Positions 1 through 64,000 of a DNA stretch of 64,000 nucleotides are shown piece by piece. This DNA is from Desmodus rotundus. Its lineage: Eukaryota > Chordata > Mammalia > Chiroptera > Phyllostomidae. Position 1 is the first letter of the stretch. Each line of letters starts with the position of its first letter. The notes under the pieces were generated by a model. That model was given only the letters and a program-made list of their open reading frames with translations. It searched no databases and was not told the DNA's origin. Where the stretch lies: positions 20,408,739 to 20,472,738 of the forward strand of contig NC_071397.1 in assembly GCF_022682495.2 (NCBI RefSeq), read 5' to 3'. A program made the translations under genes and the position numbers.

Positions 1-430
1 TAGACATGGGCAACAGTATGGTGGTTACCAGAGGGAAGGGGGTTGGGGGTAGTGAAGGGTAAAGGGGGCCAAATACAGGGTCCAGCCCAAATAATGCCCC
101 TTTTTTATTACAAAATCTTTTATACAAAATCAAAAGCATGTGATTCTGTAACATAACAACATCACACTCAAGCACACCATATGACATTTTAGGTGAAAGG
201 TTCAAATTAAAACTATAAATTATTACACCCATATTATTACCCTCCCAACCACACTCAAGCAGGTGTTACTGCTGCCAGACCCTGTACATGGTGACAGAAG
301 AAGACCTGACTTGGGTGGCGGGCACACAATGCCTACAGATGATGTGTCATAGAATTGTACACTTGAAACCTATATAATTTATTAACCAATGTCACCCCAG
401 TAGATTTAATTTTAAATAAATAAATAAATA
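1..430 (+). mobile_element. L1 3' end fragment, interrupted by a small DNA element
   Basis: This reads as a LINE-1 3' terminal region on the plus strand: a G-rich stretch near 36-70, then the run from tgtcatagaattgtacac to ccaatgtcacccc that is typical of L1 3' ends in carnivores and bats, then an A-rich simple tail (aaataaataaataaa) at about 412-430. The left end lies outside the window. The segment is split by a separate insertion at 74-286. No ORF2 coding potential remains in the visible part. Confidence 0.75.
74..286. mobile_element. Short non-autonomous DNA transposon (MITE-like) inside the L1
   Basis: The L1 3' sequence breaks at TACAGGGTC (74-82) and resumes after GACCCTGTA (278-286). 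These are perfect 9-bp inverted termini enclosing about 210 bp of AT-rich DNA with no coding capacity. Either TA is the duplicated target, giving an element of 76-284, or this is a hAT-type element with a decayed 8-bp duplication; CAGGG...CCCTG ends occur in hAT families. The family is not assigned. Confidence 0.55.
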
Positions 431-1450
431 AACAGAAATTAGTGTCAAATTAGATTTTTGAAAACTTACTCAGACAAGCAAATATTCAGAATCAGGACCA
501 AGCTTAACCTTTGTGCAGTATCAAAAGCAAAGCCTCAAACAGAAAGATTCAAACTGCATCCTCTATAATATAAAGTATCATGTTAAGGTGGGGTAAAATC
601 TGACCTGACATGTTGAAGCCTAAATACCAATCCTCCCAAACACTCACATGAGGGTGACTTGGCCCTTTCGTGGGCCCAGCTACATCCTTTTCAGTTCCAC
701 ATGGGAGTGAAGTTAACAATGCTTATTGTTCAGGAGGCAAATATTTGTATCAGTTGAAGGAGAAAAGAGTGTACGCAGGTTCACTTAGAAGCTGTAATGC
801 TGACTCTAACATCAATCATTCAAAATACAAGTAAATTCATGTAGGTGAGCCAAGGAGCCCTACTGTCAAAATTATACAAAATCAGGTGCAGACTCTGATG
901 AATCTTACGTTGCCATAATATAAGGAGACACTTCTTCATTAGACCCTCCTGTTTATAGTGACTGAGGAGTGAGCCAGTAACAGGATACATAGAGAGCAGG
1001 AGCTGCACAGGTGCGGGGCTGTACTGAAAAGAGAAAAAAATTATAAAGTGTGTGACACTCCTCCAGCAAATTCTCATTACTAGTAAGGTTGGAATTGATT
1101 AACACTGTTTTATTATTAAAATTAAAGGAGTTTAAGGCAACATAGTACAGAGACTATATCGCCAAAAAGAAAATCTTTGTAGCTTCCATACACGTTTGAT
1201 GGGAGTAGAATTTAGTTTGAGCTTTCTGGAAAGAAATTTGACATTACGCATCAGGAGCCTTAAAATATCCATACATATCAAGAGCCAAAATATCCCTTTG
1301 ACATAGCAATTCTGTTTTTAGAAAAATACATGAATAGAATAATCAGAAAAGTAGGCAAAGATTTATGGGCAAATATAACAGTAAAACATCATATATATAA
1401 TGGCAAAAGAATAAAAACAAAAGGAGCCAAAAAATATAAATCGGTTAATT
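431..1450. other. AT-rich intergenic DNA, no gene recognised
   Basis: Only short frames are present, the longest an 85-codon minus-strand frame at 820-1,077 with no recognisable motif. I see no splice-bounded coding segment or RNA gene. Confidence 0.5.
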
Positions 1451-1454
1451 CACA

Positions 1455-1752
1455 GGTCAGCAAATATTTTCTGGAAAGGCTCAAAGAATCAGTATCTTAG
1501 GCTTTGTAAACTCTGGTGTCTCCGTCCGTCACTAGTGCTCCTCTGTGTTGTGGTGTGAGAGCGGCAGAGACGATAGTAAATATGTGAATATGGGTGGGTT
1601 CCAATAAAACTTTATTAAGAGACAAAGTCTGAATGCATATAATTTTCAAATGGTGTTGTGAAATGTAATTCTTTTTATTCTTTCCAACAATTTAAAAATG
1701 TAAAAATCACCCTTAGCTCACGGGTTTTACAAAAACAGGTGGCAGACTAAAC
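1455..1752 (+). mobile_element. hAT-Charlie-like ancient DNA transposon fragment
   Basis: The sequence follows a widespread mammalian non-autonomous hAT family: caggtcagcaaatattttctg at the left, then ttaggctttgtaaactct, then ccaataaaactttatta, then tagctcacgggttttacaaa and acaggtggcagac at the right. It is diverged and has lost its right terminus. The family label rests on pattern memory, not alignment. Confidence 0.55.
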
Positions 1753-1832
1753 TGAACAACCCCTGGATGAAATTCAAATATCATTATTAAAATTTTATGT
1801 TCATTTTTTAATGTGAGTCAAAGTGACACAAT

Positions 1833-1905
1833 TGAGGGAGAGGGAGGAGAGAGGGGAGAAAGGGAGAAGGGAGGGGTGGGGAAGGAGAGGAGGGGAAACT
1901 GGAAG
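1833..1905 (+). repeat. GA-rich polypurine tract
   Basis: An almost uninterrupted purine run made of gagg, gggaga and aggag steps. It is a low-complexity homopurine tract of the kind that can form triplex DNA. Confidence 0.8.
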
Positions 1906-2905
1906 CTAATTTGCCAAAAGATTTATAGTAGTTATTTCTAGGTTGAGAGATTCTGGATAATATGGATGTTTTATTATTTATTTTTTTATAATTTTGGATT
2001 TCTCAACAATAAGTATATGTTATTTTCTTATTAAAAATGATACTTTAAGGAGAACTTTTTTGGCTAAAAAGGCTCATTTTTTTCCCCATTCTTCAGACAT
2101 TACTCAAACTTTGGCCTCTCTGAAATTCTTGAAAAAGCTCACACTGTTTTTTTAGCAGTAACTTTTCCACAACAGCATCTTATTAAACAGAAGATAACAA
2201 TTCACTTACTTTTCAAGGATACATTATTTTTAAAATTAAATCTTAGCCCCAAAGTCAGAGTCTGTCTTCCTTACTTTTCCATTTCCCCTGGAGCCGTGTG
2301 CACCCTTCAACCACTCCCTAGCTGCTTTGCCAGTTCCTGTTGCCCCCACACCCCCGCCCCAGGGCTGACACGGCAGCACCCCCACCTATTTCACTCTACC
2401 TGCATCCAGCAGAGCGTATCAGATGCACCCATCTCATCTCAGATGCTCACTGTTCAAAGCCCACCTGCACATCCCATTCCCTCATCACTAGCCCTCCCAT
2501 TATTGGCTCACAGTCAGTTAACAAGCAGCCCGCAATTTGCTGTGTTAGTGCTGTGGTGATACACAGGGCCATGGGCTGACTCTGTACGACTTCCAGAAAT
2601 ATCTTTATATTTATTTTAACAGGAGGTTTTGGCATCTGAATATCTTAACTCAATTGAAAAATTAGCTGATGAGTACATTTCAGACATCCAAGCCAGCATT
2701 TCCCAAGCATGTTTCACAAGCACTTGTCCTATGAGATACTACAAGGAAAAAAATAACAAGATCCATGTTCATATTATTTTTGAGAGATGCTGCATACAAT
2801 ATTTGTCTGCAGACTTTCATATGACATTTTTGACACTCGAAATTCATATTAGCACATGAAAGGCCTTGCAAAGTCCAAAAGGAAAGATACCAACTTAACT
2901 TTATT
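1906..2905. other. Intergenic DNA, no gene recognised
   Basis: Mixed AT-rich sequence with a C-rich patch around 2,290-2,480. Overlapping frames of 62-87 codons on both strands (for example 2,296-2,559) look like chance frames in this patch; none shows a domain or convincing codon bias. Confidence 0.5.
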
Positions 2906-2921
2906 CTATCCATTGTATTCT
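2906..2921 (+). repeat. Target-site duplication, left copy
   Basis: The 16-mer ctatccattgtattct occurs here and again, identically, at 4,753-4,768. The two copies abut the poly(T)/poly(A) end and the 5' end of the intervening minus-strand element, as expected for an L1-mediated insertion. Confidence 0.9.
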
Positions 2922-3296
2922 TTTTTTTTTTTAATATATTTATTGATTATGCTATTACAGTTGTCCCATTTCCCCCCCCACTCCACTCCATCCTGCCCAC
3001 CCCCGTCCCTCCCACATTCCCCCCCTATAGTTCATGTCCATAGGTCATACTTATAAGTTCTTTGGCTTCTACATTTCCTACACTATTTTTACCCTCCCCC
3101 TGTCTATTTTCCACCTATCATCTATGCTACTTATTCTCTGTACCTTTCCCCCTCTCTCCCCCTCCCACTCCCTTAATGACAACCCTCATGTTCTAGTTGT
3201 TTGCCTAGTTTGCTCTCATTTTTGTTTTATGTGTGGCTGTTAATAACTGTGAGTTTGCTGTCATTTTTACTGTTCCAATTTTTGATCTTCTTTTTC

Positions 3297-3995
3297 TTAG
3301 GTAACTCCCTTTAACATTTCATATAATAAGGGCTTGGTGATGATGAACTCCTTTAACTTGACCTTATCTGAGAAGCACTTTATCTTCCCTTCCATTCTAA
3401 GTGATAGCTTTGCTGGATACAGTAATCTTGGATGTAGGTCCTTGCGTTTAATCTTGGGTAATGTAATTATGATGTGCCTTGGTGTGTTCCTCCTTGGGTC
3501 CAGCTTCTTTGGGACTCTCTGAGCTTCCTGGACTTCTCGGAAGTCTATTTCCTTTGCCAGATTAGGGAAGTTCTCCTTCATTATTTGTTCAAATAAGTTT
3601 TCAATTTTTTGTTCTTCCTCTTCTCCTTCTGGCACCCCTATAATTCGGATGTGGGAACGTTTCAAGGCGTCCGGGAGGTTCCTAAGCCTCTCCTCATTTT
3701 TCCAAGTTCTTGTTTCTTCATTCTTTTCTGCTTGGATGTTTGTTTCTTCCTTCTGGTCCACACCATTGATTTGAGTCCCAGTTTCCTTCTCATCACTATT
3801 GGTTCCCTGTACATTTTCCTTTGTTTCTCTTAGCATAGGCTTCATTTTTTCATCTGTTTTTCGAATAGATTCAACCAAGTCTGTGAGCATATTGATAACC
3901 AGTGCTTTGAACTGTGCATCCGATAGGTTGGCTATCTCTTCGTCGCTTAGTTGTATTTTTTCTGGAGCTTTGAAGTGTTCTGTCATTTGGGCCAT
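3297..3995 (-). CDS. L1 ORF1p-like protein with internal in-frame deletions (232 aa)
   Basis: ORF1p is the RNA-binding chaperone of LINE-1 ribonucleoprotein particles. The frame is open from ATG to stop. The N-terminal part has ANLSDAQFKALVINMLTDL (residues about 22-40), a standard ORF1p segment. The stretch that normally forms the coiled coil is reduced to a short acidic, Glu/Lys-rich linker (about 50-95). The RRM-type core follows with NLPDALKRSHIRIIGVPEGE (about 106-125) and, further on, TPRHIIITLPKIK. After this the sequence jumps to LYPAKLS and ends with KLKEFIITKP...EMLKG, the normal ORF1p C-terminus, so about 50 residues spanning the end of the RRM and start of the C-terminal domain are missing in frame. 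At 232 aa it is clearly shorter than a typical L1 ORF1p (about 330-370 aa). A working RNA-binding protein is doubtful; it is a transposon gene, not a host gene. Confidence 0.75.
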   Translation of the reverse strand: MAQMTEHFKAPEKIQLSDEEIANLSDAQFKALVINMLTDLVESIRKTDEKMKPMLRETKENVQGTNSDEKETGTQINGVDQKEETNIQAEKNEETRTWKNEERLRNLPDALKRSHIRIIGVPEGEEEEQKIENLFEQIMKENFPNLAKEIDFREVQEAQRVPKKLDPRRNTPRHIIITLPKIKRKDLHPRLLYPAKLSLRMEGKIKCFSDKVKLKEFIITKPLLYEMLKGVT

Positions 3996-4752
3996 TTTTT
4001 TTTGTTTTGTTTTTGTCTTGGCGCGTCTGTTACTTTAAGGGGCGGAGCCTTAGGTGTTCACCGGGGCGGGGTAATGCTGGTCGCTGCGCTGTGACGCTGT
4101 ACGTGGGGGAGGGGCCGAGTGGGAGCAATGGCGCCCGCCTCACTCTCCTCCGGGTTTCAATCTTTCACTCCGATACCCACAATCAAACTGGGCCCCTCTG
4201 GTGCTGGTTCCCGAGTAAGTGGGCCTGTGCACACTCTCGGCCCCTGTGGGTCTCTCCGACAACCTCTCCTGTGAGGCTGGGAGTCTCTCCTGCTGCCGCC
4301 CCAACCCCCAGGGGCGCTTTCAATCAGAGGTTTGAGGCTTTATTTCCCGGAGCTGGAGCCCTGGGTTGCACAGTCTGCTTTGTTGCCCGCCGTTCGTCAG
4401 GTTTATCTGTGGGCGAATGTGGTGCCGTGGGGTGCTACCCGCTGCTCTGCCTGCCCCACTCTCCGCCACTCTGAGTCCGGCCCTCTCGGTTTATCTGTGC
4501 AGATGTGGGGCCGCAGGGTCTGCTAGTGCTCGGACTGCCTGCGCCATTTGTCCCACACTCCGCCAGTCTCAGTCCCGCCACAGCCGCGCGAGTCCTCTCC
4601 ACCCTGGTGCCCGTCTCCGCCCCTCCTACCAGTCTGGATGAATGGTTATTTTCTATTTTCTTGGTGTTGGTCCCCCTTGTTGTTCGATTCTCTGTCAGTT
4701 CTGGTTGTGCGAGGAGGCGCAGTGTGTCTACCTACGCCGCCATCTTGGTTCT
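3996..4752 (-). promoter_or_regulatory. L1 5' UTR/internal promoter with YY1-type site
   Basis: A GC-rich, CpG-containing block upstream of the ORF1 start. Its outer end on the minus strand carries AAGATGGCGGC (4,736-4,746), the YY1-binding start signature of many mammalian L1 5' UTRs, which directs accurate initiation at the element's first base. Frames such as the 155-codon plus-strand one at 4,007-4,474 are chance frames in this block. Confidence 0.7.
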
Positions 4753-4768
4753 CTATCCATTGTATTCT
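4753..4768 (+). repeat. Target-site duplication, right copy
   Basis: Second identical copy of the 16-mer at 2,906-2,921; it marks the 5' edge of the ORF1-only element. Confidence 0.9.
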
Positions 4769-6410
4769 AAACTTACTTTCAGCCTCCCCTTCCCCACCAT
4801 TTATGTTAATGGGAGTACTTAAACATCTAGCAGATGCAGTGTTTCCAAGGAACACTCTTGGGAAGACCGTGAGCTGGCCACTAAAAGAGCTGATTTGGAA
4901 AGGGGTGGGTAGAATAATATGCCCTAGCATTCCCCAAATCATTTCACATTGAACTATGATGGTCTCAGACTCTGAAGCACACCCATCCTGGCCTGGGCTG
5001 CACTGTACTCTCCCAGCTGCTTCATCACAGCTGTATTTGCATTTCTACTTAGACAACCGAGGTCTTTCAACTCCCTTCTCTCCACCTGCTACTTTTACTC
5101 CCATCAATCTCATTGACTCTATGCCACAGAGCTATCACTCTCCTACATTCCCATCGTTGCTCAAGGCTCACACAGCAATTGTGTATTTAAATTTATATTA
5201 AAAGCACCATAGCTTCCCTTGGCTGCTGCCAAAAATTAGCATATGTTTTCAGTATTTATGAGGCAAACACAGCTGACATTTTTAAAAATTGCATTGTGTC
5301 TCTAAAAACATATGTATCCAACTGTGGTGAGATTAGATGGTCCAGCATTTATTTTTCTAAGAATTGAGCACATCCAATATACACTCCTCTCTGAATGCAT
5401 CTCATTGTTTCTATCTTGGCAGTATCTTTCAAATATCCAACCACCAGGGACAGTTATGCATTAACATTTAGCTCAATTGATAGCTTCTCAGAAAAACATG
5501 TACTAGTCCCCAACGCTAATTTCTATAGCCACGCTGCAAAGGACATAGATTAGAATATTGCTGCTGCTTAGGACAGCTGTCACCAAACCAATTATTCTGG
5601 ATTGCAAAAATGTGCCCCTTATAGCTAAAGCTTAAAGACACATGGCCAGTTCAGCATTTGTCCGTTTCCAAGTCACAGTATGATATTCTTGATTTGTTCT
5701 GGTCATTTTCAGGAAATCTCTTTATCAAAGAGCAAAACATACTTTCTCATATTAACATTTGGATTCTAACCCACTACCATCCCACAGCATGTTTCAAATT
5801 CAACAACAGTGAAAAAGATAGAAAGTTGGAATCAAATAATGAGTCTGGTTTAACAGGAGAATATTATTCATGGCCCAAGGCTTAAACTAAATTAGTTTCT
5901 ACCCTCCCTGAAGAAATAGCTCTAACCCTGAGAGAGGGGTTGGCTCTTCTGTAACTGTGAACCTAACTCACAGGGAAGCCTTAATGAAAGCTGTGAGGGA
6001 GTGTTACATTTATGACAGACAATGTGGAAACTCCAGGGAGGACTTTTGAGAAAGTGGAAGCGAGAGACAATTTTCTCAAAGAAGACCCTTTCTGGAGTAT
6101 AATTTTGCTTGAAAGAAAAGAAAGCTTTCGGCGTCTAAATGAGTTCCTCTGGCTTTTGGTTTTCTTGAAATTTCCTTGTCTTCACTTTTGACAGAAAAAT
6201 AAGCATTAGCTTTAATTCCACTACAAACCCACAGACCACTGATGATCTGGGGAGCCTCAGCCTGTCCGCTCCCCTCTCCCACCGCTCTTCCTCCCATCCA
6301 CTCCGCTTTGGTCATAACAGCACTCCGCTGCACAAGCCTAAGAGCAAGGGCCTCCTTTAGTTCTGTTCACCGTAGACATGACCCTGATCCAGAAGCTAAT
6401 ATTGTAGTCA
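4769..6410. other. Intergenic DNA, no gene recognised
   Basis: Unique-looking sequence with scattered chance frames of up to 85 codons (for example 6,076-6,333 minus). None has a recognisable motif. Confidence 0.5.
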
Positions 6411-6414
6411 GGGA

Positions 6415-6760
6415 GATTAATCATTATGTTAGTAAGGATGAGTAAGCTGCGATAACAAAGCAACCCCATAATTCTGCTGGGCTTAACTCAACGAAGGACT
6501 ATTTCTTGCTCTCACTATAGGCAGGTTAGCTGGAGCCTCTGCTCCACCTAGCTACTTTGGGAATTGGGTGATAGCGGGCTTACCTTGTTGTATCACACTC
6601 ATCTGAAACACGGCGTGCCTGATCGCTGCAGCAGCAGAGGAATATAGACTTGACCATGCCTCAACCCAGAAGTGACGTGTCACCTTCTCCACTTCCTTAT
6701 CCAGAACTGCCAAAGGACTGGGAGATAGAGGAAAGACAGTGAAATATTTGATGACTTCAT
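6415..6760 (+). mobile_element. Ancient interspersed repeat, family not assigned
   Basis: The run taagctgcgataacaaagca, then gggcttaactcaacgaaggac, ctccacctagc and cagaagtgacgtgtcac follows a common old mammalian repeat with the consensus pattern of clauses such as 'aacaaacaacccc...cagtggcttaa...gaagtgac'. I recognise the pattern but cannot name the family with certainty. Confidence 0.4.
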
Positions 6761-7049
6761 TGTCTCTGCTAAACGCATGTATACAAGTAACTACAGCTGA
6801 ATGTAACCAATTTAATTTTAATCATTAATGCATCCAACTCCTCAAATCTATACTGTTTCTTTTATCCCCAGGCTTTCAAACATAACGCTCCTCCTGTTTG
6901 TATAATCACAGATGTACTCCACTATCACATCCTATACTTGGCTATTCAACCTCCAGGTCTCCGCTTAGCATTTCTTCTGAGAATCTTTAAATAATCCTCC
7001 TAGAGCAACCCAGACCCTGCTCTGCGCTGGTATATACTTTCCCACAACA

Positions 7050-7135
7050 AGAGCTAGCATTCGTTATCTACTCTATGACAGGTACTCTTCTGAGCACTTC
7101 CCATTTAATCTCACAGTAAGCCAATGACATGGTGT
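7050..7135 (+). mobile_element. MIR SINE fragment
   Basis: The segment from gctagcattcgttatctac to gagcacttcccatttaatct matches the MIR consensus pattern (gctaacatttattgagcac...ctttacat...tcatttaatcctcacaac). Diverged and partial. Confidence 0.5.
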
Positions 7136-7524
7136 CTTAGCCCAAGTTCCCCAGGAAACAGAGCCTGACCAGAAAGCATGTGTGCTGGTCCTGTATTAGG
7201 TGGGCATTCCAGGGAAGCAGGAGGGTCAGAAGAGGGCAGTGAGGCAGGATAAAGCAGAGCATATATTAGGACTGGGATATAGATCTGGTCCCAGCTTTGT
7301 GACAACCCGGGTGCTCACAGAAAACCTGCTAGACTAGGAGCAGCCACTCTGCAGGCGCCGGGTCTGTGACAGTGGCAACAGCCTGAGACCATGCCCAGGG
7401 GAAGAGGACAAGCTGTTACAAGGACTGCCCTGGACAGAAAGGCAAGATGAGGACCTGAGTCTGGGGTGGCACACACCGAAACCAGAAATATTTCTTTCAG
7501 GTAGTTGTGATTTATTTCCAGGTC

Positions 7525-7625
7525 TCGGAGGATGACACTAAAGCACAGAAATATAAAAATTTGACCCAGATGACCCAGCTGGAAAGTAGTGTAGCCAGGA
7601 TACAAACCAAGGAAAACTGGCCCCC
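7525..7625 (+). mobile_element. MIR SINE fragment
   Basis: The order cacagaaa, tgacccagatgacccagctg, gtagccaggatacaaacca follows the MIR core and 3' region (aggcacagagaggttaag...cttgcccaaggtcacacagct...gccaggattcaaaccca). Diverged. Confidence 0.55.
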
Positions 7626-7639
7626 AAACCTGAGGTCAC

Positions 7640-8780
7640 AACCACGACACTACCGCAAAAATGCAAACTCTGTAAAAACCAAGAACTACTTTGTCCCCAG
7701 CACCAATCACAAACGTAAAATCTTTCATAGTGGATACTCAATAAATACTTAATGATTGAATGACTAAGTTTTAAATAAGTTGTATTTTAAACAAAAAACA
7801 ATGCTAAAGAAATCAGTAAGAAGGAGAGATTATATTTCATTGAGGTGCTCTGCAAAGTTCCACAGTGACAGCTGAGCCACATCTTTCGGACTTAGAGAAA
7901 AGTCGGACCCAGTGGCGCAAAGGCTATATTTGGAGACTGCAGTTTTACTGAAATAGAAGATGGAAGTAGGAGGAGAGTGGGAAATAAGGCCTAAAAAGCA
8001 CATTGGTATCAAACTATAGAAACTTTGCCACACTCAAGGCGAACAACATGCTTAAGACAGAGAGAAGGTAAGGACCTTGTGCATTCCGAACGCAAGTCTC
8101 GCTTGCAGCGATGTCCACAGCCAGGGAAGCCAAGAGTGTGCCTCCGAATACCCCAATTCATGGCTCCTTTAAGCCATGTTTCATTCTGTACTCTGGGAAC
8201 CCACACTGTTCATTCTGTTCTAGGAAACAATTCTACTTTGTTGTTACCCAACTCTCTATGGCTTAAGATGAAACTGTGTTCTTGTTTTTATCAAGAGAAA
8301 TAGAAAACAGCTGCTGAACATTCTCTTTATAATAAGCTTCATACAGTTCAGGCAGTGATTTAAATATTTTCCTGATATTTGATCATTAACCCAACATGCA
8401 GCATAAACAATACTATAAGAAATCTTAGAAAAACAAATGATAACTTCGGCTTAGAAAAAGAATTACACACACAGATATTTTTAAAAATCTATAAAGAATG
8501 AAATTATGTTCCTTTATGGGATGACTCCTGGGTTCATAATGTCTTCCTTGTGATACGTAAAGCACTGGCTTTGTGATACATGAAGTCTCTCTGGAACTGA
8601 TTATAACACACATGGGAAGCAAATTGCTGAGACAATTTTTATTTAACAACACGGACTTTCCAGATAGATCCACAACGGTCTCACAATGCTTCCATTTGCA
8701 CTTGCATTTAGCTAACGCCCTCACGCACCCACAGGAGCAATCGAAATAGAGTAACCACAAGTCACCTTCTGCCGCTTCTT
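7640..8780. other. Intergenic DNA, no gene recognised
   Basis: Frames up to 111 codons (8,425-8,760 minus) lack motifs and are AT-biased. I see no exon pattern. Confidence 0.45.
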
Positions 8781-8789
8781 ATGCCTCCA

Positions 8790-9300
8790 CTTCTCTCTGA
8801 CTCAAGATGACTGTCCACCCAGGAAACCATCTCCTCCTTTTCCTTCCACCTCTATGGCTGCTTCTCCTCAGTCTCCTTTGGAATGCTTATTCCTATCCAT
8901 CCAACCATTAAATGTTAGAATTCCTCAAAGATCAATCCTAGACACCCTCGTCTTTCCATCCCAAAATGTCTCTCTGGAAAATCTTATTCATGTGACTCAC
9001 AAATTGGTATCTGCTCCAACACCTGGCTTCTGAAGTACACGTAACTATTTGCCAATGTGGCATTTCTGTCTGAATGCCTGCGCCATCCTCTGGAACTCAA
9101 CACATCGAAAACTAAGTCTCTGGTACGTGAACTCCCAATCTGATCCTAGTCTGGTGTTGTTCTCTCTCATCCCTTTCTCCCTTCCTCCCTATACCTAATA
9201 TAATAAGCTACTCACCAAGTCCCATAAACAATATCTCCTAAATATTTCTAACCTATCCACTTCTATTCTTTATCACCACCATTAACCTTGTCCAAGATAC
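8790..9300 (+). mobile_element. L2 LINE fragment (reverse transcriptase region)
   Basis: A CT-rich sequence with the order of features of the L2 ORF2 reverse-transcriptase segment: a 'cttctgaa...tgcc...tggaactcaacacatcgaaaac' stretch (corresponding to the L2 'LKLNMSKTE' region) followed by a 'ctcaccaagtcc...cctatccacttct' stretch. All frames are broken. Age-related divergence makes the exact boundaries uncertain. Confidence 0.5.
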
Positions 9301-12300
9301 TGAAACAGGGTGTTGAGTGGGACTTGGCTGTTGTACAGGAGTTATCAGTAGTTCATGGTGAAGTCTTTTCCCCTTTCTACCCACAGGGAAGAGATGGTAA
9401 CTCTCATAACCCAGCATGGAGAGACTATAAAAGAATCACTCAGGGAACTGGAGATGCCTCTAGGAAGGGGGGACTGGAATCTGATCCCACAGTGGACGTC
9501 TGCTTACACAGCAGTCTTGTGGATTTGCCCCACTGTGCTTATTTGAACAAAAGGAGAAGACAGTTGGAGTGAGACAGCTGGGATAAGACAAGGCTGGCAG
9601 TCAAACAGTATATAAGCTACTTGGAAAAATCAAGCATGTGTGAGTTTGCCCTACAACTCTTGATGGGGCCCCCAGGCACAAGAGGCTCTAGAGTGGACTG
9701 CCTGGGGCAGAGGCTAAGTGTGGAGTTGGAAGAGGTAACAGAGCCCATGCAAGTTCTTCATGGGAACTTTGCCAACACTCACTGAGTCATCACAGGTTAG
9801 TCAGGGTTAGTCCAGAAGAAAAGCAGAAACCAGCAGCTCAAGGACTGCAACAGAGCAACTGAGGAAGAGAGACAAGACACTGTTGGTTCCCTTCTTTCCT
9901 CCCTGCCCCACCTACCAGAAGGGCCTAATTCGGGGACAATGACACTCCCCAGCCCTGCTGCAAGGTGAGTCCAAAGTCTAGTTCAAAAACATCCATTACA
10001 TAGACAAATTCTGGCAATATCATAATCCCAAATCCCTTCACTTAGAGAAGACTCTACATTCCATGGTTCACCCATGTGACCCTGTCTTAACTCAGTGGGT
10101 AGGCCTGCCCCGACCTGTACCATTCATTGGTTCTCTTTAGGGGCTTCTGCCAGGTGCACACAGCTGTTTTTCATTTTTCATTCTTGCTGGTGACATTTTA
10201 GAAAACAATGCCCTCCTAGATAGTTTGAAAACACCAAATAAAATGATCGATGCTACCTGGAGTCTTACAGTGCAAATCTTTTGAAGAAAATTACATTCAA
10301 TCTACCTATGAGAAGAAGAATTAAGCAAAAACACACAACCAAAGTTTCATTCAAGACAGAATTTACTAAGGAAGGCTTACAGACCCTGCTTTAGCAGTCA
10401 CTGACGCCTTTCTCCAGTACTTCTCATGAGGAAGTTTTACTCTGGGTGACCAAGAGCCTGGGTAAAACAGCACGGTTGCATAACTGTGACAGAGACTGTA
10501 TGGCTTGCAAAGCCTAAAATATTTACTACCTGGCATTTTACAGAAAACGCTCACTAATTGCTGCCCTAGCAGCAGTGCAATAGTCTCTCTAGTTAAGCTA
10601 GAATGATGGCTCTCCTTTTAAAGAAAAATACCTGAGTACCTGAACCTTTTATGGAATGATTCGTTTAAATAGGTAATAGACAGATGATAGATATTCTACC
10701 TACAAGTAACTTTTTCATTCATGTCATCTAAAGGAAATGAAAAAAGGACACCGGAAGTGCTATGCTAATCTCACTTTAAGAATCAGTTTTATTCTTTAAA
10801 GAATGTATTCGATGAAGATTATCTTCCTCAAACTATGTTCAAAAAAAGGAAATAACTTCACCATTATTTTCCTTTGTGCAGCTAACTATTACTAGCTCAT
10901 ATTGACTTAGTCATGTCTACATCCTGCATGTAGCTCAGGCCTGAATGTAAAAAGTTACTTTAAAATCCAGTTAACTTACGCTTGACTTTACTCGAAGGCA
11001 TAGAGAGGAGTATTCTCTTTAACACCTCTTCCAAATAGGGGTCTAAATTATTAATCTTGACTCTCAATATGGCACACATTCACAAAAAATGTCTTACCCT
11101 GCACATCACCGAAAATACAAAGGTGTATGTCGACATTCAATGTAATAACGATAGCAATCACAACAATAATTGCCAACACTCCCTGAGAGTTAACGATGTG
11201 CTACTGTGGCAGAGACTGTCTAGCTCCTCCTCTTCCTAGGGACACAGCCGGAGCTCTAGCCAATGAACTGTTCCTGGTCTGTAAGGACCTCTTGTGCATG
11301 GCCTTCCATGCTCTTCCCTTTTCACCAATTCAATGGAGACGTGCCCAGCAATCTGGGAAATCGCTGTTGAAGAGGAGAGAACCTCCAAATGGAAGAAACC
11401 TGGGTCCCCAATCAGGTTGGAGGACAGCCCTCTGTGAATTAAGGTTCCTTGTTTTGGAATTTACGTAAGAAATTGACTTCTATAATACTTGACCCGTTAT
11501 ACATTTGGACACTTGTTTGTTACCATAGTTACCATAACTCTAACATAGTAGCCATAATAAAAGTACCTCTTGATTAAATTACAAGAGGTGATATCTGCAT
11601 GTGTGATATCTTCCAAATGTACTAGTCATTTCTATTAAGATCAACACAATACTTTATTAAAATATAGGTATTTTACAACTGTGTAGAAAATTTTTTAAAT
11701 GTCCTGAAACTTCTTGATCTTAGAAACTCACATTCTATTTTTTATCACCTTTAGAGTAAGTCATTTCAGATATTAAACATCCTTGTTAAAACTAAGAGCA
11801 CTAAATAAGTTGCAGATAAGCACACGAACTATAATGATGCCAAGAATGGTTTGTGAATTCATATGAGATGTGACGGTGGTTAATAAGACAAAACTAATAG
11901 TTATCTCCTGACCAGGGAATGACAGTTGCACTAATTATACAAAGGCAACTAATTATGCAAATGATCCTACTTAAACTATTTGTTAACTCTCATAAATATT
12001 TATGTAATTCTGGCAAAAATTAAAGAACACTGGAGCATCTTTTATTTGTAGGAACACAAAAGAATAATATTGTTCAAAGTGCAAATTATAGCCTTCGAAT
12101 GTGGACTTTATTTCTAAACAATTTTGGGAATTTTGTGCCACTTTCCTCTTCCCTTTCCTGTAAGGATTCTTACACCCTGACCCTCTCCCTTAAGCGGTAG
12201 GCCAGCCTCACTCCGTTTGTGTGACTAGACCAACACAAATGGTGCAATGTCTTAAAAAACTCTGAAACAACTGCCTGGGGGTTACACTTAACGATTACAA

Positions 12301-12440
12301 ACAGCTTTCCAGCTGACACATCCCTGTGTGGAAGCCAAAAGGGAACAGGAGGTTTGACAGTAAGGGGTTGAGGAAGGGGAGAAGCAGCTAATTTTTGTAA
12401 GTCACTCTTTGTCCTCTCACTCTCTCATTTTGTTGCCTAT
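9301..12440. other. Intergenic DNA, no gene recognised
   Basis: About 3.1 kb with no recognisable gene. Frames of 60-94 codons are scattered. A MIR-like remnant may lie near 11,150-11,220 (cgatagcaatcacaacaataattgcc...gttaacgatgtgcta). The 11,500-12,100 stretch is strongly AT-rich. Confidence 0.5.
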
Positions 12441-12441
12441 T

Positions 12442-12625
12442 TTTTTTAATTTTTTTATTGTCGTTCAATTACAGTTGTCCCCATTTTCCCCCCATTGCTC
12501 TTCCCTGCACTGCCCACCCCCTCTCCCACAGGGCAGGCATCACACCCACCAGTGGTTCATTTGAACACCACTTCCTGCCCATCCCTCCCTCTCTCTCCCC
12601 TCCCAACCCCTTCCTTTCTCCTCTC
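12442..12625 (-). mobile_element. L1 3' end fragment (5'-truncated)
   Basis: It begins with a T-rich run at 12,442-12,460, the complement of a poly(A) tail. Then comes attgtcgttcaattacagt followed by a C-rich block, a pattern shared with the 3' UTR of the element at 2,933-3,170. Its interior end grades into CT-rich simple sequence. Confidence 0.65.
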
Positions 12626-12678
12626 CCCACCCCTGTCTCTCTCTCTCACATGCACACACAAACATACACACACAGTGT
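12626..12678 (+). repeat. CT/CA simple sequence
   Basis: A (TC)n stretch followed by an imperfect (CA)n stretch, typical microsatellite growth next to a decayed L1 end. Confidence 0.7.
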
Positions 12679-12789
12679 AGGTGACAAACACAAATGGTTA
12701 CCACCTTCTATCATATATATTATTACCTTGCAAATTAGTCTGTTTTGCTTAACTACCACCTCTGACTTCGTTGTGTCTTCTATTTAATC

Positions 12790-12865
12790 ACTTTTTTCAC
12801 TGATTCAGTGAATATTGATTCAGTGTCCAGTACATTGCAGGCACTCGGCTAGGTCACTTAATCTC
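12790..12865 (+). mobile_element. MIR-like SINE fragment
   Basis: The stretch gaatattgattcagtgtcca to gcaggcactcggctaggtca matches the MIR 5' pattern (tattgagtgcctactatgtgccaggcactgt...). Diverged and short. Confidence 0.4.
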
Positions 12866-13334
12866 AACTCCACATATCTTTCTTTGCAGTTCATTTACAA
12901 ATGTTCTTATTTACATCATTCATTCAATAAATATTGACTAAGCCCCAAACCATCAAGAGCTGAATGACTAGGTGGCAAAGGACCAGGCTTTTCTTGCCCT
13001 ATTCTGCTTCTTTCCAAGTCTCTTAGCTCTTCTCCAAATTCCTGATATCACTGTGGACTCTTTCGCACAATGGAAGGCAGCTCAGTGTAACTGCCGCTCA
13101 CAGAGACTCCAGTCTCTACCAGGAACTGAACTGATCACTGGAGATGAAAAGTGAAGAAGAGACAATCCCTGCCCTTGAAGGACACAGCTATCCAGGAGGT
13201 GTCCATAATCTGTGAGTGAAGGGCCATCTGAGAACCTCAAAGGCTTTGGCACATAAGGCAGGAGGACAGACACACCTGTGGCTTGTAGACCCTGTGACCA
13301 GCTCAGGAACTTAATTGCCACATGTGAATATGAA

Positions 13335-13430
13335 AGAGGTTTTAGTATCGCCATTCTGTAGGTGAGGAAATGGAGGCTCAGGGAGGTGGAATAACTTATC
13401 AAAGTCTGCCTGACTACAAGGGGAATGTTC
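13335..13430 (+). mobile_element. MIR SINE fragment
   Basis: tgtaggtgaggaaatggagg followed by ctcagggaggtggaataact and caaagtctgcctgactacaa is a clear match in order to the MIR core (acagatgaggaaactgaggctcagagaggttaag...cttgcccaaggtcac). Confidence 0.7.
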
Positions 13431-13439
13431 TTTCCGCTG

Positions 13440-16115
13440 CACCCCACCATGGGAGATGGGAGACTCCGTCTCCCATGATCCTCTTAGGTTAACACACCTG
13501 CCCTCTACATTCCTGCTGCTCTCGTATCCAGGTGTTCCCAGTTGGGAAGACTTTGAAACAGGACCATAGCCTGGTATGTCACATCGGAGAGAAAGGAATA
13601 GGAAAATTTTATGTCACTGAAGATAATTACCTTGTCATGACTAATGACGATATCAAATAACAGTTAAAAAGTTAGAGTTTATAAAGAAGTTTCACATGAA
13701 TGCAGACATGGTAAAAACTATGGGAGGATACTACGAAAGATTTTATATTTTTGTAAATAATGTGGTTACAAGAAAAAGCAAGGAAGAAACTTCACTCGCC
13801 ACCGCCAGCAACATCATCACCCACCCAAACAAGCCTTCCAGGGAGACCTAGACATCAGGAATACTGTCAGAATTTCATAGAAATCCAATCTCCGGTCCAG
13901 CTGATATTCTTCCTCATCATGGGCTGATGAGGAAGAATATTAATTTATCCATTTCCTTATTTATCTTTAGTAACTTCATGCCGCTAATCTAGACTGGTGC
14001 CTCCAGACCTCAAATTGAAAATTAAAGAAATAATGGAAGTACCCAATTCTTGTGTTAATTGAGCTCATACTATGTGGGAGGCTGGGTATAGGTATGAATC
14101 TGATGGTGCCCAGATTCAGGAGATAAGCCCTGTAATCGAATAAATCCAATACCCAAAGAAAAGGGTGAGCGCCATAAGGAAGATATAGTAAAAATTACCC
14201 TGAAAGTTCCATAAGGAGAAGTTGAATCTAGAAACTAAGAACATGTATTCCATGCTGGGTCACTTGGCTGTTGTTCTTGGAGGTGATGCATCAAGCGTGG
14301 GTTTCTAGGGTTGCTGTTTTGAAAGTGGTAAGTTTCCACTGTAAGTATTTTTGGAGGATTTCTACAAGCCCTGGTGCCTTCAAATTACAGTTCTAGGCAT
14401 GCCAAATAAGCAACTGCTGATTGGGGTCATACAGAAAAAGTCTGTGCTCCCAGACCAAAGAAACACCTCAGAAAGCCTTAGTATTGGTTACCATCAAAAT
14501 GTTATTACAATTATAGGTCTCCCTGAGGATGTTGATGGAATCCTAAAGGAAAGAAGAAAAAAACTCAGAAAATTTTAAGCTGGAAAGGGTAAACAAGATA
14601 CTTGTTTCTGTTGAGGGCGGTGGTAAATTTCATTTAAAAATAAGATTTCAGCTTCTTTTACATGCATCGTTTTTCCATAATAAGAGAAATCAGTTTGGAG
14701 CAAATGCTCCCAGGGGAAAACAGAAAATTACAGGCAAAGGTACAAAGACCAGAGCCATGTTTCTATTATTGTATTGTTATAAAACACGTGCAGACGGAAA
14801 AGGCCTGGATGCCAAATACATGATATAAATGATTCAGAGTTTGTCCTGCACAGGCTTAGGATGGGAGAGCGCGTCTGTGGTCAGGCCGGCCTGCGCGGCA
14901 GTGCACAGCACGAAGACCTCTTCCAGATGCGGTGCTCTGTGTCGGATTAAACAAACCACATCCAGACCCTCGCGGGCCTCACACAACTTGCCCTACGGAA
15001 AAGCTTCCCAAGCGTTTTCTACATTGTATACGTTGATTTTAATTATCTGATTATTCCTTACTCAGTAAGTAAGATTCCTTCAATCCAAAACCACGTTGCA
15101 AACCTATTGTAGGGCCACCGAGCTAATGAGCTCTGGCTCTTAAAAATCATTTGTATCTACAATGCCCTTCATTACTATAAAAAATAAGTATATGCTGCAT
15201 CCAGGCTACATAACAGCCTATTCACGTTAACGTTTTCCCATGGCTTTCTCAGCATAGATGTACTTTTTCGGATTAATGCTTCTCATTTGAAACAAATGTT
15301 CAGTGTAGGTCAGAAGACACTTCTCTTACAATTAAGAAACATCAGCCAAGAGCATCACAATACATTCTAACATTCAGTAAATGTGCTGAACATTTTTGAA
15401 AAGTAATTGAACAATCTGTATAAATGATCTTCAAAGATAAATGCGCTTTAACCCTTTTAAGTATCTATCCTAAGGGAATCAGGTCTTGCACAGACATTTA
15501 TGTACAATATTCTTAGGGAAGCATTATTTATGAAAATAAAAAAGTTCAACAAGGGAACATAGCCAAAAATTATTAGGAATCCATTTCCTGGAAAAATACA
15601 ATCACTAAATATTAATTTTTAAGAAATATTTAATCATGTGGAGAAATTCTCATTATCCAAGGTTGAGAGGAAAAAGGTAAAGAAGAAGAAGAAAACATTA
15701 TTAGGAACCCATCTCCTAACTTTACAAATAAGTATGGGTATCAACCAAAGGCTTATTTGAAATATACTAAGATGCTAACAGTGCAATGTGAGAGAGATCT
15801 AGTATGAATAAATCTTACTTTCTTCTTCAACTTTCCTACATTTTGTAAGTATTAGCAATGAACATGTACTATTTTTTTGCAAGTCGTTTCTGTCATTGGC
15901 GCCCTGTGATTAAGAAAAACAGACATGATGGTTGGTGATGTAGGAGAGGACAACAAATAATGAAATAATGTAGCTCAAGAGACAAGTGAATAAAAAGCAC
16001 ACACACCTCTGCGTAGCTAACCATTTGAGGGACCAGAGTTTTACGTACACTCACTGAGGAGTGTAGTAACTCAAAAGATCCAGTAAAAAAAGGGATCCAA
16101 TCTCATGAAGGTGGG
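13440..16115. other. Intergenic DNA, no gene recognised
   Basis: About 2.7 kb without recognisable coding content, containing one perfect short hairpin (separate entry). The slightly GC-richer patch at 14,829-15,050 holds a 73-codon frame without motif. Confidence 0.5.
13904..13940. repeat. Perfect 16-bp inverted repeat with 5-nt loop
   Basis: Left arm atattcttcctcatca (13,904-13,919), loop tgggc, right arm tgatgaggaagaatat (13,925-13,940). The arms are exact complements. No terminator-like T run or promoter context is evident, so a fold-back replication (template-switch) scar is as likely as a functional hairpin. Confidence 0.9.
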
Positions 16116-16137
16116 GCACACACACACACACACACCC
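16116..16137 (+). repeat. (CA)n microsatellite
   Basis: An uninterrupted CA run of about ten units. Confidence 0.9.
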
Positions 16138-16539
16138 CTTCCCAGCAAGGGAGAGAGAAAAAATCAAACAGTGAACAGGACCAAAGTGGCCTACCTACAG
16201 CAAGCTTGCCAGTTACTTGGGTTTTTTTTCAATCCACAGACATCAAAACTGTAATTACTAGGATGTGGATATCTGCAGTTTTTAGTTGATGTTAAAAAGT
16301 GACCTTTATACCTGAAAGCATAATCTGGAAAATTTAGTGTTATCTTGGGGTTCCCTTTTCTTTCTCATCAACCTCAGCCAATTGGCTGGTGGACTGTGAG
16401 TCTATCCCAGAAATGTCTACAGAATATGACTGCTCATCTCTATCCCAGTGCCAATTCCTTTATTCTCCTGGACCAGTGCATAGCTTCCTGGCAATGGGGT
16501 CTTTTCCTCCCCATTTAGGAGCCCCACTTATTCCAGAAT

Positions 16540-16800
16540 TACCATTCCAAAGTAAAAATCTTATCATGTCCGTTCATTATAATTCTTCCTTAGTTCTCAA
16601 AGGGATACAGAATAAAATCCATCTCATTACTATGGCAACCCAGAGCTTTTGGGAGCTGAACTCCACGAACCTGTCCATCTTCTGTCAGAAGTTCCATCTT
16701 CTGGCTAAGATCATTTCACCCAACACTTTCCCTACTCCAAATCACTTACCTGTCCCTAAGTGTGCCTTGGTTTCTAAGTTTGTGGGTCCAGGGTCATGGT
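16540..16800 (-). mobile_element. L2-like LINE 3' fragment
   Basis: The succession aatcttatcatgtccgttca, gatacagaataaaatccatc, gaactccacgaacctgtcc follows the antisense of L2 3' sequence (aggataaagtccaaactcctta...ggccctccacgatctggcccc). It lies inside an open 156-codon plus-strand frame (16,389-16,859), which is therefore better explained as a chance frame over repeat DNA. Confidence 0.45.
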
Positions 16801-16839
16801 TTTTCTGGCTTTCCTTTCCTTTGCTTTCAAACCAACTAA

Positions 16840-16937
16840 ATCACACTCACTTAGGTTAGCATCTGGTCATTAGTTTTGGGGGGTTTTTGGTTTCCAGGTA
16901 ATTCTGATGTGCAGCCAAATGTGGAGAACCACTTATC
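16840..16937 (+). mobile_element. MER5A-like hAT fragment
   Basis: The end ccaggtaattctgatgtgca, then gccaaatgtggagaaccact matches the terminal half of MER5A (ccaggtgattctgatgtgcagccagggttgagaaccactg). Confidence 0.65.
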
Positions 16938-17034
16938 TAGCCTCTATTCATCTCTGTTTATTTTTGTGTCTGTCTTCCTAGCGCCCCCATTCACCAACCC
17001 CCCCCCACAACAAACTCAATCGGTCAATTGCAGG

Positions 17035-17110
17035 GACTTGTCCATGCATTTATTCATTCACCAGTGGGTATTTACTGTGTGCCTTTTATGTGCCAGGCAT
17101 CATTCATCTG
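17035..17110 (+). mobile_element. MIR/L3-like fragment
   Basis: tattcattcaccagtgggta followed by ttactgtgtgccttttatgt and gccaggcatcattc is the usual 'attcattcaacaaatatttattgagcacctactatgtgccagg' relic. The family is ambiguous at this length. Confidence 0.45.
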
Positions 17111-18175
17111 TATACCTGATCCCTTTCTTCTCCTTCTTCCTCCTCATGAAGCACCCAACATAAAACCTGGCTCAGAATCAGAACTTAATAAAACTATGTT
17201 CTGTTTCACTGACATCATTCCTAGGGTTTTCCGATATTTAATTAAGATCTTAAATAGCTTCTTTAAAAGCCTCAATTAGCAAACATGGCAGATCTGGAAA
17301 GGATCTTAACATCCAATTGTCCTTAGGATAGAACTGAAGGTACAGCTTGTTCTGCAGAATCTACTTCATTCAACATGAAGAGTTCATATCTTTAAAATAT
17401 TTAGTTTGCAAATAGTTTTGTTCTTTGTAAATATGAATAAGCACACTTCCTTTACAGAAGAAGATGTATTTTTTTAAAGAGTGGAATTTTCTCAGTGCTT
17501 TTTGGTTAGAACAGCAAGAAGGAAGCGCATGCCAAAAGAGTGACATCTATTAAATTAGTGTAACATCTCAAGTACTCCTGATGTAAAAGTGCTGAAGTGA
17601 AAATGCTCAGACACCGCTCTCCTGAGGCTCCCTGTTCTTTATCGAGCAAGTCCAAATGCTTTTCCCAGTCTAACCTTTCCTTTCCGCCAGGGCCTGCTCC
17701 CCACCTCACCCCTCCGCAGCCCACCCTCTCCCTTCCCTGCAGGTACTCTGCAATGAAGTTTGTTCATCTCTCGAACACAATCTGATTACTCTTTCTGCCT
17801 GCCATACACACGATTCTCTTTCTGACTTTCCTATGGAAAGGGACCAGTAATGCTATTTTTTGCCTTCCCCTAACTAAGGCTTTTATACTGGCACTTAATT
17901 AGATGTGAGTTTTACTAGCTCCATCTGTTTCAGGAAACAGAAAAGTCAAAAAGAGCAAAGGATTTAAAGTCTCCCTTCGTAAGATTTAAATAACTGGCCA
18001 ATCTGAAATCATCCAACTGTTGAGGCTACTTATTAGGTCGTCGTACGATTTTATGCAAAGTTTAAATAGGGCATGTTCAAAACAAGTTGGAGAAGAGAAC
18101 ATCCATAAAAGACAAATTGGGTAAAAGTCACTTTGACTCCAAGCTGCGTGCATTTGAGCACTCTGCTACACCTAA
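17111..18175. other. Intergenic DNA, no gene recognised
   Basis: No recognisable gene. A C/T-rich patch at 17,690-17,745 produces short overlapping frames on both strands. Confidence 0.45.
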
Positions 18176-18179
18176 CATT

Positions 18180-18400
18180 CAGTTGCACACAAACTGACAT
18201 GTGCGCACATGTGTACACATTAACACATGGGTGCATGCATGTGTCCCCCACACATACACAGACACATATACACAGCTGCACACACCTGCATGCATATACA
18301 CACTTGTAAATGCACGCATGCACATACTTATCCAAACATATCCATGCGCATAACCGCACATGCCAATGGACACATCTGCGCATGTGTCCGTGAACACACA
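18180..18400 (+). repeat. Imperfect CA/CATG alternating purine-pyrimidine tract
   Basis: About 220 bp composed almost wholly of CA, TG, CATG and GCAT steps. It yields Cys/His/Met-rich pseudo-frames on both strands (for example 18,051-18,401 minus), which are artefacts of the dinucleotide composition. Such tracts favour Z-DNA and length instability. Confidence 0.8.
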
Positions 18401-18409
18401 CTCACATCT

Positions 18410-18994
18410 TACCTCAAATAAAAGTCTAAGTTCCATGAGGCTGGAATCACGTCTTCTGCCTCTGTCTCCCCACAGCACTTAGCCCTGTGCTGAGCCCACA
18501 TTTCACACCAGATGCAAGCCCAATGAATACAAGTTAACTCAAAAGGCTTATACAGTTTTCCACACTGGTGTGTCTAAATTGGCCAGCCACTTGAGTATAT
18601 TTAAATAACTTAGTATCTTGTTTTTCCCAACTGAACACGATGAGTTACAACCCTTCTTATCTCAGAGAGTTGCAGTGACACGCAGATGGATATCTGAATG
18701 GATATCTGTGTTACTAGAATCCAAAAATAAGCCCCATGTGGAGGCTCAGGGACACAGGAGACGAGAAGGCAAACTAACCTGCCACTGCAAGTGAGCACTG
18801 CAAGGCCACTCGACACATGTGCAGCAGAATACAGGGCAGGCAAAAGTAGGTTTACAGCTGTTCCTATGGCAAATAATACAATAGTCAATAAATAATACAA
18901 GCACAAACTGGGTTTTGAGTACTCACAACTATGTGCTTTTGCCCACCCTGTTTTTAACATAAGGCTGTATTTTTCAAACTCTTTTACACTGCAG
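18410..18994. other. Intergenic DNA, no gene recognised
   Basis: No motif-bearing frame. The 116-codon minus-strand frame at 18,610-18,960 has hydrophobic stretches but no recognisable family and no supporting context. Confidence 0.4.
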
Positions 18995-19498
18995 CATAGT
19001 GGAGGGAAGAATCATGCCCCGACTCTGCAAAAAAATAAAAATGTCTACATCCTAATATTCAGAACCTTGAACATGTTAGGTTAAATACAAAGGGGAAGTA
19101 GGGTTCTAATCAGCTGACTCTGAGGAAAGGAGACAATCCTGGATTATCCTCACGGGCCCCATGTAAACAGTGTCCTTCAACGGAGAAGAGGGGACAGAAG
19201 AAGAGGGCGGAGTGATGCGCTGTGAGAAGGACTCACCCCGCTGTGGCAGCTTTCAGGATGGAGGAAGGGGTCACTAGAGCCAAGGAGTGAGGTCAGCCCC
19301 TAGAGACTAGAAGTGGTGAGGACGTGGATTCTCCCCTCGGGCCTCCAGAGGAACGCAACTGGAAGGCATCCTGATTTTAGTCCCGCGAGACCTGTGTCGT
19401 AGTTCCAACCTACAGAACTAAAAGGTAATAAATCTGTGCTTTTTTAAGCCGTGAAATTTTGGGCGATTTGTTCCAGCAGCAATAGGAAACTAATGCAG
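18995..19498 (+). mobile_element. Solo LTR of the ERVL-MaLR (MST/MLT1) type
   Basis: Ordered matches to MaLR LTRs: 'aaaaatgtctacatcctaat', a 'ggattatcc...gggcccc' clause, 'agccaaggagtgaggtcagc', 'gtggattctcccctcgggcc', 'gtaataaatctgtgctttt' and the 3' end 'agcaataggaaactaatgca'. It contains the polyadenylation signal aataaa near the R/U5 position. No internal retroviral sequence follows on either side, so it is a solo, decayed LTR. Confidence 0.75.
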
Positions 19499-19499
19499 G

Positions 19500-20335
19500 C
19501 CCCACATGCAAACATATTCATGAAGCAAAAAAATACCGCATTCCAAGCAATATTATTCCATTTCGCTCCATTAAAACCAAAAGGAAATGCTGGGCATGAG
19601 ACTGCATGGTCCACTAAGGGGTCCATAGCACCCTGGTTTGGAAAACACTGCCATAGGGTGTATAGGTACGGATTGCTCTGGTAGACTTTAAATACCAGTA
19701 AGAAAGAAAATGTTATGATTTCAGTAAAATCATCAGAAAGGCTGCTACAACCATGTTCAAGGGGTGGATGAATTTTAAAATGACTTGTGTGGGCTGCCTT
19801 TGAAGACTCACTGCCTGTTTGCACATGACACTCACTTGCCAAGGGCCTGCAGAAAACGAGAGCCAATCAAACGGCCCAGGAAATGGCTGAAGAGGCAGAT
19901 GGTCACCGTAGTCGCTCACTCTCTACTTGGGGTTCAGTGTAATGCACAAGCCAAGAGCTGAGTAAGCACAGGAGGGAGCTATCTGGAAACTGGTTAGCAT
20001 CTTAATGACCAGCTACAACCCACAGCTCCCAAGCCCTGGGGAGGGCTCGCAGAAACAGGGAGCTCGGAGCTAGCGATGCCAGAGCTAATGATACAGCTCA
20101 GTGATAAAAGAGCATTATCAGGACTCATTAGCTCTCAATTTGTAGCTCTGACATTTACATCCCAGTGCGCACACCATTGTAAATTACACATGTTCATTGT
20201 TGGGATGAACATCCTTAGTGTTCTTAAGGAAATACATGGATATGTAGGAATGTTTTCTGAAGCGATACAGACTCTGACTCTCATTAGCTATGTAAAATTG
20301 GTAACTTCTTTATACTCTGAGTGTTGGTTCCACTA
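19500..20335. other. Intergenic DNA, no gene recognised
   Basis: Frames of 77-140 codons (for example 19,444-19,866 minus) overlap the LTR edge and carry no motif. Confidence 0.4.
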
Positions 20336-20344
20336 ACTTTATAA

Positions 20345-20425
20345 CAGAGATAAGAAACTTTCCCTCAAAGGATTAAAAGTGATATATGTAAAGTGCTTAA
20401 CAAAGTGCCTGGAAAATAGGACAGG
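20345..20425 (+). mobile_element. MIR SINE fragment
   Basis: ggattaaaagtgatatatgt then aaagtgcttaacaaagtgcc then tggaaaatagg follows the MIR tail (gattaaatgagataatgtatgtaaagcacttagcacagtgcctggcacatag). Confidence 0.65.
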
Positions 20426-20944
20426 CCCAGCCATTGAAGAGGTGCTCCTTTGTGTGTTTGCTTTCATTCTTCCTGAAGTTAACCACTTCCTCAGTTCTTG
20501 AGGACATGCATCAAGTACCACACTAGCAGCTAAAGGGAGGCTCAGAGAAACACGTCAGCTTTCTCTCCACTTTTGGACTGTTATTCTCGATAGCGACACC
20601 AGGTTTCCTGCCAACAATACACAATGGGACAAAGCCCGAAGTACCTACAATTTGTGGGAGGGCCACTGCGGCGTACACCCACAGTAGTGAGTCTGACACC
20701 GCAGTTTACTTCGGGACCTAGAGTCGGAGACAAAGCGTGCGTCTTCACCCGAGGAGCACATTGCGGGACTGTCTTCTCTCTGCTACAGTTTCTCGGTAAT
20801 ACCTGCCTCTCAAATGTTTCTGTAGTCTTCAACACCTAGAAAAGCTCATATTAATGTATTTTCTCAATAAATAGATTTGAATGAATAAATGAATGAGGAA
20901 ACAAATGAAGAGATGAACTAGGTTGACCTTGTCACATCTTCTAG

Positions 20945-21168
20945 ATAAGGGGTTTTCAACAACACTATTGATATTTTGGGTGAAATCCTTCTTCGCCATG
21001 GGGGACTGTCTGGGAATTATAGGATGCTTTGTGGCATCCTTGGCCTCTCCCCGCTAGATGGCAAAAGCAACCCTTAGGTTACAATAATCAAAAACTTCTC
21101 CAGACATGGCGAAATGTCTCTGAATGGGGAGGGAGCAAAACTGCCCCTTGGTTGAGAACCACTGGTTT
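20945..21168 (-). mobile_element. MER20-like hAT-Charlie element, near full length
   Basis: On the plus strand: ggggttttcaacaacactat, a 'ttttgggtgaaatcctt' clause, 'ggactgtctgggaattatag', 'ggatgctttgtggcatcctt', 'ggcctctccccgctagatgg', 'ctccagacatggcgaaatgt' and 'ccccttggttgagaaccact'. This is the MER20 consensus in reverse complement from end to end (about 220 bp). Confidence 0.8.
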
Positions 21169-21356
21169 TGAACAGAGGTCCCCAATTCTGAATGTATATA
21201 AGAGTCACTTAGGAAGAACTTTTTAAAAAGCCAGTGCTTAGGCCACACCTCAAACTAACTAAATCAAAGCTACTTGGGGTGGCATCTAGTCAATGGTATT
21301 TTCCTAGAGCTTCCAGGTAATTCGAATGTGCAGCCATATGTTGAGAATCACTTCTC
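21169..21356 (+). mobile_element. MER5A-like hAT element, near full length
   Basis: Begins next to the MER20 copy; runs through 'agagtcacttaggaagaact', 'aggccacacctcaaactaac', 'taaatcaaagctacttgggg', 'agcttccaggtaattcgaat' and 'gtgcagccatatgttgagaa'. The order and length (about 188 bp) match MER5A. Confidence 0.8.
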
Positions 21357-21369
21357 TAGCTATTTGCCA

Positions 21370-21475
21370 CTAAAACTGTGGTCCGTGGACCAGCAGTTGG
21401 CATCACCTTGAGGCTTGTCAGAAATGCAGAATCTCAGGCCCCATCCCAGACCTACTGCAATCAGTCAGACAGGAG
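21370..21475 (+). mobile_element. MER5/Charlie-related fragment
   Basis: 'actgtggtccgtggaccagc', 'atcaccttgaggcttgtcag', 'aaatgcagaatctcaggccc' and 'cagacctactgcaatcagtc' follow a hAT-Charlie MITE pattern. This is the third hAT relic in tandem within 530 bp. Confidence 0.6.
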
Positions 21476-21479
21476 ATAA

Positions 21480-22890
21480 AAACCACACCAATTATTCCAA
21501 AGTGAGAATTTCATGTAAAGAATTGTTAACTACAGATAAAGTTATTAACTAGGTCATTAAAAGAGTAAAAACAAAACTCTTACTAGATTAAGGAGATAGC
21601 AACTGCAGAAAGTAGTTACCACTTGTAGAATTAGGGGAATAAAAAAAGAGGCTGGAATCCATGACAGGGGAGTTGCTCGGCCAGTGTGGGGGGTCTCCTA
21701 AGCGTACAATGAAGTTAATCCAAAAGGTGCTAAAATCTACAAACTGGAAGTAGCTGCAACAGAAAGGAACTGTTGCTGTAGGACTGAAGAAGCAGTGCCT
21801 GGTGGATGCCCCCAGGAGCAACAAGCACACTGGTGCCTTCTCCCTCCTCCAGCTTTGCAGTCTCCCTTCAGCACCCCTTACTGGAAAAGTGCAGCATAGA
21901 GCCAGCTGATCCAGCACAAAGATGTTTTCAGAGTCCAGCCCCAGCAATGCAAAGCCTGGAAGGGCAGGTTTTGAGTTGAGAGACAATTCAGAATCTGCAC
22001 TTCGGCAAGATCCCCAGGGGATTCCCACGCAGGTTAGAGTGTGAGAAGTCCTGCTTTAGAGACGGGCGCTTCTTTTTCCTATCCTGACTTGTAAGTAAGG
22101 TATCTCAAGTTAGTCAGTAGCTTGGCAACAACGCCTATTTCAAAATAATCACAAAGTTTTCCCTAATGCCAAAGATGCCAACCCTTACTTTATTGTGGTT
22201 TATCGTCTTGTCTGTAAAGACTATTTCCAATGAGAGAAAGAAATGAATGCAGTGTCTGTGTTCTCATAAAAGCTAAATATTTCTTTGTCTCTTTTTCCCC
22301 TTCTATTTTAAACAAACAAAAGCAAATTGCCATCCTTATGTTTCTTAGTCCTTCCTTAAATAGCTGAGTAAAATTCAAAAACCTCAATTATGCAGTTAAC
22401 ACCAACAAAACAGGGACTCCCTCAAGGTGACTCTGAGTCTCTTACCACACCAGGAGGCTGGTAAGTCTGAGAACCCAGTATTTCTTCCCCACACAGGCAC
22501 CTCGGCTTCTCTGAGAGAAACCCTGTGAGCCAGACAGAAGGAGTGTTTCACTCTACCAAGCAGCTGACAAATGTGACTTGTTCGCCACAAGGTATACTAG
22601 CTGCGGGAGCCTGGCCTGGCCGCTCAGTGTCCACACGCAGACTCAGCTGAAGAAAATGACTGGCCAGCACATGTCCTCCCTGCAGCACTGCCTGGGCATA
22701 CCCGCAAGATCCCACAGCAGGGGTCTGTTTGGGAACTTCTCTGATACGCTTCTGCCACCTAGTGGATGTCCCTAATGCTTAAGCTTAGACTCCGGTCGTG
22801 AAGCCTAGCATTTTGAATTGATTCAAAGCTTAAGTATAATTGTTCCTGAAAACTGCCAATCCTGTTAATAAATGTACTAAAGAATTCATT
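21480..22890. other. Intergenic DNA, no gene recognised
   Basis: The 146-codon minus-strand frame at 21,588-22,028 is the longest frame here; it has no recognisable domain. I see no splice-bounded exon. Confidence 0.45.
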
Positions 22891-22891
22891 T

Positions 22892-22907
22892 AAAATAGAA
22901 TATATTC
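22892..22907 (+). repeat. Probable target-site duplication, left copy
   Basis: aaaatagaatatattc here pairs with aaaatggaatgtattc at 26,059-26,074 (14 of 16 identical). They bracket the inverted L1 between them. Confidence 0.65.
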
Positions 22908-23714
22908 TGATGATATGGTGTCAATCTTCTAAAAGGTATTGAGACTTGTTTTGTGTGTTAACACGTGGTCTATCCTAGAAAACGTTCCACATGCACTTGA
23001 AAAGTGTATTCTGCTGCTTTGGGGTGAAATGCTCTGAAGATACCAATAAAATCCATTTGATCTAGTGTGTCATTTAAGGCCACCGTCTCCTTGTTGATTT
23101 TCTGTCTGGAAGATCTATCCATTGAAGTCGATGGGGTGTGAAAATCCCCAACTATGACTGTATTTCTGTCAGCCTCTCCCTTATGTCCATCAAGATTTGC
23201 TTTACATATTTAATGCTCCTATGTTGGGTGTGTACATGTTAACTAAGGTTATGTCCTCTTCTTGGATTGTTCCCTTTATCATTTTGTAGTGTCGTTCTTT
23301 GCCTGTTACTATAGCCTTGGTTTTAAAGTCTATTTGTGTCAGATACAAGTACTGCTACCCCAGCTTTTTTTCCTCTCCATGTGCATGTAATATCTTTTTC
23401 CAACCCTTTACTTTAGTCTTTGTGTATCTTTGAATCTGAGATGGGTCTCTTAGAGGCAGCATATACATGGGTCTTGTTTTCTTATCCATTCAGCTGCCCT
23501 CTGTCTTTTGACTGGAGCCTTTAAGCCATTTACACTTAAGGCAATTATAGACAGATACATATGTAGTGCCATTTTATTGTTAGACTCTTTTGCACTGTAT
23601 TTTTTCCTTTCTATTTTTCTTCTTTTTCTTCTTAAAGCAAGCCCTTTACCATTTGTTGCAGCAGTGGTTTGATGTTAACAAACTCCTTTAGCTTTTTCTT
23701 GCCTGAGGAGCTCC

Positions 23715-23978
23715 TTATTTCTCCTTCAATTTTAAATGATAGCCTTGCTGGGTAAAGAGCCTTGGTTGTAGGTACTTGCTTTTCATCACCTTGAATATTT
23801 CATGGCACTCCCTTCTGGCCTGAAGTGTTTCTGTTGAGAAAGCAGGTAACAATCTAATCGGTGCTCCCTTATAGGTAACTATCTGCTTTTCTCTTACAGC
23901 TTTTAGGATTCTCTCCTTGTCTTTAAGCCTTGTCATTTTAATTATGATGTGTCTCAGTGTAGGCCTCTTTGGGTCCAA
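23715..23978 (-). pseudogene. L1 ORF1 C-terminal fragment
   Basis: An 87-codon open stretch starts at residues equivalent to the end of the ORF1p RRM: PKRPTLRHIIIKMTRLKDKE, followed by ILKAVREKQIVTYKGAPIRL and ETLQARRECHEIFKVMK. It breaks off at the C-terminal domain. Upstream (to about 24,150) the frame continues with interruptions (an E-G-E-x-I-E-Q-G-I-K patch is readable around 24,060-24,110). It is a dead remnant inside the inverted L1 5' half. Confidence 0.85.
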
Positions 23979-24159
23979 CTTGGACTCTCTGAGCTTCCTG
24001 AACTTGTGTATCTTTTTCCATCACCAGATTAGGGAAGTTTGGAGTCATCATTTCTTCAAATAGGTTCTTGATCCCTTGCTCGATCTCTTCTCCTTCTGGT
24101 GTTCCCATGATGCGGATATTGTTACTCCATGCTGTCCAAGGTGTTTCTTAAGGTAGGAA

Positions 24160-25296
24160 AAAAAAAAACAAAAAACACCCAGGCAGAGCATCAAAAAGAA
24201 AAAAGAACTTAACAATTGAGGAGAGCTAAGTCACTGAGTCAGTCCTCTGGTTCATCTAACCTACTGTTTATTCCTTCCAGTGTATTATTTATTTCAGATA
24301 TTGCATTCTTTATTTCTGATTGGCCCTTTTTTATGGTTCCTAATGTCTTTTTTCATACTTTTGAGTACCCTTATAATCATTACTCTAAACTCTCTATCTG
24401 ACAAATTGCTTGCCTCCACTTCATCTAGTTCTTCTTCTGGAGAATTCTCTCATTCTTTTATTTGGGGCCTGTTTCTTTGTCTTCCCATATTGGCTGCTCC
24501 TTTATATTTTCTGCCTTAGTTGTTAAATGGTCATTAAACTGCTCAGCTGTTAAACTAATCAAGCTGTACTCAGCAGGCTGCCTAAGCTCCAGCAGGGCTG
24601 GGCAGAGTGATTCCTATGGATGGGGTGACTGCTTCCCCTCAGGCTGATGCTACTTGGAGGGGAGTGCTCTGCCTGAGAGAGATGACTTCTGCAGTGTGGG
24701 GAATGACTCAGCACAGGCATCCTGGTGGCTGTTCCTTCAGCTCTCTCCCCAGAGCCACCAACCCCAGACTTTCCTCAAGCATCTCTAGTTCACTCTGTTC
24801 TCCCTCTGCTTCTGCCTCCCTCTCCCTGGGCTCTGCCAGAGCCCAGGGTAAGTGGCCACAAATGAAATTTTGTGCATTGGCCCTTTAAGAGGGCCTCTGA
24901 GTCTCTAGCCATCTCTCCCTGGCAGATAGAAACCATGCTGTTTTTCATAGCTGGATGTTATCTGGGTTCCTTTCTGGCTCTGGTGCTACAGGCTGGGGAG
25001 CCCAGCTTGGGGTTTAGACCCCACACTTCTCAGGGGAACCCCCAGCCACTGAAATATCCCTCCAGAATATTAGCTTCCTCCCGTAGGAGCCCAGCCAGCT
25101 CTCTCGTGCTTCCTCCACACTCCCTACCAGTCTTGTGGTAAAGTGATTTCTTCCTTATGTCCTTGGTTAAAAGCTTCTCTCCTGCTAGTGTTCAGTTGCT
25201 TCTTTGGGATGATTTCTCTACAATTTAGTTGTAATTCCAGATTGGTCCTGGGAGGAGGTTAGTGTAACTTCCACTTACTCCTCCACCATCTTGGAT
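24160..25296 (-). promoter_or_regulatory. L1 5' UTR, inverted
   Basis: About 1.1 kb between the ORF1 remnant and the L1 start signature. It is richer in G+C than its surroundings. On the minus strand its outermost bases read as a YY1-type CCAAGATGG start. Frames at 24,607-25,141 are chance frames. Promoter activity is not expected after this much divergence. Confidence 0.6.
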
Positions 25297-26058
25297 CACT
25301 AATCATCAGAGAAATGCAAATTGAAACCACAATGAGATACCATTTCACACCTGTCAGAATGGCTATCACCAATAAATCAACAAAGAACAAGTGCTGGCAA
25401 GGATGTAGAGAAAGGGGGACCCTTCTGCACTGTTGGTGGGAATGCAGGCTGGTGTTGCTCTGTGAAAAGCAGTGTGGAGGTATGTCAAAAAATTAAAAAT
25501 GGATCTGACTTTTGACCTAGTGATCCCACTTCTGGGAATATATCCAAAGGAGCCCAAAACATGAATTAGAAAGAACATAGCATCACTAAATTCATTGCAG
25601 CATTATTTACAATCACCAAGATGTGGAAGCAGCCCAAGTGCCCATCAGTAGAAGAGTGGATAAAACAACTGTGAAACATTTACACAATGGAATACTACTT
25701 GGTCGAAAAAAAGAAAGAAAAAAAGAAAATTTTACCATTTTGACAGTATGGATGGACCTGGAGAGCATTATGCTAAGTGAAATAAGCCAGTTGGTGAGGG
25801 ACAAATACCATATGATTTCACTCATATGTGGAATCTAATGAACAAACTGAACTAACAAGCAAAACAGACAGATTCATGTATGGAGAATAGGTAACAGCTA
25901 GTTGGGGGAGGGGTTAGAAGGTGGAGGGATTAAGCAAAAAAGAGAAAGGACTCATGGACTTGGATAATAGTGTGGTGATTGTTGGGGGAAGAGGGGTATA
26001 AGGGGACTAAAGAGTAATAGAAAAATGCAGTAAAGATTAAATTTTTAAAAAATAAAAT
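25297..26058 (+). pseudogene. L1 ORF2 C-terminus and 3' UTR remnant
   Basis: Conceptual translation shows the L1 ORF2 C-terminal hallmark IAALFTITKMWKQPKCPSV near 25,597-25,653, followed by an EEWIK...YTMEYY patch, but with in-frame stops upstream (for example in the segment before 25,560). A G-rich 3' UTR (25,895-26,010) and an A-rich tail (26,037-26,058) follow. Confidence 0.8.
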
Positions 26059-26074
26059 AAAATGGAATGTATTC
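26059..26074 (+). repeat. Probable target-site duplication, right copy
   Basis: aaaatggaatgtattc, matching the left copy at 22,892-22,907 at 14 of 16 positions; it lies directly after the L1 A-rich tail. Confidence 0.65.
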
Positions 26075-26792
26075 ACATATGGGGGTTAGTATAAATTATA
26101 TATGCATACATATTAAATTTCCATAAGAATGGAAATTTATAGTATACTTTTGTAATGAGAACACAACTCACCGAAGTGTGAATGAAAAAAATGACCTTCT
26201 TTCAGATCAAAGATGCACCAAGAGGATCACAGTTTCATCTATGTGTACATGTTCAGTTTTTGGTTCTAAATGTCACAAAATTCTCTTTCAACTTCAAATT
26301 AAGAAAATTAAGTAACATAAAGAGTGTCAATAATTTTGAATCAAAGGTTCACATCTCTCTAACTGTAACAGGCTTGCCAAAACAATTTCATTTTATAAGA
26401 TTGTTTTGCTTGTGCATAGGGTTGTTTTCCTCTCAAGTTTCATCAGGCATGGACTGGGAGATTTTCCAGTTATTTAAAACTGTCCATCTGACATCTAGGG
26501 ATTTTTTTATTTGAGTGTGAATGAGTAAGCAGGTGACTAAATATGCTCATAAAAATACATGATATTCTTCAAAGAACAACAAAAAAGGATAACTTATAAT
26601 AATCATACATTACTACATAGTGACTAGAAGACTAGGTCCTATATTAAAAGAAAAAATCCCAGTGTTAAACCATGTTATAAATGTATTATTTGTTGATAAT
26701 TAACAAAATAAAACTAAAATTTAAATTAAAAACTCTTATGAAATTCTCTGACTCAGTTGCTAACAAACATTGTTGCTCTTGGTTTAAAAAAT
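26075..26792. other. AT-rich intergenic DNA, no gene recognised
   Basis: A 110-codon plus-strand frame (26,182-26,514) rich in Phe, Ser and Lys has no recognisable domain. Confidence 0.45.
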
Positions 26793-27190
26793 GAAGGAAT
26801 TTTTACCTTTTAGAACAGTATGGATGGAACTGGAGACTATTATGCCAAGTGAAATAAGCCAGTCAGAGAAAGACAAATACCATATGATCTCACTTATATG
26901 TGGAATCTAATAAACAAAATAAACTGATGAACAAAATAGAAACAGGGACATGGATACATGGAACAGACTGACAGCTGTCAGAGGCGAGGTGTGAGGGGGA
27001 TACTGAATGAAAGGTGAAAGGATCAGCCAAAGAACATACATGCATGACCCATGGACACAGACAACAGTGTGATGATGGCCAGAGGAGAGGGGAGCAGGGG
27101 CTGGGTGGAGGTGGGCAAAGTGGGGGAAATGGGGACAGCTGTAATAGTGGCAGTAATAAAAATAAAGAAAACATAAAAATAATTTTTAAT
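26793..27190 (+). mobile_element. L1 3' end fragment (5'-truncated)
   Basis: It starts within the ORF2 tail/3' UTR (agaacagtatggatggaact, atgccaagtgaaataagcca, ataccatatgatctcactta), continues through the G-rich 3' UTR (27,080-27,140) and ends in an A-rich stretch. It parallels 25,735-26,058 of the neighbouring inverted L1, but the 3' UTRs differ, so it comes from another subfamily. Confidence 0.8.
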
Positions 27191-30100
27191 TACCAGATAA
27201 ATGTAAGAATGATAAAGAAAATTTCAAGAAGATACGATTATTTGAATTGTTAAACTTCATCAAAATAAGGAAAATTTACATGACAATTTCAAAACAGTTG
27301 GCTATTATACAAAATCCATTCAGGAATGAGAAACTTTGATGAAAAGAGGGAAAGTCTCTATTGTGTTGTACTACAACTGAACTTGAACTATAATAGTCGA
27401 GATGTGGTGGATCCTTTTTGGAATTTATTCCGGTTCATTGCAAAGCACATATGGTGAAAACTGCATGTGGTAAGTCAAACTCAATTAAAATAAAACCAGA
27501 AATTTGATTTGAAATGGCAATTTAGTTGAGCCAGAACCGGGCCCAAATTGTTGTGTTATTCTACCAATCATGACATTTCAAACGCCTCCCTTCACTTTGC
27601 TAAACTAAATATTGAAGCTATCATTGCTATTATATTTTGATATTGAATTGTACAGGAAGGCAAGTTTGGATGAAGAAGCAAGTCTGCTACCTTTGTGAAT
27701 TTACTGCAACGTGTGATGACACAACTTTTGGGCCTTTTCAGTCAAAACTAAAAATAAATAAATCAACTCCACAGAGCAAGAACTTTTAAAGGTTTGAGAA
27801 AAAATGCTTATCAGATATATGGATTGCAAATGTTCTCTGCTATTCTACAGGTTGCCTTTTAAGGTTATTGCGGTTTTATTGCTATGGAGTTGTAGGAATT
27901 TCTCTTATTTTTTAAATATTAAACGGGGAGTTGTTCAATGGGTATAAAGTTTCAAGTGTCCTACATTAACGAGTCCTAGAGATGTACTGTGCAGCATTGC
28001 CTGTAATAGTTAACAATACAATACATACGTGCCCTTCAAAATTTGTTAAGAGGGTAGATCTCATCTTAAATTTTCTTGCCACAAAACAGATTAAGCACAA
28101 TTACCCTCCAATCCTCCTGGTGAAAAATCACTTCTTTAAACTACTGTGTATACTAATTATTTTAAAATTTTATGCATGACACTTAGCTATTTATCCAATT
28201 AACTCTACACATATAATGATGTTTTAAAACTATCATTATGTTTCCTCTAATTTTCCCTTGAAACACACATAGGTGCCACGTGTAACAAAGACCCAAAGGC
28301 AATTTTGTTATTTGTTTCATCCGCTCTAAATTGTTGGCAGACACACTGAATATTATGCTAAGCTTCATCTCAAGACAATATTTAGACTGTGCCTCCATTA
28401 CAGTAACTGACCTTTGGGAAGGACTACACCAACACCTGGATGGCCAGATTGGAAGACATCATGCAAAATTCCTGTATTACTAACCACCAAAAAGAGTTTT
28501 TCAGGAACAAAGAACCACTTTTACATTTCGTCCTCAGAAAAGTATTCATAACTGTGCATAGCATACTTGAAAAATGCTTTAGCTCGGGCACCAAATATAT
28601 GAAGCAGAGCATAAGAATGAAAACACGGCGCATTTTATTAAAGGGAGGATGGGTTTCCAAGATGATTGACTACCCACAGGCTCTTGGTTACTGACACATC
28701 TGACAACCCGAGGAAGTCTCACCCCAGGCCATTACTGTCCATGAGACTTCTGAGGCCCCGTTGACTGGGTACCCCCTTGAATTTCCAATCATCAGAACTC
28801 TTACTATAGCTTTACAACACAGTCCCGTGCCATATTAAATTGTTAATATCCCACAAAGATCCAGTATGGACCCCATATATTTTCTAATTTTTCAAGGGAA
28901 TGGAGCATTAAAAGTAGGCTGAAGTGATAACACACTTTGGCAGAAAAATGACTGAATACAGACCATCTTACAATGAACTAGAGTTATGCAGAATGAATAA
29001 AACCTTGGACAAGTGAAAACTAGTTTCTGTCATTCTCTGCCCTTCGAAGTCATCTCAGTAAAGCCTTCCCAAAACCTGTATATCTCAGAATTTCCTTCTT
29101 ATTTGTTTTTTATTGTTTTCAGCTTAAATCCAGTGACATTTGAGATTACTTTTCACTGACCTTAAAATTTGATCAGTAGCCATCTGTCCTTACAAAGTTG
29201 GGCAGGTATGTGAGGCCAACACATACACTTTTATTTTGCTTAATGTTTTGTCATACTGTGAAATAATTTCAAGCAGGGAAAAAGTAGTCAAGGATAGTTA
29301 AGATATTTACTCTGTTCTTTCAGTGATTGTAATTTTTTTTTTGGCTTCATGGGCAACTGATTCTTATAATTCTGCCCAAACAATATAACTTAATTTTTCA
29401 CTTATTTGGCAACCTGAAAACAAAATTATTTTAAAACAAGTATGATTTATAATAATAATAATAAAATGAGATTTTGGAAAGTAGAAACAAGTTATACACA
29501 GTGAAGTTATAGTTCTGCAAAAGGTCACAACACTGTAGACTGATGGCATCTGAATGCCATGATTATGACTCAGAATTTGTCCTTCAAGCAGCTGAATGTT
29601 GTTACAGTTAGAGTTTAAAAGTTGAGAGCCTTCAATAATTTTACCCTGTGAATAGGCCTTAATTCTGGACTGTTTATTCTTCCAGGGTACACATATCTCA
29701 GACCTGCAGATGAGACATTTGGAAGTTAATGGAACCCTTGTAAAAAGTCATTATATCTGGCTCTAACATGCAAGAGCTGTGTTAATTGGAGAAAACAGCA
29801 AACAGACTGGAGATATATTTATGGTAGAATCAACAGAATTTGACTTGATTGAATCAGGTCACATAGAGAGGGGCCAAGTGTCATCCCCAGGTTTCTCTTT
29901 TTAGCAAATGCAAACACTGGATGTCTTTCTGTGAGATGGTGAGCATGGGGCATGGAGGAAATTAGACAGTGGGATGGTGGAGAAACAGGGGTTAGGAGCA
30001 ATTGGGCTTGCCTGTACAAAACCCACACGTGCAAATAGAGGCTGGCTGTGTGGTCTGAGGCTGGGGGAGAAATGATATGGGAGCAGTAATGGGGAGTGAG

Positions 30101-31140
30101 AAGGGTACTACCCCACTCTCAGCCCTGAGTCTAGGGAACTGGTCAGTGGGTGGTATATTCAAGACTGAACAAAGTTTTAATTAAAGCAAGGAAGTGAAGA
30201 AAGTCTTCAGAGAAAAAGCTGAGGGTGTGAGGAGATTGCTGTTATTAGAACTCCTTTGCTCAGCACAACTATAAACATACCATCACCTTCACTAATATCG
30301 ACAGTGACAGAAGCCAGAAGCAGACTCATAACCCTCTCTTCTTTCCTCTACTCTTGATGTTTTGGAAATATTTGGCATAGTTTTATTAGATTAGCATGCA
30401 AAAACTTAGCGTTCAATTTTTTAAAAAATTCAAACCAGTATCCCATCTTATAAGTTCATCTTAGAGCTTGAAGGGACCTTCTAAGTCATACACAAATATT
30501 CCCTGGCTTTTTGAAAGTCCACCTTGCCTCTTCACTTTTTCAAAAGACCTACATTACTACCCAGTTTTGCTAACAGAAAGAAATCTAAGGGGAGATTTTT
30601 CACTTTTATGGAAATAGGCAAAAAGCAAAAAGAGCATTCAGGTCTGTTTTGCAGTGAACCATTACAGACAGCAACTCTCTGAGCAGGACACTAGCCAAGC
30701 TCCTTCTCCCGGAACTACGTGAGCATCTCAGCATCAAGCTGCCAAAGACTGGGATTGTGTCTGAGAGCATCTGTGCTTTCTCTTAATCTAGTGACATTTT
30801 GTGCATCCATTAGCAAAATGTGTCCTAAGGTATCAGAAAAGCCTAAGAGCTCATAAGGGTGTTACACTTAGCATAGATTGAACATAATTAAGCCATGTGA
30901 ACTTGCCTGCACCCACCATCGTGCAGAGAGAAAGAATGTTGAAAATGGCCAAAGTTACTATTGGTTCTGCTAGTAGCAAACTGCTCTTTTAGTTGGCACC
31001 CACTAATGGGGAAAATGGAAAGTCTACTGCTTGAGTGGACTGATGAGTGTACAAAGCATGGTGTTCTGTTAAGTAATCTTACACTTAAAGAGAAATCAAT
31101 CTTTTTAATAAGCTGACATAGAAAGTACTGACGACAATTG
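27191..31140. other. AT-rich intergenic DNA, no gene recognised
   Basis: Almost 4 kb with no frame above 96 codons and no recognisable gene, RNA or well-preserved repeat. A short (ATA)n run lies at 29,449-29,465. Confidence 0.5.
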
Positions 31141-31149
31141 ATGAAGGTT

Positions 31150-32265
31150 TTGCAAACGTAGAATTTGAAGGCAGCCATGGGTGATTTGATCAGTTATTGA
31201 GGCGAGGGCAGCTTCATAGCTTACAGATTACTGGAGAGAGTGCTTGGGCTGACACTGAAGCTGCTGAAAAGTTCCCAGAAGAGATGAAGAAAGTAATTAT
31301 AGAAGATGTAGAAGGTATAGAATGTGTAGAAGCAAGTGACTTTGGCTAAGGAGGCTGGGTTTGTGGGAATTGACAAGGATGATATTGAGAAGGTTTTGGC
31401 ATCTGGTGACTGAGAACTGATGAATGAAGAGCTGATTCAACTACAAGGGCAGCAGATGCAAACGGAAACCAAACACCATAGCAACAGCTCAACAGTGAAG
31501 TCATCTAGGAACTGAGCATGAAGCACTAGCCTGAGACCTTCGCTATGATTAACAGTGTTACAATGACTGCAGAAAAATACGGCATTTTGTTTCAGAGTTC
31601 CCCCCCCTTCCCAGTGTTGATAGGGCATTCAGGTTTAGGGCAGGTTTATAGGATGTTTTGAGTGCCAAAAAACTGTGTAACAGAAAAATGCGTGAGGCTA
31701 AGCAGTGAAGCATACTGTTGTATTTCAAGACTGCCACACCTGCCACACCAGCCACAGTAGATGACAAACTAACCTTCTACATCAAGGCAGGCAGACATAC
31801 AAGAAGGTGTACATGCTAGTTAGTGACCTGCCTGCCTTGATGGATTCAGACGATGATTTGTTAATAGATAACCTTCCTCCTCCTCCACCCCAGTCTCTTG
31901 TATCTCCCACCACTCCAGCCTCCCACCACTCAGCCTAACATACCATCATCACTACCTCCCAGACTCCCCCTGTTCTCACTGTCTTCCCAATGTCCAGTAA
32001 GTGAAACTATACTGTGTATACATTATCTCTACCTAATACAGGCTGTATGTTTATTATATTATTCCTGCTTTCACTAAATGTTAGTGTTGTTTTAAATTTT
32101 ATGTGGTATTTGGCATAATTTGGTAAGTGATCTTAAGGGTCTGGAAATACTCAAAGATTTTTTCACATAAATAATGGTAGTTGCTTCTTAGCTTCATGCC
32201 ATTTCAGTTTATGAAATGTTTCATAGGAATGCTCTACTTTTGGATAGTGAGGGACCTATAACTCC
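31150..32265 (+). pseudogene. Tigger/pogo-type transposase relic
   Basis: Conceptual translation near 31,376-31,455 reads D-D-I-E-K-V-L-A-S-G-D, a stop, then E-L-M-N-E-E-L-I-Q-L-Q, matching the acidic 'D-x-x-E-x-L-x-S...EELTNEELxELQ' region near the C-terminus of pogo-family (Tigger) transposases. The downstream DNA ends in ttttggatagtgagggacct (32,237-32,256), resembling the Tigger terminal repeat. Stops and frameshifts show it is dead, and no DDE catalytic core is visible. It could alternatively be another decayed pogo-related element. Confidence 0.5.
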
Positions 32266-32299
32266 TTGAGACAACTATTATCCAAAGTTATATGATGTT

Positions 32300-32488
32300 G
32301 GCCCTGGCCGGGTAGCTCAGGTGGTTAGAGAGTCATCTTGACATACCAAGGCTGTGGGTAGTCCAGTCAGGGCACATACAAGAAACAATCAAGGGATGCA
32401 TGAATAAGGGGAAAAACCAATCAATGTTTCTCTCTCTCTCTTTCTGGCTCCTTCCCCCTGACTCACTCAAAACAATAAATTTTTTAAA
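32300..32488 (+). mobile_element. VES-type tRNA-derived SINE
   Basis: Starts with gccctggccgggtagctcag, which contains an A-box-like tagctcaggtgg of the RNA polymerase III promoter. A degenerate B-box region follows (gtagtccagtcagggcacat), then a (TC)n block and an A-rich tail (aacaataaattttttaaa). The head 'GGCCCTGGCCGG-T-x-G-CTCAG' is diagnostic of bat VES SINEs and is the best taxonomic evidence in the window. Confidence 0.85.
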
Positions 32489-32917
32489 GAGTTCTATTAT
32501 TTAAGTACTGATTTCTATGCCATCATAGTTAACAGGTTCAAAAATTTTGCTCATTTGTCACTAAAGATTAAAAACTCATCTTTTGTAATATCTGGGGTAG
32601 GGGCACCAATCTGGAAGGCAAGCAAGACGGTTTATTGTCTCAGAATTGGCACCTTTTAGCTGCGTGACCTTCAGCAATTTATTTAATCCAGAGACCTCGA
32701 CATAGAGGCCCAAATATAGAGGTGAATTAGATCATTTTATATGTTCTATTCAGCTAAAAATATTTATCAATCTATAGATAAAACTCATACATAAAACTTT
32801 AACTTTTTGAACAGAGGCATAACAGGGAATATCAGCTTGATGAATTGTAGAACACCAAACTTGAACATGAAAAATTATAAATTCACTTCGTTTCTACAAA
32901 TAATTAATTCCCACCAT
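32489..32917. other. AT-rich left flank of the macrosatellite, no gene recognised
   Basis: Unique-looking AT-rich sequence up to the abrupt switch into GC-rich tandem repeat DNA at about 32,918. Confidence 0.7.
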
Positions 32918-33330
32918 TGCAGATGGAAGAACAGGGGGGAGGCCCCAGTAGATGGCTTTTGTCTGAGCCGCGGCAGGCTGGTTTCGGGCCAGGATTCCGG
33001 AACAGGCAGGGGCAGGGCAAGGCTGCACCACAAGCCTCCCTCGGGGCAAAGTACCCCACCCTTGAGATATCAGGAAAGGTTCACAGGGTCCCTTAGGTCG
33101 TGTCCGTGGAACTGGACCCTCTCCCTGTCACCCGGAGGAGGGCGCTTTTTTGTCTGATGCACACTTTCACGCAGGTCGGCCACCCCCGCAAAGGAAGAGT
33201 GCCCAGGGAAGAACTAGGGACCCGAGGCCAGCACGGGGTGCCTGCTATGGTTCCCCCCCAAGTGAGGCGGGCCCTGGTGGTCCGGACACAGGCCCACGGA
33301 CGGATTCTCCCGTGGGGAGTCAGGCCAGGG

Positions 33331-33345
33331 CTCGCCAGGGTGGCT
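33331..33345 (-). promoter_or_regulatory. Degenerate CTCF-like site, monomer A1
   Basis: The plus strand reads ctcgccagggtggct where the other six A monomers have the intact core; changes fall inside the GGGGG run. This edge monomer probably binds weakly or not at all. Confidence 0.4.
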
Positions 33346-34293
33346 AAAAGTCTAGCTTTGGCAGACACTTCCCCACCCTGCCCCAAGGGTGCTCACTTGG
33401 ACCCCGCAGGTTCAACTCTGTAAAATCTGTGCGAAACCACTTAATAAGGGAGAGTGACCACTTCAACCTCAGTCTCCCAGAACTCCAAAGCCTTTCTCCC
33501 TGAAGGAAATGGAGAACTCCTGTCCTTGGTGTCCGCAAATGGAATTCACCTATGGGGAAGCTGGGCCCTGCGAGCAGGACCAGGCCCGAGGGCAGCAGCC
33601 CGGGGAGGCTACAGCAGCCACTGTGTCTAGGCCCCGAGATTACCCGGGGACTCTCTCGCGGTCCAGGCGCCCGGTCTCTCCAGGAGAGTGCCCTCGGGGT
33701 CCCTTGACCCGGCAGGACACCTGAATCTCCAGATAAGGGGGCCTTGGCCTCCATGGGGCTCGAATCCCTGGGACCGGGGTGCTACTCACGGGCCTAAGTT
33801 GCGGGAAACACGCAGACTCCTCCGTCCGGTCCTCCCAGTACGAAGATCCCCCTGTTCTTCCATCCGTAAGGGGGACCGCCCTTACAGATGGAAGAACAGT
33901 GGGGAGGCCCACAGGAGATGGCTTTTGTCCCAGCCGCGGCAGGCTGCTTTCCGGCCAGGTATCCGGGACGGGCACAGGCAGGGCAAGGCCGCACCACAAG
34001 CCTCCCTCGGGACTAAGTACCCCACCCTTCAGATATTAGGAAAGGTTCACAGGGTCTCTTAGGTCCGGTCCGTGGAAATGGACCCAATCCCTGTCACCCG
34101 GAGGAGCGCGCTTTTTCCCTGAAGCACACTTTCACGCATGTCTGCCACCCCCACAAAGGAAGAGTGCCCAGGGAAGAACCTGGGACTCGGGGCCTGCACG
34201 GGGTGCCGGCCACGGTTCCCCCCTAATGCGGCGGGCCAGGGTGGTCTGGACTCAGGCCCAGGGACAGATTCTCCCGTGGGGAGTCAGGTCAGG

Positions 34294-34308
34294 GCTCCCC
34301 CTGGTGGC
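34294..34308 (-). promoter_or_regulatory. CTCF-type core motif, monomer A2
   Basis: Minus strand GCCACCAGGGGGAGC, matching the CTCF core consensus (CCASYAGRKGGCRS and CCACCAGGGGGCGC) with one deviation near the end. Spaced 967 bp from the next site. Confidence 0.7.
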
Positions 34309-34814
34309 TAAAAGTCTAGCTTTGGCAGACACTTCCCCACCTGCCCCGAGGCTGCTCACTTAGACCCGGCAGCTTAAACTCTGTAAAATCTGTCCTAAAC
34401 CACTTAATAAGGGAGTGTGACCGCTTCAACCTCAGTCTCCCAGAACTCCAAAGCCTTTCTCCATGAAGGAAATGTAAAACTCCTATCCTTGGTGTCCGCA
34501 AAGGGAATTCACCTGCAGGGAACCTGGGCCCTGCGAGCAGGACCAGGCCCCAAGGTAGCAGCCCAGGGAGGCTACAGCAGCCACTGTGACTAGGCCCCAA
34601 GATTACCCGGGGACTCTCTCGCGGTCCAGGCGCCCGGTCTCTCCTGGATTGTGGCCTCGGGGTTCCTTGACCCCGCAGGAACCCCTGAATCTCCAGATAA
34701 GGGGGCCTCGGTCTCCATGGGGCTCGGAGCCCTGGGACCGGGGTGCAACTCACGGGCCTAACTTGCGGGAAACACGCAGACTCCTCCATCCCGTCCGCCC
34801 CAGGGCGAAGATCC

Positions 34815-34870
34815 CCCTGTTCTTCCATCCGTATGGGGGACCCAGCTTACGGATGGAAGAACAGGGGGGA
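34815..34870. repeat. Inverted repeat in zone A (21-bp perfect arms)
   Basis: Ancestral form of the array hairpin: the arms reading from ccccctgttcttcc inward to the gta and from tac outward to ggaagaacaggggg are exact complements over 21 bp around a 14-nt centre. The other A-monomer junctions (about 33,849-33,910, 35,769-35,834, 36,735-36,800, 37,700-37,765, 38,667-38,732) carry the same structure with arm mismatches. Confidence 0.8.
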
Positions 34871-35260
34871 GGCCCCAGTAGATGGCTTTTGTCCCAGCTG
34901 CGGCAGGCTGCTTTCGGGCCAGGATTCCGGGACAGGCAGGGGCAGGGGAAGGCCGCACCACAAGCCTCCCTTGGGGCAAAGTACCCCACCCTGGAGATAA
35001 CAGGGAAGGTTCACAGGGTCCCTTAGGTCGTGTCCATGGAACTGGACCCTCTCCCTGTCACCCGGAGGAGGGCACTTTTTTGTCTGACGCACACTTTCAC
35101 GCAGGTCAGCCACCCCCCGCAAAGGAAGAGTGCCCAGGGAAGAACTAGGGACCCGGGGCCTGCACGGGGTGCCGGCCATGGTTCCCCCCAAAGTGCGGCA
35201 GGCCCCGGTGGTCCGGACCCAGGCCCAGGGAAGGATTCTCCCATGGGGAGTCAGGTCAGG

Positions 35261-35275
35261 GCTCCCCCTGGTGGC
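35261..35275 (-). promoter_or_regulatory. CTCF-type core motif, monomer A3
   Basis: Minus strand GCCACCAGGGGGAGC, identical in sequence and orientation to the A2 site. Confidence 0.7.
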
Positions 35276-36225
35276 TAAAATTCTAGCTTTGGCAGACACT
35301 TCCCCACCCTGCCCCCAGGGTGCTCACTTGGACCCCACAGCTTCAACTCTGTAAAATCTGGGCTAAACCACTTAATAACGGAGGGTGACCGCTTCAACCT
35401 CAGTCTCCCAGAACTCCAAAGCCTTTCTCCATGAAGGAATCAGAGAACTGCTGTCCTTGGTGTCCGCAAAGGGAATTCACCTGCGGGGAACCTGGGCCCT
35501 GGCGAGCAGGAACAGGCCCCATGGCAGCAGCCCGGGGAGGCTACTGCAGCCACTGTGTCTAGGACCGAGATTACCCGGGGACTCTCTCGGGGCCCAGGCG
35601 CCCTGTCTCTCCTGGAGAGTGCCCTCGGGGTCCCTTGACCCCGCAGGACTCCTGAATCTCCAGATAAGTGGGCCTCGGCCTCCAATAGGCTCGGAGCTCT
35701 GGGACCGGGGTGCTACTCACGGGCTTAAGTTGCGGGAATCCCGCAGACACCTCCATTCCTTCCTCCCCAGTGTGAAGATCCCTCTGTTCTTCCATTCGTA
35801 AGGAGGACCGCCCTTACAGATGGAAGAACAGGGGAGAGGCCCCCAGGAGATGGCTTTTGTCCTAGCCGCGCCAGGCTGGTTTCATGCCAGGATTCCGGGA
35901 TGGGGAGGGGCAGGGCAAGGCCGCACCACAAGCCTCCCTCCGGGCAAGGTACCCTACCCTTGAGATATCAGGAAAGGTTCACAGGGTCCCTTAGGTCGTG
36001 TCCAGGGAAGTGGACCCTCTCCCTGTCACCCGGAGAAGCGCACTTTTTTCCCTGACGCACTTTCACGCAGGTCTGCCACCCCCGCAAAGGCTGAGTGCCC
36101 ATGGAAGAACTAGAGACCCGGGGCCAGCACGGGATGCTGGCCACGGTTCCCCCCCACGTGCGGCGGGCCCAGATGGTCCGGACCCAGGCCCACAGACAGA
36201 TTCTCCTTAGGGGAGTCAGGCCAGG

Positions 36226-36240
36226 GCTCCCCCTGGTGGC
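36226..36240 (-). promoter_or_regulatory. CTCF-type core motif, monomer A4
   Basis: Identical 15-bp core on the minus strand, 965 bp after the A3 site. Confidence 0.7.
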
Positions 36241-37192
36241 TAAAAGTCCAGCTTTGGCAGACAATTCCCCACCCTGCCCCGAGGGTGCTCACTTAGTCCC
36301 CGCAGCTTCACTCTGTAAAATCTGTGCTAAACCACTTAATAAGGGAGTGTGAGCGCTTCAACCTCAATCTCCCAGAGCTCCAAAGACTTTCTCCAGGAAG
36401 GAAATGGAGAACTCCTGTCCTTGGTGTCTGCAAAGGGAATTCACCTGAGGGGAAGCTGGGCCCTGCGAGCAGGACCAGGCCCCAGGGCAGCAGCCCGCGG
36501 AGGCTACTGCAGCCACTGTGTCTAGGCCCCGAGATTACCCGGGGACTCTCTCGGGGCCCAGGCGCCCTGTCTCTCCTGGAGAGTGCCCTAGGGGTCCCTT
36601 GACCCCGCAGGAACCCCTGAATCTCCAGATAAGGGGGCCTCGGCCTCCATGGAACTCGAAGCCCTGGGACCAGGGTGCTACTCACGGGCCTAAGTTGCGG
36701 GAAAAACGCAGATTCCTCCGTCCAGTCCTCCCTAGTGGGAAGATCCCCCTGTTCTTCCATCCGTAAGGGGGACCGCCCTTACAGGTGGAAGAACAGGGGG
36801 GAGACCCACAGGAGATGGCTTTTGTCCCAGCCGCGGCAGGCTGCTTTTGGGCCAGGATTCTGGGACTGGCAGGGCAGGGAAAGGCCCCACCACAAGCCTC
36901 CCTCGGGGCAAAGTACCCCACCCTGGAGATATCAGGGAAGGTTCACAGGGTCCCTTAGGTCGTGTGCGTGGAACTGGACCCTCTCCCTGTCACCCGGAGG
37001 AGGGCACTTTTTTGTCTGACGCACACTTTCACGCAGGTCTGCCACCCCCCGCAAAGGAAGAGTGCCCAGGGAAGAACTAGGGACCCGGGGCCAGCACGGG
37101 GTGCCTGCCACGGTTCCCCCCCAAGTGCCACGGGCCCGGGTGATCCGGACTCAGGCCCAGGGAAGGATTCTCCCATGGGGAGTCAGGTCAGG

Positions 37193-37206
37193 GCTCCCCT
37201 GGTGGC
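37193..37206 (-). promoter_or_regulatory. CTCF-type core motif with 1-bp deletion, monomer A5
   Basis: Minus strand GCCACCAGGGGAGC: one G fewer in the G run, which changes spacing inside the core and may lower affinity. Confidence 0.55.
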
Positions 37207-38158
37207 TAAAAGTCTAGCTTTGGCAGACACTTCCCCACCCTGCCCCGAGGCTGCTCACTTGGACCCCGCAGCTTCAACTCTGTAAAATCTGGGCTAAACC
37301 ACTTAATAACGGAGTGTGACCGCTTCAACCTCAGTCTCCCAAAACTCCAAAGCCTTTCTCCATGAAGGAAACGTAGAACTCCTGTCCTTGGTGTCCGCAA
37401 AGAGAATTCACCTGCGGGGAACCTGGGCCCTGGCGAGCAGGAACAGGCCCCATGGCAGCAGCACGGGGAGGCTACTGCAGCCACTGTGTCTAGGACCGAG
37501 ATTACCCGGGGACTCTCTCGGGGCCCAGGCGCCCTGTCTCTCCTGGAGAGTGTCCTAGGGGTCCCTTGACCCCGCAGCACTCCTGAAACACCAGATAAGT
37601 GGGCCTCGGCCTCCAATAGGCTCAGAGCTCTGGGACTGGGGTGCTACTCACGGGATTAAGTTGCGGGAATCCCGCAGACTCCTCCGTTCCTTCCTCCCCA
37701 GTGTGAAGATCCCACTGTTCTTCCATTCGTAAGGGGGACCGCCCTTACAGATGGAAGAACAGGGGGGAACCCACAGGAGATGGCTTTTGTCGCAGCCGCG
37801 GCAGGCTGCTTTCGGGCTAGGATTCCGGGACTGGCAGGGCAGGGAAAGGCCACACCACAAGCCTCCCTTGGAGCAAAGTACCCTACCCTGGAGATATCAA
37901 GGAAGGTTCACAGGGTCCCTTAGGTCGTGTCCGTGGAACTGGACCCAATCCCTGTCACCCGGAGGAGCGCGCTTTTTTGTATGACGCACACTTTCACGAA
38001 GATCTGCCACCCCCCCGCAAAGGAAGAGTGCCCAGGGAAGAACTAGGGACCCGGGGCCAGCACGGGGTGCCTGCCACGGTTCCCCCCCAAGTGCGGCGGG
38101 CCCGGGTGATCCGGACCCAGGCCCAGGGACAGATTCTCCCCTTGGGAGTCAGGTCAGG

Positions 38159-38173
38159 GCTCCCCCTGGTGGC
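38159..38173 (-). promoter_or_regulatory. CTCF-type core motif, monomer A6
   Basis: Intact 15-bp core on the minus strand. Confidence 0.7.
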
Positions 38174-39123
38174 TAAAAGTCTAGCTTTGGCAGACACTTC
38201 CCCACCCTGCCCCGAGGGTGTTCACTTGGACCCCACAGCTTCAAGTCTGTAAAATCTGTGCTAAACCACTTAATAACGGAGTGTGACCCCTTCAACCTCA
38301 GTCTCCCAGAACTCCAAAGCCTTTCTCCATGAAGGAAATGTAAAACTCCTATCCTTGGTGTCCGCAAAGGGAATTCACCTGAGGGGAATTTCGGCCCTGC
38401 GAGCAGGACCTGTCCCCATGGCAGCAGCCTGGCGAGGCTACAGCAGCCACTGTGTCTAGTCCCGGAGATTACCCGGGGACTCTCTCGCGGTCCAGGCGCC
38501 CTGTCTCTCCTGGAGAGTGCCCTCGGCGTTCCTTGACCCCGCAGGACCCCTGAATCTCCAGATAAGGGGGCCTCGGCCTCCATGGGGCTCGAAGCCCTGG
38601 GACTGGGATGCTACTCACGGGCCTAAATTGCGGGAAACCCGCAGACAACTCCGTCCTGTTCTCCCCAGTGCGAAGATCCCCCCGTTCTTCCAACCGTAAA
38701 GGGGACCCCCCTTACGGATGGAAGAACAGGGGGGAGGCCCAAAGGGGATGGCGTTTGTCCGAGCGGCGGCAGGCTGGATTCGGGCCAGGATTTCGGGACT
38801 GACAGGGCAGGGAAATTCCGCACCACAACCCTCCCTCGGGGCAAAGTACCCCACCCTTCAGATATCAGGAAAGGTTCAAAGGGTCCCTTAGGTCCTGTCC
38901 CTGGAACTGGACCCTCTCCCTGTCACCCGGAGGAGCGCGCTTTTTTCCCTGACGCACACTTTCACGCAGGTCTGCCACCCCCGCAAAGGAAGAGTGCCCA
39001 GGGAAGAACTAGGGACCCGGGGCCTGAACGGGGTGCCTGCCACGGTTCCCCCGCAAGTGCAGCGGGACCTGGTGGTCCGGACCCAGGCCCAGGGAAGGAT
39101 TCTCTCATGGGGAGTCAGATATG

Positions 39124-39138
39124 GCTCCCCCTGGTGGC
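39124..39138 (-). promoter_or_regulatory. CTCF-type core motif, monomer A7
   Basis: Intact 15-bp core on the minus strand, although the flanking bases differ (atggctcc instead of agggctcc). It is the last canonical core before the array changes type. Confidence 0.7.
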
Positions 39139-39540
39139 TAAAAGTCTAGCTTTGGCAGACAATTCCCCACCCTGCCCGGAGGCTGCTCACTTGGACCCCG
39201 CAGCTTCAACTCTGTAAAATCTGTGCTAAACCACTTAATAACGGAGGGTGACCGCTTCAACATCAGTCTCCCAGAACTCCAAAACCTTTCTCCAGGAAGG
39301 AATTGGAGAACTCCTGTCCTTGGTGTCCGCAAAGGGAATTCACCTGCGGGGAACCTGGGCCATTGCGAACAGGAACAGGCCCCATGGCAGCAGCCCAGGG
39401 AGGCTACTGCAGCCACTGTGTCTAACCCCGAGATTACCCGGGGACTGTCTCCGGGCCCAGGCTCCCTGTCTCTCCGGGAGCGTGCACTAGGGGTCCCTTG
39501 ACCCCGCACGACTCCGGAAACTCCAGATAAGGGGGCCTCT

Positions 39541-39678
39541 GCCCACTCTTGAGAGGTCACGTGCCCTACCCTTGAGGGGTCACGTGACCCACCCTTGAGA
39601 GGTCACGTACCCCACCCTTGAAGGGTCACGTGACCCACCCTTGAGGCGTCACGTGACCCACCCTTGAGAGGTCACAGC
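39541..39678 (+). repeat. 23-bp minisatellite with CACGTG E-boxes
   Basis: Six copies of a 23-bp unit (cccacccttgagaggtcacg plus tga). CACGTG occurs at 39,558, 39,581, 39,627 and 39,650, with CACGTA at 39,604, all exactly 23 bp apart. Several copies form the palindrome GTCACGTGAC, the preferred site of USF-type bHLH-ZIP factors. Each unit resembles the single 'ccccacccttgagatatcag' stretch of zone A monomers, from which it probably expanded. Confidence 0.85.
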
Positions 39679-40210
39679 AGTTTCACAGGGTCCCTGTGCA
39701 CCTGTCCGTGGAAACAAAGCCCTCCCTGCCACTAAGAGGACCGCGCCTTTTCTCCTAGGCCACACTGCCCAGCAGCACTCCCAGCCCCGCACAGACAGTG
39801 TGCTAAAGACAGACTAGGGGACTGGGGGCCTGGGCGGGGGATTTTCCAGGGAACTCTCCTAGGGCCCGGTGCCCTGTGTCCCCCGGGGAGTGGCCACACC
39901 GTTCCTTGACCCCGCAGGACACTTGCATCCAGCAAAAAGCAGCCCTCTGCCTCCACAGGGCTCAAACACCTGGGCCCAGTGTTCGAGCACCTGGCGTACG
40001 TGGAGGCAAATCCGCAGACCCCTCCGCCCCGCCCCTACCACTGCAAAGATTCCCCTGTTCTTCTATGCGAAAGGGGTCCCCCTTTCCGCTTGGGAGTACA
40101 TGGGGAGGCCCCAGGACATGGCTTTTCTCCGAGCCTCGGCTGGCTGGTTTCGGGCCAAGACCTGGCCACCCATGCGCACTCAGGCTCCCCCACCACAAGC
40201 CTCCCTCGGG

Positions 40211-40220
40211 TCACGTGACC
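40211..40220. promoter_or_regulatory. Isolated E-box palindrome
   Basis: tcacgtgacc with CACGTG at 40,212-40,217, in the position where other B monomers carry the minisatellite; a single-copy version of the same unit. A second single copy (ctcacgtgac) has CACGTG at 40,776-40,781. Confidence 0.6.
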
Positions 40221-40732
40221 CACCCTTGAGCTGTCAGACCATTTGCACAGGGTCCCTAGGCACCTGTCTGGGAAACGGAAGCCCACCCTACCACCAAGAG
40301 GACCGCGCGATTTCCCATGGGCCACACTTCCCAGCAGATCTCCCAGCTCCTCAGAGACAGTGTGCGCAGGAAAGACTTGGGGACCGGGGACCTGGGGGGG
40401 GATTTTCCAAGGGGCTCTCTAAGGGCCAGGCGTCCTCTCTCACCCGGTGAGTGCCCACGCCGTCCCTTGACCCTCGCAGGACACCTGATTCCCGCGACAA
40501 GCGGCCCTCCAACTCCATGGGGCTGGGACACCTGGGCCGGGTGTGCGAGCAACTGGCCTAAGTGGAGGCAAACCAGCAGACCCCTCCGGCCCGAACCCAC
40601 CACTGCGAAGATCCCCGTTTTCTTCCATCCGTGAAGGGGTCCTCCTTGAGGAGTGGAGGAACATGGGGAGGGCCCCAGGAGATGGCTTTTCTCACAGCCG
40701 AGTCTGCCTGGTTTCCGGCCAACACCTGGGCC

Positions 40733-40743
40733 GCGCATGCGCA
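40733..40743. promoter_or_regulatory. NRF1-type site, zone B
   Basis: GCGCATGCGCA, a match to the palindromic NRF1 consensus (YGCGCAYGCGCR) apart from its first base. Confidence 0.65.
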
Positions 40744-41295
40744 CTCAGGCTCCCCAGCACACGCCTCCCTCGGCTCACGTGACCCACCCTTTAGAGGCCA
40801 TAGCAGTTTCACAGAGTCCCTGGGCACCTGTCCGTGGACACAGGCGCCCTCCCTGCCACCTAGAGGACCACGCGAATTCCGCTGGGGCACACTGCCCAGA
40901 AGCACTCCGAGCCTGGCACAGACACTGTGCGCAGGATAGACTTGAGGACAAGGGGCCTGGGCGGGAAATTTTCCAGGGAACTCTCTAAAGGCCAGGTGCC
41001 CTCTGTCGCCCGGGCAGTGCCCACGCCGTCCCTTGACCCCGCAGGACACTTGCATCCAGCGATAAGCAGCCCTCTGCCTCCACGCGGCTCAAACACCTGG
41101 GCCCGGTGTGCGAGCACCTGGCGTACCTGGTGGCAAAACCACGGACCCCTCCACCCCGTCCCTACCACTGCAAAGATCCCCCTGTTCTTCCATGCATAAA
41201 GGGGGCCCCCTTTCCGCTTGGGAGAACATGGGGAGGTCCCAGGAGATGGCTTTTCTCCGAGCCGCGGCTGGCTAGTTTCGAGACAAGACCTGGGC

Positions 41296-41307
41296 TGCGC
41301 ATGCGCA
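41296..41307. promoter_or_regulatory. NRF1-type site, zone B, perfect palindrome
   Basis: TGCGCATGCGCA, a full match to the NRF1 consensus. Confidence 0.7.
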
Positions 41308-41336
41308 CTCAGGCTCCCCCACCACAAGCCTCCCTC

Positions 41337-41484
41337 CGGTCAGGGGACCCACCCTTGAGGGGTCTGGTGACACACCCTTGAGAGGTTTTGTGACACACCC
41401 TTCAGAGGTCACCTGACCCACCTATGAGGGGTCACGTGACCCACCCTTGAGGGGTCAGGTGACCCACCCTTGAGGGGTCACAGC
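41337..41484 (+). repeat. 23-bp minisatellite, second copy
   Basis: Six 23-bp units, more diverged than the first array: only one keeps GTCACGTGAC (41,431-41,440), while others read caggtga, ctggtga or cctgacc at that position. It joins the next monomer at 'gtcacagcagtttcacaggg', the same join as the first array. Confidence 0.8.
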
Positions 41485-41973
41485 AGTTTCACAGGGTCCC
41501 TGTGCACCTGTCCGTTGAAACAGAAGCCCTCCCTGCCACTCAGAGGACTGCGCCATTTCCCCTAGGCCACACTGCCCAGCACCACTCCCAGCCCCGCACA
41601 GTGTGCTAAGGACAGACTTGGGGTCTGGGGGCCTGGGCGGGGGATTTTCCAGGGAACTCTCCTAGGGCCCGGTGCCCTGTGTCCCCCGGGGAGTGGCCAC
41701 ACCGTTCCTTGACCCCGCAGGACACTTGCATCCAGCAATAAGCAGCCCTCTGCCTCCACGGGGCTCAAACACCTGGGCCCAGTGTGCGAGCACCTGGCGT
41801 ACGTGGAAGCAAACCCGCAGACCCCTCCGCCCAGTCCCTACCACTGCAAAGATCCCCCTGTTCTTCCATGCGTAAAGGGGTCCCCTTTTCCGCTTGGTAG
41901 TACATGGGGAGGCCCCCAGGACACGGCTTTTCTCCGAGCCGCGGCTGGCTGGTTTCGGGCCTAGACCTGGGCC

Positions 41974-41984
41974 GCGCATGCGCA
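41974..41984. promoter_or_regulatory. NRF1-type site, zone B
   Basis: GCGCATGCGCA in the same position of the monomer as the sites at 40,733 and 41,296; the equivalent position near 40,168 is mutated (cccatgcgca). Confidence 0.65.
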
Positions 41985-42012
41985 CTCAGGCTCCCCCACC
42001 ACAAGCCTCCCT

Positions 42013-42154
42013 CGGGTCACGGGACCCACCCTTGAGGGGTCTCGGGACCCACCCTTGAGAGGTATTGTGACCCACCCTTCAGAGGTCACCTGACCTAACT
42101 ATGAGGGGTCTCGTGACCCACCCTTGAGGGGTCACGTGACCCACCCTTGAGCTG
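42013..42154 (+). repeat. 23-bp minisatellite, third copy
   Basis: Six 23-bp units; GTCACGTGAC survives in the last one (42,131-42,140). The variant order (gggtca.., ggtctc.., ggtatt.., ggtcacctga.., ggtctcg.., ggtcacg..) parallels the second array, indicating duplication of the whole block. Confidence 0.8.
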
Positions 42155-42533
42155 TCAGACCATTTGTACAGGGTCCCTAGGCACCTGTCTGGGAAAAGGA
42201 AGCCCACCCTGCCACACAGAGGACCGAGCCATTTCCCATGGGCCACACTTCCCAGCAGATCACCCAGCTCCTCAGAGACAGTGTGCGCAGGAAAAACTTG
42301 GGGACCGGGGGCCTGGGCGGGGGATTTTCCAAGGGGCTCTCTAAGGGCCAGGCGTCCTCTCTCACCCGGTGAGTGCCCACGCCGTCCCTTGACCCTCGTA
42401 GGACACCTGATTCCCACGATAAGGGGCCCTCCAACTCCATGGGGCTGGGACATCTGGGCCGGGTGTGCGAGCAACTGGCTTACGTGGAGGCAAACCAGCG
42501 GACCCCTCCCGCCCGAACCCACCACTGCGAACA

Positions 42534-44430
42534 TCCCCCTTTTCTTCCATCCGTAAAGGGGTCCTCCTTGAGGAGTGGAGGAACAAGGGGAGGGGCCCAG
42601 GAGATGGCTTTTGTCCGAGCCTCGGCAAGGTGGTTTCGGACCCAGAGGCGGAGCCGCGCAGGCGCAAGCAAGCCCCACCTCAAGCCCATCCCTCCGGGCT
42701 ACGAGCCACACCCCCCTTGAGATATCAGGCCAGGTTCACAGGGTTCCTGGGCTGGTGTCAGAGTTAAGGGAAGCCCTCCCTGCCACCCAGAGGACCGCGC
42801 GTTTTCCCGTGGACCACACTTCCCAGCAGCCCTCCCATCCCCGCAGAGGCAGAGTGCCAGGGAAGAACTAGGGACCTGGGGCCGGGAAGAGGGGCCGGCC
42901 ACGGTTCCGCGCCAGGTGGAGCGGGTCCGGGCGGGCGGGCGGGACCCTCGTCCACGGACCGGTTCTCCCGTGGGGAGTCTGGCCTTGCCCCGCCTGGGAG
43001 GCTAAGAGCCTTGCTTCGCCTGCAATGCCCCCACCCTGCCACAGGGCGGCAGACTTGGACCCAGCCGCTTCAACCCTCCAGTCTCTGCTGAACCACCCAA
43101 AAATGGAGTGTGACCGCTGCGACCTCAGTCCCCGAGAGCTCGAACCCCCACCTCTGTGAGGGAATCGGCGGCCTCCTGTCCTTGGCGTCCGCAAAAGGCA
43201 TTCACCTGCGGTGAACCTGGGCCTCGGGCGAGCAGGGCCAGGCCCCATGGTAGGAGCCCGGGGAGGCAATGGCAGCCTCTGCGGCCAGGCCTCGGGCTCT
43301 CCCCGGGGCTCTCTCGGGGCACGGGCAACATCTCTCGCCTAGAGCGTGCCCACGCCATCCCTTGAGCCCCGCGAGACACCTGCTTCCCGTGATAAGAGGC
43401 CCCCTGCCTCCGTGGAGCTTGGAACTCTGGGGCCGGGCTGCGGGTCACTGGGCTAAGTGGCTGGAAACGCGCAGACCCCTCCGTCCCGACCGCCCAACTG
43501 CGAAGGACAGGGGGGAGGCCCCCAGGAGATGGCTTTTCTTAGAGCCGCGACTGGCCAGTTTCGGGCCAAGACGCGGTACCCGGCAGGCTCAGGGCAGGCA
43601 GCCCCACCAGAAGCCTCCCTAGGGGCAATGGGGCCCACCCTGGACATATCAGGCCTGCTTCACAGGGTCCCTGGGGTCGTGTCCGTGGAACTGGGAGCTC
43701 TCCCCGCCACCCAGAGGTCCGATCCTTTTCCCGTGGACCCCACTTGCCAGCCCGTCTCCCACCCCGCCAGAGGCAGAGTGCCAGGGAAGAACCAGGGACC
43801 TGGGGCCGGGAACAGGGGCCGGCCACGGTTCCGGGCCAGGTGGGGCGGGCCCGGGGAGGCGGGACCCACGCCCTGGGACCCGGTCTCCCGGGGGGTCTCG
43901 GGCCTGTGACCTGCCCGGGGGGCTGAGAGTCTTTCTTGGCTCAAACGGCCCCACCCTGCCCCGAGGCGGCAAATCTGCACCGAGACGCTTATACTCTCTG
44001 AAGTCTGGGCTGAACTTTGAGAGAAGGGACTGTGTGGGATGCGACCTGGGTCCCACAGAGCTCGAACCCCCCCTCCCCGTGAAGGGATCCGCGGCCTGTG
44101 GTCCTTGGTGTGCGCAAAAGGCATTCACCTGCGGAGAACCTGGGCCCAGGTGAGCGTGACCAGGCCCCGCGGCAGGAGCCTGGGGAGGCCACTGGAGCCA
44201 CGGGGGCCAGGGCTGGGCATTTTCCCGGGTGCTCTCTCTGGTCCCAGGCGCCCTCTCTTGCCCGGGGAGGGCCCACGCCATCCCCTGACTCCCGCAGGAC
44301 GCCTGCATCCCGCCATAAGCAGCCCACCTCCTCCATGGAGCTGGGACACATGGGGCCGGGGTGCGAGCAACTGGCCTACGAGGCGGCAAACCCGCAGACC
44401 CCTCCGTCCCGTCCCCATCACTGCGAAGAT
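42534..44430 (+). repeat. Zone C edge unit (unit 0)
   Basis: A dimer of full length with many private differences. Its hairpin is degenerate (the centre reads ggtcctccttgaggagtgga, as in zone B), so it is the transition between B and C. It carries the NRF1-type core GCGCAGGCGCA at 42,656-42,666. Confidence 0.85.
43839..43864 (+). promoter_or_regulatory. GC-box cluster, one per zone C unit
   Basis: tggggcgggcccggggaggc followed by ggg: two Sp1-type boxes (GGGGCGGG and GGGAGGCGGG) in the C2 monomer, repeated every 1,898 bp. The paired C1 position (about 42,925-42,945) carries gggcgggcgggcggg. Confidence 0.55.
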
Positions 44431-44552
44431 CCCCCTGTTCTTCCATCCGTAAAGGGGTCACCCTTTACGGATGGAAGAACAGGGGGGAGGCCCCCAGGAG
44501 ATGGCTTTTGTCCGAGCCGCGGCTGGGTGGTTTCGGGCCCAGAGGCGGGGCC

Positions 44553-44563
44553 GCGCAGGCGCA
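44553..44563. promoter_or_regulatory. NRF1-type site, one per zone C unit
   Basis: GCGCAGGCGCA, the complement of the common NRF1 core (T)GCGCCTGCGC. It recurs at the same place in every unit (42,656, 44,553, 46,451 and then every 1,898 bp), about 120 bp after the hairpin and next to aggcggggcc (GC box). Confidence 0.65.
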
Positions 44564-44672
44564 AGCAGGCCCCACCTCAAGCCCATCCCTCCGGGCTACG
44601 AGCCACCCCCCCCTTGAGATATCAGGCCAGGTTCACCGGGTTCCTGGGCTGGTGTCAGAGTTAAGGGAAGCC

Positions 44673-44690
44673 CTCCCTGCCACCCAGAGG
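44673..44690 (-). promoter_or_regulatory. Weak CTCF-like motif conserved in zone C
   Basis: Minus strand CCTCTGGGTGGCAGGGAGGG, 12 of 14 positions fitting CCASYAGRKGGCRS, with T for A at position 3 and G for A at position 6. The C2 monomer has the equivalent CCTCTGGGTGGCGGGGAGAG (about 43,695-43,715). Repeats in all units. Binding is uncertain because the substituted central A is strongly preferred. Confidence 0.35.
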
Positions 44691-46328
44691 ACCGCGCGTT
44701 TTCCCGTGGACCACACTTCCCAGCAGCTCTCCCACCCCCGCAGAGGCAGAGTGCCAGGGAAGAACTAGGGACCTGGGGCCGGGAAGAGGGGCCGGCCACG
44801 GTTCCGCGCCAGGTGGAGCGGGTCCGGGCGGGCGGGCGGGACCCTCGTCCACGGACCGGTTCTCCCGTGGGGAGTCTGGCCTGTGCCCCGCCTGGGAGGC
44901 TAAGAGCCTTGCTTCGCCTGCAACGCCCCCACCCTGCCACAAGGCGGCAGACTTGGACCCAGCCGCTTCAACCTTCCAGTCTCTGCTGAACCACCCAAAA
45001 ATGGAGTGTGACCGCTGCGACCTCAGTCCCCCAGAGCTCGGAAACCCACCTCTGTGAGGGAATCGGCGGCCTCCTGTCCTTGGCGTCCGCAAAAGGCATT
45101 CACCTGCGGTGAACCTGGGCCTCGGGCGAGCAGGGCCAGGCCCCATGGTAGGAGCCCGGGGAGGCAATGGCAGCCTCTGCGGCCAGGCCTCGGGCTCTCC
45201 CCGGGGCTCTCTCGGGGCACGGGCAACATCTCTCGCCTAGAGCGTGCCCACGCCATCCCTTGAGCCCCGCGAGACACCTGCTTCCCGTGATAAGAGGCCC
45301 CCTGCCTCCGTGGAGCTTGGAACTCTGGGGCCGGGCTGCGGGTCACTGGGCTAAGTGGCTGGAAACGCGCAGACCCCTCCGTCCCGACCGCCCAACTGCG
45401 AAGGACAGGGGGGAGGCCCCCAGGAGATGGCTTTTCTTAGAGCCGCGACTGGCCAGTTTCGGGCCAAGACGCGGTACCCGGCAGGCTCAGGGCAGGCAGC
45501 CCCACCAGAAGCCTCCCTAGGAGCAATGGGGCCCACCCTGGACATATCAGGCCTGCTTCACAGGGTCCCTGGGGTCGTGTCCGTGGAACTGGGAGCACTC
45601 CCCGCCACCCAGAGGTCCGATCCTTTTCCCGTGGACCCCACTTGCCAGCCCGTCTCCCACCCCGCCAGAGGCAGAGTGCCAGGGAAGAACCAGGGACCTG
45701 GGGCCGGGAACAGGGGCCGGCCACGGTTCCGGGCCAGGTGGGGCGGGCCCGGGGAGGCGGGACCCACGCCCTGGGACCCGGTCTCCCGGGGGGTCTCGGG
45801 CCCGTGACCTGCCCGGGGGGCTGAGAGTCTTTCTTGGCTCAAACGGCCCCACCCTGCCCCGAGGCGGCAAATCTGCACCGAGACGCTTATACTCTCTGAA
45901 GTCTGGGCTGAACTTTGAGAGAAGGGACTGTGTGGGATGCGACCTGGGTCCCACAGAGCTCGAACCCCCCCTCCCCGTGAAGGGATCCGCGGCCTGTGGT
46001 CCTTGGTGTGCGCAAAAGGCATTCACCTGCGGAGAACCTGGGCCCAGGTGAGCGGGACCAGGCCCCGCGGCAGGAGCCTGGGGAGGCCACTGGAGCCACG
46101 GGGGCCAGGGCTGGGCATTTTCCCGGGTGCTCTCTCGGGTCCCAGGCGCCCTCTCTCGCCCGGGGAGTGCCCACGGCGTCCCTTCACCCCCGCAGGACGC
46201 CTGCATCCTGCCATAAGCGGCCCACATCCTCCATGGAGCTGGGACACATGGGGCCTGGGTGCGAGCAACGGGCCTACATGGCGGCAAAACCGCAGACCCC
46301 TCCGTCCCGTCCTCACCACAGCGAAGAT

Positions 46329-46384
46329 CCCCCTGTTCTTCCATCCGTAAAGGGGTCCCCCTTTACGGATGGAAGAACAGGGGG
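46329..46384. repeat. 27-bp perfect inverted repeat, one per zone C unit
   Basis: The left arm starts ccccctgttcttccatccgt and ends aaagggg; after a 2-bp centre (tc) the exact complement follows, ending ggaagaacaggggg. The same perfect structure starts at 48,226, 50,124, 52,022, 53,920, 55,818, 57,716, 59,614, 61,512 and 63,410; the copy at 44,431 has a mismatched centre. As DNA this can extrude a cruciform; as RNA it folds into a long stem with a minimal loop. Both arms carry ATGGAAGAACAG, so mirror-image ATGs face away from the centre. Confidence 0.95.
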
Positions 46385-48225
46385 GAGGCCCCCAGGAGAT
46401 GGCTTTTGTCCGAGCCGCGGCTGGGTGGTTTCGGGCCCAGAGGCGGGGCCGCGCAGGCGCAAGCAGGCCCCACCTCAAGCCCATCCCTCCGGGCTACGAG
46501 CCACCCCCCCCTTAGATATCAGGCCAGGTTCACCGGGTTCCTGGGCTGGTGTCAGAGTTAAGGGAAGCCCTCCCTGCCACCCAGAGGACCGCGCGTTTTC
46601 CCGTGGACCACACTTCCCAGCAGCTCTCCCACCCCCGCAGAGGCAGAGTGCCAGGGAAGAACTAGGGACCTGGGGCCGGGAAGAGGGGCCGGCCACGGTT
46701 CCGCGCCAGGTGGAGCGGGTCCGGGCGGGCGGGCGGGACCCTCGTCCACGGACCGGTTCTCCCGTGGGGAGTCTGGCCTGTGCCCCGCCTGGGAGGCTAA
46801 GAGCCTTGCTTCGCCTGCAACGCCCCCACCCTGCCACAAGGCGGCAGACTTGGACCCAGCCGCTTCAACCTTCCAGTCTCTGCTGAACCACCCAAAAATG
46901 GAGTGTGACCGCTGCGACCTCAGTCCCCCAGAGCTCGGAAACCCACCTCTGTGAGGGAATCGGCGGCCTCCTGTCCTTGGCGTCCGCAAAAGGCATTCAC
47001 CTGCGGTGAACCTGGGCCTCGGGCGAGCAGGGCCAGGCCCCATGGTAGGAGCCCGGGGAGGCAATGGCAGCCTCTGCGGCCAGGCCTCGGGCTCTCCCCG
47101 GGGCTCTCTCGGGGCACGGGCAACATCTCTCGCCTAGAGCGTGCCCACGCCATCCCTTGAGCCCCGCGAGACACCTGCTTCCCGTGATAAGAGGCCCCCT
47201 GCCTCCGTGGAGCTTGGAACTCTGGGGCCGGGCTGCGGGTCACTGGGCTAAGTGGCTGGAAACGCGCAGACCCCTCCGTCCCGACCGCCCAACTGCGAAG
47301 GACAGGGGGGAGGCCCCCAGGAGATGGCTTTTCTTAGAGCCGCGACTGGCCAGTTTCGGGCCAAGACGCGGTACCCGGCAGGCTCAGGGCAGGCAGCCCC
47401 ACCAGAAGCCTCCCTAGGGGCAATGGGGCCCACCCTGGACATATCAGGCCTGCTTCACAGGGTCCCTGGGGTCGTGTCCGTGGAACTGGGAGCTCTCCCC
47501 GCCACCCAGAGGTCCGATCCTTTTCCCGTGGACCCCACTTGCCAGCCCGTCTCCCACCCCGCCAGAGGCAGAGTGCCAGGGAAGAACCAGGGACCTGGGG
47601 CCGGGAACAGGGGCCGGCCACGGTTCTGGGCCAGGTGGGGCGGGCCCGGGGAGGCGGGACCCACGCCCTGGGACCCGGTCTCCCGGGGGGTCTCGGGCCC
47701 GTGACCTGCCCGGGGGGCTGAGAGTCTTTCTTGGCTCAAACGGCCCCACCCTGCCCCGAGGCGGCAAATCTGCACCGAGACGCTTATACTCTCTGAAGTC
47801 TGGGCTGAACTTTGAGAGAAGGGACTGTGTGGGATGCGACCTGGGTCCCACAGAGCTCGAACCCCCCCTCCCCGTGAAGGGATCCGCGGCCTGTGGTCCT
47901 TGGTGTGCGCAAAAGGCATTCACCTGCGGAGAACCTGGGCCCAGGTGAGCGTGACCAGGCCCCGCGGCAGGAGCCTGGGGAGGCCACTGGAGCCACGGGG
48001 GCCAGGGCTGGGCATTTTCCCGGGTGCTCTCTCTGGTCCCAGGCGCCCTCTCTTGTCCGGGGAGGGCCCACGCCATCCCCTGACTCCCGCAGGACGCCTG
48101 CATCCCGCCATAAGCGGCCCACCTCCTCCATGGAGCTGGGACACATGGGGCCGGGGTGCGAGCAACTGGCCTACGAGGCGGCAAACCCGCAGACCCCTCC
48201 GTCCCGTCCCCATCACTGCGAAGAT
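46329..48225 (+). repeat. Zone C unit 2 (1,897 bp)
   Basis: The only short step: a single base is missing at about 46,511-46,514 (cccttagata for ccttgagata), which accounts for a longer 296-codon frame crossing here. Confidence 0.9.
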
Positions 48226-50123
48226 CCCCCTGTTCTTCCATCCGTAAAGGGGTCCCCCTTTACGGATGGAAGAACAGGGGGGAGGCCCCCAGGAGATGGC
48301 TTTTGTCCGAGCCGCGGCTGGGTGGTTTCGGGCCCAGAGGCGGGGCCGCGCAGGCGCAAGCAGGCCCCACCTCAAGCCCATCCCTCCGGGCTACGAGCCA
48401 CCCCCCCCTTGAGATATCAGGCCAGGTTCACCGGGTTCCTGGGCTGGTGTCAGAGTTAAGGGAAGCCCTCCCTGCCACCCAGAGGACCGCGCGTTTTCCC
48501 GTGGACCACACTTCCCAGCAGCTCTCCCACCCCCGCAGAGGCAGAGTGCCAGGGAAGAACTAGGGACCTGGGGCCGGGAAGAGGGGCCGGCCACGGTTCC
48601 GCGCCAGGTGGAGCGGGTCCGGGCGGGCGGGCGGGACCCTCGTCCACGGACCGGTTCTCCCGTGGGGAGTCTGGCCTGTGCCCCGCCTGGGAGGCTAAGA
48701 GCCTTGCTTCGCCTGCAACGCCCCCACCCTGCCACAAGGCGGCAGACTTGGACCCAGCCGCTTCAACCTTCCAGTCTCTGCTGAACCACCCAAAAATGGA
48801 GTGTGACCGCTGCGACCTCAGTCCCCCAGAGCTCGGAAACCCACCTCTGTGAGGGAATCGGCGGCCTCCTGTCCTTGGCGTCCGCAAAAGGCATTCACCT
48901 GCGGTGAACCTGGGCCTCGGGCGAGCAGGGCCAGGCCCCATGGTAGGAGCCCGGGGAGGCAATGGCAGCCTCTGCGGCCAGGCCTCGGGCTCTCCCCGGG
49001 GCTCTCTCGGGGCACGGGCAACATCTCTCGCCTAGAGCGTGCCCACGCCATCCCTTGAGCCCCGCGAGACACCTGCTTCCCGTGATAAGAGGCCCCCTGC
49101 CTCCGTGGAGCTTGGAACTCTGGGGCCGGGCTGCGGGTCACTGGGCTAAGTGGCTGGAAACGCGCAGACCCCTCCGTCCCGACCGCCCAAATGCGAAGGA
49201 CAGGGGGGAGGCCCCCAGGAGATGGCTTTTCTTAGAGCCGCGACTGGCCAGTTTCGGGCCAAGACGCGGTACCCGGCAGGCTCAGGGCAGGCAGCCCCAC
49301 CAGAAGCCTCCCTAGGGGCAATGGGGCCCACCCTGGACATATCAGGCCTGCTTCACAGGGTCCCTGGGGTCGTGTCCGTGGAACTGGGAGCTCTCCCCGC
49401 CACCCAGAGGTCCGATCCTTTTCCCGTGGACCCCACTTGCCAGCCCGTCTCCCACCCCGCCAGAGGCAGAGTGCCAGGGAAGAACCAGGGACCTGGGGCC
49501 GGGAACAGGGGCCGGCCACGGTTCCGGGCCAGGTGGGGCGGGCCCGGGGAGGCGGGACCCACGCCCTGGGACCCGGTCTCCCGGGGGGTCTCGGGCCCGT
49601 GACCTGCCCGGGGGGCTGAGAGTCTTTCTTGGCTCAAACGGCCCCACCCTGCCCCGAGGCGGCAAATCTGCACCGAGACGCTTATACTCTCTGAAGTCTG
49701 GGCTGAACTTTGAGAGAAGGGACTGTGTGGGATGCGACCTGGGTCCCACAGAGCTCCAACACCCCCTCCCCGTGAAGGGATCCGCGGCCTGTGGTCCTTG
49801 GTGTGCGCAAAAGGCATTCACCTGCGGAGAACCTGGGCCCAGGTGAGCGTGACCAGGCCCCGCGGCAGGAGCCTGGGGAGGCCACTGGAGCCACGGGGGC
49901 CAGGGCTGGGCATTTTCCCGGGTGCTCTCTCTGGTCCCAGGCGCCCTCTCTTGTCCGGGGAGGGCCCACGCCATCCCCTGACTCCCGCAGGACGCCTGCA
50001 TCCCGCCATAAGCAGCCCACCTCCTCCATGGAGCTGGGACACATGGGGCCGGGGTGCGAGCAACTGGCCTACGAGGCGGCAAACCCGCAGACCCCTCCGT
50101 CCCGTCCCCATCACTGCGAAGAT
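48226..50123 (+). repeat. Zone C unit 3
   Basis: Diagnostic bases: ttttGtccg after the hairpin, ctgaaCcaccc, gggccCgtgac and ctcttGTccgg. Confidence 0.9.
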
Positions 50124-52021
50124 CCCCCTGTTCTTCCATCCGTAAAGGGGTCCCCCTTTACGGATGGAAGAACAGGGGGGAGGCCCCCAGGAGATGGCTT
50201 TTGTCCGAGCCGCGGCTGGGTGGTTTCGGGCCCAGAGGCGGGGCCGCGCAGGCGCAAGCAGGCCCCACCTCAAGCCCATCCCTCCGGGCTACGAGCCACC
50301 CCCCCCTTGAGATATCAGGCCAGGTTCACCGGGTTCCTGGGCTGGTGTCAGAGTTAAGGGAAGCCCTCCCTGCCACCCAGAGGACCGCGCGTTTTCCCGT
50401 GGACCACACTTCCCAGCAGCTCTCCCACCCCCGCAGAGGCAGAGTGCCAGGGAAGAACTAGGGACCTGGGGCCGGGAAGAGGGGCCGGCCACGGTTCCGC
50501 GCCAGGTGGAGCGGGTCCGGGCGGGCGGGCGGGACCCTCGTCCACGGACCGGTTCTCCCGTGGGGAGTCTGGCCTGTGCCCCGCCTGGGAGGCTAAGAGC
50601 CTTGCTTCGCCTGCAACGCCCCCACCCTGCCACAAGGCGGCAGACTTGGACCCAGCCGCTTCAACCTTCCAGTCTCTGCTGAACCACCCAAAAATGGAGT
50701 GTGACCGCTGCGACCTCAGTCCCCCAGAGCTCGGAAACCCACCTCTGTGAGGGAATCGGCGGCCTCCTGTCCTTGGCGTCCGCAAAAGGCATTCACCTGC
50801 GGTGAACCTGGGCCTCGGGCGAGCAGGGCCAGGCCCCATGGTAGGAGCCCGGGGAGGCAATGGCAGCCTCTGCGGCCAGGCCTCGGGCTCTCCCCGGGGC
50901 TCTCTCGGGGCACGGGCAACATCTCTCGCCTAGAGCGTGCCCACGCCATCCCTTGAGCCCCGCGAGACACCTGCTTCCCGTGATAAGAGGCCCCCTGCCT
51001 CCGTGGAGCTTGGAACTCTGGGGCCGGGCTGCGGGTCACTGGGCTAAGTGGCTGGAAACGCGCAGACCCCTCCGTCCCGACCGCCCAACTGCGAAGGACA
51101 GGGGGGAGGCCCCCAGGAGATGGCTTTTCTTAGAGCCGCGACTGGCCAGTTTCGGGCCAAGACGCGGTACCCGGCAGGCTCAGGGCAGGCAGCCCCACCA
51201 GAAGCCTCCCTAGGGGCAATGGGGCCCACCCTGGACATATCAGGCCTGCTTCACAGGGTCCCTGGGGTCGTGTCCGTGGAACTGGGAGCTCTCCCCGCCA
51301 CCCAGAGGTCCGATCCTTTTCCCGTGGACCCCACTTGCCAGCCCGTCTCCCACCCCGCCAGAGGCAGAGTGCCAGGGAAGAACCAGGGACCTGGGGCCGG
51401 GAACAGGGGCCGGCCACGGTTCCGGGCCAGGTGGGGCGGGCCCGGGGAGGCGGGACCCACGCCCTGGGACCCGGTCTCCCGGGGGGTCTCGGGCCTGTGA
51501 CCTGCCCGGGGGGCTGAGAGTCTTTCTTGGCTCAAACGGCCCCACCCTGCCCCGAGGCGGCAAATCTGCACCGAGACGCTTATACTCTCTGAAGTCTGGG
51601 CTGAACTTTGAGAGAAGGGACTGTGTGGGATGCGACCTGGGTCCCACAGAGCTCGAACCCCCCCTCCCCGTGAAGGGATCCGCGGCCTGTGGTCCTTGGT
51701 GTGCGCAAAAGGCATTCACCTGCGGAGAACCTGGGCCCAGGTGAGCGTGACCAGGCCCCGCGGCAGGAGCCTGGGGAGGCCACTGGAGCCACGGGGGCCA
51801 GGGCTGGGCATTTTCCCGGGTGCTCTCTCTGGTCCCAGGCGCCCTCTCTTGTCCGGGGAGGGCCCACGCCATCCCCTGACTCCCGCAGGACGCCTGCATC
51901 CCGCCATAAGCAGCCCACCTCCTCCATGGAGCTGGGACACATGGGGCCGGGGTGCGAGCAACTGGCCTACGAGGCGGCAAACCCGCAGACCCCTCCGTCC
52001 CGTCCCCATCACTGCGAAGAT
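50124..52021 (+). repeat. Zone C unit 4
   Basis: As unit 3 but with gggccTgtgac, the start of the block in which this base is common. Confidence 0.9.
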
Positions 52022-53919
52022 CCCCCTGTTCTTCCATCCGTAAAGGGGTCCCCCTTTACGGATGGAAGAACAGGGGGGAGGCCCCCAGGAGATGGCTTTT
52101 GTCCGAGCCGCGGCTGGGTGGTTTCGGGCCCAGAGGCGGGGCCGCGCAGGCGCAAGCAGGCCCCACCTCAAGCCCATCCCTCCGGGCTACGAGCCACCCC
52201 CCCCTTGAGATATCAGGCCAGGTTCACCGGGTTCCTGGGCTGGTGTCAGAGTTAAGGGAAGCCCTCCCTGCCACCCAGAGGACCGCGCGTTTTCCCGTGG
52301 ACCACACTTCCCAGCAGCTCTCCCACCCCCGCAGAGGCAGAGTGCCAGGGAAGAACTAGGGACCTGGGGCCGGGAAGAGGGGCCGGCCACGGTTCCGCGC
52401 CAGGTGGAGCGGGTCCGGGCGGGCGGGCGGGACCCTCGTCCACGGACCGGTTCTCCCGTGGGGAGTCTGGCCTGTGCCCCGCCTGGGAGGCTAAGAGCCT
52501 TGCTTCGCCTGCAACGCCCCCACCCTGCCACAAGGCGGCAGACTTGGACCCAGCCGCTTCAACCTTCCAGTCTCTGCTGAACGACCCAAAAATGGAGTGT
52601 GACCGCTGCGACCTCAGTCCCCCAGAGCTCGGAAACCCACCTCTGTGAGGGAATCGGCGGCCTCCTGTCCTTGGCGTCCGCAAAAGGCATTCACCTGCGG
52701 TGAACCTGGGCCTCGGGCGAGCAGGGCCAGGCCCCATGGTAGGAGCCCGGGGAGGCAATGGCAGCCTCTGCGGCCAGGCCTCGGGCTCTCCCCGGGGCTC
52801 TCTCGGGGCACGGGCAACATCTCTCGCCTAGAGCGTGCCCACGCCATCCCTTGAGCCCCGCGAGACACCTGCTTCCCGTGATAAGAGGCCCCCTGCCTCC
52901 GTGGAGCTTGGAACTCTGGGGCCGGGCTGCGGGTCACTGGGCTAAGTGGCTGGAAACGCGCAGACCCCTCCGTCCCGACCGCCCAACTGCGAAGGACAGG
53001 GGGGAGGCCCCCAGGAGATGGCTTTTCTTAGAGCCGCGACTGGCCAGTTTCGGGCCAAGACGCGGTACCCGGCAGGCTCAGGGCAGGCAGCCCCACCAGA
53101 AGCCTCCCTAGGGGCAATGGGGCCCACCCTGGACATATCAGGCCTGCTTCACAGGGTCCCTGGGGTCGTGTCCGTGGAACTGGGAGCTCTCCCCGCCACC
53201 CAGAGGTCCGATCCTTTTCCCGTGGACCCCACTTGCCAGCCCGTCTCCCACCCCGCCAGAGGCAGAGTGCCAGGGAAGAACCAGGGACCTGGGGCCGGGA
53301 ACAGGGGCCGGCCACGGTTCCGGGCCAGGTGGGGCGGGCCCGGGGAGGCGGGACCCACGCCCTGGGACCCGGTCTCCCGGGGGGTCTCGGGCCTGTGACC
53401 TGCCCGGGGGGCTGAGAGTCTTTCTTGGCTCAAACGGCCCCACCCTGCCCCGAGGCGGCAAATCTGCACCGAGACGCTTATACTCTCTGAAGTCTGGGCT
53501 GAACTTTGAGAGAAGGGACTGTGTGGGATGCGACCTGGGTCCCACAGAGCTCGAACCCCCCCTCCCCGTGAAGGGATCCGCGGCCTGTGGTCCTTGGTGT
53601 GCGCAAAAGGCATTCACCTGCGGAGAACCTGGGCCCAGGTGAGCGTGACCAGGCCCCGCGGCAGGAGCCTGGGGAGGCCACTGGAGCCACGGGGGCCAGG
53701 GCTGGGCATTTTCCCGGGTGCTCTCTCTGGTCCCAGGCGCCCTCTCTTGCCCGGGGAGGGCCCACGCCATCCCCTGACTCCCGCAGGACGCCTGCATCCC
53801 GCCATAAGCAGCCCACCTCCTCCATGGAGCTGGGACACATGGGGCCGGGGTGCGAGCAACTGGCCTACGAGGCGGCAAACCCGCAGACCCCTCCGTCCCG
53901 TCCCCATCACTGCGAAGAT
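52022..53919 (+). repeat. Zone C unit 5
   Basis: First unit of the alternating series: ctgaacGaccc, and ctcttGCccgg at 53,750. Confidence 0.9.
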
Positions 53920-55817
53920 CCCCCTGTTCTTCCATCCGTAAAGGGGTCCCCCTTTACGGATGGAAGAACAGGGGGGAGGCCCCCAGGAGATGGCTTTTCT
54001 CCGAGCCGCGGCTGGGTGGTTTCGGGCCCAGAGGCGGGGCCGCGCAGGCGCAAGCAGGCCCCACCTCAAGCCCATCCCTCCGGGCTACGAGCCACCCCCC
54101 CCTTGAGATATCAGGCCAGGTTCACCGGGTTCCTGGGCTGGTGTCAGAGTTAAGGGAAGCCCTCCCTGCCACCCAGAGGACCGCGCGTTTTCCCGTGGAC
54201 CACACTTCCCAGCAGCTCTCCCACCCCCGCAGAGGCAGAGTGCCAGGGAAGAACTAGGGACCTGGGGCCGGGAAGAGGGGCCGGCCACGGTTCCGCGCCA
54301 GGTGGAGCGGGTCCGGGCGGGCGGGCGGGACCCTCGTCCACGGACCGGTTCTCCCGTGGGGAGTCTGGCCTGTGCCCCGCCTGGGAGGCTAAGAGCCTTG
54401 CTTCGCCTGCAACGCCCCCACCCTGCCACAAGGCGGCAGACTTGGACCCAGCCGCTTCAACCTTCCAGTCTCTGCTGAACGACCCAAAAATGGAGTGTGA
54501 CCGCTGCGACCTCAGTCCCCCAGAGCTCGGAAACCCACCTCTGTGAGGGAATCGGCGGCCTCCTGTCCTTGGCGTCCGCAAAAGGCATTCACCTGCGGTG
54601 AACCTGGGCCTCGGGCGAGCAGGGCCAGGCCCCATGGTAGGAGCCCGGGGAGGCAATGGCAGCCTCTGCGGCCAGGCCTCGGGCTCTCCCCGGGGCTCTC
54701 TCGGGGCACGGGCAACATCTCTCGCCTAGAGCGTGCCCACGCCATCCCTTGAGCCCCGCGAGACACCTGCTTCCCGTGATAAGAGGCCCCCTGCCTCCGT
54801 GGAGCTTGGAACTCTGGGGCCGGGCTGCGGGTCACTGGGCTAAGTGGCTGGAAACGCGCAGACCCCTCCGTCCCGACCGCCCAACTGCGAAGGACAGGGG
54901 GGAGGCCCCCAGGAGATGGCTTTTCTTAGAGCCGCGACTGGCCAGTTTCGGGCCAAGACGCGGTACCCGGCAGGCTCAGGGCAGGCAGCCCCACCAGAAG
55001 CCTCCCTAGGGGCAATGGGGCCCACCCTGGACATATCAGGCCTGCTTCACAGGGTCCCTGGGGTCGTGTCCGTGGAACTGGGAGCTCTCCCCGCCACCCA
55101 GAGGTCCGATCCTTTTCCCGTGGACCCCACTTGCCAGCCCGTCTCCCACCCCGCCAGAGGCAGAGTGCCAGGGAAGAACCAGGGACCTGGGGCCGGGAAC
55201 AGGGGCCGGCCACGGTTCCGGGCCAGGTGGGGCGGGCCCGGGGAGGCGGGACCCACGCCCTGGGACCCGGTCTCCCGGGGGGTCTCGGGCCTGTGACCTG
55301 CCCGGGGGGCTGAGAGTCTTTCTTGGCTCAAACGGCCCCACCCTGCCCCGAGGCGGCAAATCTGCACCGAGACGCTTATACTCTCTGAAGTCTGGGCTGA
55401 ACTTTGAGAGAAGGGACTGTGTGGGATGCGACCTGGGTCCCACAGAGCTCGAACCCCCCCTCCCCGTGAAGGGATCCGCGGCCTGTGGTCCTTGGTGTGC
55501 GCAAAAGGCATTCACCTGCGGAGAACCTGGGCCCAGGTGAGCGTGACCAGGCCCCGCGGCAGGAGCCTGGGGAGGCCACTGGAGCCACGGGGGCCAGGGC
55601 TGGGCATTTTCCCGGGTGCTCTCTCTGGTCCCAGGCGCCCTCTCTTGTCCGGGGAGGGCCCACGCCATCCCCTGACTCCCGCAGGACGCCTGCATCCCGC
55701 CATAAGCAGCCCACCTCCTCCATGGAGCTGGGACACATGGGGCCGGGGTGCGAGCAACTGGCCTACGAGGCGGCAAACCCGCAGACCCCTCCGTCCCGTC
55801 CCCATCACTGCGAAGAT
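53920..55817 (+). repeat. Zone C unit 6
   Basis: ttttCtccg (C at 53,999) with ctcttGTccgg; alternates with its neighbours. Confidence 0.9.
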
Positions 55818-57715
55818 CCCCCTGTTCTTCCATCCGTAAAGGGGTCCCCCTTTACGGATGGAAGAACAGGGGGGAGGCCCCCAGGAGATGGCTTTTGTCC
55901 GAGCCGCGGCTGGGTGGTTTCGGGCCCAGAGGCGGGGCCGCGCAGGCGCAAGCAGGCCCCACCTCAAGCCCATCCCTCCGGGCTACGAGCCACCCCCCCC
56001 TTGAGATATCAGGCCAGGTTCACCGGGTTCCTGGGCTGGTGTCAGAGTTAAGGGAAGCCCTCCCTGCCACCCAGAGGACCGCGCGTTTTCCCGTGGACCA
56101 CACTTCCCAGCAGCTCTCCCACCCCCGCAGAGGCAGAGTGCCAGGGAAGAACTAGGGACCTGGGGCCGGGAAGAGGGGCCGGCCACGGTTCCGCGCCAGG
56201 TGGAGCGGGTCCGGGCGGGCGGGCGGGACCCTCGTCCACGGACCGGTTCTCCCGTGGGGAGTCTGGCCTGTGCCCCGCCTGGGAGGCTAAGAGCCTTGCT
56301 TCGCCTGCAACGCCCCCACCCTGCCACAAGGCGGCAGACTTGGACCCAGCCGCTTCAACCTTCCAGTCTCTGCTGAACGACCCAAAAATGGAGTGTGACC
56401 GCTGCGACCTCAGTCCCCCAGAGCTCGGAAACCCACCTCTGTGAGGGAATCGGCGGCCTCCTGTCCTTGGCGTCCGCAAAAGGCATTCACCTGCGGTGAA
56501 CCTGGGCCTCGGGCGAGCAGGGCCAGGCCCCATGGTAGGAGCCCGGGGAGGCAATGGCAGCCTCTGCGGCCAGGCCTCGGGCTCTCCCCGGGGCTCTCTC
56601 GGGGCACGGGCAACATCTCTCGCCTAGAGCGTGCCCACGCCATCCCTTGAGCCCCGCGAGACACCTGCTTCCCGTGATAAGAGGCCCCCTGCCTCCGTGG
56701 AGCTTGGAACTCTGGGGCCGGGCTGCGGGTCACTGGGCTAAGTGGCTGGAAACGCGCAGACCCCTCCGTCCCGACCGCCCAACTGCGAAGGACAGGGGGG
56801 AGGCCCCCAGGAGATGGCTTTTCTTAGAGCCGCGACTGGCCAGTTTCGGGCCAAGACGCGGTACCCGGCAGGCTCAGGGCAGGCAGCCCCACCAGAAGCC
56901 TCCCTAGGGGCAATGGGGCCCACCCTGGACATATCAGGCCTGCTTCACAGGGTCCCTGGGGTCGTGTCCGTGGAACTGGGAGCTCTCCCCGCCACCCAGA
57001 GGTCCGATCCTTTTCCCGTGGACCCCACTTGCCAGCCCGTCTCCCACCCCGCCAGAGGCAGAGTGCCAGGGAAGAACCAGGGACCTGGGGCCGGGAACAG
57101 GGGCCGGCCACGGTTCCGGGCCAGGTGGGGCGGGCCCGGGGAGGCGGGACCCACGCCCTGGGACCCGGTCTCCCGGGGGGTCTCGGGCCTGTGACCTGCC
57201 CGGGGGGCTGAGAGTCTTTCTTGGCTCAAACGGCCCCACCCTGCCCCGAGGCGGCAAATCTGCACCGAGACGCTTATACTCTCTGAAGTCTGGGCTGAAC
57301 TTTGAGAGAAGGGACTGTGTGGGATGCGACCTGGGTCCCACAGAGCTCGAACCCCCCCTCCCCGTGAAGGGATCCGCGGCCTGTGGTCCTTGGTGTGCGC
57401 AAAAGGCATTCACCTGCGGAGAACCTGGGCCCAGGTGAGCGTGACCAGGCCCCGCGGCAGGAGCCTGGGGAGGCCACTGGAGCCACGGGGGCCAGGGCTG
57501 GGCATTTTCCCGGGTGCTCTCTCTGGTCCCAGGCGCCCTCTCTTGCCCGGGGAGGGCCCACGCCATCCCCTGACTCCCGCAGGACGCCTGCATCCCGCCA
57601 TAAGCAGCCCACCTCCTCCATGGAGCTGGGACACATGGGGCCGGGGTGCGAGCAACTGGCCTACGAGGCGGCAAACCCGCAGACCCCTCCGTCCCGTCCC
57701 CATCACTGCGAAGAT
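55818..57715 (+). repeat. Zone C unit 7
   Basis: ttttGtccg with ctcttGCccgg (C at 57,546); same type as unit 5. Confidence 0.9.
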
Positions 57716-59613
57716 CCCCCTGTTCTTCCATCCGTAAAGGGGTCCCCCTTTACGGATGGAAGAACAGGGGGGAGGCCCCCAGGAGATGGCTTTTCTCCGA
57801 GCCGCGGCTGGGTGGTTTCGGGCCCAGAGGCGGGGCCGCGCAGGCGCAAGCAGGCCCCACCTCAAGCCCATCCCTCCGGGCTACGAGCCACCCCCCCCTT
57901 GAGATATCAGGCCAGGTTCACCGGGTTCCTGGGCTGGTGTCAGAGTTAAGGGAAGCCCTCCCTGCCACCCAGAGGACCGCGCGTTTTCCCGTGGACCACA
58001 CTTCCCAGCAGCTCTCCCACCCCCGCAGAGGCAGAGTGCCAGGGAAGAACTAGGGACCTGGGGCCGGGAAGAGGGGCCGGCCACGGTTCCGCGCCAGGTG
58101 GAGCGGGTCCGGGCGGGCGGGCGGGACCCTCGTCCACGGACCGGTTCTCCCGTGGGGAGTCTGGCCTGTGCCCCGCCTGGGAGGCTAAGAGCCTTGCTTC
58201 GCCTGCAACGCCCCCACCCTGCCACAAGGCGGCAGACTTGGACCCAGCCGCTTCAACCTTCCAGTCTCTGCTGAACGACCCAAAAATGGAGTGTGACCGC
58301 TGCGACCTCAGTCCCCCAGAGCTCGGAAACCCACCTCTGTGAGGGAATCGGCGGCCTCCTGTCCTTGGCGTCCGCAAAAGGCATTCACCTGCGGTGAACC
58401 TGGGCCTCGGGCGAGCAGGGCCAGGCCCCATGGTAGGAGCCCGGGGAGGCAATGGCAGCCTCTGCGGCCAGGCCTCGGGCTCTCCCCGGGGCTCTCTCGG
58501 GGCACGGGCAACATCTCTCGCCTAGAGCGTGCCCACGCCATCCCTTGAGCCCCGCGAGACACCTGCTTCCCGTGATAAGAGGCCCCCTGCCTCCGTGGAG
58601 CTTGGAACTCTGGGGCCGGGCTGCGGGTCACTGGGCTAAGTGGCTGGAAACGCGCAGACCCCTCCGTCCCGACCGCCCAACTGCGAAGGACAGGGGGGAG
58701 GCCCCCAGGAGATGGCTTTTCTTAGAGCCGCGACTGGCCAGTTTCGGGCCAAGACGCGGTACCCGGCAGGCTCAGGGCAGGCAGCCCCACCAGAAGCCTC
58801 CCTAGGGGCAATGGGGCCCACCCTGGACATATCAGGCCTGCTTCACAGGGTCCTTGGGGTCGTGTCCGTGGAACTGGGAGCTCTCCCCGCCACCCAGAGG
58901 TCCGATCCTTTTCCCGTGGACCCCACTTGCCAGCCCGTCTCCCACCCCGCCAGAGGCAGAGTGCCAGGGAAGAACCAGGGACCTGGGGCCGGGAACAGGG
59001 GCCGGCCACGGTTCCGGGCTAGGTGGGGCGGGCCCGGGGAGGCGGGACCCACGCCCTGGGACCCGGTCTCCCGGGGGGTCTCGGGCCCGTGACCTGCCCG
59101 GGGGGCTGAGAGTCTTTCTTGGCTCAAACGGCCCCACCCTGCCCCGAGGCGGCAAATCTGCACCGAGACGCTTATACTCTCTAAAGTCTGGGCTGAACTT
59201 TGAGAGAAGGGACTGTGTGGGATGCGACCTGGCTCCCACAGAGCTCGAACACCCCCTCCCCGTGAAGGGATCCGCGGCCTGTGGTCCTTGGTGTGCGCAA
59301 AAGGCATTCACCTGCGGAGAACCTGGGCCCAGGTGAGCGTGACCAGGCCCCGCGGCAGGAGCCTGGGGAGGCCACTGGAGCCACGGGGGCCAGGGCTGGG
59401 CATTTTCCCGGGTGCTCTCTCTGGTCCCAGGCGCCCTCTCTTGTCCGGGGAGGGCCCACGCCATCCCCTGACTCCCGCAGGACGCCTGCATCCCGCCATA
59501 AGCAGCCCACCTCCTCCATGGAGCTGGGACACATGGGGCCGGGGTGCGAGCAACTGGCCTACGAGGCGGCAAACCCGCAGACCCCTCCGTCCCGTCCCCA
59601 TCACTGCGAAGAT
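57716..59613 (+). repeat. Zone C unit 8
   Basis: ttttCtccg (C at 57,795). Carries private bases gggctaggtggg (about 59,018), ctctctaaagtc and acctggctccca that recur only in unit 10. Confidence 0.9.
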
Positions 59614-61511
59614 CCCCCTGTTCTTCCATCCGTAAAGGGGTCCCCCTTTACGGATGGAAGAACAGGGGGGAGGCCCCCAGGAGATGGCTTTTGTCCGAGC
59701 CGCGGCTGGGTGGTTTCGGGCCCAGAGGCGGGGCCGCGCAGGCGCAAGCAGGCCCCACCTCAAGCCCATCCCTCCGGGCTACGAGCCACCCCCCCCTTGA
59801 GATATCAGGCCAGGTTCACCGGGTTCCTGGGCTGGTGTCAGAGTTAAGGGAAGCCCTCCCTGCCACCCAGAGGACCGCGCGTTTTCCCGTGGACCACACT
59901 TCCCAGCAGCTCTCCCACCCCCGCAGAGGCAGAGTGCCAGGGAAGAACTAGGGACCTGGGGCCGGGAAGAGGGGCCGGCCACGGTTCCGCGCCAGGTGGA
60001 GCGGGTCCGGGCGGGCGGGCGGGACCCTCGTCCACGGACCGGTTCTCCCGTGGGGAGTCTGGCCTGTGCCCCGCCTGGGAGGCTAAGAGCCTTGCTTCGC
60101 CTGCAACGCCCCCACCCTGCCACAAGGCGGCAGACTTGGACCCAGCCGCTTCAACCTTCCAGTCTCTGCTGAACCACCCAAAAATGGAGTGTGACCGCTG
60201 CGACCTCAGTCCCCCAGAGCTCGGAAACCCACCTCTGTGAGGGAATCGGCGGCCTCCTGTCCTTGGCGTCCGCAAAAGGCATTCACCTGCGGTGAACCTG
60301 GGCCTCGGGCGAGCAGGGCCAGGCCCCATGGTAGGAGCCCGGGGAGGCAATGGCAGCCTCTGCGGCCAGGCCTCGGGCTCTCCCCGGGGCTCTCTCGGGG
60401 CACGGGCAACATCTCTCGCCTAGAGCGTGCCCACGCCATCCCTTGAGCCCCGCGAGACACCTGCTTCCCGTGATAAGAGGCCCCCTGCCTCCGTGGAGCT
60501 TGGAACTCTGGGGCCGGGCTGCGGGTCACTGGGCTAAGTGGCTGGAAACGCGCAGACCCCTCCGTCCCGACCGCCCAACTGCGAAGGACAGGGGGGAGGC
60601 CCCCAGGAGATGGCTTTTCTTAGAGCCGCGACTGGCCAGTTTCGGGCCAAGACGCGGTACCCGGCAGGCTCAGGGCAGGCAGCCCCACCAGAAGCCTCCC
60701 TAGGGGCAATGGGGCCCACCCTGGACATATCAGGCCTGCTTCACAGGGTCCCTGGGGTCGTGTCCGTGGAACTGGGAGCTCTCCCCGCCACCCAGAGGTC
60801 CGATCCTTTTCCCGTGGACCCCACTTGCCAGCCCGTCTCCCACCCCGCCAGAGGCAGAGTGCCAGGGAAGAACCAGGGACCTGGGGCCGGGAACAGGGGC
60901 CGGCCACGGTTCCGGGCCAGGTGGGGCGGGCCCGGGGAGGCGGGACCCACGCCCTGGGACCCGGTCTCCCGGGGGGTCTCGGGCCTGTGACCTGCCCGGG
61001 GGGCTGAGAGTCTTTCTTGGCTCAAACGGCCCCACCCTGCCCCGAGGCGGCAAATCTGCACCGAGACGCTTATACTCTCTGAAGTCTGGGCTGAACTTTG
61101 AGAGAAGGGACTGTGTGGGATGCGACCTGGGTCCCACAGAGCTCGAACCCCCCCTCCCCGTGAAGGGATCCGCGGCCTGTGGTCCTTGGTGTGCGCAAAA
61201 GGCATTCACCTGCGGAGAACCTGGGCCCAGGTGAGCGTGACCAGGCCCCGCGGCAGGAGCCTGGGGAGGCCACTGGAGCCACGGGGGCCAGGGCTGGGCA
61301 TTTTCCCGGGTGCTCTCTCTGGTCCCAGGCGCCCTCTCTTGCCCGGGGAGGGCCCACGCCATCCCCTGACTCCCGCAGGACGCCTGCATCCCGCCATAAG
61401 CAGCCCACCTCCTCCATGGAGCTGGGACACATGGGGCCGGGGTGCGAGCAACTGGCCTACGAGGCGGCAAACCCGCAGACCCCTCCGTCCCGTCCCCATC
61501 ACTGCGAAGAT
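59614..61511 (+). repeat. Zone C unit 9
   Basis: ttttGtccg with ctcttGCccgg (C at 61,342), but ctgaaCcaccc (about 60,172), the older base, breaking the block of G-type units. Confidence 0.9.
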
Positions 61512-63409
61512 CCCCCTGTTCTTCCATCCGTAAAGGGGTCCCCCTTTACGGATGGAAGAACAGGGGGGAGGCCCCCAGGAGATGGCTTTTCTCCGAGCCG
61601 CGGCTGGGTGGTTTCGGGCCCAGAGGCGGGGCCGCGCAGGCGCAAGCAGGCCCCACCTCAAGCCCATCCCTCCGGGCTACGAGCCACCCCCCCCTTGAGA
61701 TATCAGGCCAGGTTCACCGGGTTCCTGGGCTGGTGTCAGAGTTAAGGGAAGCCCTCCCTGCCACCCAGAGGACCGCGCGTTTTCCCGTGGACCACACTTC
61801 CCAGCAGCTCTCCCACCCCCGCAGAGGCAGAGTGCCAGGGAAGAACTAGGGACCTGGGGCCGGGAAGAGGGGCCGGCCACGGTTCCGCGCCAGGTGGAGC
61901 GGGTCCGGGCGGGCGGGCGGGACCCTCGTCCACGGACCGGTTCTCCCGTGGGGAGTCTGGCCTGTGCCCCGCCTGGGAGGCTAAGAGCCTTGCTTCGCCT
62001 GCAACGCCCCCACCCTGCCACAAGGCGGCAGACTTGGACCCAGCCGCTTCAACCTTCCAGTCTCTGCTGAACGACCCAAAAATGGAGTGTGACCGCTGCG
62101 ACCTCAGTCCCCCAGAGCTCGGAAACCCACCTCTGTGAGGGAATCGGCGGCCTCCTGTCCTTGGCGTCCGCAAAAGGCATTCACCTGCGGTGAACCTGGG
62201 CCTCGGGCGAGCAGGGCCAGGCCCCATCGTAGGAGCCCGGGGAGGCAATGGCAGCCTCTGCGGCCAGGCCTCGGGCTCTCCCCGGGGCTCTCTCGGGGCA
62301 CGGGCAACATCTCTCGCCTAGAGCGTGCCCACGCCATCCCTTGAGCCCCGCGAGACACCTGCTTCCCGTGATAAGAGGCCCCCTGCCTCCGTGGAGCTTG
62401 GAACTCTGGGGCCGGGCTGCGGGTCACTGGGCTGAGTGGCTGGAAACGCGCAGACCCCTCCGTCCCGACCGCCCAACTGCGAAGGACAGGGGGGAGGCCC
62501 CCAGGAGATGGCTTTTCTTAGAGCCGCGACTGGCCAGTTTCGGGCCAAGACGCGGTACCCGGCAGGCTCAGGGCAGGCAGCCCCACCAGAAGCCTCCCTA
62601 GGGGCAATGGGGCCCACCCTGGACATATCAGGCCTGCTTCACAGGGTCCCTGGGGTCGTGTCCGTGGAACTGGGAGCTCTCCCCGCCACCCAGAGGTCCG
62701 ATCCTTTTCCCGTGGACCCCACTTGCCAGCCCGTCTCCCACCCCGCCAGAGGCAGAGTGCCAGGGAAGAACCAGGGACCTGGGGCCGGGAACAGGGGCCG
62801 GCCACGGTTCCGGGCTAGGTGGGGCGGGCCCGGGGAGGCGGGACCCACGCCCTGGGACCCGGTCTCCCGGGGGGTCTCGGGCCCGTGACCTGCCCGGGGG
62901 GCTGAGAGTCTTTCTTGGCTCAAACGGCCCCACCCTGCCCCGAGGCGGCAAATCTGCACCGAGACGCTTATACTCTCTAAAGTCTGGGCTGAACTTTGAG
63001 AGAAGGGACTGTGTGGGATGCGACCTGGCTCCCACAGAGCTCGAACACCCCCTCCCCGTGAAGGGATCCGCGGCCTGTGGTCCTTGGTGTGCGCAAAAGG
63101 CATTCACCTGCGGAGAACCTGGGCCCAGGTGAGCGTGACCAGGCCCCGCGGCAGGAGCCTGGGGAGGCCACTGGAGCCACGGGGGCCAGGGCTGGGCATT
63201 TTCCCGGGTGCTCTCTCTGGTCCCAGGCGCCCTCTCTCGCCCGGGGAGTGCCCACGGCGTCCCTTCACCCCCGCAGGACGCCTGCATCCTGCCATAAGCG
63301 GCCCACATCCTCCATGGAGCTGGGACACAAGGGGCCTGGGTGCGAGCAACGGGCCTACATGGCGGCAAAACCGCAGACCCCTCCGTCCCGTCCTCACCAC
63401 AGCGAAGAT
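61512..63409 (+). repeat. Zone C unit 10
   Basis: ttttCtccg (C at 61,591). Shares the unit 8 private bases near 62.8-63.05 kb and ends with the variant patch (63,233-63,407) seen otherwise only in unit 1. Confidence 0.9.
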
Positions 63410-64000
63410 CCCCCTGTTCTTCCATCCGTAAAGGGGTCCCCCTTTACGGATGGAAGAACAGGGGGGAGGCCCCCAGGAGATGGCTTTTGTCCGAGCCGCG
63501 GCTGGGTGGTTTCGGGCCCAGAGGCGGGGCCGCGCAGGCGCAAGCAGGCCCCACCCCAAGCCCATCACTCTGGGCTACGAGCCACCCCCCCCTTGAGATA
63601 TCAGGCCAGGTTCACCGGGTTCCTGGGCTGGTGTCAGAGTTAAGGGAAGCCCTCCCTGCCACCCAGAGGACCGCGCGTTTTCCCGTGGACCACACTTCCC
63701 AGCAGCTCTCCCACCCCCGCAGAGGCAGAGTGCCAGGGAAGAACTAGGGACCTGGGGCCGGGAAGAGGGGCCGGCCACGGTTCCGCGCCAGGTGGAGCGG
63801 GTCCGGGCGGGCGGGTGGGACCCTCGTCCACGGACCGGTTCTCCCGTGGGGAGTCTGGCCTGTGCCCCGCCTGGGAGGCTAAGAGCCTTGCTTCGCCTGC
63901 AACGCCCCCACCCTGCCACAAGGCGGCAGACTTGGACCCAGCCGCTTCAACCTTCCAGTCTCTGCTGAACGACCCAAAAATGGAGTGTGACCGCTGCGAC
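63410..64000 (+). repeat. Zone C unit 11, partial at window end
   Basis: Starts with the perfect hairpin and is cut off by the window; the array therefore continues to the right. Confidence 0.9.

What the first reader, a model, noticed from the sequence alone, without database searches (positions are those of the whole stretch)
32918..39538. Tandem array of near-consensus CTCF cores with ~966-bp spacing
Six cores GCCACCAGGGGGAGC (one with a G deleted) lie on the minus strand at 34,294, 35,261, 36,226, 37,193, 38,159 and 39,124, in steps of 967, 965, 967, 966 and 965 bp, all in the same orientation; a seventh, leftmost copy is mutated. A run of same-orientation CTCF cores in a GC-rich non-coding array next to LINE-rich DNA is the layout expected of a chromatin-architecture element such as a super-loop or TAD anchor.
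Basis: partly seen in the sequence, partly recalled or inferred. Interest (0 to 1): 0.8.

Follow-up and report, generated by a model that had tools for sequence, protein, structure and literature searches.

The report
Decaying edge of a GC-rich satellite
This is the old, decaying edge of a large GC-rich satellite repeat block, probably in a bat genome; the repeated CTCF-like motif is real and strong in five of seven outer units, but it was copied along with the repeat, shows no clear sign of being specially preserved, and is absent from the young main body of the array.

Summary
Five of seven ~966-bp units (32,922-39,541) carry a 20.5-21.7-bit CTCF match on the minus strand; one has lost a base (5.7 bits) and the leftmost is destroyed (-4.5 bits). 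The six cores are one motif copied by tandem duplication. The 966-bp units are the outer part of a longer satellite: 7 outer units (mean 90% identical), 5 shorter units lacking the CTCF place (39,542-42,573; 85%), then eleven full A+B dimers of ~1,898 bp running off the window (mean 99% within A or B). None of the 22 dimer monomers has the site (all below 0 bits there). In the outer units the core varies as much as CpG-free sequence elsewhere (4 deviants, mean 4.0), so no selection is detected, with low power. Best reading: the decayed edge of a higher-order satellite with a hitch-hiking CTCF motif that may still bind CTCF. Also found: a hairpin at unit junctions (perfect 26-bp stem in the two young copies folded) and GTCACGTGAC (USF-type) sites in the middle units. 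Binding and loops cannot be tested here.

The parts
32918..39541 (.). Outer units (old1-old7): seven tandem units of 965-967 bp (the last cut at 825 bp), mean pairwise identity 90.1% (88.3-95.0%)
34292..34310 (-). CTCF match 20.5 bits (old2)
35259..35277 (-). CTCF match 20.5 bits (old3)
36224..36242 (-). CTCF match 20.5 bits (old4)
37193..37206 (-). CTCF core with one base deleted, 5.65 bits (old5)
38157..38175 (-). CTCF match 20.5 bits (old6)
39122..39140 (-). CTCF match 21.7 bits (old7)
33330..33344 (-). Destroyed CTCF core, -4.5 bits (old1)
39542..42573 (.). Middle units: five of 548-681 bp, mean identity 84.7% (79.5-95.0%), lacking the part of the unit that holds the CTCF place
39542..39675 (.). 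23-bp sub-repeat, 5.8 copies; holds 3 of the 6 GTCACGTGAC
41338..41480 (.). 23-bp sub-repeat, 6.2 copies; holds 1 GTCACGTGAC
42014..42151 (.). 23-bp sub-repeat, 6.0 copies; holds 1 GTCACGTGAC
42574..64000 (.). Homogenised part: eleven full A (930-932 bp) + B (966 bp) dimers, ~1,898 bp, and part of a twelfth A; mean identity A-A 99.3%, B-B 98.9%, A-B 77.5%; no CTCF match of 13.3 bits or more
46329..46384 (.). Perfect 26-bp hairpin with 4-base loop at a B-to-A junction (one of 11 such junctions bearing both arms, left arms at 44,431 to 63,410; 2 of the 11 folded)
32918..32938 (.). Left edge of the array: begins inside the right arm of the junction hairpin
44934..44952 (+). Weak plus-strand CTCF-like site, 12.9 bits, at the same place in 11 of 12 A units (the one at 43,036 in A0 scores 8.2)

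Best explanation
This is the left edge of a GC-rich, apparently non-coding satellite array that grew by repeated local amplification. Shown: divergent outer and middle units (90% and 85% mean identity) beside a young, nearly uniform A+B dimer array (99%); the outer units group with A and the middle units with B in a midpoint-rooted tree. Inferred: unequal exchange or break-induced replication keeps the inside uniform while units at the edge escape and decay. One CTCF motif present in the outer units was copied with each unit and is being lost at about the rate of comparable sequence. If the intact copies are bound (I give about 45%), their minus-strand orientation would stop cohesin arriving from the left flank, giving at most a local edge boundary as a by-product. 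That chromosome architecture depends on them I put at about 10%.
For: Layout and identities. The split outer+A against middle+B has bootstrap support 99, and outer units against all others 100 (20 of 34 units). Core: 4 deviants in 15 columns; mean 4.0 in 221 CpG-free windows, 66.5% of which do as well or better; for 19 columns 5 against 4.97 in 164 windows. Against all windows 33% do as well, and 16% have 5 or more of 7 copies exact. 0 of 22 A/B monomers and 0 of 5 middle units have the site. No Pfam family in the 9 frames scanned, no Rfam match at gathering score. A comparable edge-to-core design is described for the human chromosome 8 centromere (PMC8099727, passages).
Against: Divergence does not fall steadily inward: the middle units (84.7%) are more divergent than the outer ones (90.1%), so a simple oldest-outside order is not shown. 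Leaving out old1, the core has 1 deviant in 15 columns and only 5.2% of windows do as well (not CpG-matched), so weak constraint on six copies is not excluded. In the CpG-free test the core itself is not strictly CpG-free, because the broken old1 copy holds a CG. Seven copies give little power. The grouping in the tree depends on midpoint rooting. The other edge and the chromosomal place are not in the window, and the ancestral state of the site was not computed.
Confidence: 0.8

Rival explanations
1. A CTCF-bound tandem-repeat architecture element of the DXZ4/FIRRE kind: several same-facing sites act together as a loop or TAD anchor.
For: Five 20.5-21.7-bit sites within 5 kb, same orientation, in GC-rich repeats. 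The core of the intact copies has no CpG, so methylation inside the core could not block it (sequence). Without old1 the core is among the 5.2% best-kept windows.
Against: [quoted passage not shown] here the core is not better kept than CpG-free sequence. The homogenised units lack it, 0 of 22.
Confidence: 0.1
2. A composite heterochromatin barrier of the chicken HS4 kind: CTCF sites in the outer units plus USF-type E-box palindromes in the middle units separate a silenced satellite from the flank.
For: GTCACGTGAC occurs 6 times in the window, all in the middle units, and CACGTG 8 times there; 100 shuffles of that stretch give a mean of 0.63 and at most 2 CACGTG. HS4 needs a USF1/USF2 site for barrier activity and a CTCF site for enhancer blocking (PMC3140996, passages).
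Against: Five of the six palindromes sit in tandem 23-bp sub-repeats, so they too are largely one motif copied. HS4's VEZF1 sites were not looked for. No chromatin data. In HS4 the CTCF site is dispensable for barrier activity. That CACGTG is a USF site is recalled; other bHLH proteins fit too.
Confidence: 0.06
3. The array is an active or former centromere, and the junction hairpin is a functional motif in place of a CENP-B box.
For: Dimeric higher-order repeat with decayed edge; both hairpin arms at 11 of 11 B-to-A junctions, the 2 folded having a perfect 26-bp stem, z -8.1 and -9.9; no exact CENP-B box; dyad symmetries are reported at centromeres of organisms outside the great apes (PMC8997354, passages).
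Against: No CENP-A data or chromosomal position. The dyads in that review are mostly short (under 10 bp), unlike this one. Only 0.2 CENP-B boxes are expected by chance, so their absence tells only that the units do not carry one each. Bat CpG-rich blocks are reported mainly at scaffold ends, with some internal peaks (PMC9264310, section 10), so a subtelomeric place fits as well. 68% GC is unusual for a centromere (recalled).
Confidence: 0.25

Closest known systems
Layered higher-order alpha-satellite arrays (human chromosome 8 centromere, PMC8099727, passages)
   Same: Highly identical higher-order repeats inside, divergent units at the edge; two alternating monomer types
   Different: Monomers of 930-967 bp at 61-68% GC, not 171 bp; no CENP-B box; only one edge seen; the middle units are more divergent than the outermost; centromere position unknown
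DXZ4 macrosatellite (PMC3218863, passages)
   Same: GC-rich tandem repeat, not obviously coding, with a CTCF motif in a unit
   Different: Only outer units carry the motif; the homogenised units do not; motif not detectably better conserved; X linkage unknown
D4Z4 macrosatellite (PMC2639723, abstract and section 10)
   Same: Tandem repeat with a CTCF site; there CTCF binding is lost as copies multiply
   Different: No Pfam family in the 9 frames scanned here; the site is missing from the homogenised units by sequence, not by copy number
Chicken beta-globin HS4 insulator (PMC3140996, abstract and passages)
   Same: CTCF and USF-type motifs near each other at a possible chromatin edge
   Different: Here both are repeat-borne and up to kilobases apart; VEZF1 sites not examined; no functional data

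Membership tests
Layered higher-order-repeat satellite | Multi-monomer unit with copies more than 95% identical while monomers within the unit differ | tested here: met
   A-A mean 99.3% (lowest 96.7%), B-B 98.9% (lowest 97.1%), A-B 77.5% over 11 dimers
Layered higher-order-repeat satellite | More divergent units at the edge than inside | tested here: met
   Outer 90.1% and middle 84.7% mean identity against about 99% inside; the order of outer and middle is not monotonic
Layered higher-order-repeat satellite | Mirror symmetry at the other edge | not testable with these tools
   The array runs past 64,000; the genome search did not complete
Alpha satellite | About 171-bp monomer | tested here: not met
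   Units of 548-681 and 930-967 bp
Centromeric satellite | CENP-A occupancy | not testable with these tools
   No chromatin data
Centromeric satellite | CENP-B box (absent in several mammals, PMC8997354 passages) | tested here: not met
   0 exact matches in 64,000 bases (pattern recalled)
DXZ4-like CTCF macrosatellite | CTCF motif in the homogenised units | tested here: not met
   0 of 22 A/B monomers at the corresponding place; no hit of 13.3 bits or more in 42,574-64,000
DXZ4-like CTCF macrosatellite | CTCF region better conserved than the rest of the unit | tested here: inconclusive
   All seven copies: 4 deviants against a mean of 4.0 in CpG-free windows, not better. Without old1: best 5.2% of windows, not CpG-matched. 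Low power
DXZ4-like CTCF macrosatellite | X-linked, near PLS3 | not testable with these tools
CTCF loop or TAD anchor | CTCF motif above background with flanking columns | tested here: met
   Five sites of 20.5-21.7 bits; 1 of 2000 shuffles reaches 20.5
CTCF loop or TAD anchor | CTCF/cohesin occupancy and Hi-C loop or boundary | not testable with these tools
   No ChIP or Hi-C data on hand
HS4-like composite insulator | CTCF site plus USF site | tested here: met
   Motifs only: CTCF in 5 of 7 outer units; GTCACGTGAC 6 times in the middle units
HS4-like composite insulator | VEZF1 sites and barrier activity | not tested
   VEZF1 motif not scanned; activity needs a reporter assay

The most novel reading that the evidence does not exclude
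The satellite's outer units act as a self-made insulator: decayed units bearing minus-strand CTCF sites, then units bearing USF-type palindromes, screen the flanking chromosome from the heterochromatic core. The core lacks both motifs and so is free to be silenced, while amplification keeps leaving insulator-bearing units at the edge.
Probability: 0.06. Interest if true: 0.75.

Novelty: new member of a known kind. Interest (0 to 1): 0.3.

Why it matters
It shows how a convincing regulatory pattern (six evenly spaced, same-facing CTCF cores) can arise from satellite amplification alone, and gives a cheap test for it: compare the motif with the rest of the unit and with the homogenised core. If the novel reading were true, satellites would carry their own boundary elements at their ageing edges. 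The array itself is a mammalian example, outside alpha satellite, of a dimeric higher-order repeat with a decayed edge and a strong hairpin at alternate junctions.

Tried and rejected
Coding macrosatellite (DUX4-like and the like): no support; 9 of the 45 listed open frames of 150 aa or more in 32-52 kb were scanned and gave no Pfam family at E 0.1. RNA or tRNA-derived unit: no Rfam match at gathering score and no tRNA in the window. CENP-B box: none. Copies elsewhere: an exact 24-base piece of the unit has 0 matches in viral contigs (that tool says records of the window's own genome may be left out); the other collections on hand are of bacteria, archaea, phages, plasmids or metagenomes and were not searched. 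Literature: nine searches, five of them with bat words. Among the titles and abstract starts listed, which are capped lists (for example 20 of 80 and 8 of 124 papers), I saw none on a CTCF-bearing satellite in bats or on a ~966 or ~1,898-bp bat satellite; the library holds only open-licence papers, so this does not show that none exists. Dating: not computed; at a recalled rate of about 2.5e-9 per site per year, 10% pairwise divergence would be some 20 million years.
Full report
Observation. The exact 15-base core occurs five times on the minus strand, at 34,294, 35,261, 36,226, 38,159 and 39,124. A one-base-deleted copy lies at 37,193-37,206 and a mutated one at 33,330. With a 19-column CTCF matrix (MA0139.1 counts from memory) the five intact sites score 20.5 (four) and 21.7 (one) bits out of 26.1; the 20.5-bit score has p 6.4e-8 with equal bases and 2.1e-7 at 61% GC. 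Only 1 of 2000 dinucleotide shuffles of unit old3 reaches 20.5 bits; the mean best score is 9.1. The one clear departure from the consensus within the core is an A where the matrix prefers C; the intact core has no CpG.

Independence. The copies sit in tandem repeats of 965-967 bp, so regular spacing and common orientation follow from duplication. The evidence amounts to one strong motif in one unit, not six.

What the array is. K-mer spacing shows period ~966 and its multiples from 33.5 to 39.5 kb, mixed periods to 43 kb, and 1,897-1,898 from 44.5 kb to the end of the window. Cutting at the junction motif gives seven outer units (last one truncated), five middle units of 548-681 bp, and eleven full A+B dimers with part of a twelfth A. 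Mean identity, gaps left out: outer 90.1%, middle 84.7%, A 99.3%, B 98.9%, A against B 77.5%. Within the dimers A0 is about 97% like the other A copies, and B1 and B10 about 97.5% like the other B copies. GC is 41% in the flank and 61, 63 and 68% in the three parts. In a tree of 20 of the 34 units (all 12 outer and middle, 8 of 22 A/B) the split outer+A against middle+B has support 99, and the outer units against all others 100; reading these as two lineages rests on the midpoint root. The general layout, divergent repeats at the edge and identical higher-order repeats inside, is that reported for human chromosome 8 (PMC8099727, passages). It is not a perfect match: here the middle units are more divergent than the outermost.

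The CTCF place across the array. Intact in 5 of 7 outer units; 5.65 bits in old5 and -4.5 in old1; deleted in 5 of 5 middle units; below 0 bits at the corresponding place in 22 of 22 A and B monomers. In 42,574-64,000 no site reaches 13.3 bits on either strand. A weaker plus-strand site of 12.9 bits recurs in 11 of 12 A units, the remaining one (A0) scoring 8.2. It is the closest thing to CTCF in the young array and too weak to lean on. One middle unit has an unrelated 13.6-bit match at 40,851.

Is the core conserved? Over the seven outer units the 15 core columns hold 4 departures from the majority; the mean window holds 6.2 and 33% of windows do as well or better. Because the intact core has no CpG and CpGs mutate fast, the fairer comparison is with CpG-free windows: 221 of them, mean 4.0 departures, 66.5% with 4 or fewer; for 19 columns, 5 departures against 4.97 in 164 windows. 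The core window is not strictly CpG-free itself, since the broken old1 copy holds a CG. Leaving out old1, the core has 1 departure and 5.2% of windows do as well (6.6% for 19 columns, not CpG-matched); this is the result most favourable to constraint. Old3 and old5 are 95% identical, so even the seven copies are not independent. I conclude that no constraint is detected, with low power.

How it most likely works. Inside, exchange or replication-based amplification keeps the A+B dimer uniform; units that fall outside that zone decay (inferred). The CTCF motif rode along in the outer units; whether it is ancestral and was lost in A, or arose in the outer units, was not determined. If bound, minus-strand sites stop cohesin coming from the left (orientation rule recalled), so any loop would enclose the left flank rather than the satellite. 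D4Z4 gives a precedent for a repeat-borne CTCF site whose binding is lost as copies multiply (PMC2639723, abstract and section 10).

First, a hairpin: both arms (up to 4 substitutions) are found at 6 of 6 outer junctions and 11 of 11 B-to-A junctions; no arm is found at the 11 A-to-B junctions. The 2 of 11 B-to-A hairpins folded have a perfect 26-bp stem, -33.1 kcal/mol, z -8.1 and -9.9; the 6 of 6 outer ones are imperfect, z -5.0 to -7.9; the one middle junction folded has z -3.7 and the one A-to-B junction folded -0.5. The array's left edge (32,918) begins inside this hairpin's right arm. Dyad symmetries, mostly short, are reported at centromeres outside the great apes (PMC8997354, passages), and no CENP-B box is present. 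Second, the middle units hold GTCACGTGAC 6 times, five of them in 23-bp sub-repeats, and CACGTG 8 times (shuffle mean 0.63, maximum 2 in 100 shuffles); the dimers hold no CACGTG. This is a USF-type site (recalled). CTCF and USF sites together recall HS4 (PMC3140996, abstract and passages), but these too are repeat-borne.

Origin of the window. A SINE at about 32,283-32,480 looks like the bat VES family (recalled, no library here), and an L1 ORF1 fragment lies at 3,297-4,034. The bat reading is plausible and unproven. Bat scaffolds are reported to have Mb-level CpG-rich blocks, mainly at their ends, with internal peaks in one species (PMC9264310, abstract and sections 10 and 16). None of the satellite unit sizes of two phyllostomids that I saw in PMC12467311 (passages and part of a table) is near 966 or 1,898 bp.

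Verdict. The pattern is real; the claim that the repetition marks an architecture element is not supported by conservation or by the homogenised array. What it is: the decayed edge of a higher-order satellite, a new member of a known kind.

Noticed in passing
46,329-46,384 and ten other B-to-A junctions; outer junctions 33,848-38,733: Hairpin at unit junctions, perfect 26-bp stem in the two young copies folded; in the dimers it is kept at alternate junctions only.
   Followed up: partly
39,542-42,151: Three expansions of a 23-bp sub-repeat in the middle units, holding five of the window's six GTCACGTGAC (USF/TFE-type palindrome, recalled); the sixth is at 40,210.
   Followed up: partly
32,918: The array's left end starts within the hairpin's right arm, as if the break happened at the palindrome.
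   Followed up: no
33,330-33,344: The destroyed core in old1 differs by clustered changes that make a short inverted repeat (GCCA GGG TGGC), as a template-switch mutation would.
   Followed up: no
44,934 and every ~1,898 bp, plus strand: Weak CTCF-like site (12.9 bits), facing opposite to the outer-unit sites, in 11 of 12 A units.
   Followed up: partly
45,402-46,367 and 62,483-63,448: B1 and B10 form a distinct B variant, about 97.5% like the other nine B copies and 99.1% like each other.
   Followed up: no
22,750-22,768 minus strand: Isolated 18.6-bit CTCF match in the left flank, same orientation as the array's sites.
   Followed up: no
3,297-4,034 minus strand: L1 ORF1 fragment (Pfam Transposase_22 and Tnp_22_dsRBD).
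   Followed up: yes
32,283-32,480: tRNA-derived SINE resembling the bat VES family (recalled).
   Followed up: no
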